NCBI GenBank assembly: GCA_021292105.1
Contig: CM037866.1
Span: 1,783,256 to 1,847,255 of the forward strand
Reading direction: 5' to 3'
Source: Anadara kagoshimensis
Taxonomy: Eukaryota > Mollusca > Bivalvia > Arcoida > Arcidae
DNA length: 64,000 nt
The notes below the pieces were generated by a model, which was not told where the DNA came from, ran no database searches, and was given only the letters and a program-made list of their open reading frames with translations. How positions within the stretch are numbered: the first letter of the stretch is position 1; every line of letters starts with the position of its first letter. Shown in pieces: positions 1-64,000 of the stretch. The translations under genes were made by a program, and so were the position numbers.

Positions 1-194
1 TGACCCCAACATTTCCTTTGGGGAATATAAATATGTATAACCACTTAATAACTAAATGTCCTGAATTTGATAGCTTTCCTCACATTATGACATACAAATA
101 ATATTTTTGGAGTTCAAGGTTAGGGTGAAATAAAAAACAAGGTGAATCTTTCATTAATGCAGCAAATACAGAAGAAATAGACAATTCAAAACCT

Positions 195-266
195 TGCGGG
201 AAAAAGCAAAAAACAAAAAAAAATAAATAAATAAAATAAAATAAAATAAATAAATAAATATATAAA
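195..266. repeat. A-rich AAAT/AAAAT simple repeat
   Basis: A run of A-rich tetra- and pentanucleotides made of aaat and aaaat units. It reads as a low-complexity ORF on the minus strand, which I regard as non-coding. Confidence 0.8.
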
Positions 267-359
267 TGAAAAACAACATTTATTTTGGATGAAACATGGA
301 ACAACATGGCTTGTTGTAGCAGTCAACCAGTGAAGTCCAAAATTTGTGTCTTATTGCCC

Positions 360-600
360 CTTACCACCAGAAGTAAGTATGTTAAATACTTAAATAAACT
401 TGCAAAATTCTTAAGCCTAACAATACCAGATACATTTATATCAAATTCTATAAAAACTTGTTAGATGATTTGGATAACATAAAAACCAATGTTAGTCCAT
501 CAAGACTGTTATATGATTAGTTTTGATGTGGTTTCATTATTCACAAATATTCCTGTACATGAATCTATTAATTTAGCTACTAAATAGAGGCTATTGAACT
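360..600 (+). mobile_element. Penelope-like element reverse transcriptase fragment (degraded)
   Basis: Plus-strand translation gives two blocks in one frame, LNKLAKFLSLTIPDTF (from about 390) and MISFDVVSLFTNIPVHES (from 513). The second matches the very conserved SFDVVSLFTNIPV motif of Penelope-like reverse transcriptases, and the first resembles the region just upstream of it in that family. Only this small part of the RT core is present. No endonuclease domain or intact ORF is seen, so it is a broken fossil fragment. It lies downstream (3') of the last exon I can see of the minus-strand gene. Confidence 0.75.
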
Positions 601-1111
601 TCACAACAGGTGTCATTTCATATTCAATGACAAGCCGATAGTAATAATGGGGGGGGGGTCTGTGTATTTTGTTAGTAGCATCAGTCCATTAGTTGTTAGC
701 TGTTACTTGTTAGTCAAAAATTTAAATAATAATAATTGAAAGTATACACCATATTTTTTATACACTAATAGAAAAATAATGGGAAATAATTTCACACAGC
801 CATTATTGAAAAAGTGCTGATAACTAATAATTTACCCCAACTCATTTTAGTTCACATGGAGAAAAATATGGATGGAAAAAAGTTTTGAACTTTATTTTCC
901 TGATATTTGCTGTATATTTAGAAATAAAGAGGTCGCCATGGACTTTTTCTCTATCATTTATAAAAACATAAAAATTTAAGGTTCTCTTAATATGAAGAAA
1001 ATCTTAAAAACATTTTTCATTTCTCATTTTTGACAAAAACAATTGTATTCCGAAACGGCTATCCAATGCTGTAAAATTAAAAGGTCACTTATACATAATG
1101 AGCATACTCAC

Positions 1112-1162
1112 TGTTACTTTTGATACCGAGTTTAACTTTGGAGGACGTACAGGAGTAGGACG
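1112..1162 (-). CDS. S/T-P repeat micro-exon E (RPTPVRPPKLNSVSKVT)
   Basis: A 51-nt phase-0 exon with donor gtgagt (reads actcac at 1106-1111) and acceptor cag (ctg at 1163-1165). Its peptide aligns with the other four modules over the pattern x-x-[ST]-P-x-x-[TP]-P-x-[LI]-K-x. It is the most 3' exon visible in the window. Confidence 0.6.
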
Positions 1163-4100
1163 CTGAAATGGTAAAAGCAGTAAAACGGCATTTCATATTT
1201 CTTATTCACCACCTGGCTGATTTATTGGCGAGTTAAAAGGACATATCATAAAGTGATCAAAGACATAATTTATAATACAACTTTAAACATTGAATATAAC
1301 AAACTTCATTATCTGTCATATTACTTGATAACAAATATACTGTTATCACTAAAGAAATGGGGTTGGGGGCAAAAAGTATCTTCCTCTAACAGGATAAGGG
1401 ATATATGTAAGAATTCACATGAAACTTATTTAATTTGTAATTTAAACTACTTCCATGTGTCAAGGATTCTTTCAATTTGCCATGCATGAAAGAGTTGTCT
1501 TCTGGATTTTCTGTTGAACTAACAGAAATTGCACTTCTTTTTCCAGTCATCTTTATATAATAATAATAATGATAATTTTATTTCCCAAACATGGTACATG
1601 CATGTAATGGCAATATATACATAAACTAAATCATGGCAATATAAACATAATTCATTTGGATAAAATTTGACAGACATACTTACCTTTACCTTCGATGGTG
1701 TCTTTATACTTGGAGTGGCAACAGATTTATGCTGAAAGGACAAAAGCAGTTTAGCTTTTCAAAATTTTAATATTTATTATTATGCAAACTGATTATGGGT
1801 TTACCATAAGCTATATCATACAAGACATACTGGGGGCATTTAGTTTTTGTTTACACCGAGGAGGAACAATTAAGGGGAAGTCTTGGAAAATAATGAGAAT
1901 TTATCTCATTGTGAGCATTGTATAAAACATTGACCCAAGACATGAAAATGGGTAGTGACTGTTTTTTGGCCAAGCACACAGCATTATGATATTAAAGTCA
2001 CGGGTCCTTCAGAATAGAGACCTTAACAAGTAGATAACTACCAGATGTCCCCCCGCATGGCAAAATTTTTTTATATGCCATACTGTGATTAAAGGTTTTG
2101 TGTTATAAAAGGTACCGTATGTTTATATTGCAATTTGAAACTGGATATAATACCAAATATGAGTGAAATATCGCCAAGCATGACAAAAAGAAAGTCTGGA
2201 CACACATCATTTTGATGAAATTTCCTAAGTGAAAGGATCATAACTCCACCAAAACTCAGTTGAACAGAACAAAAAGCAAACTGGATCTGTAAATTGCCAC
2301 TTAAGACTCACATTCCAAATTTAAGTCAAATATCTCCAAGCATGATGAAAAAAGTCTGGAAAACCATTTTGATGAAAATCCCTAAGTGAAAGGGGCATAA
2401 CTCCAGCAAAACTAAGTTGACAGGAACGAAACATGAACTGGATCTGCAACATGCCACTATAGACTCACATCTCAAATTTTGAGTCAAAAATCTCCAAGCA
2501 TGATGAAAAAAGTCGGGAAAACCATCATTTTGATGGATTCATTAAATGAAAGGGGCATAACTCCACCAAAACTCAGTCAACCAGAACAAAACATGAACTG
2601 GATCTGTAACATCCCACTATAGACTCACATATCAAATTTGAGTAAAATATCTCCAAGCATGATTTTGTTTTTTTTTCTTTCATCCATTTATAACACTTCC
2701 TATTGATATTGGATGCTTTTGCCAGTACAGAGCAACAAAAGGGGGATAGGTGTGAGCTGCCTGCAATGCCATGTGCCTCTTGTTGCCTAACATTTCATGA
2801 ATAAGTTTCACACTGAAATATGTATCTGCTGCCAAGACTGTGATGGCCATCATAAAACTGATAGCATTGAAAATATTACTGGCATAATAATTAACACTCA
2901 TTAATTTATTGGTAGATAGGAGTTTCATTCATACAAATAATTTGCTGGAAGTCTCTATTCCTCTTGAGCAAAATTCAAAATAACATAACACAAAGAATTT
3001 CTTAACCTGTATGCAACAATATATATTTTTGGTACTTTAAGTATTTTATTTCAATATCTTGAACATTTTTTGCACTTTGTATTTCTGAAGCACCTGGCTA
3101 GGGCTGTAAAATTACAACAGTAATGTAATATTTAAATATAAACATACTCACCATTACTTTTGAGGCTAACTTTGGAGTGCATACAGGAGTAAGATGCTGA
3201 AACAGTGAAAGCAGTAAAATAGTACTTCAAATTTCTTATGCATCACTATATCGATATATTGATAGTGATTTAAGGACATGCAATATCACATATACTACTT
3301 CCAAGGAAAGTAATGGTTCTAATTGCAAGATGACATCTTACTTTAAGAAACTTTACAACCCGTTACAAAGATATGAACTTTCCTGAAGGCATGGAGTTTT
3401 ACTAGTAGATTAACAGAAATTGACTATTTTTTTTTAAGTCATCTTTATATTTGATAGGTATACTCACCCTTACTTTCAATGGCAACTTTAAATTTGGTGT
3501 GGAAATGGGAGATTCAAGCTGAAAGGAGAAAAACAGTTCAGCATTTCAAATTCCAATATATACTATTGTGCAAATGGTTTTTAATGCTGTTAAATCAAGT
3601 ATTTAAGCTAGCCATAGTGTCAACCATTAAAAAAAACTGTCATCTGTCTCCAGAATTGTCCTTTGTGTAAATAGTAACATTTTGACACCTCCTAATGGGG
3701 TTCTTAAAAGTTTTTGCAGTTGCATATTTATTACGATTTTGCCATTGATATTTCATAAGAGGCATGTTTAGTGCATTACAATGGCATGTGGTATACATCT
3801 ACTTCTTGCAAAATAATTAAGATAGATGACTAGTGTTCTAGAAAAGTTCTTGAACCAGATCACTTGCATCACCAAATATCAATGTCGTCCTGATCCCACA
3901 CAAGTCGGGATTTTTACAATCAGTGTTTGTCCCTTTTCCTTTATACATTATTGAATCTTGTTTTGTGTTATTTGAGGCATTCGCTTTTGCTAAGTATACC
4001 CGTATCCAGCTGCTGTTTTATATTCTTCTCGTTACCAATTTCTAATACATACTGAACTTGATTCATTGGTGTGATTTTGCCATGCAAATTATGGACATAC

Positions 4101-5239
4101 CATACTTATGGCTAAAGGATTTAACATGAATGTAAAAATGTTCACTACATGTCATATTTCCTTATGACAGAAACAGTATTTATGAGTTTTTACTATTAAT
4201 ACAAAAGGAATGTGGTAAGGGGGCATAAAATACCCTCTTCGTATAGGAGTAGATATCAGTAAGCTCTGGCTCTGACTATTAAACAATTGCCATGCATTAG
4301 GGATTCTTTCATATTGCCATGTAGAAAAAAACTATTTTATGTGTTTCTTTCTTGGCTGTTTCTGGTAGATTAAAGAAATGAAACCTTTACATTTCATGAG
4401 TATACTCACCTTGTCTTTCAACGGCGACTTTAAATTTGGAGTGTAAAAAGCAGATTTGTCCTAAAAGGAGAAAAGTAGTTTAGTACAATTAAACCTTGCT
4501 ATACTCCGGCCATTTGGTTTACTAAAATTTTGGCATTATAAAGAAGTTTGGCAATACGCTGAGGGAAACTTATAGAGAAAAATATAGACAAAATTGGAAA
4601 TTACGACTTTAAAAATCTATGGCGATAAATGAGGTGAGGGGCATTATGACGTTTTACTGTATATCACATTCCAACATTAATTATTATACTGCTTGATTAC
4701 TACTCTGTTAAATCAGATATTTATTAAACTCTCCAGAATCTAAACCATTGCAGAAAACTGTCAACTGTTGAGTATTGTTCTTGTATAAAATAACACTTTT
4801 GGCAGTGAAGGTTATGATACATTCTTTTTTCAAAAATAAAAGAGTAATATCCCTCTTGGACCTCAGAAGGGTAATAAATGAAAATGATTGAAAGTCTACT
4901 CTGGTATCTTGTGAATTTAAATTTTTTGAAATCTAAAGTTATAATATTAAACTCTAGCATGTGGTTTTATCTCGATTGCTCCGAGAAATATCGTTTAGTC
5001 CTACCAGATCTTAATAATAGATTAAGTGGTTTAGTCACTTTATGTTGTAACATTATTGTTAACTAGTTTTGTATCCCTAAGTGTTATTACTTGTTTACCT
5101 CATTGAAAAGTACATGCATGTGCCTGTGCATTTAGAGCACAATAAATGGGGATCTAAGACTTCAAAAGAATCTGTTTAATCGTTTAGGAGGAGCTTAATG
5201 CACAAGGTTTGATGCACACACACACACACACACACACAC

Positions 5240-5270
<31 letters not shown>

Positions 5271-8200
5271 CTGAGGGTAATTTCATATCCCCTGATCCAC
5301 ATTCGCAGTGATGGGGATAAAAATTTATTACAGATTAAGTTTTAAAGCTAAGTTTGAAAGCTGGTATTACATGTTGAGCGAGTCTTAAGAGTACATCATA
5401 TAACAACTTGTTTATGAGCTAACTATTTATTGTGTGCTTGAAATCTGTTTATACATTGTATTTGACAGGCCAGCATAGCTAATACTGAGCATTATTTACA
5501 ATTTTGGTCATTAAACTTTTGACTTTCACCTGTAGGGGACATGTTTTGCTGGCAATACTGACTGTAGGCTTGTTATAATTATTGTTCTAAGTGAAACAAA
5601 TTATATATATTTTTTTCCTTCAAATGTAACAGGAAAGCTGTGAGACCTGTATCCTGACATTTCTTTTTTAGCTCACCTGACCAAAGGTCATGTGAGCTTA
5701 TGGCATAGCGCAGCATGTGTATGTGCATGCGTGTGTCGTTAACTCATTTGGTGATCCTGGGGTGCAAAATTTTTAAAAAATATTCTCTGAAACCAATTAT
5801 TGGAGAAGAAAATCTGATGTGATATTTGGCTTCTCTAAAGTCTTAAGCCTATAGTTTGTTCATTTCGTGAAATTTGGACGCAATTTGGAAGATATATAAA
5901 GATGAAGTTTTTAAGTTTTAGTCTTTTCATGACATGACCTTCAAAATGAGGTCATGGTTTGAGTTCAGGGTCATGACTTTGGTTACTATTTTGGCCATAT
6001 ATGAATATATTTGGAAACAGATTTTAATTTTTGTAACGTTTACCAATATCATGACTTGCATAAGGATCTTTTTGGTATTGAAAATCTCACCTTTGTTTAT
6101 AATGCATTACTTTTTTCTCACTGAATAAGATGAGAAAGAAAAAATAAAAAAAGAGGGGAGTTATTTCTAAAGGAAATTGGGTTAGTTTTGATGAGAAGTG
6201 GAAGGATTGGGATAGATTTTTTCAAAATCAGAACATAAAAGTGTATGAAAATTTATTTGTCAATATAATTGTAATAATTATTATTGTTTAGTTTATATCT
6301 TTATTATACAATGGTTAACTATAACTTGTATAACTGTCCACATATCTGATATTTTTATGCATTCCGATATACTGTCGACTTGCCCAGTGTGCATGTACGA
6401 GTAAATGTGTGAATGCAAGGTGTTATATCTTCATTATATATTGTTTAAATAAATAAAAAAAAAAGATGAAAGATATTTTGATTCAATTTTTCATTATTTT
6501 ATGAATTTAGCTTTATGCAATATGCAAGCTACAAAAAGTGAATTTTATTGTGAACTTAAACATTTTAACTAGTCTTTCTTTATCAGGTGAGTGTATCAGG
6601 CCCATTGGGCCTCTTGTTATTTTTAATTTTAGCTCATCTAAAATGGTTTTAAATTGCTTTCTATTGACTATTTATAAAGATAATGACATGGGGTTTTTAG
6701 ATTTGATGGTTTTTTTACCCAACCTTCAAAATGAGGTCAAGGTCATGACTTATTTTTCAACCTTTGAAATTTTTGCTGTATTTTTGCTGTTTCTAAAGAT
6801 ATTTAATGCTATTTTCATTTAAAAAATGATTGGCATGACAAATTCTAGCTATTTTCATTAATATCTGACAAACTATTTAGGAGTTACTGCTCCTTAAAGG
6901 TAAAATATTTGCATAAATTTATAGATTTTGATTATTTTCTTGAAACCTTTTAGAGATAGATAAGTGTACTATTTGCAAAAAATGATTGACATGATAAGAT
7001 CTTACTGATTAGAAAATTTCATAAATATTGGATCATCCATGTTAGAGTTATTGCTTTTGAAATGTCATATTTTTCTACAGCCTAGCCATATATTACTGTT
7101 CAAAATTATCTCCCTTTGATTATTTATAAGTGTTTTTGAATCATTTACAAGTTAATGTGCCTTAAAAGCAAATTGTTTTGGAAATGTACACATAAACCAT
7201 GGGGGACCAGGTGAGCAGTACAGGCCCTAATGAGCCTCCTGTTAGCCTATATCACTACACTATGGGTGTCTAGTGAAAGTAGGTAAATTGCACACAAGTA
7301 TATAATTGAAGACTTTTCCATGACTGACTAGATGGACATCTCCAACAAGTCCAGACATGGTAAATTTTTAAATTTCACCTATTGGTCTTTCTGCCAAGTG
7401 CTTTGTTCAGAGTTTACCTACATTTAAATTATCTAATAAACATGACCATCCGATGATGCAAAATATAAGTTGGTTAAAAATGCCTTTGCTTTAAAGATTT
7501 GCAGATTTCAAATTTAAAAAAACAAAAAAAACACTCACATTATTTGGCTGGTACAATTGGCTATAACCTTTTGATTTTCTTTGTTTGAATACTACAGTAT
7601 TTGGACTGGTGTCTGGAGACCTATCAAAACTATATGAATTGTTTGGCTCCTTGAAAAATATAAATAAATATAAAATTAAAATTGCTTAACTTAGCGTGCA
7701 TGTGTTTAGAAACTGATTTTAGAACAGCATCAGTATTAAATTAAAGTTGAAACTGTAAAGGAGCAAAACAATTTTTGTAAATCAAGCTGAGGAATATTAT
7801 CTTTAAAATTTTAACCAATAGAAGATTTAGGCAGAAAATCTTTGTCAAACCCTAGAGTTAAATGGTAACTCTGACAAAGCTGAATCCACAAGCGGTAGAA
7901 ATAATCATTTTACTTGCATAAGGGTAAAACAGTTTTACATAATCTGTGGATTTCATTCCAAAAGTGTGTCATCTTATAAACTACTTTGAATTACTTGTAA
8001 TCTAAAAGTGTCTATATTTTGTAGCAATTCTTAAGAATTTTTTTTAAAATCCACGTTTTTTTTAACTCCAGAACTGAGTATTTTACATGATGGAGAAAAA
8101 AATTAATTTTGTAAGATTTCATAAAGATCACTAAACATTTAATCAAATTAATAAAGTTACTCACATCATTGAAAAGCTTGCGTGCAGGTCCTCTATGATG

Positions 8201-11200
8201 TTGCTGAAAAAAGTTATATCTCAAACATTAGCAAATCAAATGTACCTCCACCCATTTAATGTTATTTAATCCAACACAAGAATACCAACCAGTTATTCAA
8301 GGAGAAAGCAGAGGAGATAAAGTGAAAATGCACAACCAAGGGCAACTGTAAAGTGAAAATTCAATCTAGGGCAATTGCACACTTAACATGGAAGCGAGGC
8401 AAGATGCTCAAAATGGGCAAGCTTCTCCTGGCCCACATGCAACATCTGTCATATTTGTTTGTAGTAAACATCGACTCTAAGGAATAAGATACAAATAAAG
8501 GATGGGAAGCAAACAGATTTCTGTAATCCCAGACAAAACTAGTCTGTATATACAATGTCCAAAAACCATATATAGTGGGTTTTTTTTTAAAATATTTTTT
8601 TAAAATATATTTTGGACTAGAATTATGTCTGTGAGACACGGATGCCTCCATCCCCCTTTTTTGTAAACAGGACTAAGTCTGCCCAATGTTGCAATCAATG
8701 ATGATGACAACACGATGATTACAACAACAATGACATAAATTACATCATTGCTATGTCTTGCACTTTCCAGGTTCTAGATAAATACTGAAATTCATCCCTT
8801 TAAAAGTTATTGTACATGAACCTGGAAACTGCATATATGCTAAGTGTTCAAGGTCTGCAACTCCTCTAAAAATCAACGGAATTTGTCAAGCAGCAAACTT
8901 GACTTAGATATTCATAGTGCATAGCTGCACACCAAAAATTATAGAAATTCTTTCATTCTTTCCAAAGTTAATGTGCGTTAACCTAGAAATTGCATATTGT
9001 GTAAGGATCAAGGTCCACAACTCCTGTATAAATCAAATGAATTTTCGTAAGCATCGAACTTGACCTAGATATTTATAAAATGTAACTGCAAATAAAAAAA
9101 TTATTGAAATTTACCCATCCCTTTAAAAGTAACGGTGTTGAAACCTTGATTTTTCACAATTTCGAATAGTCAAATATTGTCACAACCCCTGTAAAAATCA
9201 ATGGATTTTCTTAAGCATCGAAATTGACCTAGATATTTATAAAATGTAACTGCATATCAAAAATTATTGAAATACATCCATCCCTTCAAAAGTTAGAGTG
9301 CGGAAACCTTGAAATTCCACAATATCTATTGGTCAAAGGGCCACAACTCCTGTAGATAACAGCTGAATTTCTTGAACATCAAACTTGACCTAGATATTTG
9401 TAAAAAAATATTAAAATCCATCCGTCCCTTCAAAAGTAAGTCTGGAAACCTTGAAATTCCACAATTTCTAATGGTCAAGGGCCACAACTCCTGTTTAAAT
9501 CAACAGAATTTCTTGAACAGCAAACTTGACATACATATTCATAAAATGTAACAGCATATAAAAAATTATTGAAATCCATCCATCCCTTCAAAAGTTACGG
9601 TGTTGAAACCTTGATTTTTCACTGGACTTAGAATTTTATAAAATGTAACTGCATATAAAAAATTATTGAAATCCATCCATCCTTTCAAATGGTAGAGTGC
9701 GGAAACCTTAAAATGTCAAAAGTTCTAAAGATAAAAGGGCCATAACTACTGTAAAAATCAATGGATTTTCTTGAACACCCAACTTGACATACATACATAT
9801 AAGATGTAACTGCATATCAAAAATAATTGAAATCCATCAATCCCTTCAAAAGTGAGAGTGCGGAAACCTTTAAATTAAAAAATTTCAAATGGTAAAAGGG
9901 CCACAACTCCTGTAAAAATCAATGGATTTTCTTGAACATCGAACCTGACCTAGATATATAAAGCTGTAACTGCATATCAAAAATTATTGAAATCCATCCA
10001 TCCTTTCAAAAGTTAGAGTGTTGAAACCAAGACTGGACGGACGCGACGGACAGGACAGACATGGACAACACTATATGCCCCCCATTTTCAATGGTGGGGG
10101 CATGAAAAAAATACAGGAGGGTAGTATGCTTATTGCAATCAGAATTCTCAGTTGCAATCGAAGGAAGAGGTGGCAACAAAACCAAAACTTAATATATTTA
10201 ATGAAAACAACCCTCACTTTTGATGGAACTGATACACATGGGATTAAAAACAGGAGGCGTTCTTATAAAAGAATACTGCATTCAAAATTTTTACAAGAAT
10301 TTCGAATTAAATCATTTCTGATAACCAATAAATTGATTCTGGTTTCAGAAATAACTTTTTGTAAATTATTGCTCATTTACTTACTTTTTGTGTTCTTGCG
10401 TCTTTTTTATCATCAGCATCTGATGGTGGGGAATACCAAATATATCCTCTTTTACATTTTCGTATCATTGGCTTTGGACTTATGTCTGAAGATGATGTTT
10501 CTGCCTCAGAATTCTGCAGTTCCTCAACATCCTTGTAAAAAAGTTAAATAAAATCATACAAAACAACCTGAAATCTGGTTCAATCCAAGGCAGTTTTGAA
10601 AATATGATTTCACAAACAGGTACTGATTTGTTCAAGTGGCGATTTTTTAAGCTATTTAACTAAGTACACTAGGTGAAACTTCACCGCAGAGGCTGCATTT
10701 GCTGCCTCAAACTTGAGCCTCTTCTAAAATGACTTGCATCAAAGCACTATGCAGATGTAGAACCCTAGACAAGAGTGTTGCATGCTCAGAGCAACTGGGC
10801 TCCCCTCTAGTGACTTTAGAAGTAAATGTGTTAAAACCTTTAAATGGTTGCCAGTTAAAAGGGCTTAATGGTTAATAAATTGTTTTGTTTTTTGCAGTAT
10901 GGCTTATACCATATTTTGAATATTAAGACAATTGAAATGCTATAAAGATTTATTACCCATTTTTAAGTGTAATATAATCAGGAGCCCTTAATAAAAATGA
11001 CAAACATTTTTAAAATATTCTTAGTTTTGGTAATCAAATGGTAGTATTATTCATTGTGTTTGGAGATGACCAATCAGCCTTTTAATGTTAATCTTATGTC
11101 TTGTTATATATGATTGTTATAATACCAAGCTACTGATTGGCCACTGTTGTCATTGGACCATCATGATAATGGATGAGAGCCATCAAATTTGCTCATCCTT

Positions 11201-14200
11201 TTTCCATCGTATGCAGACAGCATATGGTCTTTTGAACCTAGAGATAGTGTGGAATTTAAAACCTGCCCCATACTACCCATATAATTTCTTTAACTGGTAC
11301 TGCCATCTCCTAGTGGCAGATTAAGTCTCCAATCCTTTTTCTTTTTTATCATATTATATTCAATAGTAAAATTAATTCACATTATATTTCATATAATCAC
11401 CAAGAAATTGTTATGTGACATTGATTTTTTATTCCATTTCATTGTTTTGAATAAATGACCTATATTTCAGAGAGATTTTAAAGATCAGATTTTTTTGTTT
11501 GCATATTGCTTTTGTAAGCTATGTTTACTTTATGAAATTCCTAAACTAATCCATCAGACAATAATTTGCATGATATCTATCAGTCTTTATCTTAACACAA
11601 GACATCATCAGACAATTATTTGATGTGTCGCCTGCTCTGTAGTGGTCAAAAATAAAGGAAGTATCATGTGAACAGCACAGAGCAATCAGATTATAGTATT
11701 CTCAGTAAGTTTGTGGTTCAGTTATTGCACATGTGGTTTTTAGGTCACCTGAGCCAAAGGCTCAAGGTGACCTATTGGGATCGTTGGTTGTCTGTCCTTG
11801 TACGTAGTGCGTCGTAAACAATTACACATTTTAAACTTCTTCTCCAGAAAAAGTGAGCCAATGATCACGAAACCTGGCATGGATGTTCATTGGGCAAAGC
11901 CATTTCAATTTTGCGAAAATGGATGACCTTGACCTTCATTCAAGGTCACAGTGGCCTGAAATAGTAAAATCTTTAAACATCTTCTTGTCATGAACCAAAA
12001 GGCCTAGAAGCTTGAAACTAGATATATAGCTTCAGTGCATAAAGCTCTACCAAGTTTGCAAAGCAGATTGACCTTGACCTCCATTCAAGGTCACAGTGAC
12101 CTTTAGTAATAAAATCTTTAAGCATCTACATGTCATGAACTGAGAGGCCTAGAAGCTTGAAACTTGAAATATAGCTTCAGTGCATAAAGCTCTACCAAGT
12201 TTGCAAAGCAGATTGACCTTGACCTTCATTCAAGGTCACAATGACCTTAAATGACCTTAAATAGTAATACCTTTAAACATCTCCCTGTCATGAACCAAAA
12301 GGCCTAGAAGCTTGAAACCTGATATATAGCTTCAGTGCATAAAGCTCTACCAAGTTTGTGAAACAGATTGACCTTGACTTTGAATCAAGGTCATAGCGAC
12401 CTTAAATAGTAATACCTTTAAACATCTTTTTGTCATGTACCCTATTACTTTGTCCTCAGGTGACCGTTTAGGCCCACTGGGCCTCTTGTTCTTCTACACA
12501 GAGTTTGGTGAATAGCCTAACCAATCAAATTGCAGTCTCCTAATTAATTATGCACAAATTTCATCAGGCATCAAACTTGAGCAAGATCTTTGGCTAACAA
12601 GTATACTGACCAAATTTCATCAAAATCCAATGAATATAATAAGAGTTATCATTTGGAAAATATCGACCAATCAAATTAAAGTATTCTCATTAATTATGCA
12701 CAAATTTCATCACACATGGAACTTGAACAAGGTCTTTGGCTAACAAGTATACCGACCAATTGTCATTGAAATCTATAAATATTACAAGAGTTATCATCTG
12801 GAAATGATCAACCAATCAAATTGCAGCATCAGTTAATCATGTGCAAATTTCATTATGCATCAAACTTGAGCGAGGTCTTAAAGGGTAAATATATTGTGTT
12901 GCTAGCAAACACCCGCTGTTTTATAAAACAAGAGGCCCAATGGGCTTGATACGTTCACCTGATAAATAAAGGCTAGTTGAAATCCTTATCTTTTACAATA
13001 AAATTCACTTTTTGTATCTTGTATATTGCATAAAAGCAAATTCATAAAATAATGAAATTGTGCAACAAAATGTCTTTCATCAAAAAACTTATTCAGTGAG
13101 AAAAAATTCATGATAAGAAAAATTAGGTTTTCAATACAAAAAACATCAATATCTTAGTCATGATATTGGTAAATATTACAAAAATTAAAATCTCCTTCCA
13201 AATATATTCATTTATGGCCAAAATAGTAACAAAAGCACACAAGGAAAAACCAAAATCATGACCTTAAACGTTAACCATTACCCCGTTTTGAAGGTCATTT
13301 TATGAAAGCACTAAAACTTGAAAACCCCATGGCATAATCTAAACATATATTCAAGATATAGCAATTTTAAGCTTATTTCACTAATACTGCTATAATTTTG
13401 ACCTTTGAACTTGGCTTTATATAGGAAAACAGTCCATAATCATAAATGAGTGTCTGCATTAAAATATTTTTCAAAAACAGCAAAAATAGTAGTAAAATTA
13501 CAAAGATCAAAAACTAGGTCATGAACTTGAAATTTGATCTTGACTCAATTTTGAAGGTCACTCCCTGAAAACATAAAAACTTGAAAACCCCATGACAGAA
13601 TCTTTACTTATAATCAAGAAACAGTAATTTTAAGCTTATTTCACCATATAGGTCATGACTATGACCTTTGACCCTTTACACCATGTTGGAAAACAATGCT
13701 TGAATGCATCAAAACTTAAAATCTACATTGAAATATGACCAAAAATAGCTTAAATAGTAACAAAGCACATATATGTTAAAATAGGTCATGACCTTGACCT
13801 TTGACCTCATTTTTAAAGGTCATTTCAAGAAAACATCAAAACTGAAAATCCCATGTTGTTATCTGTTCAAATAATCAAATTACAACAATTTGAAGCTATT
13901 TTACAAAATTTTCAAAATTTAAAGCAAAAACGTGTTACCCATTTTTTGTCCTAATTTCACAAAATGAACAAACAATAGGCTTAAGACCCTAGAAAAGCTA
14001 AATATAACATCAGATTTTTTCTCCCATTAGCGGTTTCGGGGAAGAAGATTTTTTAAGATTTTTGCACCCTTACGTCACCTTGACCTAGTTTTGGTAGTCA
14101 TGGCAATGCCATGAACAAATCTGAATTGCAGTGGCCCATACATGCTTCTGACCAAGTTTCATTGAGATCTCTCCAGTAGTTTCAGAGGAGAAGTTGAAAA

Positions 14201-16715
14201 TAGGTGTTAATGACGCATGCATGCACACACACACACACACTCTGTGATATGCCATAAGCTCACATGACCTTTGGTCAGGTGAGCTAAAAATGAATCACAA
14301 ACATGATAAAAACAACATAGGAGCAACAATAAAATTGTAACACAAACATCATAAAAACATCATAGTAACAAGCATTTAAAGTTAATCACAAAAATGATAA
14401 TAGGTATGCAGGAACATCCGTGAGTTGAATAAACTATAACCGTCATAAAGTTACAGAGAAGAAATTCCGAAAAAAAATTATGTAACCGCAATAAAATTTC
14501 TGAAATGACATCGAAACATAGAGGCCTCACATTTAAGGACAAGACTTTGATGATGAAATTTTTTTATTTGGACAGGTCATATCACTGTTGTAATACTTTA
14601 TTTGTAAGGAGCTTTCCTTTTGAATTCAAATCAATGGATATAGTGTATACTGGAGATGTAGGCATGTTGCTGCACAGGAACAGAAAAAATTCTTGACAGC
14701 AGATTGATGCAAGTTAAAACATTTTTTCATAATAACTGAAAAAAAAAAACAACAAAACAAAATCAAATATTCAAATTTGCCTACCACAGATCCACACATT
14801 TTATTTGATCTTTCTTTTTTTATTGGTACTTTTGGGCTCCTTGCTTTAAATATTCTCTGAAAAGTAAAAAAAAGGAAGAGGCCCAGCTTTAGATATTCTC
14901 TGAAAAATAAAAAAAACAAGAGAGGCCAATAGGGCCTGTATCTCTCACCGAACCCCCCCCCCCCCCAGTGGTTTATGTGTACATTTCAGAAAAAATTACC
15001 TTTAAGGCACATTAACTCATAAATGCTTCAACAGAAGAAAACACTTATAAATAATCAAAGGGAGATAATTTGAACAGTAATATATGGCAATGCTGTAGAA
15101 AAATATGACATTTCAAAGGCAATAACTCTAACATGGATGATCCAATATTCATGTAACTTGCTAATCAGTGAGATCTTGTCATGTCAATCATTTTTGCAAA
15201 TAATAAACTTTATCTATTTCAATAATTTTCAAGAAAATAATCAAAAACTATAAAAATATGCAAATATTTTACCTTTAAGGAGCAATAACTCCTAAATTTT
15301 TTGTCAGAAATTTATGAAACTTGCTAAATAGCTAGAATTTGTCATGCCAAATGCTATTCACATGATTTGTGCTACATGTGTGAAGCAGTGATCATGAAGA
15401 TCACATATGACATGTGAACATGTATTCTTACAGTATTGCTAAAGCAATACAGTGTCCCCTTTTGGCCTTTGCACTCAATGGTCTCTTTTCATTTCACTAT
15501 AAAATGTAATGAAACTTTCTATGTCCAAGGGCCATAACTTCTGTGAAAATCATTCAACTGTAACGTCATTCGAACTTAATTTGTAACTTGTCGTGATAAG
15601 ACTATATACAAAATATGAAATCAATTGAATGAATTTTTACAAAAAAAGTCCTGAAAACATAAAATGTAATGATATTTTCCATGTCCAAGGGTCGAAACTT
15701 TGGTAAAAATCATTCAAACGTAACATCATTCAAACTTAATTTTTTAACTTGCCATAAAAGACTATATATATGCCAAATATGAAATCATTTGGATCAGGTA
15801 TTGCAAAAAAAATTTTAAGAAAACCAACTGACTGACAGACTGACTGACTGACAGAATGATGGACGGAGTGCAAACCTAAGTCCCCTTCAGTATTTGCCGA
15901 AAGGGACAAAAATTCCACACATGTGGTACATGTGTGTCACATGGGTGCCTCACCTGTGTCAAAAAATACATGTTTTTCTATATATGTGATACATGCATGT
16001 TTTATCATGTTTAGTAAGAATGTATGGAAACGTATGTGTTACAAGTGTAACATGTGTGTTTATCATGGGTAACACATGTGTTACATGCATGCCACGCATG
16101 TGTTATGCCTGTTGAAACAGGCATGTTTTACATGCATGGCATTTTTCTTCTCAATCACATACATGAATCACACATGTGAAATGCATGTGACACATGTTTC
16201 ACATGTGTGACATTTTTGCATTTGTATGCACATGAAGTTAGCTATAAAAATCACTGCCACTGTAATCATCTAATTTTCAACATGATAAAACCCCAAGGTT
16301 ATGATTGAAACCAAATCTTCACAATTACAGACATCTTCCATCACACAGATCAATGTCCAGTTTAAACAGGATAAGTCTGCAAGTCTAATCCATTAGTATA
16401 CAAATACTGCTTTTTAAAAAAAATCTTGAAAAAAAAATCATGTTCTCTATTTATTGTAATTATAAAGTATCTAAAATTTCAGGGTTCGCACAGGTTTAGG
16501 CTTGGAACATTAAGCACTTTTCCAGGACTTTTAAAGGACTAATTACCAATTTCTAAGGACATAATGAAACAATATATACTTACACATGAAAACATCATAT
16601 CATAATATCCAGTTTAAAACCAATTTTATTAATAAGTACTTTTGAGTACTTTTCCAGGAATTTTTAATGACAATTCGTTTTCAAGGTTTTTTCCAGACAA
16701 ATTTCCTGTAAATTA

Positions 16716-16753
<38 letters not shown>

Positions 16754-16991
16754 TAATTTTTCATCCAAAAATAAAAGGCTATACATCCTTTGTATAAAAA
16801 AAACAGATTCTCTATTTCTTTCAACTGCCATTTTTGATAATGATTGTTTGTCATTAGATGTTCACTGGTGCAGTGAAATAATTTAAGGTTTTGCATATTC
16901 AGTACTTTTTCAACTTGGTAATACATTTGTAATTTTTAACCCTTACCTTTTTAGAATCTGAGGATAAGAAGGTCGGTCCTACACATATTAT
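1112..16991 (-). CDS. Unrecognised multi-exon gene with tandem S/T-P micro-exon repeats (partial, 3' end outside window)
   Basis: Ten minus-strand exons can be placed, in transcript order: 16991-16947, 14856-14785, 10531-10385, 8203-8165, 7649-7539, 4460-4410, 3518-3468, 3196-3152, 1731-1684, 1162-1112. Each has an AG acceptor after a short pyrimidine tract and a GTRAG-type donor (gtaggc at 14.8 kb). Every exon length is a multiple of three (45, 72, 147, 39, 111, 51, 51, 45, 48, 51 nt), and each is open in the one frame that keeps the gene continuous, so all introns are phase 0. The predicted protein is hydrophilic, rich in Ser, Pro and Lys, and has many SP/TP sites, with no membrane segment. 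This suggests an intracellular, perhaps nuclear or cytoskeletal, phosphoprotein (inference only). I do not recognise the family. The start codon was not found: no ATG is in frame in the 16.95 kb exon, so a further 5' exon is expected between about 17 and 18.6 kb. The 3' end lies left of position 1112. Confidence 0.6.
1684..1731 (-). CDS. S/T-P repeat micro-exon D (HKSVATPSIKTPSKVK)
   Basis: A 48-nt phase-0 exon with donor gtaagt and acceptor tttcag. The module carries two TP sites. The intron sequence on its acceptor side is recognisably similar to that at 3519-3600 and 4461-4490. Confidence 0.62.
1925..2035 (+). mobile_element. Truncated SINE, middle part only
   Basis: It contains gacccaagacatgaaaatgg, gtagtgactgtttttt and aaagtcacgggtccttc. 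These match the central part of the full SINE at 44547-44889. The tRNA-like head and the 3' tail are missing. Confidence 0.6.
2160..2662. repeat. Tandem repeat, about 158-bp unit, 3-4 copies
   Basis: Phrases such as ctccaagcatgatgaaaaaa, aaaggggcataactcca and catgaactggatctg recur about every 158 bases. Copies are diverged, so the array is old. It lies in an intron of the minus-strand gene. Confidence 0.75.
3152..3196 (-). CDS. S/T-P repeat micro-exon C (HLTPVCTPKLASKVM)
   Basis: A 45-nt phase-0 exon, two codons shorter than its closest copy at 1112-1162. The intron bases flanking it on both sides resemble those around 1112-1162, so the copy arose by duplication of genomic DNA, not by convergence. 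Confidence 0.6.
3468..3518 (-). CDS. S/T-P repeat micro-exon B (LESPISTPNLKLPLKVR)
   Basis: A 51-nt phase-0 exon. Two overlapping donors exist (gtaagg inside the exon and gtgagt after it). The downstream one is chosen because it matches the length of the sister exon at 4410-4460. Confidence 0.6.
4410..4460 (-). CDS. S/T-P repeat micro-exon A (DKSAFYTPNLKSPLKDK)
   Basis: A 51-nt phase-0 exon with donor gtgagt and acceptor ttttag. It shares TPNLK with the exon at 3468-3518, which is its nearest relative. It is the first of the five repeated modules in transcript order. Confidence 0.62.
5214..5270. repeat. (CA)n followed by (GA)n microsatellite
   Basis: Compound dinucleotide repeat in an intron of the minus-strand gene. 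Confidence 0.95.
5670..6618 (+). mobile_element. Hairpin-ended non-autonomous repeat, copy 1
   Basis: It starts with the palindrome around agctcacctgaccaaagg / tcatgtgagct and ends with the palindrome ggcccattgggcc followed by tcttgtt. The inside holds phrases such as ccttcaaaatgaggtcatgg. No coding capacity is seen. The same ends recur in inverted orientation at 12928-14287. I do not assign it to a named transposon class. Confidence 0.65.
6631..7243 (+). mobile_element. Hairpin-ended non-autonomous repeat, copy 2
   Basis: It begins at agctcatctaaaatgg and ends with caggccctaatgagcctcctgt, a diverged version of the ends of copy 1, which lies 12 bases upstream. The inside shares its sequence with the reverse-oriented piece at 14915-15355 (for example gacatttcaaa.. 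and the 'gttcaaattatctccct' region). Confidence 0.6.
7539..7649 (-). CDS. Exon of the unrecognised minus-strand gene (37 codons)
   Basis: A 111-nt phase-0 exon with donor gtgagt and acceptor tttcaag. It contains FDRSPDTSPNTVVFKQRK, with two SP sites followed by a basic stretch, then a Tyr-rich end (YSQLYQP). It is open only in this frame. Confidence 0.6.
8165..8203 (-). CDS. Exon of the unrecognised minus-strand gene (QHHRGPARKLFND)
   Basis: A 39-nt phase-0 exon with acceptor ttttttcag and donor gtgagt. It encodes 13 basic residues. It is too short to assign on its own and is supported by its splice sites and by phase agreement with its neighbours. Confidence 0.5.
8700..10105. repeat. Tandem repeat array, about 140-165-bp unit, about seven copies
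   Basis: Repeated phrases are cacaactcctgtaaaaatca, atgtaactgcatatcaaaaa and ttgaaatccatccatccctt. The array ends in a GACGGAC-rich stretch followed by tatgccccccattttcaatg. This is a common bivalve intron repeat layout (general knowledge). ORFs over it are spurious. Confidence 0.75.
10385..10531 (-). CDS. Exon of the unrecognised minus-strand gene (49 codons)
   Basis: A 147-nt phase-0 exon, the longest found for this gene, with donor gtaagt and acceptor ttacaag. It begins with an acidic Ser-rich stretch (DVEELQNSEAETSSSDISP), then a basic-aromatic patch (RKCKRGYIWYSPPSD), then a charged end. Its composition and open frame contrast with the repeat-derived sequence on both sides. Confidence 0.62.
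11743..12490 (+). mobile_element. Hairpin-ended repeat with internal tandem units, copy 3
   Basis: It begins ggtcacctgagccaaaggct / caaggtgacct and ends with aggcccactgggcctcttgt. The inside has four diverged copies of a unit of about 150 bp carrying ccttgaccttcattcaaggt and gcttcagtgcataaagctct. No coding capacity. Confidence 0.65.
12510..12890. repeat. Tandem repeat, about 130-bp unit, three copies
   Basis: The phrases aaccaatcaaattgcagt, attatgcacaaatttcat and ggctaacaagtatac recur three times, with moderate divergence. Confidence 0.7.
12928..14287 (-). mobile_element. Hairpin-ended non-autonomous repeat, copy 4 (inverted)
   Basis: It opens with aacaagaggcccaatgggct and closes with catgacctttggtcaggtga then gct, the reverse complement layout of copy 1. 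A short (CA)n sits at 14224-14241 near the end. Internal phrases with tgaccttgacctttgacctc recur. Confidence 0.65.
14785..14856 (-). CDS. Exon of the unrecognised minus-strand gene (24 codons)
   Basis: A 72-nt phase-0 exon with acceptor ttttcag and donor gtaggc. It encodes a very basic peptide that includes ARSPKVPIKKERSNK, which resembles a nuclear localisation signal. A short duplication at 14870-14910 copies the acceptor and first codons, giving a second potential acceptor upstream. Confidence 0.55.
14915..15355 (-). mobile_element. Hairpin-ended repeat fragment, copy 5 (inverted)
   Basis: It begins aacaagagaggccaataggg and continues with sequence that is the reverse complement of the inside of copy 2. 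The far end is not recognisable, so this is a truncated copy. Confidence 0.55.
15428..15912. repeat. Repeat with hairpin start and GACTGACT-rich end
   Basis: It starts at the small hairpin agtattgctaaagcaatac and holds two internal copies of a unit around 'gtccaagggccataacttctg'. It ends in a gactgactgactgaca tract and cagtatttgccgaaaggg. It looks like a non-autonomous interspersed repeat. Confidence 0.55.
15912..16232. repeat. Cluster of ACATGT / GCATGC palindromic words
   Basis: About 320 bp packed with acatgtgt, cacatgtg, acatgcatg and gcatgt words in both orientations, with no fixed period. A few more lie at 15360-15425. No gene is seen here. Confidence 0.7.
16719..16746. repeat. (AT)n microsatellite
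   Basis: About 14 AT dinucleotides in an intron of the minus-strand gene. Confidence 0.95.
16947..16991 (-). CDS. Most 5' visible exon of the unrecognised minus-strand gene
   Basis: A 45-nt phase-0 exon with acceptor ttttcag and donor gtaagg. It encodes IICVGPTFLSSDSKK. Both other frames contain a stop, so only the phase-0 reading joins to the next exon. Confidence 0.5.
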
Positions 16992-17659
16992 CTGAAAACA
17001 AAAAGAAAAAAAAATCATTTTGATTAACATAATTTAATTGTTCAAAGGTAAGAATTTCAAAGGACAAATACATTAGACATAATGCTTTCTAAATCTGATG
17101 TATACAGTTTACAAAGTAAAAAATTTTCTTGCTAATGACTTAATTTTTGGCCTATTTTAAGCCATGAGAGGATCAGGTTTATATTTCTTTGGGTTATTTA
17201 TTTTAAATCTTTATGGGGTGTTTCTTTCTAAACCAACCAGGAAGCCTGTTTTTTCTGTAAATCTCAAATGTGATTGACTTATTGCTACAGACTAGTTTGT
17301 ATAATATACATGTGCATGTAAACTAATAAAAAATTCCATGTTTTTAAATTCAAAATAAAATGAGATTAGTAACATGACCTTGATTTGATCCGAAAGACTC
17401 TTTTACACCTAAAGACTACTTAGCTAAGAAAAGACACTTCCTTTTGTTAAGTATTGCTTTTTATTTCAAATCTCTTCTTAGCTTTTCTTTATGTATAAAT
17501 ATAAGTTATAGGCATACAGTTTCTTAAAGTCGTATTAGATATACACTGAATATTGACCTAACAATTACATTTTAACAATTATTTATGTTTTCTATGAATA
17601 AAATGTGATTACTTCCCATAGCAAAGGTATATATTACTGACATTTCACCTACAGTAGGT

Positions 17660-18060
17660 GGCATCTCATTATAAGTCAAATTTTCTTGACCAGGACCATA
17701 TTAATCAAATCAGATTAAATCATTTTGAAGATCATTGTTAAGAAAATATCAGAACAGAAAACATCATGCCAGTATCTTACATATAGCCATGCTATAGTAC
17801 TTACTAAAACTTCATTTTCCAGAAATCAGGTGACCTTGACCTTTGACCTCATTTTAAATACTGTAGCATTATAAGTAATGTCGGAACAGACAACCACATG
17901 CCATTAACTTTAGCAATAGCCATGATAAAGAAAAAGGCTCATTTCACAGAAAGTAGGTCATGAGCTTGATTGACCTCACAATGAACAGTATTGCAAAACA
18001 GAAAACCCTATTTTAAACCACATTATGATTCAAATGATTTATGAACAGGTGATAACTACA
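17660..18060. repeat. Degenerate copy of the gacctttgacc-type repeat
   Basis: Phrases such as ccttgacctttgacctcat and aacagaaaaccc recall the inside of the element at 12928-14287, but no clear end is left. Apart from this, nothing is seen between the 16.95 kb exon and 18.2 kb. Confidence 0.4.
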
Positions 18061-18179
18061 TGTTTTATAGTCTGAAAAACACATAAAATTATTTCCCAAA
18101 AAAATTACAATTAAACACTGTTATGGTCTTGATAAATTATGATGACACAATTATCTACTTTTTGTCAAAAATTTAAGTT

Positions 18180-19123
18180 TACTGAATCTAGGCCGATTTG
18201 GTTATGTGACGATATTGTCATGACATAAGCCTAACAGTAGCGTACCGTATCGAGGTAAACAAACAATGAAACTTTCGATTTTGTCATTTTACGATTTTAA
18301 ATTTTTAATCTTATCAAATGTTAATAAAGATTAACTGTAGTTAAATTATAATGTTTATTTAAACAGGTATGATGACTGTTGCGAAAACGCGTTTTACTAT
18401 ATTTTTAAGAAAATAATTATTGATGACAAAACCACAAAACACATCTTGCCGGTCGCCATTATCGTTTACATTGCATCCAGCAAAGGCCTGAAAGGGTCGC
18501 GTTTGCACTCAAATTGACATTATTTTAGGCAGTGTAATGTTAAACGTAATTATTGTAGTTGTTGTACTAACCTCGTAATACTTTTATGCCACATACCCAT
18601 GTTTATCAGGCAATTTGATTCTTCCCGCATACTGTACTGGAGGCTAGTGGAAATAATGATCGCTGATTGGCTCATAGTGACTATCAGTCTGCATTGACCT
18701 TTGACCCGATAAAGAAGAATCGATTTCATAGGCAAAATCTAGTTACTATATATTACTCAAAGAGTATTTAATATGTTTAAGTGATTTTCATAACTTAAAA
18801 TTATCAGAAAAATTTATGTGTGCTTTATCTGTGATCACTGTTAACTTTAAAAGGTCACTTTCAAATTATTTGCTTGTAAAATACAATTGTCATCAATAGC
18901 AATCAACCCTTGTCTCATGGAGAGATTGTAAGACAACGTTTCTTATCAATAGAACTTTTTTCCTCTAAAATGATATATCTTTATCTGTTAAAGTTTTGAG
19001 ATTTGCTTTGTTTGCTTATTTGTTTGTTGTCCATTTCATTGATAATACACATTCTGTGAGTGACAGACAAGTAAAAAACTGTTTCAAGTAAAAATCCAGC
19101 GGTTTAAAAATACAAACAAATTT

Positions 19124-19195
<72 letters not shown>

Positions 19196-20818
19196 AATTT
19201 GTAACTGCATCAACATGAAAGTCTAAAAATAGTATATTTACCTTTTTTTTATTTATTTATTTATTTAAATTTGTCTGAAAAAGCTCAATTTTTTTTTCTA
19301 GAAAAACATGATGTGAATTAGTTCATTGGTTTAATTTACTTTTTTTGAAATTCAGCAGCTTTGCTTTGATCCACAGATACTGAGACCATATCGTCAAAGT
19401 TTCCATATACAAAAATATTTGACGTAACAGTATTTTATTTTATTTTTTTATTATAATTATTATTTTTTAAATGTTAATGTACTTTATAGTCATTAATTTT
19501 CGTGACCATAAAATGTCGCCGTTTTAATTTGTAGACGTTATATTTTAAAATTCATTCATTAACATTTTATTATTTTGAGTAAAAAAGTCAGAAAGTAACT
19601 AGATCTATATCCTTGTTAAATATTCGATCGGTTTTTCTCACTGCATCAATGTTTAAACTATGTCTATGATTTTGTTTTCATTAGAGATGTATCAAAAACT
19701 CAATTTAAAAATTTGACGGGAAAATGATACCCGATAATGTTTGTAAACCATGATTTTGTTTTCATTCTGTATTTAATAATTTAATGTACCACGTGATACC
19801 CCATAACGTTTGTGCAGAACTATTATTTCCATTGGATATGGAATCGTATTGTTGTGTACAGTAATTAGGCGTATTCGACTGGTATTGTTTCCAACAGTAA
19901 ATTTTAGCCCCGCCCATCTGTGCAGTGGAACTGATCTCAAGTTCCAGTCGAATACAAAAGAAATCGACCACTCTTGGTTTGTACGTCATATTGAGCATGC
20001 GCAAACACTTGTTACTAAGGACTCATATCAGTATGTTGGGTGTTTCCCAAGCTATTTATAACATATTAGACCGTCAGGTCAAATCACGACCCAAATGTAT
20101 AAATCAGCGAACAAGCATATCATGGTGGAAATCATTGCAATATGTATTTATTTAGAGGTGGAAACGTATACTTGTCTGTACCATAACTGCTAAAGCCTTT
20201 TGAATTAAATGCAAATTTCAAGAATTATTTACAAGGTTTCGTTACATTCATCTAAAAATATCTAATGACAGCTAGCCTATATAGAGGACAAAGAAAAACA
20301 AGAAATTGAAAGATTGGTGAGCATTTATTTAAAATAATTTTCGAAGAAAATTTCCTAAAATTAGAATAATTTTTAAACAACATTTATCGGAAGATCATAT
20401 TACACAACGGTTGTCTGACTGCTACTTTGGTTTTGGCTATTTTGCAGAGCAAGGTGGGGAATCAATTCTTAAAGTATTTAATCAAATTCGGGTATTCGGC
20501 AATGTCTTAAAAGAGAATCATCAACTTTTGAAGAAAACCTTTTCATGTTTTGAAACTTCTCCTAATACCTCCAATTAAAAAGAGAAGATAATGATAATTT
20601 TTAAATCAGTACCATGATAACTTTTCGATATTTGTTTCACAGTGTTTACAACATTTTTTTTAAATATTGAAATATTGAATATCCAATATTGTATTTAATA
20701 TTTATTATTCTATGACGTTTTAAAAGTGCCTATGTATAATTCATAACCATTTTAAATCACAAATATGTTTGTTGCATATGCAGTTTTTTATGTCCCATTT
20801 CTTTAATATAATAAAGGT
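18180..20818. other. Intergenic stretch, possibly holding the 5' end of the minus-strand gene
   Basis: No complete gene is recognised. On the minus strand a good donor (GAG then gttagt) ends at 18571, but the exon before it is not open in the phase needed by the 16.95 kb exon, so it may be untranslated. A minus-strand ATGGCGACCGGCAAG near 18445-18459 is another weak candidate start. Short ORFs at 18550-18735, 19762-20155 show no family features. The remainder is AT-rich single-copy sequence up to the assembly gap. Confidence 0.35.
19129..19192. repeat. (AT)32 microsatellite
   Basis: An uninterrupted run of AT dinucleotides about 64 bp long. Confidence 0.97.
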
Positions 20819-21818
20819 NNNNNNNNNNNNNNNNNNNNNNNNNNNNNNNNNNNNNNNNNNNNNNNNNNNNNNNNNNNNNNNNNNNNNNNNNNNNNNNNNN
20901 NNNNNNNNNNNNNNNNNNNNNNNNNNNNNNNNNNNNNNNNNNNNNNNNNNNNNNNNNNNNNNNNNNNNNNNNNNNNNNNNNNNNNNNNNNNNNNNNNNNN
21001 NNNNNNNNNNNNNNNNNNNNNNNNNNNNNNNNNNNNNNNNNNNNNNNNNNNNNNNNNNNNNNNNNNNNNNNNNNNNNNNNNNNNNNNNNNNNNNNNNNNN
21101 NNNNNNNNNNNNNNNNNNNNNNNNNNNNNNNNNNNNNNNNNNNNNNNNNNNNNNNNNNNNNNNNNNNNNNNNNNNNNNNNNNNNNNNNNNNNNNNNNNNN
21201 NNNNNNNNNNNNNNNNNNNNNNNNNNNNNNNNNNNNNNNNNNNNNNNNNNNNNNNNNNNNNNNNNNNNNNNNNNNNNNNNNNNNNNNNNNNNNNNNNNNN
21301 NNNNNNNNNNNNNNNNNNNNNNNNNNNNNNNNNNNNNNNNNNNNNNNNNNNNNNNNNNNNNNNNNNNNNNNNNNNNNNNNNNNNNNNNNNNNNNNNNNNN
21401 NNNNNNNNNNNNNNNNNNNNNNNNNNNNNNNNNNNNNNNNNNNNNNNNNNNNNNNNNNNNNNNNNNNNNNNNNNNNNNNNNNNNNNNNNNNNNNNNNNNN
21501 NNNNNNNNNNNNNNNNNNNNNNNNNNNNNNNNNNNNNNNNNNNNNNNNNNNNNNNNNNNNNNNNNNNNNNNNNNNNNNNNNNNNNNNNNNNNNNNNNNNN
21601 NNNNNNNNNNNNNNNNNNNNNNNNNNNNNNNNNNNNNNNNNNNNNNNNNNNNNNNNNNNNNNNNNNNNNNNNNNNNNNNNNNNNNNNNNNNNNNNNNNNN
21701 NNNNNNNNNNNNNNNNNNNNNNNNNNNNNNNNNNNNNNNNNNNNNNNNNNNNNNNNNNNNNNNNNNNNNNNNNNNNNNNNNNNNNNNNNNNNNNNNNNNN
21801 NNNNNNNNNNNNNNNNNN
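20819..21818. other. Assembly gap, exactly 1000 N
   Basis: A block of 1000 unknown bases. The round length suggests a scaffolding placeholder, so the true distance is unknown. Satellite sequence begins at its right edge, so at least part of the missing DNA is probably more satellite. Confidence 0.98.
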
Positions 21819-24800
21819 GGTCCGACTGTTCGCATTCCACAATTCTGGTTCCCCTTACAGAGTGACGTCTTATTATCACTTTCACTTAGAGTTGGTATGA
21901 CAGGTCCGACTGTTCGCATTCCACAATTCTGGTTCCCTTACAGAGTGACGTCTTATTATCACTTTCACTTAGAGTCAGTATGACAGGTCCGACTGTTCGC
22001 ATTCCACAATTCTGGTTTCCCTTACAGAGTGACGTCTTATTATCACTTTCACTTAGAGTCAGTATGACAGGTCCGACTGTTCGCATTCCACAATTCTGGT
22101 TCCCTTACAGAGTGACGTTTTTATTATCACTTTCACTTAGAGTCAGTATGACAGGTCCGACTGTTCGCATTCCACAATTCTGGTTCCCTTACAGAGTGGC
22201 GCCTTATTATCATTTTCAGTTAGAGTCAGTATGACAGGTCCGACTGTTCGCATTTCCACAATTCTGGTTCCCTTACAGAGTGACGTCTTATTATCACTTT
22301 CACTTAGAGTCAGTATGACAGGTCCGACTGTTCGCATTCCACAATTCCTGGTTCCCTTACAGAGTGGCGTTTTATTATCACTTTCACTTAGAGTCAGTAT
22401 GACAGGTCCGACTGTTCGCATTCCCACAATTCTGTTCCCTTACAGAGTGACGTCTTATTATCACTTTCACTTAGAGTCAGTATGACAGGTCCGACTGTTC
22501 GCATTCCACAATTCTGGTTCCCTTACAGAGTGACGTTTATTATCACTTTCAGTTAGAGTCAGTATGACAGGTCCGACTGTTCGCATTCCCAATTCTGGTT
22601 CCCTTACAGAGTGACGTCTTATTATCACTTTCACTTAGAGTTGGTATGACAGGTCCGACTGTTCGCATTCCACAATTCTGGTTCCCTTACAGAGTGACGT
22701 TTTATTATCATTTTCACTTAGAGTCAGTAATGACAGGTCCGACTGTTCGCATTCCACAATTCTGGTTCCCTTACAGAGTGACGTCTTATTATCACTTTCA
22801 CTTAGAGTTGGTATGACAGGTCCGACTGTTCGCATTCCACAATTCTGGTTCCCTTACAGAGTGACGTTTTATTATCACTTTCACTTAGAGTCAGTATGAC
22901 AGGTCCGACTGTTCGCATTCCACAATTCTGGTTCCCTTACAGAGTGACGTCTTATTATCACTTTCACTTAGAGTTGGTATGACAGGTCCGACTGTTCGCA
23001 TTCCACAATTCTGGTTCCCTTACAGATGACGTTTTATTATCATTTTCACTTAGAGTCAGTATGACAGGTCCGACTGTTCGCATTCCACATTCTGGTTCCC
23101 TTACAGAGTGACGTCTTATTATCACTTTCACTTAGAGTTGGTATGACAGGTCCGACTGTCGCATTCCACAATTCTGGTTCCCTTACAGAGTGACGTTTTA
23201 TTATCATTTCACTTAGAGTCAGTATGACAGGTCCGACTGTTCGCATTCCACAATTCTGGTTCCCTTACAGAGTGACGTTTTATTATCACTTTCACTTAGA
23301 GTCAGTATGACAGGTCCGACTGTTCGCATTCCACAATTCTGGTTCCCTTACAGAGTGGCGCCTTATTATCACTTTCACTTAGAGTCAGTATGCAGGTCCG
23401 ACTGTTCGCATTCCACAATTCTGGTTCCCTTACACGAGTGACGTCTTATTATCACTTTCACTTAGAGTTGGTATGACAGGTCCGACTGTTCGCATTCCAC
23501 AATTCTGGTTCCCTTACAGAGTGACGTTTTATTATCACTTTCACTTAGAGTCAGTATGACAGTCCGACTGTTCGCATTCCACAATTCTGGTTCCCTTACA
23601 GAGTGACGTTTTATTATCACTTTCACTAGAGTCAGTATGACAGGTCCGACTGTTCGCATTCCACAATTCTGGTTCCCTTACAGTGACGTTTATTATCACT
23701 TTCACTTAGAGTCAGTATGACAGGTCCGACTGTTCGCATTCCACAATTCTGGTTCCCTTACAGAGTGACGTTTTATTATCACTTTCACTTAGAGTCAGTA
23801 TGAACAGGTCCGACTGTTCGCATTCCACAATTCTGGTTCCCTTACAGAGTGACGTCTTATTATCACTTTCACTTAGAGTTGGTATGACAGGTCCGACTGT
23901 TCGCATTCCACAATTCTGGTTCCCTTACAGAGTGACGTTTTATTATCACTTTCAGTTAGAGTCAGTATGAAGGTCCGACTGTTCGCATTCCACAATTCTG
24001 GTTCCCTTACAGAGTGACGTCTTATTATCACTTTCACTGTCTTATTATCACTTTCACTTAGAGTTGGTATGACAGGTCCGACTGTTCGCATTCCACAATT
24101 CTGGTTCCCTTACAGAGTGACGTCTTATTATCACTTTCACTTAGAGTCAGTATGACAGGTCCGACTGTTCGCATTCCACAATTCTGGTTCCCTTACAGAG
24201 TGACGTTTTATTATCACTTTCACTTAGAGTCAGTATGACAGGTCGACTGTTCGCATTCCACAATTCTGGTTCCCTTACAGAGTGACGTCTTATTATCACT
24301 TTCACTTAGAGTTGGTATGACAGGTCCGACTGTTCGCATTCCACAATTCTGGTTCCCTTACAGAGTGACGTTTTATTATCACTTTCACTTAGAGTCAGTA
24401 TGACAGGTCCGACTGTTCGCATTCCACAATTCTGGTTCCCTTACAGAGTGACGTCTTATTATCACTTTCACTTAGAGTTGGTATGACAGGTCCGACTGTT
24501 TCGCATTCCACAATTCTGGTTCCTTACAGAGTGACGTTTTATTATCACTTTCACTTAGAGTCAGTATGACAGGTCCGACTGTTCGCATTCCACAATTCTG
24601 GTTCCCTTACAGAGTGACGTTTTATTATCACTTTCAGTTAGAGTTGGTATGACAGGTCCGACTGTTCGCATTCCACAATTCTGGTTCCCTTACAGAGTGA
24701 CGTTTTATTATCACTTTCACTTAGAGTTGGTATGACAGGTCCGACTGTTCGCATTCCACAATTCTGGTTCCCTTACAGAGTGACGTTTTATTATCACTTT

Positions 24801-27800
24801 CACTTAGAGTCAGTATGACAGTCCGACTGTTCGCATTCCACAATTCTGGTTCCCTTACAGAGTGACGTTTTATTATCACTTTCAGTTAGAGTCAGTATGA
24901 CAGGTCCGACTGTTCGCATTCCACAATTCTGGTTCCCTTACAGAGTGACGTTTTATTATCACTTTCACTTAGAGTCAGTATGACAGGTCCGACTGTTCGC
25001 ATTCCACAATTCTGGTTCCCTTACAGAGTGACGTTTTATTATCACTTTCACTTAGAGTCAGTATGACAGGTCCGACTGTTCGCATTCCACAATTCTGGTT
25101 CCCTTACAGAGTGACGTCTTATTATCACTTTCACTTAGAGTTGGTATGACAGGTCCGACTGTTCGCATTCCACAATTCTGGTTCCCTTACAGAGTGACGT
25201 TTTATTATCACTTTCAGTTAGAGTTGGTATGACAGGTCCGACTGTTCGCATTCCACAATTCTGGTTCCCTTACAGAGTGACGTTTTATTATCACTTTCAG
25301 TTAGAGTCAGTATGACAGGTCCGACTGTTCGCATTCCACAATTCTGGTTCCCTTACAGAGTGACGTTTTATTATCACTTTCAGTTAGAGTCAGTATGACA
25401 GGTCCGACTTTCGCATTCCCAATTCTGGTTCCCTTACAGAGTGACGTTTTATTATCACTTTCAGTTAGAGTCAGTATGACAGGTCCGACTGTTCGCATTC
25501 CACAATTCTGGTTCCCTTACAGAGTGACGTTTTATTATCACTTTCACTTAGAGTCAGTATGACAGGTCCGACTGTTCGCATTCCACAATTCTGGTTCCCT
25601 TACAGAGTGACGCTTTATTATCACTTTCAGTTAGAGTTGGTATGACAGGTCCGACTGTTCGCATTCCACAATTCTGGTTCCCTTACAGAGTGACGTTATT
25701 ATCACTTTCAGTTAGAGTCAGTATGACAGGTCCGACTGTTCGCATTCCACAATTCTGGTTCCCTTACAGAGTGACGGTTTTATTATCACTTTCAGTTAGA
25801 GTCAGTATGACAGGTCCGACTGTTCGCATTCCACAATTCTGGTTCCCTTACAGAGTGACGTTTTATTATCACTTTCAGTTAGAGTCAGTATGACAGGTCC
25901 GACTGTTCGCATTCCACAATTCTGGTTCCCTTACAGAGTGACGTTTTATTATCACTTTCAGTTAGAGTTGGTATGACAGGTCCGACTGTTCGCATTCCAC
26001 AATTCTGGTTCCCTTACAGAGTGACGTTTTATTATCACTTTCAGTTAGAGTCAGTATGACAGGTCCGACTGTTCGCATTCCACAATTCTGTTCCCTTACA
26101 GAGTGACGCTTTATTATCACTTTCAGTTAGAGTCAGTATGACAGGTCCGACTGTTCGCATTCCACAATTCTGGTTCCCTTACAGAGTGACGTTTTATTAT
26201 CACTTTCAGTTAGAGTTGGTATGACAGGTCCGACTGTTCGCATTCCACAATTCTGGTTCCCTTACAGAGTGACGTTTTATTATCACTTTCAGTTAGAGTC
26301 AGTATGACAGGTCCGACTGTTCGCATTCCACAATTCTGGTTCCCTTACAGAGTGACGCTTTATTATCACTTTCAGTTAGAGTCAGTATGACAGGTCCGAC
26401 TGTTCGCATTCCACAATTCTGGTTCCCTTACAGAGTGACGTTTTATTATCACTTTCACTTAGAGTCAGTATGACAGGTCCGACTGTTCGCATTCCACAAT
26501 TCTGGTTCCCTTACAGAGTGACGTTTTATTATCACTTTCAGTTAGAGTTGGTATGACAGGTCCGACTGTTCGCATTCCACAATTCTGGTTCCCTTACAGA
26601 GTGACGTTTTATTATCACTTTCAGTTAGAGTCAGTATGACAGGTCCGACTGTTCGCATTCCACAATTCTGGTTCCCTTACAGAGTGACGTTTTATTATCA
26701 CTTTCACTTAGAGTCAGTATGACAGGTCCGACTGTTCGCATTCCACAATTCTGGTTCCCTTACAGAGTGACGTTTTATTATCACTTTCACTTAGAGTTGG
26801 TATGACAGGTCCGACTGTTCGCATTCCACAATTCTGGTTCCCTTACAGAGTGACGTTTTATTATCACTTTCACTTAGAGTCAGTATGACAGGTCCGACTG
26901 TTCGCATTCCACAATTCTGGTTCCCTTACAGAGTGACGCTTTATTATCACTTTCAGTTAGAGTTGGTATGACAGGTCCGACTGTTCGCATTCCACAATTC
27001 TGGTTCCCTTACAGAGTGACGTTTTATTATCACTTTCACTTAGAGTTGGTATGACAGGTCCGACTGTTCGCATTCCACAATTCTGGTTCCCTTACAGAGT
27101 GACGTTTTATTATCACTTTCACTTAGAGTCAGTATGACAGGTCCGACTGTTCGCATTCCACAATTCTGGTTCCCTTACAGAGTGACGTTTTATTATCACT
27201 TTCACTTAGAGTCAGTATGACAGGTCCGACTGTTCGCATTCCACAATTCTGGTTCCCTTACAGAGTGACGTTTTATTATCACTTTCACTTAGAGTTGGTA
27301 TGACAGGTCCGACTGTTCGCATTCCACAATTCTGGTTCCCTTACAGAGTGACGTTTTATTATCACTTTCACTTAGAGTCAGTATGACAGGTCCGACTGTT
27401 CGCATTCCACAATTCTGGTTCCCTTACAGAGTGACGTTTTATTATCACTTTCAGTTAGAGTCAGTATGACAGGTCCGACTGTTCGCATTCCACAATTCTG
27501 GTTCCCTTACAGAGTGACGTCTTATTATCACTTTCACTTAGAGTCAGTATGACAGGTCCGACTGTTCGCATTCCACAATTCTGGTTCCCTTACAGAGTGA
27601 CGTTTTATTATCACTTTCAGTTAGAGTTGGTATGACAGGTCCGACTGTTCGCATTCCACAATTCTGGTTCCCTTACAGAGTGACGTTTAATTATCACTTT
27701 CAGTTAGAGTCAGTATGACAGGTCCGACTGTTCGCATTCCACAATTCTGGTTCCCTTACAGAGTGACGTCTTATTATCACTTTCACTTAGAGTCAGTATG

Positions 27801-30800
27801 ACAGGTCCGACTGTTCGCATTCCACAATTCTGGTTCCCTTACAGAGTGACGTTTTATATCACTTTCAGTTAGAGTTGGTATGACAGGTCCGACTGTTCGC
27901 ATTCCACAATTCTGGTTCCCTTACAGAGTGACGTTTATTATCACTTTCAGTTAGAGTCAGTATGACAGGTCCGACTGTTCGCATTCCACAATTCTGGTTC
28001 CCTTACAGAGTGACGTCTTATTATCACTTTCACTTAGAGTCAGTATGACAGGTCCGACTGTTCGCATTCCACAATTCTGGTTCCCTTACAGAGTGACGTC
28101 TTATTATCACTTTCACTTAGAGTCAGTATGACAGGTCCGACTGTTCGCATTCCACAATTCTGGTTCCCTTACAGAGTGACGTTTTATTATCACTTTCAGT
28201 TAGAGTTGGTATGACAGGTCCGACTGTTCGCATTCCACAATTCTGGTTCCCTTACAGAGTGACGTTTTATTATCACTTTCAGTTAGATTCGGTATGACAG
28301 GTCCGACTGTTCGCATTCCACAATTCTGGTTCCCTTACAGAGTGACGTCTTATTATCACTTTCACTTAGAGTCAGTATGACAGGTCCGACTGTTCGCATT
28401 CCACAATTCTGGTTCCCTTACAGAGTGACGTTTTATTATCACTTTCAGTTAGAGTTGGTATGACAGGTCCGACTGTTCGCATTCCACAATTCTGGTTCCC
28501 TTACAGAGTGACGTTTTATTATCACTTTCAGTTAGAGTCAGTATGACAGGTCCGACTGTTCGCATTCCACAATTCTGTTCCCTTACAGAGTGACGTCTTA
28601 TTATCACTTTCACTTAGAGTCAGTATGACAGGTCCGACTGTTCGCATTCCACAATTCTGGTTCCCTTACAGAGTGACGTTTTATTATCACTTTCACTAGA
28701 GTTGGTATGACAGGTCCGACTGTTCGCATTCCACAATTCTGGTTCCCTTACAGAGTGACGTTTTATTATCACTTTCACTTAGAGTCAGTATGACAGGTCC
28801 GACTGTTCGCATTCCACAATTCTGGTTCCCTTACAGAGTGACGTTTTATTATCACTTTCACTTAGAGTTGGTATGACAGGTCCGACTGTTCGCATTCCAC
28901 AATTCTGGTTCCCTTACAGAGTGACGTTTTATTATCACTTTCAGTTAGAGTCAGTATGACAGGTCCGACTGTTCGCATTCCACAATTCTGGTTCCCTTAC
29001 AGAGTGACGTCTTATTATCACTTTCACTTAGAGTCAGTATGACAGGTCCGACTGTTCGCATTCCACAATTCTGGTTCCCTTACAGAGTGACGTTTTATTA
29101 TCACTTTCAGTTAGAGTTGGTATGACAGGTCCGACTGTTCGCATTCCACAATTCTGGTTCCCTTACAGAGTGACGTTTTATTATCACTTTCAGTTAGAGT
29201 CAGTATGACAGGTCCGACTGTTCGCATTCCACAATTCTGGTTCCCTTACAGAGTGACGTCTTATTATCACTTTCACTTAGAGTCAGTATGACAGGTCCGA
29301 CTGTTCGCATTCCACAATTCTGGTTCCCTTACAGAGTGACGTTTTATTATCACTTTCAGTTAGAGTTGGTATGACAGGTCCGACTGTTCGCATTCCACAA
29401 TTCTGGTTCCCTTACAGAGTGACGTTTTATTATCACTTTCAGTTAGAGTCAGTATGACAGGTCCGACTGTTCGCATTCCACAATTCTGGTTCCCTTACAG
29501 AGTGACGTCTTATTATCACTTTCACTTAGAGTCAGTATGACATGTCCGACTGTTCGCATTCCACAATTCTGGTTCCCTTACAGAGTGACGTCTTATTATC
29601 ACTTTCACTTAGAGTCAGTATGACAGGTCCGACTGTTCGCATTCCACAATTCTGGTTCCCTTACAGAGTGACGTTTTATTATCACTTTCAGTTAGAGTTG
29701 GTATGACAGGTCCGACTGTTCGCATTCCACAATTCTGGTTCCCTTACAGAGTGACGTTTTATTATCACTTTCAGTTAGAGTCAGTATGACAGGTCCGACT
29801 GTTCGCATTCCACAATTCTGGTTCCCTTACAGAGTGACGTCTTATTATCACTTTCACTTAGAGTCAGTATGACAGGTCCGACTGTTCGCATTCCACAATT
29901 CTGGTTCCCTTACAGAGTGACGTTTTATTATCACTTTCAGTTAGAGTTGGTATGACAGGTCCGACTGTTCGCATTCCACAATTCTGGTTCCCTTACAGAG
30001 TGACGTTTTATTATCACTTTCAGTTAGAGTCAGTATGACAGGTCCGACTGTTCGCATTCCACAATTCTGGTTCCCTTACAGAGTGACGTCTTATTATCAC
30101 TTTCACTTAGAGTCAGTATGACAGGTCCGACTGTTCGCATTCCACAATTCTGGTTCCCTTACAGAGTGACGTCTTATTATCACTTTCACTTAGAGTCAGT
30201 ATGACAGGTCCGACTGTTCGCATTCCACAATTCTGGTTCCCTTACAGAGTGACGTTTTATTATCACTTTCAGTTAGAGTTGGTATGACAGGTCCGACTGT
30301 TCGCATTCCACAATTCTGGTTCCCTTACAGAGTGACGTTTTATTATCACTTTCAGTTAGAGTAGTATGACAGGTCCGACTGTTCGCATTCCACAATTCTG
30401 GTTCCCTTACAGAGTGACGTCTTATTATCACTTTCACTTAGAGTCAGTATGACAGGTCCGACTGTTCGCATTCCACAATTCTGGTTCCCTTACAGAGTGA
30501 CGTTTTATTATCACTTCAGTTAGAGTTGGTATGACAGGTCCGACTGTTCGCATTCCACAATTCTGGTTCCCTTACAGAGTGACGTTTTATTATCACTTTC
30601 AGTTAGAGTCAGTATGACAGGTCCGACTGTTCGCATTCCACAATTCTGGTTCCCTTACAGAGTGACGTCTTATTATCACTTTCACTTAGAGTCAGTATGA
30701 CAGGTCCGACTGTTCGCATTCCACAATTCTGGTTCCCTTACAGAGTGACGTTTTATTATCACTTTCAGTTAGAGTTGGTATGACAGGTCCGACTGTTCGC

Positions 30801-33800
30801 ATTCCACAATTCTGGTTCCCTTACAGAGTGACGTTTTATTATCACTTTCACTTAGAGTCAGTATGACAGGTCCGACTGTTCGCATTCCACAATTCTGGTT
30901 CCCTTACAGAGTGACGTTTTATTATCACTTTCACTTAGAGTTGGTATGACAGGTCCGACTGTTCGCATTCCACAATTCTGGTTCCCTTACAGAGTGACGT
31001 TTTATTATCACTTTCAGTTAGAGTCAGTATGACAGGTCCGACTGTTCGCATTCCACAATTCTGGTTCCCTTACAGAGTGACGTTTTATTATCACTTTCAG
31101 TTAGAGTTGGTATGACAGGTCCGACTGTTCGCATTCCACAATTCTGGTTCCCTTACAGAGTGACGTCTTATTATCACTTTCACTTAGAGTCAGTATGACA
31201 GGTCCGACTGTTCGCATTCCACAATTCTGGTTCCCTTACAGAGTGACGTTTTATTATCACTTTCAGTTAGAGTTGGTATGACAGGTCCGACTGTTCGCAT
31301 TCCACAATTCTGGTTCCCTTACAGAGTGACGTTTTATTATCACTTTCAGTTAGAGTTGGTATGACAGGTCCGACTGTTCGCATTCCACAATTCTGGTTCC
31401 CTTACAGAGTGACGTTTTATTATCACTTTCAGTTAGAGTCAGTATGACAGGTCCGACTGTTCGCATTCCACAATTCTGGTTCCCTTACAGAGTGACGTCT
31501 TATTATCACTTTCACTTAGAGTCAGTATGACAGGTCCGACTGTTCGCATTCCACAATTCTGGTTCCCTTACAGAGTGACGTTTTTATTATCACTTTCAGT
31601 TAGAGTCAGTATGACAGGTCCGACTGTTCGCATTCCACAATTCTGGTTCCCTTACAGAGTGACGTTTTATTATCACTTTCAGTTAGAGTCAGTATGACAG
31701 GTCCGACTGTTCGCATTCCACAATTCTGGTTCCCTTACAGAGTGACGTTTTATTATCACTTTCACTTAGAGTTGGTATGACAGGTCCGACTGTTCGCATT
31801 CCACAATTCTGGTTCCCTTACAGAGTGACGTTTTATTATCACTTTCACTTAGAGTCAGTATGACAGGTCCGACTGTTCGCATTCCACAATTCTGGTTCCC
31901 TTACAGAGTGACGCTTTATTATCACTTTCAGTTAGAGTTGGTATGACAGGTCCGACTGTTCGCATTCCACAATTCTGGTTCCCTTACAGAGTGACGTTTT
32001 ATTATCACTTTCACTTAGAGTTGGTATGACAGGTCCGACTGTTCGCATTCCACAATTCTGGTTCCCTTACAGAGTGACGTTTTATTATCACTTTCACTTA
32101 GAGTCAGTATGACAGGTCCGACTGTTCGCATTCCACAATTCTGGTTCCCTTACAGAGTGACGTTTTATTATCACTTTCACTTAGAGTCAGTATGACAGGT
32201 CCGACTGTTCGCATTCCACAATTCTGGTTCCCTTACAGAGTGACGTTTTATTATCACTTTCACTTAGAGTTGGTATGACAGGTCCGACTGTTCGCATTCC
32301 ACAATTCTGGTTCCCTTACAGAGTGACGTTTTATTATCACTTTCACTTAGAGTCAGTATGACAGGTCCGACTGTTCGCATTCCACAATTCTGGTTCCCTT
32401 ACAGAGTGACGTTTTATTATCACTTTCAGTTAGAGTCAGTATGACAGGTCCGACTGTTCGCATTCCACAATTCTGGTTCCCTTACAGAGTGACGTCTTAT
32501 TATCACTTTCACTTAGAGTCAGTATGACAGGTCCGACTGTTCGCATTCCACAATTCTGGTTCCCTTACAGAGTGACGTTTTATTATCACTTTCAGTTAGA
32601 GTTGGTATGACAGGTCCGACTGTTCGCATTCCACAATTCTGGTTCCCTTACAGAGTGACGTTTAATTATCACTTTCAGTTAGAGTCAGTATGACAGGTCC
32701 GACTGTTCGCATTCCACAATTCTGGTTCCCTTACAGAGTGACGTCTTATTATCACTTTCACTTAGAGTCAGTATGACAGGTCCGACTGTTCGCATTCCAC
32801 AATTCTGGTTCCCTTACAGAGTGACGTTTTATTATCACTTTCAGTTAGAGTTGGTATGACAGGTCCGACTGTTCGCATTCCACAATTCTGGTTCCCTTAC
32901 AGAGTGACGTTTTATTATCACTTTCAGTTAGAGTCAGTATGACAGGTCCGACTGTTCGCATTCCACAATTCTGGTTCCCTTACAGAGTGACGTCTTATTA
33001 TCACTTTCACTTAGAGTCAGTATGACAGGTCCGACTGTTCGCATTCCACAATTCTGGTTCCCTTACAGAGTGACGTCTTATTATCACTTTCACTTAGAGT
33101 CAGTATGACAGGTCCGACTGTTCGCATTCCACAATTCTGGTTCCCTTACAGAGTGACGTTTTATTATCACTTTCAGTTAGAGTTGGTATGACAGGTCCGA
33201 CTGTTCGCATTCCACAATTCTGGTTCCCTTACAGAGTGACGTTTTATTATCACTTTCAGTTAGAGTCGGTATGACAGGTCCGACTGTTCGCATTCCACAA
33301 TTCTGGTTCCCTTACAGAGTGACGTCTTATTATCACTTTCACTTAGAGTCAGTATGACAGGTCCGACTGTTCGCATTCCACAATTCTGGTTCCCTTACAG
33401 AGTGACGTTTTATTATCACTTTCAGTTAGAGTTGGTATGACAGGTCCGACTGTTCGCATTCCACAATTCTGGTTCCCTTACAGAGTGACGTTTTATTATC
33501 ACTTTCAGTTAGAGTCAGTATGACAGGTCCGACTGTTCGCATTCCACAATTCTGGTTCCCTTACAGAGTGACGTCTTATTATCACTTTCACTTAGAGTCA
33601 GTATGACAGGTCCGACTGTTCGCATTCCACAATTCTGGTTCCCTTACAGAGTGACGTTTTATTATCACTTTCACTTAGAGTTGGTATGACAGGTCCGACT
33701 GTTCGCATTCCACAATTCTGGTTCCCTTACAGAGTGACGTTTTATTATCACTTTCACTTAGAGTCAGTATGACAGGTCCGACTGTTCGCATTCCACAATT

Positions 33801-36800
33801 CTGGTTCCCTTACAGAGTGACGTTTTATTATCACTTTCACTTAGAGTTGGTATGACAGGTCCGACTGTTCGCATTCCACAATTCTGGTTCCCTTACAGAG
33901 TGACGTTTTATTATCACTTTCAGTTAGAGTCAGTATGACAGGTCCGACTGTTCGCATTCCACAATTCTGGTTCCCTTACAGAGTGACGTCTTATTATCAC
34001 TTTCACTTAGAGTCAGTATGACAGGTCCGACTGTTCGCATTCCACAATTCTGGTTCCCTTACAGAGTGACGTTTTATTATCACTTTCAGTTAGAGTTGGT
34101 ATGACAGGTCCGACTGTTCGCATTCCACAATTCTGGTTCCCTTACAGAGTGACGTTTTATTATCACTTTCAGTTAGAGTCAGTATGACAGGTCCGACTGT
34201 TCGCATTCCACAATTCTGGTTCCCTTACAGAGTGACGTCTTATTATCACTTTCACTTAGAGTCAGTATGACAGGTCCGACTGTTCGCATTCCACAATTCT
34301 GGTTCCCTTACAGAGTGACGTTTTATTATCACTTTCAGTTAGAGTTGGTATGACAGGTCCGACTGTTCGCATTCCACAATTCTGGTTCCCTTACAGAGTG
34401 ACGTTTTATTATCACTTTCAGTTAGAGTCAGTATGACAGGTCCGACTGTTCGCATTCCACAATTCTGGTTCCCTTACAGAGTGACGTCTTATTATCACTT
34501 TCACTTAGAGTCAGTATGACATGTCCGACTGTTCGCATTCCACAATTCTGGTTCCCTTACAGAGTGACGTCTTATTATCACTTTCACTTAGAGTCAGTAT
34601 GACAGGTCCGACTGTTCGCATTCCACAATTCTGGTTCCCTTACAGAGTGACGTTTTATTATCACTTTCAGTTAGAGTTGGTATGACAGGTCCGACTGTTC
34701 GCATTCCACAATTCTGGTTCCCTTACAGAGTGACGTTTTATTATCACTTTCAGTTAGAGTCAGTATGACAGGTCCGACTGTTCGCATTCCACAATTCTGG
34801 TTCCCTTACAGAGTGACGTCTTATTATCACTTTCACTTAGAGTCAGTATGACAGGTCCGACTGTTCGCATTCCACAATTCTGGTTCCCTTACAGAGTGAC
34901 GTTTTATTATCACTTTCAGTTAGAGTTGGTATGACAGGTCCGACTGTTCGCATTCCACAATTCTGGTTCCCTTACAGAGTGACGTTTTATTATCACTTTC
35001 AGTTAGAGTCAGTATGACAGGTCCGACTGTTCGCATTCCACAATTCTGGTTCCCTTACAGAGTGACGTCTTATTATCACTTTCACTTAGAGTCAGTATGA
35101 CAGGTCCGACTGTTCGCATTCCACAATTCTGGTTCCCTTACAGAGTGACGTCTTATTATCACTTTCACTTAGAGTCAGTATGACAGGTCCGACTGTTCGC
35201 ATTCCACAATTCTGGTTCCCTTACAGAGTGACGTTTTATTATCACTTTCAGTTAGAGTTGGTATGACAGGTCCGACTGTTCGCATTCCACAATTCTGGTT
35301 CCCTTACAGAGTGACGTTTTATTATCACTTTCAGTTAGAGTCAGTATGACAGGTCCGACTGTTCGCATTCCACAATTCTGGTTCCCTTACAGAGTGACGT
35401 CTTATTATCACTTTCACTTAGAGTCAGTATGACAGGTCCGACTGTTCGCATTCCACAATTCTGGTTCCCTTACAGAGTGACGTTTTATTATCACTTTCAG
35501 TTAGAGTTGGTATGACAGGTCCGACTGTTCGCATTCCACAATTCTGGTTCCCTTACAGAGTGACGTTTTATTATCACTTTCAGTTAGAGTCAGTATGACA
35601 GGTCCGACTGTTCGCATTCCACAATTCTGGTTCCCTTACAGAGTGACGTCTTATTATCACTTTCACTTAGAGTCAGTATGACAGGTCCGACTGTTCGCAT
35701 TCCACAATTCTGGTTCCCTTACAGAGTGACGTTTTATTATCACTTTCAGTTAGAGTTGGTATGACAGGTCCGACTGTTCGCATTCCACAATTCTGGTTCC
35801 CTTACAGAGTGACGTTTTATTATCACTTTCACTTAGAGTCAGTATGACAGGTCCGACTGTTCGCATTCCACAATTCTGGTTCCCTTACAGAGTGACGTTT
35901 TATTATCACTTTCACTTAGAGTTGGTATGACAGGTCCGACTGTTCGCATTCCACAATTCTGGTTCCCTTACAGAGTGACGTTTTATTATCACTTTCAGTT
36001 AGAGTCAGTATGACAGGTCCGACTGTTCGCATTCCACAATTCTGGTTCCCTTACAGAGTGACGTTTTATTATCACTTTCAGTTAGAGTTGGTATGACAGG
36101 TCCGACTGTTCGCATTCCACAATTCTGGTTCCCTTACAGAGTGACGTCTTATTATCACTTTCACTTAGAGTCAGTATGACAGGTCCGACTGTTCGCATTC
36201 CACAATTCTGGTTCCCTTACAGAGTGACGTTTTATTATCACTTTCAGTTAGAGTTGGTATGACAGGTCCGACTGTTCGCATTCCACAATTCTGGTTCCCT
36301 TACAGAGTGACGTTTTATTATCACTTTCAGTTAGAGTTGGTATGACAGGTCCGACTGTTCGCATTCCACAATTCTGGTTCCCTTACAGAGTGACGTTTTA
36401 TTATCACTTTCAGTTAGAGTCAGTATGACAGGTCCGACTGTTCGCATTCCACAATTCTGGTTCCCTTACAGAGTGACGTCTTATTATCACTTTCACTTAG
36501 AGTCAGTATGACAGGTCCGACTGTTCGCATTCCACAATTCTGGTTCCCTTACAGAGTGACGTTTTATTATCACTTTCAGTTAGAGTCAGTATGACAGGTC
36601 CGACTGTTCGCATTCCACAATTCTGGTTCCCTTACAGAGTGACGTTTTATTATCACTTTCAGTTAGAGTCAGTATGACAGGTCCGACTGTTCGCATTCCA
36701 CAATTCTGGTTCCCTTACAGAGTGACGTCTTATTATCACTTTCACTTAGAGTCAGTATGACAGGTCCGACTGTTCGCATTCCACAATTCTGGTTCCCTTA

Positions 36801-38532
36801 CAGAGTGACGTCTTATTATCACTTTCACTTAGAGTCAGTATGACAGGTCCGACTGTTCGCATTCCACAATTCTGGTTCCCTTACAGAGTGACGTTTTATT
36901 ATCACTTTCAGTTAGAGTTGGTATGACAGGTCCGACTGTTCGCATTCCACAATTCTGGTTCCCTTACAGAGTGACGTTTTATTATCACTTTCAGTTAGAG
37001 TCAGTATGACAGGTCCGACTGTTCGCATTCCACAATTCTGGTTCCCTTACAGAGTGACGTCTTATTATCACTTTCACTTAGAGTCAGTATGACAGGTCCG
37101 ACTGTTCGCATTCCACAATTCTGGTTCCCTTACAGAGTGACGTCTTATTATCACTTTCACTTAGAGTCAGTATGACAGGTCCGACTGTTCGCATTCCACA
37201 ATTCTGGTTCCCTTACAGAGTGACGTTTTATTATCACTTTCAGTTAGAGTTGGTATGACAGGTCCGACTGTTCGCATTCCACAATTCTGGTTCCCTTACA
37301 GAGTGACGTTTTATTATCACTTTCAGTTAGAGTCAGTATGACAGGTCCGACTGTTCGCATTCCACAATTCTGGTTCCCTTACAGAGTGACGTCTTATTAT
37401 CACTTTCACTTAGAGTCAGTATGACAGGTCCGACTGTTCGCATTCCACAATTCTGGTTCCCTTACAGAGTGACGTTTTATTATCACTTTCACTTAGAGTT
37501 GGTATGACAGGTCCGACTGTTCGCATTCCACAATTCTGGTTCCCTTACAGAGTGACGTTTTATTATCACTTTCAGTTAGAGTCAGTATGACAGGTCCGAC
37601 TGTTCGCATTCCACAATTCTGGTTCCCTTACAGAGTGACGTCTTATTATCACTTTCACTTAGAGTCAGTATGACAGGTCCGACTGTTCGCATTCCACAAT
37701 TCTGGTTCCCTTACAGAGTGACGTTTTATTATCACTTTCACTTAGAGTTGGTATGACAGGTCCGACTGTTCGCATTCCACAATTCTGGTTCCCTTACAGA
37801 GTGACGTTTTATTATCACTTTCAGTTAGAGTCAGTATGACAGGTCCGACTGTTCGCATTCCACAATTCTGGTTCCCTTACAGAGTGACGTCTTATTATCA
37901 CTTTCACTTAGAGTTGGTATGACAGGTCCGACTGTTCGCATTCCACAATTCTGGTTCCCTTACAGAGTGACGCCTTATTATCACTTTCACTTAGAGTTGG
38001 TATGACAGGTCCGACTGTTCGCATTCCACAATTCTGGTTCCCTTACAGAGTGACGTTTTATTATCATTTTCACTTAGAGTCAGTATGACAGGTCCGACTG
38101 TTCGCATTCCACAATTCTGGTTCCCTTACAGAGTGACGTCTTATTATCATTTTCACTTAGAGTCAGTATGACAGGTCCGACTGTTCGCATTCCACAATTC
38201 TGGTTCCCTTACATAGTGACGCCTTATTATCATTTTCACTTAGAGTCAGTATGACAGGTCCGACTGTTCGCATTCCACAATTCTGGTTCCCTTACATAGT
38301 GACGCCTTATTATCATTTTCACTTAGAGTCAGTATGACAGGTCCGACTGTTCGCATTCCACAATTCTGGTTCCCTTACAGAGTGACGTCTTATTATCACT
38401 TTCACTTAGAGTTGGTATGACAGGTCCGACTGTTCGCATTCCACAATTCTGGTTCCCTTACAGAGTGACGTTTTATTATCACTTTCACTTAGAGTCAGTA
38501 TGACAGGTCCGACTGTTCGCATTCCACAATTC
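21819..38532. repeat. 83-bp satellite DNA array, about 200 copies
   Basis: The unit starts GGTCCGACTGTTCGCATTCC and runs through CTTACAGAGTGACG and TTAGAGTCAGTATGACA. It is 83 bp, and 16.7 kb holds about 201 copies in one orientation. Three variable sites mark subtypes: gacgTTTTatt / gacgTCTTatt / gacgCTTTatt, ttcaCttag / ttcaGttag, and agtCAGtatg / agtTGGtatg. Because 83 is not a multiple of three, all frames close within about 80-95 codons, so it is not coding. The part at 21.8-25.5 kb has many single-base indels, while 25.5-38.5 kb is almost perfect. The left end is lost in the gap. The right end is abrupt at 38532, in the middle of a unit. Confidence 0.97.
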
Positions 38533-38974
38533 TTGCTTATCTATAAAACATTTACGCAACGAGGGGTCTAAATTGGACGACATTGCAGCTTAAATTGGAC
38601 ACGTGTAAACTGATTATCTGAACTCTTGACTAGACCTGGCGGTGATATGGACGGGGAAAATGTATACGTGTATGTCATATAAACTAATCTTGTTGATTGA
38701 ATTATTGGTTAAAACGTTTCACTAGACTAGTGGATTTTATGGTTGAAGGGGACAATTGTGTTTTCCATTCCTAAAAATCTTTAAAGTTTGAAATTACGAA
38801 CTATCAATAACCTTGTCTCCACCGTTTTATAATGGAATAGTCCTAATTATTATTCATAACCAAAGGTCAGACGATAAGGTCAAATTTGTCTGATTTTAAG
38901 TTCAAACGAGGACTATACTCCGAGATTCCGTCAAAACATAATACAAAGAAGAAACTTCAAGAAAGTCCGTAATA
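38533..38974 (+). promoter_or_regulatory. Presumed promoter and 5' UTR of the IgGFc-binding-domain gene
   Basis: Only about 440 bp of unique sequence separates the satellite edge from the start codon. No clear TATA box can be defended. It is called a promoter only because of its position. Confidence 0.3.
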
Positions 38975-41022
38975 ATGTCCAAAATGGCAGGTATGTATGT
39001 ACATGTATTTATGTCTCGATGTACGTGTTATTTTTCAAACTCACGTTCACGTGTAAACATAATTTGCCAGTTTCAAAGTTTCTTACTTTGCTTTGGGATT
39101 GTAATTTGGACATGTACCGGTATGCTTGTTTTTGATTGATTTTGTCAGCAGAAGTAGAAAAAACAAAGTCCTGCCAAAATACCGGACAAGTCAAGGTTGG
39201 TTATAAAAATATTTCCGATAATTTTGGTGGCAATGTATTGTCGAGAAAGAAGTCTTTTTACAAAAACTATGCTAGTTTGAATTCCGGAAATGCATCAGCA
39301 ATTTGCAATAGCACTAATAAGGTGCTCAGTCGCATTCTCTAAGATAGAGCTGTCTAATATTCTAATGCTTCTGTTCGTAATCCACTCTGGCATATCCTAA
39401 TTTTAGAAAGTTGTCAGTTTGCTTCCGTAGTTCGGGGTATCTTCGGGTATTCTGATGTCTATCTTCGGCCCTAGAAGTAAGCATCGTGATGTACAAACAA
39501 AATTTCTTGTGTCTTTTAAACTCTAAACCACCTCGACCAGAACACAACATACTTTTGGAAATTGTAACGTTTATGGTCCCAGAGTATTCACTCTGAACAC
39601 CAGATGCTTCTTTGGAAGAATTATTTCATGGATATTCAAAAATATGCGTGACGTGACACACCTTGATCATCCTAAACAGAAAATTAAGTCAATTTTAATT
39701 ATTCTATTATTATATTTTAGTGAAGAACTGGGCGGTTTTTGTTTACATTCTGATACTCTCTGGTACGTATATGGGCATTTTTTCATTGATGTGTGTGTGT
39801 GTTTCAAATGCTTACTAGTAATTCAGATACTGTATTTTGTCGTAACTTGTATATAAACATAAAAAATTAGAATGTAAAAGAAATGTAATAATTTAAAAGA
39901 GAACTTTTTATGCCGCATGCCATATTGGACATTAATTCAATCGTTCAATATTTAAATTACCAACGAACCATTTCCCCATATTTTCGAACGATATTTGAAA
40001 GTTTAATGGATAAAATGTGAGTTTGTCGATTCTACAAGTATTTGATGATCCCACTAAGTGTGTTGTACTAAATATAGACATATAACCATTTAACATTTTT
40101 CTGTGTCGATCAACAAAAGACTTCTATAACTATCTGTTTTATGTTTGGTATGATGATGAGGTGAAATTTTGTAACAACAATTTTAAGATACCTCAGTTGA
40201 TATAGTACTAGATCCATTTTTCTGAACCTCTGATTAGCTCACCTGAGTCAAAGGCCCAATATAAATTTTGTAACAACCATTTACATACTTTAGTTGATAT
40301 AGCACTCGACCAATTTGTCACAACCTCTGATTAGCTCACCCGAGTCAAAGGCCCAATATAAATTTTGTTACAAAAATTTACATAAGTTCAGTTGATATCG
40401 CACTCGACTAATTTGTCACAACCTCTGATTAGCTCACCTGAGTCAAAGGCCCAATATACAGTTTGTAACAACAATTTACATACTTCAGTTGATATAGCAC
40501 CCCACCTATTTGTCACAGCCTCTGATTAGCTCACCTGAGTCAAAGGCCCAATATAAATTTTGTAACAAAAATTTATATACTTCAGTTGATATAGCACTCG
40601 ATCCATTTGTCAGAACGAACCTCTGATTAGCTCACCCGAGTCTAAGACACTGTATATTTCCACATCGGTTGTAAGAGAAATGGTGAAAACAAACACTCAA
40701 CTAGTGCCACTTTGCCATTTACCCTGTAATCCATCTAATCATTTTGCCTTTTTATTGCTCTTGTTGTGTTTATGTGTAGCTAGTTAGTTACGAGAAGCCA
40801 TTTTAGAGATCATATTATAATTACTGAAGTGAAGAGGAAAAAGATATTCCAGACACACAGTGCATACTCTATGATAATCATGTGTTTTTTATTTCTGTAT
40901 GTAGGTTTTAGATCAGTATTTCCGTCAGATGTCACTACTAGTCAACCTGTTGGTAAGTGGTCCTAGTTCTTTATTTTACCATTAGTTTAATTATATATCA
41001 TCATCATCACCATCATCATCCC

Positions 41023-41062
<40 letters not shown>

Positions 41063-44000
41063 GTCATCATCATCATCATCATCATCATCACCCCCATCAT
41101 CATCACCATCATTATCATCATCATCTACATAGAGGACACCTGTCCATTAAGGACAATGTGAATCTCATTTTGTTACAAATGAATTGTTGGCACATAGATA
41201 TTACGAGCCCAGGCTTTGTTACGCCACATAGCGGTGTTGCCGCATAAACGCGCCCAACACGTCTATGCGGGGAATTCTAACGCATAAAGAGGTCCGCCAC
41301 GTTTATGCGGCGGCGTTCAACGCATAAAGATGTGTTGCTTATATGCGGCGCAAGGCTGCCTTTATTACGCATAACGATGGCTGATGTTAACGAGTTGGAA
41401 TGAAATTTAAAAAGAGCTGATATCTCGACAAAAACGGTGGTGGTGATATAAATTATGACGACGACGGTGACAATTGAGATTTATGTTGTTGGTGTTGTTG
41501 ATAATGGCAATAATAATACGAGGATGGGGACAGGGACGATGAGAGCGCGACGACGATGTTACCGTCGTCGTGCCGACGGCGGTGGCGATTATGACTGTTG
41601 ATGATCGTTAAATTGTGATTTTGGCAGAATTTCTACTTTTGATTTAATAATAATAATAATAATAATAAAAATAATAATAATGTAATGATGATCATCACGA
41701 TGGTGGTGGTGTTTTATGTGAAGATGGTTATAATGATGGAGGTGTAAATGTTGGTGATGATAGTAATTGTTTTCTTTATGCGGCGGAATGTAGCCTTTTT
41801 GCCGCATAAAAGCTTTCTCTTTATGCGTTGAAATTCCCTGCATAGACGTGTTGGAACACGTTTATGCGGCAACACCGCTATGTGGCGTAACAGGGCTTAA
41901 CAAAGCCCTCAGAAAATTTTATGGCCGTCATCACTATATTTTTTTATAAGTTTGATGTGTCTGTATCCAGGATACCCTAGATATATTCAAGACGTCCTAT
42001 AGTTACATGCTCCTTTTAGTCAATTTTGATTACAAGCTAGTTAAACAGGAGGTTCTTAACCTTCCGGAACACCCGTTCTCACTTCCATTATGAAATTTCA
42101 CGTGTTTAAATGAACGTTTCAGAGCTTTAATTTGCTTTGGCATTGTGATTCAGGCATAGACCGGTATGTTTGTTTTTGAAAAATATGCCATATTATAATT
42201 TTTTGAATTTTCTGAATACATTCAAAAAATTATAATGATACAGAGGAGAATTAAAATTATTTTTTTTTTGTTAAGGAAAAACAAAAGAATTGGACATTCT
42301 GCACACATAACATTCAAATGTTTCTGCATCGTCCATGATAACATGACGTCGCTGAGACCCAATCCATTCATGCAAAATTAACAGAAAAGATCTGACCAAT
42401 CATTAAATACTTGAAAACAAAGGAGAATTGAATTACAAATTTTAATGTTGATTCTAATACATTTTTTTTATTTTTTCAGTAATAAATATAACTGCTAACT
42501 TAAATACCACTAAAGAACCCGGTAAGTACCTGTTTTAAATAATGTAATGCCACTTGGGCTAACGAATGCTCCAACGGGAATGTTTATTCTATATACCAAT
42601 GATTCACGTCGAACTGTTTCTTTTAAGATACAACTTGATATATTTGACGTCTCATAGTTCCATGTGTTGCTTTCATTCTTAATTTTCATCACACACGTGT
42701 AGCCACCTAAACAGGAGGTACCTTTCCGGAGCACCCATCATCATTTTCCTGGTGGAAGTTCACGGTTTTGTTTCAAATTTTTACTTTGTTTCGGAATTGT
42801 GGTTTGAACATAGATTGACATGTTTGTTTTTGCTTTGGGATTGTAGTTTGGACATGGATTAGTATGTTTGTTTTTACTTTGCTTGGGGATTGTAGTTTGA
42901 ACATAGATTGGCATGTTTGTTTTTGCTTTGGGATTGTAGTTTGGATATGGATAAGTATGTTTGTTTTTTACTTTGCTTGGGGATTGTAATTTGGACATGG
43001 ATTGGTATGTTTGTTTTTACCTTGCTTTAGGATTGTAGTTTGGACATGGATAAGTATGTTTGTTTTTTCTTTTGCTTTGGGATTGTAGTTTGGATATGGA
43101 TTGGTATGTTTGTTTTTACCTTGCTTTAGGATTGTAGTTTGGACATGGATTGGTATGTTTGTTTTTTCTTTTGCTTTGGGATTGTAGTTTGGATATGGAT
43201 TGGTATGTTTGTTTTTACCTTGCTTTGGGATTGTAGTTTGGACATGGATTAGTATGTTTGTTTTTACTTTGCTTGGGGATTGTAGTTTGAACATAGATTG
43301 GCATGTTTGTTTTTGCTTTGGGATTGTAGTTTGGACATGGATTGGTATGTTTGTTTTTTCTTTTGCTTTGGGATTGTAGTTTGGACATGGATTGGTATGT
43401 TTGTTTTTTCTTTTGCTTTGGGATTGTAGTTTGGACATGGATTGGTATGTTTGTTTTTACCTTGCTTTAGGATTGTAGTTTGGACATGGATTGGTATGTT
43501 TGTATTTTCTTTTGCTTTGGGATTGTAATTTGGACATGGATTGGTATGTTTGTTTTTTCTTTTGCTTTAGGATTGTAGTTTGGACATAGATTGTTATGTT
43601 TGTTTTTCTTTTGCTTTGGGATTGTAATTTGGACATGGATTGGTATGTTTGTTTTTACCTTGCTTTAGGATTGTAGTTTGGACATGGATTGGTATGTTTG
43701 TTTTTTCTTTTGCTTTAGGATTGTAGTTTGGACATAGATTGTTATGTTTGTTTTTTCTTTTGCTTTGGGATTGTAATTTGGACATGGATTGGTATGTTTG
43801 TTTTTACCTTGCTTTAGGATTGTAGTTTGGACATGGATTGGTATGTTTGTTTTTACTTTGCTTTAGGATTGTAGTTTGGACATGGATTGGTATGTTTGTT
43901 TTTACCTTGCTTTAGGATTGTAGTTTGGACACGAATTGGTATGTTTGTTTTACTTTTGGATTGTTTTTGATTTAGACTTTTAATTTTCAGATGTTAGTGA

Positions 44001-46017
44001 GAATACAGTTTTTATGATGTTTCCGGAAAATCGAAGATTCAACGAAATTCTGAAATTCCTGATAACATCGAAAGAAGACACAACTGTAGAAGTATTCGCG
44101 GATACACCGAGCTATCAACAAAATTTTACAGTTAAGAGCGGTTCTGGTGTCGGTGGTAACGTTCTGGCCGTGTCCCAGTTAGACCGGGGGATAGTGGAAT
44201 CAAAGGGTATAAGCATGACCTCAGACAAGAACGTGTCAGTGTATGGTATATCACATTATGATTGTTGTAATACAGATGGCTTCTATGCACTTCCATACAA
44301 AGGTCTGGGAACATCGTATAGGACAATATCATACCACGGACCACAGAATAGCTTTGTCGGGGTGTTAGGTACCCATGGTAACACAGATGTAAATATAACA
44401 CTGAACTTTACCGGCGTTATGGAGTGGAAGGACGAGAATATTACGGCAGGACATACTATTAATATAAGCCTTAACCGGTTATCAACCTTCCAGTTCTTAA
44501 CTAATAGAGACTTAACAGGTATGTATTACATATTGTACCAGTTTTACGGAACCACTGCAGTAGCTCCGTTGGCTCGCTCCGTAAGTGGGAGGTCGTGGGT
44601 TCGATCCCCGGCCGAGTCTGACCCAAGACTTGAAAGTGGGTAGTGACTGTTCTTTCGCCACGCACTCGGCATTACGAAATGAAAGTCACGGTTCTTCTGG
44701 ATGGGAACTTAAAATAAACGAGGTTCCGTGTCACTGTGGGCTTGGCACGATAAAAAACCCTGCTGCATAATACCATCAGCGCAAAGCACAGGCAAAATGT
44801 CTGCACCTTCGCCTATAGCTGGTGACGTCTCGATATAGGTGAAATATTCTTGACTGGGACGTTAAACATCATTACTCAACTCAACTTTAATTTTACAGCA
44901 CTAGACTGTAGTTTCTGAAAACAATTCCTCAAGTAGTGCTTGGACCAAAATTGTGAAACCAAAAAACAAAGCAAATTCAGTTAATTAGAATCCCTCGCCA
45001 GCAGGATATTTTGTGATTTGCTCTTATGTTTAAAGAGCCATAACTCTAAATTTTAGAGACTGAGCAAACAAACTCGGGTTAAAGGATCTATGTTTATCCT
45101 TTGCACCGAGTTGCGTGAAAAAAGTGCTTTATAGTTTTGGTTTTTTATTTTTTTCTGTTATGATATTATATAGCCATGTATATAAAAGTTCACGTGTCTA
45201 ACCTAATTTCTCAGTTCCAAAGTTTTTACTTAGCTTCTGAATTATGATTCGGACATGGATTAGTATGTTTGGTTTTTAATACATTGTAAAATGCTTTATA
45301 TTCGTATCAAAAGATTGTACGAAATGGGTTTAGTCGGTTCTAACCTCAACTTTGATGTCGCATGTGGCTGGTTTATCTAGCTAGGACGAAGGTGCACACT
45401 CTTCCGAAGCACATGACCCCATTTTCATGGTGGAAGTTCACGTGCTTGATTTCATTTACCACTTTTTATTTTGCTTTTGGGTTTGTAATTTTAACATGGG
45501 CCGATATGTTTGTGTTTTTGACTTTTGATTTGAACATGGACCGGTATGCTTTTATTTGAGTGAAACATGTTCATGGAAAACACAGCTTGAATACAAAGTT
45601 CCTGGGAGGTGAGCTTGGGATGTTATGATAAAACACTGCTTTATACATGGTTTAAGTAAAATAGTGTTAAAGTTTTAAATATTTTAAAATCAACATTCTT
45701 GTATGAGAGATAACTTTATCTAAAATAAAATTTAAAAAGCAACATGTTTAGTAAACTACCTTTAAATTTGTCCTGTGATGACGTCAGCAACGATAGGTTC
45801 ACTTAATCATGATTTTACGTCTCGTCAAGTACATTATTTCGTGTTATATAACGAAGGAGACAGCCAGTCTGAAATGTCGGATGAAAACCTACTACAACAG
45901 ATTTTACAGACGTTCTTATGCTAAAAGAAACACATGTCATTTAACCTTACCAATATAACTGCAAGCTCCTTCCTAGATCTAAGCATCAGAATACACAGAA
46001 CAACACGCCTACAAATG

Positions 46018-46066
<49 letters not shown>

Positions 46067-46166
46067 CTTTCATACACACGTTGAGAGAGGGGGCTCAGAT
46101 CCTAATCTCTCCTACTCTCTCTCTCTCTCTCTCTCTCATACACACATAGAGAGGTTCAGATCCTAA

Positions 46167-46211
<45 letters not shown>

Positions 46212-46955
46212 CACACATAGAGAGTAGGTTTGGGTCCTAATTTTGCTATTTTTTTATTTTTAGGTACAACGATAACCAGTAATAAACCGGTTGCTGTGAT
46301 GTCTGGAAACACGTGTTCGTACGTACTTGGCGCCACCTGTAACCATCTCGTGGAATTTCTCCCGCCAATTTCTAACTGGGGGAGAACTTTCTTGATACCG
46401 ACCATAAGAACGGCCAGTAGGATGATAGTTCGTGTGGTTCCGTCAACACTCGATACTATCGTCACGTTTTACGATTTCCGAGGTCCGCACGAAATAAAGA
46501 TAAATGGGACATTTGAGATCACTCTGTTAGCGGCGACGCTCTATCTACTGAAATGCGACACCCCGTGCCTTGTGGCGCAATACGCCGTGTATACACAGAG
46601 GCACCCTGCTCCATTTATGACGCTTGTACCCGCTGTGGAACAGTATGAGAATCAGTACACATTTATAACACCTGATGTCGCTGATTTTAATAATTTTTTT
46701 ACGGTTGTGACCTTAAAGAAACATGCAGACGACATCCTGTTTGATGATATACAAGTAACCCGTCTACGTTATATTGAGCAACACTTGCTCAGTGCTGATG
46801 GGGAATACTGGGTGTCCTTGTCCATCATGATTCCTGCCGGTATCCATACACTGAAGCATGCGCACTCCGATATTGGATTCGGTGCCATAAGTTACGGGTT
46901 TAAGCCGTATGATGCCTATGGATTTCCTTTAGGAATGAAAGTACCTTTAGAATAA
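38975..46955 (+). CDS. Secreted IgGFc-binding-domain protein (FCGBP N-terminal-domain family), six exons
   Basis: Exons: 38975-38990, 39721-39762, 40905-40952, 42480-42521, 43991-44518, 46264-46955. All five introns are phase 1 with GT/AG ends, and the total of 1368 nt gives 455 residues. Exons 1-2 encode a signal peptide (MSKMAVKNWAVFVYILILSG). Exons 3-4 give a short Ser/Thr-rich linker. Exons 5-6 (residues about 50-455) form the IgGFc-binding domain, with KSGSGVGGNVLAVSQLDRGI, YGISHYDCCNTDGFYALP, SNKPVAVMSGNTCSYVL and CNHLVEFLPPISNWGRTFL as the clearest family blocks. Several N-glycosylation sites are present. No vWD, TIL or transmembrane segment follows, so this is a stand-alone domain protein, unlike the very long vertebrate FCGBP. 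In molluscs such proteins are often multi-copy and are thought to act in mucus or immunity (family knowledge); binding to an antibody is not implied. The start is chosen because it opens directly into a signal peptide. Confidence 0.88.
40163..40648. repeat. Tandem repeat, about 98-bp unit, five copies
   Basis: The unit includes ctgattagctcacctgagtc, aaaggcccaatataaat and ttgatatagcactcgac. Part of it (agctcacctgagtcaaagg) recalls the hairpin end of the elements at 5670 and 12928. It lies in intron 2 of the IgGFc-binding-domain gene. Confidence 0.85.
40996..41127. repeat. (CAT)n microsatellite
   Basis: About 130 bp of CAT/CAC trinucleotides in intron 3. It produces a poly-His ORF that I reject as coding. 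Confidence 0.95.
41211..41910. mobile_element. MITE-like foldback element with about 75-bp terminal inverted repeats
   Basis: The left end, from tgttacgccacatagcggtg through gttgccgcataaacg and aacacgtctatgcgg, reads as the reverse complement of the right end (aacacgtttatgcggcaaca, ccgctatgtggcgtaaca). Further tatgcggc/gccgcata words are repeated inside each arm. The centre is a GAC/GAT-rich and (TAA)n stretch with no transposase. It is CpG-rich compared with its surroundings. It sits in intron 3 of the IgGFc-binding-domain gene. A clean target-site duplication could not be fixed by eye. Confidence 0.8.
42050..42180 (+). repeat. Dispersed intron repeat 'X' (clear copy)
   Basis: The order is ccttccggaacacccg, gaaatttcacgtgttta, ctttggcattgtgattcagg and gaccggtatgtttgttttt. 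Other copies in this orientation are at about 39010-39140, 42705-42835, 45190-45275, 45380-45555, 60180-60260 and 60360-60415. Inverted copies are at about 54470-54640, 55190-55320, 56870-57000 and 59815-59965. No coding capacity is seen. Confidence 0.7.
42780..43960. repeat. Minisatellite, 49-51-bp unit, about 23 copies
   Basis: The unit reads ggattgtagtttggacatgg then attggtatgtttgttttt and (a)ccttgcttta. It fills most of intron 4 of the IgGFc-binding-domain gene and stops about 30 bases before exon 5. The unit equals the end of the dispersed repeat X, one copy of which lies directly on its left. Minus-strand ORFs over it are repeat artefacts. Confidence 0.93.
43991..44518 (+). CDS. Exon 5 of the IgGFc-binding-domain gene
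   Basis: A 528-nt exon, phase 1 on both sides, beginning DVSENTVFMMFPENRRF after ttttcag and ending with donor gtatgt. It carries the first half of the domain, including a vicinal Cys pair (HYDCCNTDG). The open frame runs past the donor into the SINE in the next intron, but that extension is not coding. Confidence 0.9.
44522..44965 (+). repeat. Repeat 'Y' copy split by the SINE
   Basis: Its head (tattacatattgtaccagtt) ends at 44546 and its body (attttacagcactagac through cctcaagtagtgcttggacc) continues from 44890. Unsplit copies are at 56215-56390, 58243-58420 and, lacking the head, 58440-58600. The head begins three bases inside the donor of exon 5. Confidence 0.75.
44547..44889 (+). mobile_element. 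Full-length tRNA-derived SINE
   Basis: It has a tRNA-like head with B box GGTTCGATCCC (44598-44608) and a central part with gacccaagacttgaaagtgg and aaagtcacggttcttctgg. The 3' part is ggtgacgtctcgatatagg, gaaatattcttgactggg and cgttaaacatc. It is inserted into an older repeat whose sequence resumes at 44890, with a short TTTA target duplication (44543-44546 and 44886-44889). The layout fits the V-SINE-like families described from molluscs (established knowledge); the exact family was not checked. Confidence 0.85.
44966..46263. other. Remainder of intron 5, with repeat X pieces and CT microsatellites
   Basis: Two partial repeat X copies (45190-45275 and 45380-45555) are present, otherwise AT-rich sequence without coding features. 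From 46021 to 46209 come three CT/TC tracts separated by tcatacacacatagagag-like spacers. These lie directly upstream of the last-exon acceptor and lengthen its pyrimidine tract. Confidence 0.7.
46264..46955 (+). CDS. Exon 6 (last) of the IgGFc-binding-domain gene
   Basis: A 692-nt terminal exon beginning GTTITSNKPVAVMSG after atttttag and ending ..KVPLE then TAA. It holds the second half of the domain, with Cys pairs in NTCSYVLGATCNH and KCDTPCLVAQY. The acceptor follows a long CT-rich stretch (46021-46209). Confidence 0.92.
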
Positions 46956-47008
46956 TAAAGTTTACATTTGAACTATCCGATTTTTTTCTTTCTTTTTTAC
47001 AAACCAAA

Positions 47009-47014
47009 AATAAA
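47009..47014 (+). terminator. Candidate poly(A) signal of the IgGFc-binding-domain gene
   Basis: AATAAA lies 54 bases after the stop codon. A second AATAAA at 46954-46959 overlaps the stop codon itself and is probably too close to be the main signal. Confidence 0.45.
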
Positions 47015-47683
47015 AAGTCGAATGTTTAATATTGTCATTGGAACTGTGGAAAATCTAAAAACATGATAAACAAATATAAGCTGAAATAAGTAAACAAGAC
47101 ACACAACATCTACTGGTAATAAAATTGGACGAATTTCAATATGACCTCCACAAAACTGACATAAACATACTTGTATTATATATAAGGTATCTAGGCAGTC
47201 TGTACCAGATATTGTTAACTTTGGTCATCAATTAAATTCAGGTATCACTTTTTATGGTGAATCACTGATTAACAATGAATAAAATCACGATTTCATCTAA
47301 GCTGAATATATCGTGTTGTCATAGTAACCTGAATAAATCGTGTTGTCATAGTAACCTGATATTGTCTTGTATGGCTTTATTAAATTGGGTTTTATGACCT
47401 CAAAGTCAAGACTTTCACTTATAACGTGAAGTTGTTATAACTATGGAGTGATAGAAATGTACTCAGGGCAATGTGCAACTGCCACGCCCACTGTGAAATA
47501 GGGCATTGTTTTTGAATGTCTGTTCTGAAGGACCCTACCTTTTTTAATGTCTGTTCTGAAGAACCCTACCTTATATTAAGGTCACCACTCCATGACCTTT
47601 GCCATTAATGATACGATGTCTTATTAAGTATTGACAGTATGATTAGGCTATTGTGACCAAATTCGGTATTTATAATTATTGTA

Positions 47684-48380
47684 GGTTGGTACGGTAGCAA
47701 AGTTGGTAAAGTGCTCGCTTCCTTTGTGGACCGCCAGGGTTTGAATCCTGGTCCAGTCTGACCAAGACTGAAAAATAGGCGATGACTGTTTTTTTTCAAC
47801 AAGCACTTGGCATTCAAAAAGACCTTAAAAACCGTTTCACGGTAAACCTTGCACTCTGAATAACCCGGCCTCTGTACACTGTCCCGAGCACACACCACAG
47901 TTAATAATTTCTGTTGCTTTAACTATAGCTGGTGATGTCTCGATATAATTGAAATATTCCTGACAAGAACATAAAACGTAATTTAATCTGGCATTTAGAA
48001 GTGAAATGGTCCTACGAAACAGACCTCAAAAACCATGCCCCGTAATACGGTAGGCATGGTACGCTAAAGAACCCTGCCTACATATTGCCCCGAGTACATT
48101 GTAAAGGTATTAATTTCTGTCACATTACCTATAGTTGTTGACGTCTCGATATAAGTGAAATATTCTTGAATAGCACGTAAAACACCAATCAATCAATTAA
48201 TTAAAACCAATGTATCTTGTTTCGTTAGGCGTGCTTGCTAAAGAACTCCCATCCCTGTATGTTCCACTTTGCCCTGAGCGCACTGCAATGGTATAATATC
48301 TGTCACTTTAACTATAGTTGGTGTCGTCTGGATATAAGTGAAATATCTTGACAAGGACGTAAAACACCATTCAATCATTC
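47684..48380 (+). mobile_element. Compound SINE: one head followed by three 3' parts
   Basis: The head includes ggtacggtagcaaagttgg and a B box ggtttgaatcc (about 47739). The 3' domain around gtctcgatataagtgaaat then occurs at about 47937-47980, 48148-48185 and 48326-48372, each followed by an acgtaaaacaccaatc-like tail. The last two repeats lack the tRNA-like head. Confidence 0.75.
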
Positions 48381-49627
48381 CATCGATGGACAGGTGATCT
48401 CAATATACAGGTGTTCTTTATTACAGTTTAATTAGTGAGAGGTAAATTAATTACAATTTTGATGATAATTTATAAAGGAAATACCGAGCGTAATGTGTTT
48501 AATCAAAACCAAACAATAGTATATCATTGGAAGTATTAACACGTTGTGAAGTAATGTTTCCGCATGAGTAAAATTGTCTTTTTATTAGTTTTCCCATCAA
48601 TCACAAGCATTCATTATCTATAAGGTACCATAAGGAACAAGAAAATGTCTTATTAAGAAAACGTATTTATTGTCTCGGCGAGTCGAGAAATAGTTGTCAC
48701 GTGATAACGTTATCGCCGTCGTCACAGTGATAACTAAAATAACGAGAAATAAACATCGGTGTCGCCGTCGTTCAAGTGTTAGCTTAAAATAACGCTGTCG
48801 CTCCTTCTCCGTATTAACGCACAGACAAAAATATTAAATGAAAATAACGATAAAGCGACCTCCACGTCGCCGTCTACAATACCGTCGACTTACATTAGAC
48901 ATACATTGGTTACACGACTAAAATTTTCAATAACTAAGTTTTCATATAAAACCGAAGATTATCCCCGATATTCACACGCCTACACTAAATAATAAGATTG
49001 GTCAGTCGCCTTCTGTTTTTACCATGACACAGTGTTTTATGTAGCATCGGGATATTTCGGAATTGTACGCTTGAAAACGATTTAAATGCCACGTGGCGGT
49101 AACTTAGATATCAAAGGGAGATAAATCATAATTACTTTATATGCCGCCTTTTAAGGGTAATCATGCTGTTTTACGCCTAGTCAACATTCTTATATTTATA
49201 TCGAGGCGGTTAAGTTCTGGTATGGTGGAGGAAACCGTAGAAAATCATCAACCTACGGCAGGCGAACTGACAAACTTAATGTTTAGACAATAAACAATTC
49301 ATGCTAGCATGTAACTTAAGAACAAAATTTCTTTTTTTTAATTTTAAAATGACAGAACATTTAAGTTTTAATGTAAGCATGAAATAGTTTAAGAAATAGT
49401 GTCTAATTCTTAATATAAACTTCAAAAAGTTAACCCTAAGGTGCCCCAAATTTAATGAAAGTCATCAATAAGAAATAAGACCAGGCAAAAAACTCTAATG
49501 AGATGAAAAACCTCTAGGAATCACGATGATAACACAATACACATATAGCTCACAGCAAGCCGATATTACACGGATGTAAAAATAACTAAGTTTTAAATAT
49601 TACCTGTCCACAGGTGAAAACTTCAAA
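48381..49627. promoter_or_regulatory. Intergenic region with a CpG-rich patch upstream of FSTL1
   Basis: Between about 48670 and 48900 the sequence has many CpG words (tcgccgtcgtcac, gtgtcgccgtcgttc, tccacgtcgccgtctac) in an otherwise CpG-poor window. Its place within 1 kb of the first FSTL1 coding exon suggests an unmethylated promoter or 5' UTR region (inference). The remainder to 49627 holds nothing else recognised. An acceptor-like tgtccacag at 49604-49612 suggests that the first coding exon may have an untranslated exon before it. Confidence 0.4.
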
Positions 49628-49697
49628 ATGGCGGTAAGTAAAATATTAAGTTTTGTTTTCATTTAGACAATAGATCTATATTAATTCACACACACAG

Positions 49698-49767
<70 letters not shown>

Positions 49768-52105
49768 ATGCGTGTGTCATTTTCTACACCGTTCGTTTAT
49801 GATTTAACTAAATGAAGAAAAAACTTATAGTTGATACTTATAGCTTCAATCCAATGTTTGAATGATACTATGGGGGGATTTACTTATATATATCGAGTTG
49901 TTATTGATGTTTTTCAAAATCAATCTAAACAGAATCAACTTATACCACAACATCTATGTAGAGACATACAGTCAAACCTGTCTGTGAAGGCCACCAAAGG
50001 GAACAAGTAAAAGTGGCTTTTATGGACAGATGGCCTTTATATACATGTTCAAATAATATGAATACAGAACAATTGAGGTACAATTCTTCTGGCCTTTATA
50101 ACAGATGACCCTTATATAGAGGTGCCCTTTAAGGCAGGTTGTACTGTATGTGTATTACAACGGGATACGACCAATCACAGTAACACAGAAAACAGTACAA
50201 CATAAAAAACTAAACAAATAAAATGGTTCTTATAATCCTAAACTCTCATTACTAATCCATCTCGATCCTAACAATCCTTCACAATCCATCTCGGTCCTAA
50301 CAATCCTTCTCAATCCTAACAATCCTTCTCAATCCATCTCGATCCTAACAATCCTTCTCAATCCTAACAATCCTTCTCAATCCATCTCGATCCTAACAAT
50401 CCTTCTCAATCCTAACAATCCTTCTCAATCCATCTCGATCCTAACAATCCTTCTCAATCCTTCTCAATCCTAACAATCCTTCTCAATCCATCTCGATCCT
50501 AACAATCCTTCTCGATTCTAACAATCCTTCTCAATCCATCTCGATCCTAACAATTTTTCTCAATCCATCTCGATCCTAACATACCTTCTCAATCCATCTC
50601 GATCCTAACAATCCTTCTCAATCCATCTCGATCCTAACAATCCTTCTCAATCCATCTCGATCCTAACAATCCTTCTCAATCCATCTCGATCCTAACAATC
50701 CTTCTCAATCCATCTCGATCCTAACAATCCTCAATCCATCTTGATCCTAACAATCCTTCTCGATCCTAACAATCCTTCTCAATCCATCTCGATCCTAACA
50801 ATCCTTCTCAATCCATCTCGATCCTAACAATCCATCTCGATTCTAACAATCCTTCACAATCCATCTCGATCCTAACAATCCTTCTCAATCCATCTCGATC
50901 CTAACAATCCTTCTCAATCCATCTCGATCCTAACAATCCTTCTCAATCCATCTCGATCCTAACAATCCTTCTCGATCCTAACAATCCTTCTCGCTCCTAA
51001 TGATCTTTTTCAGTCCTTACACTCTCTATTATCCCTAGCAGTGTTTTCCAGTCTTTATGGTCCCTCGTAGCCCTAACAATTCTTCTCTGTCCTAACATTT
51101 CTTCTTCGTTCTTCTCGCATCCCATCTCAGCTTAATCAATCTCTATTAGGGCCCGAATACTCCCTCTTATTCTAAATAATCTCCCCGGTTGTAATAACGA
51201 GCCCCTTCAGTCCTGATAAACACCTGATAAGTCCTTACTCTCCATGTATATTCCCTATCAGCCCTAACAATCCCTATCAATTATAATAATCCCCTTAGCT
51301 CAAACCGCCTATTCAGCTCTGATAATCTCCTCAACCTTTACAATCCCCTCAGCCCCCAACAATCCTTGTCGATCCTTTACAATCCCCTCAGCCCCCAACA
51401 ATCCTTGTCGATCCTTAACAATCCACTCAGCCCCCAACAATCCTTGTCGATCCTTTACAACCCCTTTCAATTCACATCACTGATGAATTTGAGTTCTTTT
51501 ATTATTCTAAACAACCCCTTTCAGTTCTAACAATCCCTATTATTTTCTTTATAAGCTCCTAACAATCCCTATCATTTTATTTATAAGCTCCTAACAATCC
51601 CTATCATTTTATTTATAAGCTCCTAACAATCATGTATTGAAGTGTACACTGGATATTGTCGATCACATTTCAACCACATTGTTCAATTAAGGTGATGTAT
51701 AATCCGTATGACAATTACTTTTTGTGTATTAAAGCGAACACCAGACATTGCTGATATTTTATCACATTGTACATTTCAGATGATTTGTAATCTTTCTGAC
51801 AGTTGCTTTCCTTTGTTTTATGTATTGATGGGTACATCGGATATTGTTGTTATTTGTATCACATTGTATATTTCAGGTGATTCGTATTCTCTGTCTGACA
51901 GTTATTTTACTTTCTGTATTCACGGTCATAAATGGAAAGAATCACGTAAGTACACAGTTAGAGCGAGAGAGAGAGAGAGGGGTAATATCTATTGTTACAG
52001 AAATCCGTTCGCAGATATCAAGAAACAACCTGCAAAGTTATCTCTCATTTTCTAAGTTAATATAATATAATATATGTATGCGTAAATACAGGTCGTTCTC
52101 TCCCG

Positions 52106-52169
<64 letters not shown>

Positions 52170-55100
52170 CGAAGTTTACAGAAATGCTGAGCAACCTATA
52201 GTTTTGGATGAAATGTATTGATGACATTGTTGACTTGATATAATTTGAGGTAAAAGGATCGACACTAATAAGGTCCTATTTAACGTTTAAACAACAATAT
52301 TTGTTCAGATGGATATAAAGCTGTATCAGACGGGTGACGTCTGAACGTAAAACAACGTTATTCCAAAGATTTGTGTCTTTAACGTTTTCCAAATAGGTCC
52401 AAACAAACGTTATCGGTCGCGTACAATGGTTTATTGAGCCTGGATTAAAGTAGATAGAAAATGAATCTAAAGTATATGCCATGTACCATGACCATATCAC
52501 AGCGAGCCACTATACGTTGATGTACTGATTGGTGGAAATTGAGTTACCATACCTCAACTACTTTATCACTAGAGGCAGCTTATATATGCCTCAAGCAAAG
52601 GATCAACGATTTTCATCTTCTTTTTAAATTTTGTGAAATTCAAAATCTAAAGGATCAAGCCAACGACTAAAATACAGGAATGGAATCAATTGGAGCACAA
52701 CTCGGCTTTTTTACGTATTACCCCGCGTATAAAACGAGCTACCACGGAAAAGTCCCTATCGATCTTCCATTAGTTTGAATGTTAGGAGATTCCAACGAAG
52801 GGAGTAGTGTCATGACGTATATTGTGTGAAAACAAAATTAAATGGGAGGAGACAAAAAGAAATGAGTATAAAATCATTTAAATCAATGTATCATTCTTAA
52901 CACTCCTTTTAATCTGGAGTAAACAACGCGTATCATACATGGATATGGAGCTAACGGCGCGTATCATACATGGATATGGAGCTAACGGCGCGTATCATAC
53001 ATGGATATGGAGCTAACAGTGCGTATCATACATGGATATGGAGCTATGCATGATAACAAATCATTGTTTTATTTTAATTCTTTTTTAAAATTTTATTTAA
53101 GTAAATTTTGACAGATTATATAACTCTCATCATTTACATCTGTAATATTTGTCTTCCTTTTTATAAGAGGGCGGTAAATTCTTGTAATGTGCATGTAGTT
53201 TGTTTAATGTAAAGTGACTAGAATTATGGACTGTGAAAATATGTAGAAAAACATTATTAACTGTAGTTATGGTAACTGTTAAGCTAGGCATTAGGGCCAG
53301 TCGGTAACACTGTTTACTGTATTCATGGTAACTGTTAAGTCGGGCATCTTAAGACCAGGCTTTATAGTTCAACCTCTGAAATTTCAAGAGAGTTAAAAAA
53401 CCTGAAACTACTCAAAACCTTGTGATTATAAAAATAGATTTTACCAAAAACAATGGGTATTAGAACTGAAAACATAGCAGATGCGCTTGGGGAAGAAATT
53501 TTACAGGTTAACAGGTTTTAAAGGGAAGCGAATTACAACCAAAATGAAGTATTTGACCTCATATAAATGATAAACCATCAAGAAAAATATGTTATTTGTA
53601 TTTTAATAATCTGTTACACAAAAAGAATACAACAAGGATCACTCCTTAACTTTTGGCGAAGAATATTTAAAAATAGATATAAATGGAATGAATAAATGGA
53701 AAAGTATTTATATGTGGCCTGATAATTGTTTTTATGTGATTGATGTAAAACATAATGTATTATAATGAATACAAATGAACTCTATAACAAAAAATAACAA
53801 ATTGACAACTATAATTATTCATCTAAAATACACTAATAACATAGTGTTTTATGTCGGTCAAAAAAAACATTTAGTACAAGTACATTGTATTTAGTTTGGT
53901 TTACGTGTAACCTTCAGTTAAACACAAAACATTCATGAGGTTGAGAAAAAATGAAATGAAAAAAATGTATTTTATGAAATCCATCTAAGGCAATACTTTG
54001 GATGATAAAGAATAGCTTAAGTTTTTGCGAAATTAAAAAAATAGATAATTTTGATGAACAACCTAATGCAGTATTTAAAAATTCTTAGAATCCATAGTTT
54101 TTTACTTATGTTTTTTTCATGGTAACCAATCCTATATTGACTGTTGTTCTACGAAACTGGTTTACATCATAAGCTTTTTTGTGTGTTTTTGAGGAATTTT
54201 TTATTTTAAAATACTTGTTTTTGATACTTTTTATGAACAATGTTTATCTCACAATGGTACACATTGACTCCTGGATTGTAAATATCCATGGAGATGCTTG
54301 ATCCAACAGCAGAAATACCAGCACAATAATTTAAATTAAATTATTATTGAATATGTTTTAATTTAATGCCGGTCCATGCCCTAATCACAATCATAATTCC
54401 TCTTGTATTTTCCTTCCTTGGAATAAGTGAAGTAGTAATTTTATTCATGAATCGGTGTTTTTGTTTTTGATTCTAATGGTACAGACACGGTATTGAAAAG
54501 ATTCCAGAAGCAAAATAAAAACTTTGAAACTAGCAAATTCGGTTAAACACGTGAAATTTCACCAAGGAGAAGAGACCGGGTGCTTCGAAAGGGGTAGCAC
54601 ATCCTGTATAGGTACCTACGCCCGCCAAGTGTACAATAAAAATTGAGAATGAAAGAAACATGGTACTATTGGGCGTCAAAATATACCCTGGGTAATCTTT
54701 GTGAACACATTATCATTAGTATCAATATTCACTTTGAAAACATCATTAATATCAATCATTTTCTTTCTATTGCAGCACAAGAAATTTAGTAAGTATATCT
54801 TTCTGGGAAAATGTCATGTTTATTTCTAATCTTTTAATTTGCGAGTGGTTAAAATGGGCGAAGTAGTATTTTCATTCCCGTGAACGAATATTTCAGACAG
54901 TTATTTTTCGAATAAATAAAATTTTATGATCGAGTGTTTAGGAAAGTCCAGTGTCGATATTATGTGTGGTAAACTAAATATACAATGTAAAATTAGTTCA
55001 TTTTATCATTCTAATCAGTTCTCATTTTTTAAATGAAACATAATCTAACCACGTCTCAGCAATTTTACTAGTCATCCAATACACATAGAAAGCCAACTTT

Positions 55101-58029
55101 ATATTGTTGATTAGTGTTAGTCATGCTGCAGTAACAAGTAACAGGTAATCCCCATTTTACCATTAATCAGTGTATGTTTTAGTCCGGGATATTATAATTA
55201 GCGTTTTAATGAAAAACAAACAAACATACTACTCCTTATCCAAATCACAAACCCAAACACAAAGCAAAAAGCTTGAATCTCCGCCGGAAAATTGGGGCAG
55301 AGTTCTCCGATAAGATATTTGTTTATCTTGCATTGTATTGTTTGTTTCGATCACTTATGTGGTTGTTTTAACTGTATCATAGTACAAATTTTCTTGTCAG
55401 CAACTCTCAGATTTCTGACAAGCCATATAGACCCGATTTCATTCTAATGGGGTTTTGACGGATATACACACATTCAATAAAATCAAAACAAATATACCAG
55501 TTTCTGTTCAAATCACAATCCGCAAAAAAATTCTTTGACAACTAACAAGTTAAATTAATAACGTTAACCTCCACCAGTGAGGAGAGACCGGTGTCAAGTC
55601 GTCATTAAACAGAAGAGGACCAAACATTCGTCGTCAATGACTAGAAGTAGATTTAGTTTTATATTCATTAATTTTTTTTACTTTTTTGTATCATAGTACA
55701 AATTTTCTTGTCAGCAACTCTCAGATTTCAGACTAGACATGTAGACCCGATTTATTTCTGGCGGATATACACACATTCAGAACAGAAATGCCAGTGTTTG
55801 TTCAAATCAGAATCCAGAAAGAAAACTTAATTCTTTAAAATTCTTCAAGTTAAATTAATCACGTAAACATCCACGAAGGAAGTGAGGTAGGAGCTTCAGT
55901 CTTCATTAAACAGAAGAGGACCAAACATTCGCCGTTACTGACCATAGACTAAGTTTTATATTCATTTATTTTTACTTTTTATAGAAGTAACATGCGGTTC
56001 TCATTTCTGTAAAGCTGGGAGAGAATGTGTAGATGTTCTGGGTAAACCTAAATGCCAGTGTGTAAAGTTCTGTCCCACACATTCTCACAGGGTGTGTGGT
56101 AGTGACGGAAAAACGTACCATAACATCTGCCAACTTCATAGAACAGCATGCGTTGAAAAACGTAAAATACATGTGGATTATCGCGGGCCATGTAAAAGTA
56201 AGTTAATTAATATGTAGTTATTACATATTATACCAGTTTTAATTTTACAGCACTAGACGGCCGTTTCAGAATACAATTTCTCATCAGTAAATTGTTTTCA
56301 AAATGTTGAAAAGATACCCAAAGGACCAAAATATTTTTACCAAATTTAGCTAAAGAAATACTTTGCATGAAGGCGTATTCCTTAGTTTTTTTTATTAATT
56401 TCAAATTTTAACTAGTAGTCAATTTAGACAATAGTATATTTCTGACAATAATATACAATTATTGCCTTCTGAATTTGTCTTATTGATATAGTTCAATGAA
56501 ACACCCATATCTATACCATCACCGCCAACTGTACTTTTGAGTTCACCAGTTTACCAAGTGTCTTTTCAGTTGTCTGCTGTTTTATTATGCACCTGTATTG
56601 ATTGTGTTTTAATTACATTGGTTGTTAATATATATTAGCATACGTTTTAAATTTCAAATTTCCTTCTGCTTCACTATAATGTCACTAAGTTTATATCTGG
56701 CCATTTGTAAGGACACTTAATATAATATTGATAACCAAACACATTATTATCTTACAGACTAACAAAAATATTTAGATTTAAAAAAAAAACAATAAATTTC
56801 AATCATGGAAAGTCTTTGGGAAAGGAATAATTGTGAAAAGGGAATCAGTCATTGGTAATGAAAAGTATGAATTTAAAACAAACATACTAATCCATGTCTT
56901 AACCCGAGGCAAAGTAAAAACTTTGAAGCTGGAAAATAGAGTTAAACACATGAACTTTCACCGGGGAATTGGGGTTGGGTGTTCCAGAAGGGTAATCATA
57001 AACGAGGAATAATAGGAAAGAAATCAAAACCTGAACCTTTTGATTTTAACGTTCATTTATATAGCTACTATATGGAGGACGATTCAAAAGAAGAAGTCAG
57101 CAACAAAACCCAAAAGACCTGTAGCATGTTACCAAGTAGAACGTGATGAGCTTCACATGATATTAGTCAGGTGGATGTACTCCATGGCAACAACTAATAA
57201 ATGGGTAAAACGAGGTATGTTTATAGGGAACAAATGAAGATAATAAATAATAGATATAGAATTATATGAATTATGAGTATGATTAACGTTATTATTATTA
57301 TTATTATTTTATTGTAATTATTATTAAAAGTTATTCATTTAACAACAAAAAGTAACGTTTATAGAGTTTTTGCATTTCAACTTTATTACAAATTGTCTTA
57401 TATTATTATTCTGAGGGCACGCGTAGACCGTGGGTGGGTTCAAGCTCTTATCGTGTTGTGATAGCATGTCCTTGAAGAAGACATTAAATTTTATATTACC
57501 ACCCAGATGCCCGATGAATGGATATATTACCTTGTGATGGACTAACTTGTCTTCAAATAGATTTTATTGACGCTTCGTGCATGAAACCCAATAAACACCC
57601 AGCTAATAATGATTCGGGCAGTCTTTTAATTTATAAGGTGTATTATCTCAATTAATTCAGATTTCTTAAAATCTTTTTAAATTAAAAAACTGATGATGCA
57701 AGGAAATATAAATTAATGAAGAAAGAAGAAATTAATTAAGAAACCCTAAAATAGTTTGTAATAAATTAATGTCTGCATAAAATAATAAGGGAGATAACTC
57801 TCAAATATATCAGTAATATTTGTTTTGATTCTTGTTTTTTAGATGAAATGTTGAACGATTTAGAAACAAATCTTTTTAAAATGTGTGATTTGGACCATGA
57901 TGGATATGTATTTCCAGCGAATTGTTAATGTGTACGGAACGAAACGACAGCAAAACAATCAGCAGCGAAATGAAGACACACAGGTGAACAGAGACATATA
58001 AACGTATACACGAACACAACACATTAACA

Positions 58030-58070
<41 letters not shown>

Positions 58071-60594
58071 TCTTATCTTCTCTCTCCAATAGAATGCAGT
58101 TTGTAGCTGAAACATATGTTCTTTGGCAAAGAACACACAATGAATGTAACAAACAAATACGTCCTATCATTATCAGAAAACATCTGATTCTGAACGAGCT
58201 ATGGATATACCGAGAGTGTTTTCTTTATAATTTACTTGTCAATTACATATTATACCAGTTTTAATTTTACAGCACTAGACGACCGTTTCGGAATACAATT
58301 CCTCATCAGTAGTGCTTGGACCAAAATTATGAAACCAAAATTTTGAAGATGTTGAAAAACTACCCAAAGGACCAAAATATTTTTACCAAATTAAGCTAAG
58401 GAAATAATTTGCATTAGGGAGTATACCTTAGTTTTTGAAAAATTTCAGTTTTAATTTTACAGCACTGGACGGCCGTTTCGGAATACAATTCCTCATCAGT
58501 AGTGCTTGGACCAAAATTATTTTGAAGAGGTAGAAAAGCTACCCAGGACCAAACTTTATTTTACCAAATTAAGCTAAGGAAATACTTTGCATGAAGGATT
58601 TGATTATTTGTTACAAGATAATATATAGGGCAAGATATAATTCTTTTTATATGTTTGGTAAAATTGATACTAATATTGATTCTGTTTTAACAGAGAACTT
58701 TGCATAGATGCCATTATTGACATGGGAGACAAAAATGACGACTGGAAATTTAACGTAGAAGAATTCAAACATGTATTAACAAAGATTTTAAACCACCGAC
58801 ATCAAGTAAGTAATTTTGTGATTAAGAACTATGACATCATTTATTTTGGTGGTTTCAATTTTTTGGTTCTTTTTGGAAAAAAAATCTTTTCTTGCAGTGA
58901 TGAATCAGTTACTTGTATTACTAATTCCAATGACATGTTAATTTCTGAGGCAGGGTGCCCGTGGAAACAACATTAACACAAGTGCTATAACCACGTCACT
59001 GGTTACAATTTTACCATTACATCCATTTCCAGCTCAAAATTGCGAGTTTCCTCATCAGTGATCCAAATCCATTGGTCTCTCCTTGTTTGTCTGGTTCTTT
59101 TATTGTTTCGTTACTCATTGGCTGTTGTCAAATACATGTTTTTTCAGTTCTGTTTTGATTTTTCCTTTTTCTATGCACATTTACTTTGGCACCAATAAAT
59201 TTGCTCTGGTCTAAAGCTCTAAGTTTATTTTACCTGTCTTTCTTCATTTGTTTTAGAATGCTCACTGAAGAAAGCAAGTTATGAAGATGGATATGAAATA
59301 GGATTTCATTGTAACACATGGTAAAGTAAAACAATTAATATTTGTTTTAGAGTATATTGTAGCGGTTTTTTCTTAGCGAACTTTAACTACAGTTCATAAG
59401 ACAAAACTTTGAATTGCTTTTTTGTTCGTTTTGAATATTACAGTTGCTTCACTGGCTGCTTGAAACAGTGTCACATTTCTTCTGGTATGGTTACTTATTA
59501 TATATGGTTTTGTAGAATTTATAAAAAAAAATTAAGAATCAGATAATTTTGATGAACAATTTTATTTTATGTGATGTGGTATATTTAAAAATCAAGGTAG
59601 TTAAAGTTTTTTTTCTATTTATGTTTTTCTATGAATATCAAATGTCTTTTGTCCTGTGATTTCAACATGGGCCCAAATATTTATTTCAGAGTTCATTATT
59701 GTTGTAAAATTTTCTTTAATGTTTCAGTGTTTGTGCTTGTGGTAAGTGGGTATGTGCATCAGCCTCCTGTGGTAAGGACAACACACTCAATGAAGGTAAG
59801 AACACTAAATGCCCCCATCCTGTTGAAATAAAGAGCAAACATACAAATTCATTTATGTAAGATCTTTGAAATTGACAAATCAGGTTAAACACTTTAGTTT
59901 CCACCAGGGAAGTGAGATCAGGTGCTCAGAAAGGGTAACCAGCTCCTGTGAAGTTAGCTATACTCGTCATGTGAATGAAAGAAACACTGAAGTTTGGGAT
60001 GTCAAATATATCCAGAGTAAATAGGTTTGTGTCTTAGCCCTCTATATGATCAATGATTGTAGGAAACTCCACCTCAATCATCTGCATTTTCACATTTTAA
60101 TGGATGTTTTTATAATCAATTTGCTTTACGTCTTTATTTATTTATTTTTATTTTTTTGAGCTTCGTATTCATGTCTTAAGCTAAATTTCAAGTTTTCAGT
60201 GTTTTTGCTTAGCTTTTTGTGTTGTGATTTGAGCATGGACCGGCAGGTTTGTGTTTCATTATTCCCTCTTGTTTTCTGGTTTTGTAGGTTAACTGGTTTT
60301 TATATAACAACCTATGGTTCATTAAACATAAAAAATTTCCCTTACCTTGACCTTTGTGAGTTTGCCTTGCTTTATGGATTGTGATTTGAACATGGCCTGG
60401 TATCCTTGTTTTCAATTATTTATTTCTATTTTCCTAATTTTATAGGTCAACTACATAAAGGAAGGTTGCCAGGTAACAAGATGGTGAAGAAATTTCTGAA
60501 GGGTTTTATTGCCAGTGATCTTGTACAGATAAAGAAAGTACAGCGAGAGTACAGGAAAACTCATTACAAGTATACACATCACAAGAAATTCTAA
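49628..60594 (+). CDS. FSTL1: Follistatin-like 1 (follistatin-related protein 1), ten coding exons
   Basis: Exons: 49628-49633, 51877-51945, 54776-54788, 55985-56197, 57065-57214, 57843-57983, 58694-58809, 59257-59320, 59728-59795, 60446-60594. All have GT/AG introns and matching phases. The assembled length is 989 nt, one base short of 330 codons (329 residues plus stop; human FSTL1 has 308 residues). Parts in order: signal peptide (MAVIRILCLTVILLSVF), follistatin/Kazal domain with CGSHFCKAGREC and VCGSDGKTYHNICQLHR (residues about 32-99), CYQVERDELH block, EF-hand 1 (DLDHDGYV..), EF-hand 2 (DKNDDWKFNVEE), a Cys-rich VWC-like end (VCACGKWVCASASC) and a Lys/Tyr/His-rich tail. FSTL1 is a secreted SPARC-family glycoprotein that modulates BMP/TGF-beta signalling in vertebrates. 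An alternative start at 51844 would read MLLFVSHCIFQ straight into exon 2; the spliced ATGGCG start is preferred because its donor is perfect. Confidence 0.9.
49699..49775. repeat. (TC)n then (TG)n microsatellite
   Basis: A long TC run followed by tgtgtgtatgcgtgtg in FSTL1 intron 1. Confidence 0.95.
50230..51005. repeat. Minisatellite, 29-bp unit, about 25 copies
   Basis: The unit joins aatccttctc, aatccatctcg and atcctaac. Related short pieces (ctaacaatcc) carry on, degraded, to about 51640. It lies in FSTL1 intron 1. Confidence 0.92.
51340..51462. repeat. Minisatellite, about 38-bp unit, three copies
   Basis: The unit contains ctcagcccccaacaatcc and ttgtcgatcctttacaa. Confidence 0.85.
51535..51632. 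repeat. Minisatellite, about 33-bp unit, three copies
   Basis: The unit contains aacaatccctatcatttta and tttataagctccta. Confidence 0.85.
52105..52170. repeat. (GATT)n microsatellite
   Basis: About 16 GATT units with one change, in FSTL1 intron 2. Confidence 0.95.
52171..54775. other. FSTL1 intron 2, mostly unique sequence
   Basis: It holds a four-copy 31-bp repeat at 52925-53050 (gcgtatcatacatggatatg plus gagctaacggc). It also has two copies of a segment around tatggtaactgttaag (about 53268-53345) and an inverted repeat X copy at 54470-54640. No coding feature was found. Confidence 0.6.
55376..55975. repeat. Tandem duplication of about 300 bp directly before the Kazal exon
   Basis: The segments 55376-55685 and 55686-55975 both begin tcatagtacaaattttcttg, and both contain ccgattt, gatatacacacattca and taaacagaagaggaccaaac. 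Divergence is visible, with several small indels. Both include an inverted repeat X piece. Confidence 0.85.
55985..56197 (+). CDS. FSTL1: FSTL1 exon 4: follistatin/Kazal domain
   Basis: A 213-nt exon encoding the whole ten-Cys follistatin-type module (CGSHFCKAGREC, CQCVKFCPTHSHRVCGSDG, CQLHRTACVEK, DYRGPC). The spacing matches vertebrate FSTL1 almost residue for residue. Phase 1 on both sides. Confidence 0.95.
56215..56390 (+). repeat. Repeat 'Y', copy in FSTL1 intron 4
   Basis: It begins tattacatattataccagt about 20 bases after the exon 4 donor and continues ttttacagcactagacgg and ccgtttcagaatacaattt. Confidence 0.75.
56391..57064. other. Remainder of FSTL1 intron 4
   Basis: AT-rich. The only feature seen is an inverted repeat X copy at about 56870-57000. 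Confidence 0.6.
57065..57214 (+). CDS. FSTL1: FSTL1 exon 5: CYQ-RDEL region
   Basis: A 150-nt exon, phase 1 on both sides. A basic linker (QKKKSATKPKRP) is followed by VACYQVERDELHMILVRWM, which matches VVCYQSNRDELRRRIIQWL of vertebrate FSTL1. Confidence 0.92.
57238..57842. other. FSTL1 intron 5
   Basis: An (ATT)n tract at 57291-57312 and a segment at about 57415-57560 with gtgggtgggttcaagctc, which might be a weak SINE-like remnant. Nothing else is seen. Confidence 0.45.
57843..57983 (+). CDS. FSTL1: FSTL1 exon 6: first EF-hand, one base apparently missing
   Basis: It enters in phase 1 and reads DEMLNDLETNLFKMCDLDHD, then GYV, then hits a stop nine codons later. After the TTT at 57911-57913, the frame one base over reads SSELLMCTERNDSKTISSEM. 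This aligns with vertebrate FSTL1 (SSEFLKFVEQNETA) and exits in the phase that exon 7 needs. A single T missing from the run would give a canonical 12-residue EF loop ending in Glu. Confidence 0.8.
58035..58066. repeat. (TC)n microsatellite
   Basis: A TC run about 50 bases after the exon 6 donor. Confidence 0.95.
58243..58600 (+). repeat. Two tandem copies of repeat 'Y' in FSTL1 intron 6
   Basis: Copies 58243-58420 and 58440-58600 share ttttaattttacagcact, ggaatacaattcctcatcag, tagtgcttggaccaaaatta and taccaaattaagctaagg. The second lacks the tattacatattatacc head. Confidence 0.82.
58694..58809 (+). CDS. FSTL1: FSTL1 exon 7: second EF-hand-like region
   Basis: It encodes ELCIDAIIDMGDKNDDWKF and NVEEFKHVLTKIL. 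As in vertebrate FSTL1, Trp replaces the usual Gly at loop position 6. Two donors overlap in caagtaagtaatt. The second (after 58809) is chosen because it joins in phase 1 to give KC at the exon 8 start. Confidence 0.88.
59257..59320 (+). CDS. FSTL1: FSTL1 exon 8
   Basis: A 64-nt exon encoding (K)CSLKKASYEDGYEIGFHCNT(C), matching [20 protein letters not shown] of vertebrate FSTL1. Confidence 0.88.
59444..59484 (+). CDS. Possible alternative Cys-rich exon of FSTL1
   Basis: A 41-nt segment flanked by tattacag and gtatgg, encoding (C)CFTGCLKQCHISS(G). It enters in phase 2 and leaves in phase 1, exactly like the accepted exon at 59728-59795. It could therefore replace that exon but cannot sit before it. 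It may be an alternative exon, a decayed duplicate, or chance. Confidence 0.25.
59728..59795 (+). CDS. FSTL1: FSTL1 exon 9: Cys-rich VWC-like segment
   Basis: A 68-nt exon encoding (C)VCACGKWVCASASCGKDN, close to VCACGNWVCTAMTCDGKN of vertebrate FSTL1. It enters in phase 2 and leaves in phase 1. Confidence 0.93.
59796..60445. other. FSTL1 last intron
   Basis: It holds repeat X copies in both orientations: inverted at 59815-59965, direct at about 60180-60260 and 60360-60415. No exon-like segment is seen. Confidence 0.6.
60446..60594 (+). CDS. FSTL1: FSTL1 last coding exon
   Basis: It encodes QLHKGRLPGNKMVKKFLKG and ends YTHHKKF then TAA. This basic tail replaces the Glu/Lys-rich tail of vertebrate FSTL1 and is not conserved with it. 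The exon is placed by acceptor tttatag, phase and total length. Confidence 0.78.
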
Positions 60595-61080
60595 TATGAA
60601 AAAGGAGCTCAAATGAAACAGACGAGAAGAGAAAAAAATCTGTTACATCATTGACCTTATGCATATCATAAAATTGAAAACAATTTATCATCTGATGATT
60701 TATAGACACGATTGTCTAACATGTTGGGCAAGTCTTTTCTTGGAATATTTTAATAATGCACTCGACTATATTTTAGTCATAATATTTACATTTGTGATGT
60801 TTTATTGCATTAAACGCAGTACGAGATTAAATGTAATTATAAGAGTATAATTACTAGCTAAAAATGTCATTTATTTCTTGAATTTGCCTATACTCGTGGC
60901 GTCATTGATTGGCTTTTTCAGAGAATGTAAATGCATATCATACACGACAGTTTAAATTGATTTCAAGATTAAAAAACATAGGATTTACAAAAAAGCTAGT
61001 TTCCAGTATTGATTAAAGAAAATTATGTCTTTTGTAAATTTGTTTTTGTTTATCGTTACCTTTATGTTTAGCTTACACAA

Positions 61081-61086
61081 AATAAA
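61081..61086 (+). terminator. FSTL1: FSTL1 poly(A) signal, proximal
   Basis: AATAAA about 490 bases after the stop codon, inside copy 1 of the duplicated 3' region. Confidence 0.55.
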
Positions 61087-61557
61087 CATTTTACAAATTT
61101 ATATTTGCCAGCAATCTGCTTTCCTTGTTCACTGAGGATGGTACTTACCTTTAATAAAATTTACCTATAACCCTCTTATGGAAAATATGTATGAAGTGAA
61201 AAACAGTAGATGACAAAAATGTGGTTAAAATACTAAACAAAACAACTTCTGCAACGAAAATTAAGAATAACACAACTAAAATTGGAGTATATCATTGATA
61301 AAAAAATTCTTGCATTTGCCTGTACTTGTGACGTCATTAATGGCTTTTTTCAGAGATTGCAAATACATATCGTACAAGACAGTGTTTTACATTCATTTCA
61401 GGATTAAGAAACATAGGATTTTCTTAAAATGCAAAATGTAAATATTTCAAAATCCTAAAAATATAACGGCTGAGTAATGACTACAGTTTTCAGTATGAAT
61501 AAAAAAGATTGTTTTTTGTAAATATGCTTTCAGTTTCTTTATGTTTAAGTTGCACAA

Positions 61558-61563
61558 AATAAA
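61558..61563 (+). terminator. FSTL1: FSTL1 poly(A) signal, distal duplicate
   Basis: AATAAA in the matching place of copy 2, about 477 bases after the first. Confidence 0.45.
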
Positions 61564-61816
61564 CGTTTTACAATTGATATTTGCCAATAATCTGCTATCC
61601 TTATTCATTGAAGATAGTACCTTCTTAAAAAAAATAACAGGATATGTACAAAATTCGTGTATATAAAATGCACACTGTGAAAGTATTAAGGGTAAAGATA
61701 TAAGAGCTTAAATCAATAAAGGGAAATGAGAGGACAAAAATGTGGTTAAAATACTAAACAAGACAAATTCTGAAACTAAAATTAAGACTAGCACAACAAA
61801 GATTTTTTTGGAGTGA

Positions 61817-62708
61817 ACAGCAAAATTTTGTAAATGTTTGTATTTACAACCGATTAGTTGTATGGAAATGGTCAAGGGCCATCTAATCGCACTATATCCA
61901 CATCACTGGGCATTAACTCTAGTGCCTTTCCAAAATTTGGAATAGTTATAATAAGTGATAATTTCTGTTTGTATTTTCTTTTTATTGTTTTTTTTTCATC
62001 ATCAACTATTACTGTTTTATGTTCGGCTGTTATAACGTGCATGTTTCTCAGAAGTTTCTTCGAATTTAATTAGGAAAAGTGTTAATAGTATGACACAACA
62101 CACAGGAGGAAAATTGTAAATTGAATAAGTAATACAAATAAATCCATGTTAATATTTTCTTGGAAACATTGAATAAAATTTGTTAATATAATCTTTATAT
62201 AACATTTTTATTTTGTCATTATTTCTGATGCTTATAAAAACCCTGAAGTGATGGGCTACATATAGTCGCATGCGGTGCACTGATGAGGGACATTTGTATC
62301 ACAATGAAGACTTTATTATGACTAACTGGTGAGCATCTCTAATTAAATCTTGTAAGGCTTTGGTACTCAATTTTTGTATAACTTTCTTAACGTTATTCCC
62401 TGAGGGGAAAATCCTTTTTGAAAACGATATTATAATACTGGCTCATAGTCAATATTTCGGCTTAATGGTCTTGAAAAAGGCTTTTTAAAGCCGAAATATT
62501 GACTATGAGCCAGTTTTATAATATTGTTTTAAAAAATTCAATTTTTGGTTTGTTTCACAAAGCTCTGTTATACAGAATATTTTATTTCTCATTCATTTCA
62601 TTCATTTCAGTTAATCAAACTCTACCATAGGGTATTAATTGTGAAACAAACACACTTCAAGCAGGGGAAGCAGGTGAATTGTTGCATAGAAAAGTAAAAT
62701 GAGAATAG
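61817..62708. other. Intergenic sequence after FSTL1
   Basis: AT-rich with no credible gene. The short ORF at 61858-62073 has no recognisable features. It contains the foldback listed separately. Confidence 0.6.
62426..62525. mobile_element. Short foldback element, 38-bp arms
   Basis: The left arm 62426-62463 (..ctggctcatagtcaatattt..) and the right arm 62488-62525 (..aaatattgactatgagccag..) are near-perfect inverted repeats around a 24-bp loop. It could be a solo MITE or the hairpin end of a larger element. Confidence 0.7.
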
Positions 62709-64000
62709 ACAAGAGGCCCATGGGCCTTAACGCTTACCTGAGGCTGAGTACATATCTCATGCAGAGGTTCAATGGTCAATGACATTTATAAAAGAAAATG
62801 TCAAAATTTTCAGCTGTAAGGGCCAATATATTCAAGTATTTTTGCAAATTAATTATAATAATTATTATATAAGAATGCTATATATAACATATCTAAAGTC
62901 TAGCTACAATATAACAGCTGAAACATCTATATATCAAAATGTTCATTAGGCCAATACCTACAATATTCTAATATACAAGCCTATATAAAAAGTTAATAGT
63001 TTTTGAGATAATTAACCATTTCAGTATTCGTTTGCATCTATGACCTTGACCGTTGAACCTATGACCTTCATTCATATATCGAAATGATCGTTGTGCAAAT
63101 GCCTACAATATTCTAATATACGTGCCTATACAAAAAATTTATAGTTTTTGAAAAAATTAACAATTTGAGTATTTGTTTGTGTCTATGACCTTGACCTTTG
63201 AATCTATGACCTTCATTCATATATCAAAATGATCGTTAGGCCAATACCTACAATATTCTAATATAAATGCCTGTACAAAAGTTTATAGTTTTTGAGATAA
63301 TTAACCATTTCAGTATTCGTTTGCATCTATGACCTTGACCTTTGAACCTATGACCTTCGTTCATATATCAAAATGATCGTTGTGCAAATGCCTACAATAT
63401 TCTTATATACATGCCTTTACAAAAAGTTTAAAGTTTTTGAGATAATTAACCATTTAAGTATTTGTTCGCGTCTATGACCTTCACCTTTGAACCTGACCTT
63501 CATTCATATATCAAAATGACTGTTAGGCCAATACCTACAATATTCCAATATACATGCCTATACAAAAAGTTTATAGTTTTTGAGATAATTAATCATTTCA
63601 GTATTTGTTTGCATCTGTGACCTTGACCTTTGAACCTATGACCTTCATTCATATATCAAAATGACCGTTAGGCCAATACCTACAATATTCCAATATACAT
63701 GCCTATACAAAAAGTTTATAGTTTTTAAGATGATTAACCATTTAAGTATTTTTTCACGTCTATGACCTTGACCTTTGAACCTGACCTTCATTCATATATC
63801 AAAATGGCCATTTAAATACCTACAATATTCTAATATACATGCCTATACAAAATTTGATAGTTTTAGAGATAATTAACCATTTAAGTATTCATTCGCGTCT
63901 ATGACTTTGACCTTTGAACCTACGACCTTCATTCATATATCAAAATGATCGATTGGCCAATACCTACAATATTCCATTATACATGCCTATACAAAAAGTT
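62709..64000 (-). mobile_element. Hairpin-ended repeat with internal tandem units, copy 6 (runs off the window)
   Basis: It starts acaagaggcccatgggcctt, the same hairpin end as copies 1-5. From about 62930 a unit of about 145-150 bp repeats seven to eight times, with ttcattcatatatcaaaatg, atacctacaatattctaata, tttgagataattaaccattt and atgaccttgacctttgaacc. The other end is beyond position 64000. Confidence 0.75.

Follow-up and report, generated by a model that had tools for sequence, protein, structure and literature searches.

Five short segments on the minus strand of the window (the 64,000-nucleotide stretch of Anadara kagoshimensis DNA that was analysed) are, with a probability of about two in three, coding micro-exons of one gene that would encode a largely disordered, S/T-P-rich protein and would have grown by duplication of an A-B exon unit. 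Throughout the text, exon means predicted exon, called from sequence alone. The five segments are the following.

4460-4410, minus strand: E1, A-like micro-exon, 51 nt, DKSAFYTPNLKSPLKDK; AG/GT ends, phase 0-0, open
3518-3468, minus strand: E2, type A micro-exon, 51 nt, LESPISTPNLKLPLKVR; AG/GT ends, phase 0-0, open
3196-3152, minus strand: E3, type B micro-exon, 45 nt, HLTPVCTPKLASKVM; AG/GT ends, phase 0-0, open
1731-1684, minus strand: E4, type A micro-exon, 48 nt, HKSVATPSIKTPSKVK; AG/GT ends, phase 0-0, open
1162-1112, minus strand: E5, type B micro-exon, 51 nt, RPTPVRPPKLNSVSKVT; AG/GT ends, phase 0-0, open

All five have AG and GT ends, a pyrimidine-rich tract, an open frame 0 and a length that is a multiple of three. 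A first-pass annotation of this DNA had placed five exons of 45-51 nt, all of phase 0, at these places on the minus strand; our peptides are identical to those it gave, and the phase is indeed 0-0 in each of the five. Small symmetric exons of this kind, here of 45-51 nt, are a mark of MEG-like genes. The donors score 9.5, 8.5, 8.5, 9.5 and 6.5 from E1 to E5 (scan cut-off 6.5). E2 and E4 each have a possible second donor 6 nt upstream (exon ends 3474 and 1690, score 6.5 in both), and a weaker GT stands at the equivalent position of E3 and E5; use of this predicted alternative donor would remove the last two residues.

Results

Homology and copy scheme

When the first 9 kb were compared by blastn, exons matched one another together with their intron flanks: E2 and E4 over 127 columns (76%, 89.7 bits), E3 and E5 over 110 columns (77%, 87.8 bits), E1 and E2 over 99 columns (78%, 80.6 bits), and E1 and E4 over 82 columns (76%, 57.2 bits). 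When the 5-kb stretch was resampled 100 times under a first-order Markov model and scored in the same way, the off-diagonal maximum was 35.6 bits. The similarity of the intron flanks, already noticed at first pass, thus holds at up to 90 bits with flanks included, against at most 35.6 bits in the resampled sequence. Matches between types A and B are weaker and are present under more permissive scoring, namely E2 with E5 (E 9e-9), E2 with E3 (9e-6), E1 with E5 (1e-5), E3 with E4 (2e-4) and E4 with E5 (3e-4); E1 with E3 is the sole A-to-B pair that gave no match under this scoring. As these matches consist partly of splice-site sequence held in common, descent of both types from one exon is likely rather than proven.

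In a maximum-likelihood tree of exons with flanks (500 bootstraps), E3 and E5 (bootstrap 99) and E2 and E4 (88) are sisters. The pairing of copies proposed at first pass, 1112 with 1684 and 3152 with 3468, does not survive this result, and these pairs are neighbours inside one predicted A-B unit, not sisters. E1 sits at the central node of the unrooted five-sequence tree, which alone leaves its type unassigned; by its pairwise scores to E2 and E4 it is a predicted, diverged A-like copy. The order along the gene is A1, A2, B2, A3, B3, and the duplicated units are placed as follows.

3688-4804, minus strand: duplicated unit 1, E1 with introns; match between the intron that follows E1 and the one between E4 and E5; a B exon is not detectable
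3077-3687, minus strand: duplicated unit 2, E2-E3; the starts of this unit and of unit 1 match
1043-1788, minus strand: duplicated unit 3, E4-E5, with matches to unit 2
2154-2663: 160-bp tandem repeat, 3.2 copies, within the E3-E4 intron, part of whose length it explains

The starts of units 1 and 2, that is the upstream flanks of E1 and E2, match at 4804-4661 and 3687-3543, and units 2 and 3 match at 3574-3435 with 1788-1648 and at 3279-3077 with 1244-1043. Moreover, a purely intronic match links 4346-4120, after E1, to 1509-1283 in the E4-E5 intron (245 columns, 61%, E 3e-11). Homology between neighbouring exons and a duplication that takes in flanking intron are both found here, as in tandem exon duplication. 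The tandem duplication of genomic segments suggested at first pass is well supported by homology, the tree, the intronic matches and the resampled controls. The predicted scheme is nested, what was copied being a unit of two exons, A and B.

The colinear intron match stops about 120 nt short of the corresponding B acceptor, that of E5, and the global alignment continues from there at low identity. No remnant of a B exon was found after E1 (four queries against 4110-3690, 400 shuffles each, p 0.23 to 0.98). In the simplest history, types A and B probably descend from one ancestral exon of 15-17 residues, and later tandem copying of the A-B pair would yield the order A1-(B1)-A2-B2-A3-B3, in which B1 has been deleted or was missed by a breakpoint. 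We infer this order of duplication events, as well as the splicing of the exons into one mRNA.

Assembly copies and inverted repeat

The first 20,818 bases of the window form the right arm of an inverted repeat that extends to window coordinate -62166, with its centre near -20,680. Its arms of about 41 kb align over 83,247 columns with 99.32% identity; counted on both arms, so that about half are unique, there are 42 mismatches and 467 gap events, of which 420 gap events are of 1 nt and 36 mismatch positions lie no more than about 4.1 kb from the centre. The right arm runs exactly up to a 1000-N gap (20819-21818). A DNA search of the genome (1.115 Gb, 36 contigs) with the E2-E3 region reported four full-length copies as 100% identical.

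Window, C10:1738153, C10:1159977 and C7:27246048: copies of the E2-E3 region

The assembly contains this locus four times as a 36-41-kb segment, and outside the centre of the inverted repeat the copies differ from one another by 0-8 mismatches. The C7 copy begins right after another N gap, at the base matching window 20818, and aligns with the window arm over 36,290 columns with 0 mismatches and 38 gap openings; for the copy at C10:1.16 Mb, the figures are 36,311 columns, 2 mismatches and 72 gap openings. Since nearly all differences between the copies are small indels and the copies stop at contig gaps, the four copies and the inverted repeat are probably an assembly artefact, one locus assembled several times plus a fold-back, rather than four genes. 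A very recent real duplication is a possible alternative origin.

A profile search for further modules was run with nhmmer over 164 kb (E up to 1), and it returned only the five exons of each inverted-repeat arm (10 matches). Around the other copies, 90 kb of C7 and 80 kb of C10 yielded five exons apiece. No sixth module was seen in the 164 kb, where the next peptide-profile match had an E of 0.45.

Other features were observed around the locus. Directly after the N gap, an 83-bp tandem repeat (about 201 copies, 94% matches) occupies window 21819-38533. Two open frames at window 43984-46955 on the plus strand match the IgGFc_binding domain (E 2e-12 and 2.6e-35), and an FSTL1-like EF-hand segment at 58680-58976, plus strand, scores 25.9 bits, below its cut-off of 27. 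Together with the repeat content, these two matches would point to an animal, probably a bivalve. In unique sequence beyond the left arm, at window coordinates -79629 to -79314, lies a plus-strand open frame, on the same strand as the left arm's gene copy, which we take to resemble an F-box domain.

Readings of the splicing

Phase 0-0 would permit any subset of the five exons to be skipped without a change of frame, and the many isoforms foreseen at first pass would be allowed by phase. Skipping, constant inclusion and mutually exclusive use appear to fit the sequence equally well. If all five were constitutively included, the locus would hold a small linker repeat array in which splicing has no regulatory part, a reading that shares the anatomy of our main explanation and differs from it only on splicing. 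Consensus-like donors are found in all five exons and nothing in the sequence demands skipping, and we regard constitutive inclusion as quite plausible, at somewhat less than even odds.

Mutually exclusive use would place one exon, or one A and one B, in each transcript, the number of sites being then constant and their flavour variable. Such choices start from tandem homologous exons of matching phase, and precedents are provided by the oyster AOX gene, described as using either of two tandem last-exon copies (PMC5589949), and by the human cases covered in a review (PMC9741552). Nevertheless, we consider it unlikely here, as intron length, on which it was judged, gives no sequence argument for it (the shortest intron, E2-E3, has 271 nt).

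Apparent maintenance of frames and splice sites

Lengths differ among the exons by 3 and 6 nt, and the gaps in the flanks include gaps of 1, 2, 3, 5 and 8 columns. In a neutral simulation (20,000 trials per rate) that treats the copies as independent, starts from the present open sequences and is favoured by ascertainment, the exons having been noticed for being open, all five copies kept AG, GT and an open in-phase frame without indels at frequencies of 0.0125, 0.0034 and 0.0004 for 0.15, 0.2 and 0.3 substitutions per site, respectively, and the chance was lower still with indels. The terminal branches of the tree measure 0.19-0.45. Thus, the frames and splice sites of the five predicted exons look maintained.

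The pooled pN/pS is about 0.8 (0.334/0.416, ten pairs), with single pairs at 0.59-1.15, and amino-acid constraint is therefore weak. Exon identity exceeds that of both flanks in 6 of the ten pairs, most strongly for E1 with E2 and E4 (71-73% vs 47-53%), and in the other four (E1/E5, E2/E4, E2/E5 and E4/E5) one flank is at least as well conserved as the exon. When the peptides are aligned, all five copies share the P of the T/P-P pair and a K close to their end. Our reading is that the five modules would be weakly constrained linker sequence held in frame.

A pN/pS near 0.8 and a gene with no Pfam or PDB relative would also suit decayed copies of a duplicated intronic element with splice-like ends by chance. 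We find this improbable: all five segments are open, in phase and keep both splice sites, S/T-P sites exceed their number in shuffles (see below), and the 8 rows returned when the genome DNA was searched with the E2-E3 region all fall at the four locus copies, although a search that missed the E4/E5 copies (about 74-76% identical) leaves room for diverged copies elsewhere.

The putative surrounding gene

Four candidate upstream exons may belong to the gene that would contain the micro-exons.

7649-7539, minus strand: candidate upstream exon, 111 nt, EPNNSYSFDRSPDTSPNTVVFKQRKSKGYSQLYQPNN; phase 0-0, from the filtered listing
8203-8165, minus strand: candidate upstream exon, 39 nt, QHHRGPARKLFND; phase 0-0, from a looser all-frame scan
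10531-10385, minus strand: candidate upstream exon with two S-P sites, 147 nt; phase 0-0, from the filtered listing
16991-16947, minus strand: candidate upstream exon, 45 nt, IICVGPTFLSSDSKK; phase 0-0, from the filtered listing, membership of the same gene putative

The exon scan of window 1-24,000 gave 36 open candidates and listed only the 12 that were frame-0 multiples of three; seven of these rows are E1-E5, with E2 and E4 each entered with two donors. All four upstream candidates (39-147 nt) are symmetric, and three stem from this listing filtered for symmetry; their phase 0-0 is therefore no proof of an all-symmetric gene. The peptide of the 8203-8165 candidate has an R-x-L-F string that resembles cyclin-docking motifs, and a second frame of this stretch is open too. 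Candidates at 11838-11749 and 5586-5530 were dropped by eye, and a doubtful one at 14856-14785, from the looser all-frame scan, was used in one Pfam query and left off the exon list.

Searches for the identity of the gene were negative. Pfam gave nothing for three joined pieces (E up to 1), and for the 181-residue joined exon peptide (E up to 10) a single row, TFIIF_beta_N (E 0.17, 12.9 bits against a cut-off of 25), which we took as chance. No relative in PDB was found by phmmer, no match in a viral_contigs scan with one exon, and no Rfam family in the window at gathering scores. Several cell-cycle proteins were compared with the gene, and all were dropped. A protein search of the genome with E1+E2 returned zero matches and missed even its own window, and is uninformative. 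The joined peptide of three candidate upstream exons gave 12 rows in the genome, all at the four assembly copies, and no close paralogue at the sensitivity of this search. At C10:1734265-1734357, the mirror of exon 7649-7539, the match is shorter than in the other three copies (query 69-99 vs 59-99) and its row includes stops, a pattern expected if the copies differ by an indel. A fifth place, C5:5722380, was matched by a peptide from an adjoining part of the segment.

No convincing downstream or terminal exon was found in the approximately 17-18 kb common to the copies, nor beyond in the C7 and C10 copies. At C7:27254607 (window about -4.8 kb), a short open stretch lies behind a good acceptor, and a 27-nt internal repeat gives it two K-E-N strings; a terminal exon at this place was not adopted, because the K-E-N reading needs an unseen phase-changing exon. 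Near C10:1756660, two open frames overlap in one stretch, which was kept apart from the gene; its Pfam and PDB matches are weak, below cut-offs or at E 0.067 and worse.

S/T-P sites and proposed function

From E1 to E5, the exons hold 2, 2, 2, 2 and 1 S/T-P sites. The first-pass description of an S/T-P module of 15-17 residues is right in that all five copies have such sites, and it overreaches for E5, which has a single site and, at the position equivalent to TP, a PP in which the phosphorylatable T is absent. The module residues, whose copies are related and hence not independent in this test, contain 9 S/T-P in 82 against 2.9 in composition shuffles, and 0 of 20,000 shuffles reach 9; the single-module p values are 0.02, 0.06, 0.03, 0.08 and 0.70. 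Three upstream candidate exons have 4 S/T-P in 99 residues (1.5 in shuffles, p 0.044). The joined predicted peptides, with 13 S/T-P in 181 residues (4.3 in shuffles), fall on the disordered side of the charge-hydropathy plot.

With every copy, the protein would gain a short linker rich in K, S, T and P that carries one or two consensus sites for proline-directed kinases. Copy number, together with splicing if exons are skipped, would then set the count of sites offered to a CDK- or MAPK-type kinase, on the supposition that these sites undergo phosphorylation and that a change in their number has an effect. The R-x-L-F string of the 8203-8165 candidate would suit cyclin docking. S/T-P clusters and this string are both present, as strings only, in the predicted peptides; that they would form a splice-adjustable phosphorylation ladder, with a cyclin-docking motif upstream of skippable modules, exon copies and splicing setting the number of CDK sites and the response threshold, and the array expanded and trimmed (B1 loss) in evolution, strikes us as a long shot.

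Discussion

If spliced as supposed, the locus would be a compact natural case of a linear-motif array grown by nested exon duplication, in which exon copies, apparent exon loss and codon-sized changes of length are visible together. In this region, one locus is probably represented several times in the assembly, and claims on gene copies drawn from it are unsafe.

The PEVK exons of titin encode a flexible linker. Like the titin PEVK exons as described in PMC6469411, the array consists of short exons repeated many times over through exon duplication; unlike them, it has S/T-P content and far fewer copies, and a sequence relation is not claimed. Tandem exon duplication is known in oyster, for exon 10 of AOX (PMC5589949), and substitutions of tandem duplicated exons have been described in human (PMC9741552); the likeness to these cases lies in adjacent homologous exons within one gene and in local duplication. 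With the micro-exon genes (MEGs) of schistosomes, as presented in PMC4350168, the array shares very small symmetric exons that could be skipped without a frame change. It differs from the oyster and human cases by its five copies of 15-17 codons and its nested A-B scheme. In the schistosome MEGs, most of the coding region consists of micro-exons and the products occur in secretions (PMC4350168); the Anadara array is a set of predicted exons. Tandem exon duplication and arrays of symmetric micro-exons are already known, and the locus looks like a tidy example of them.
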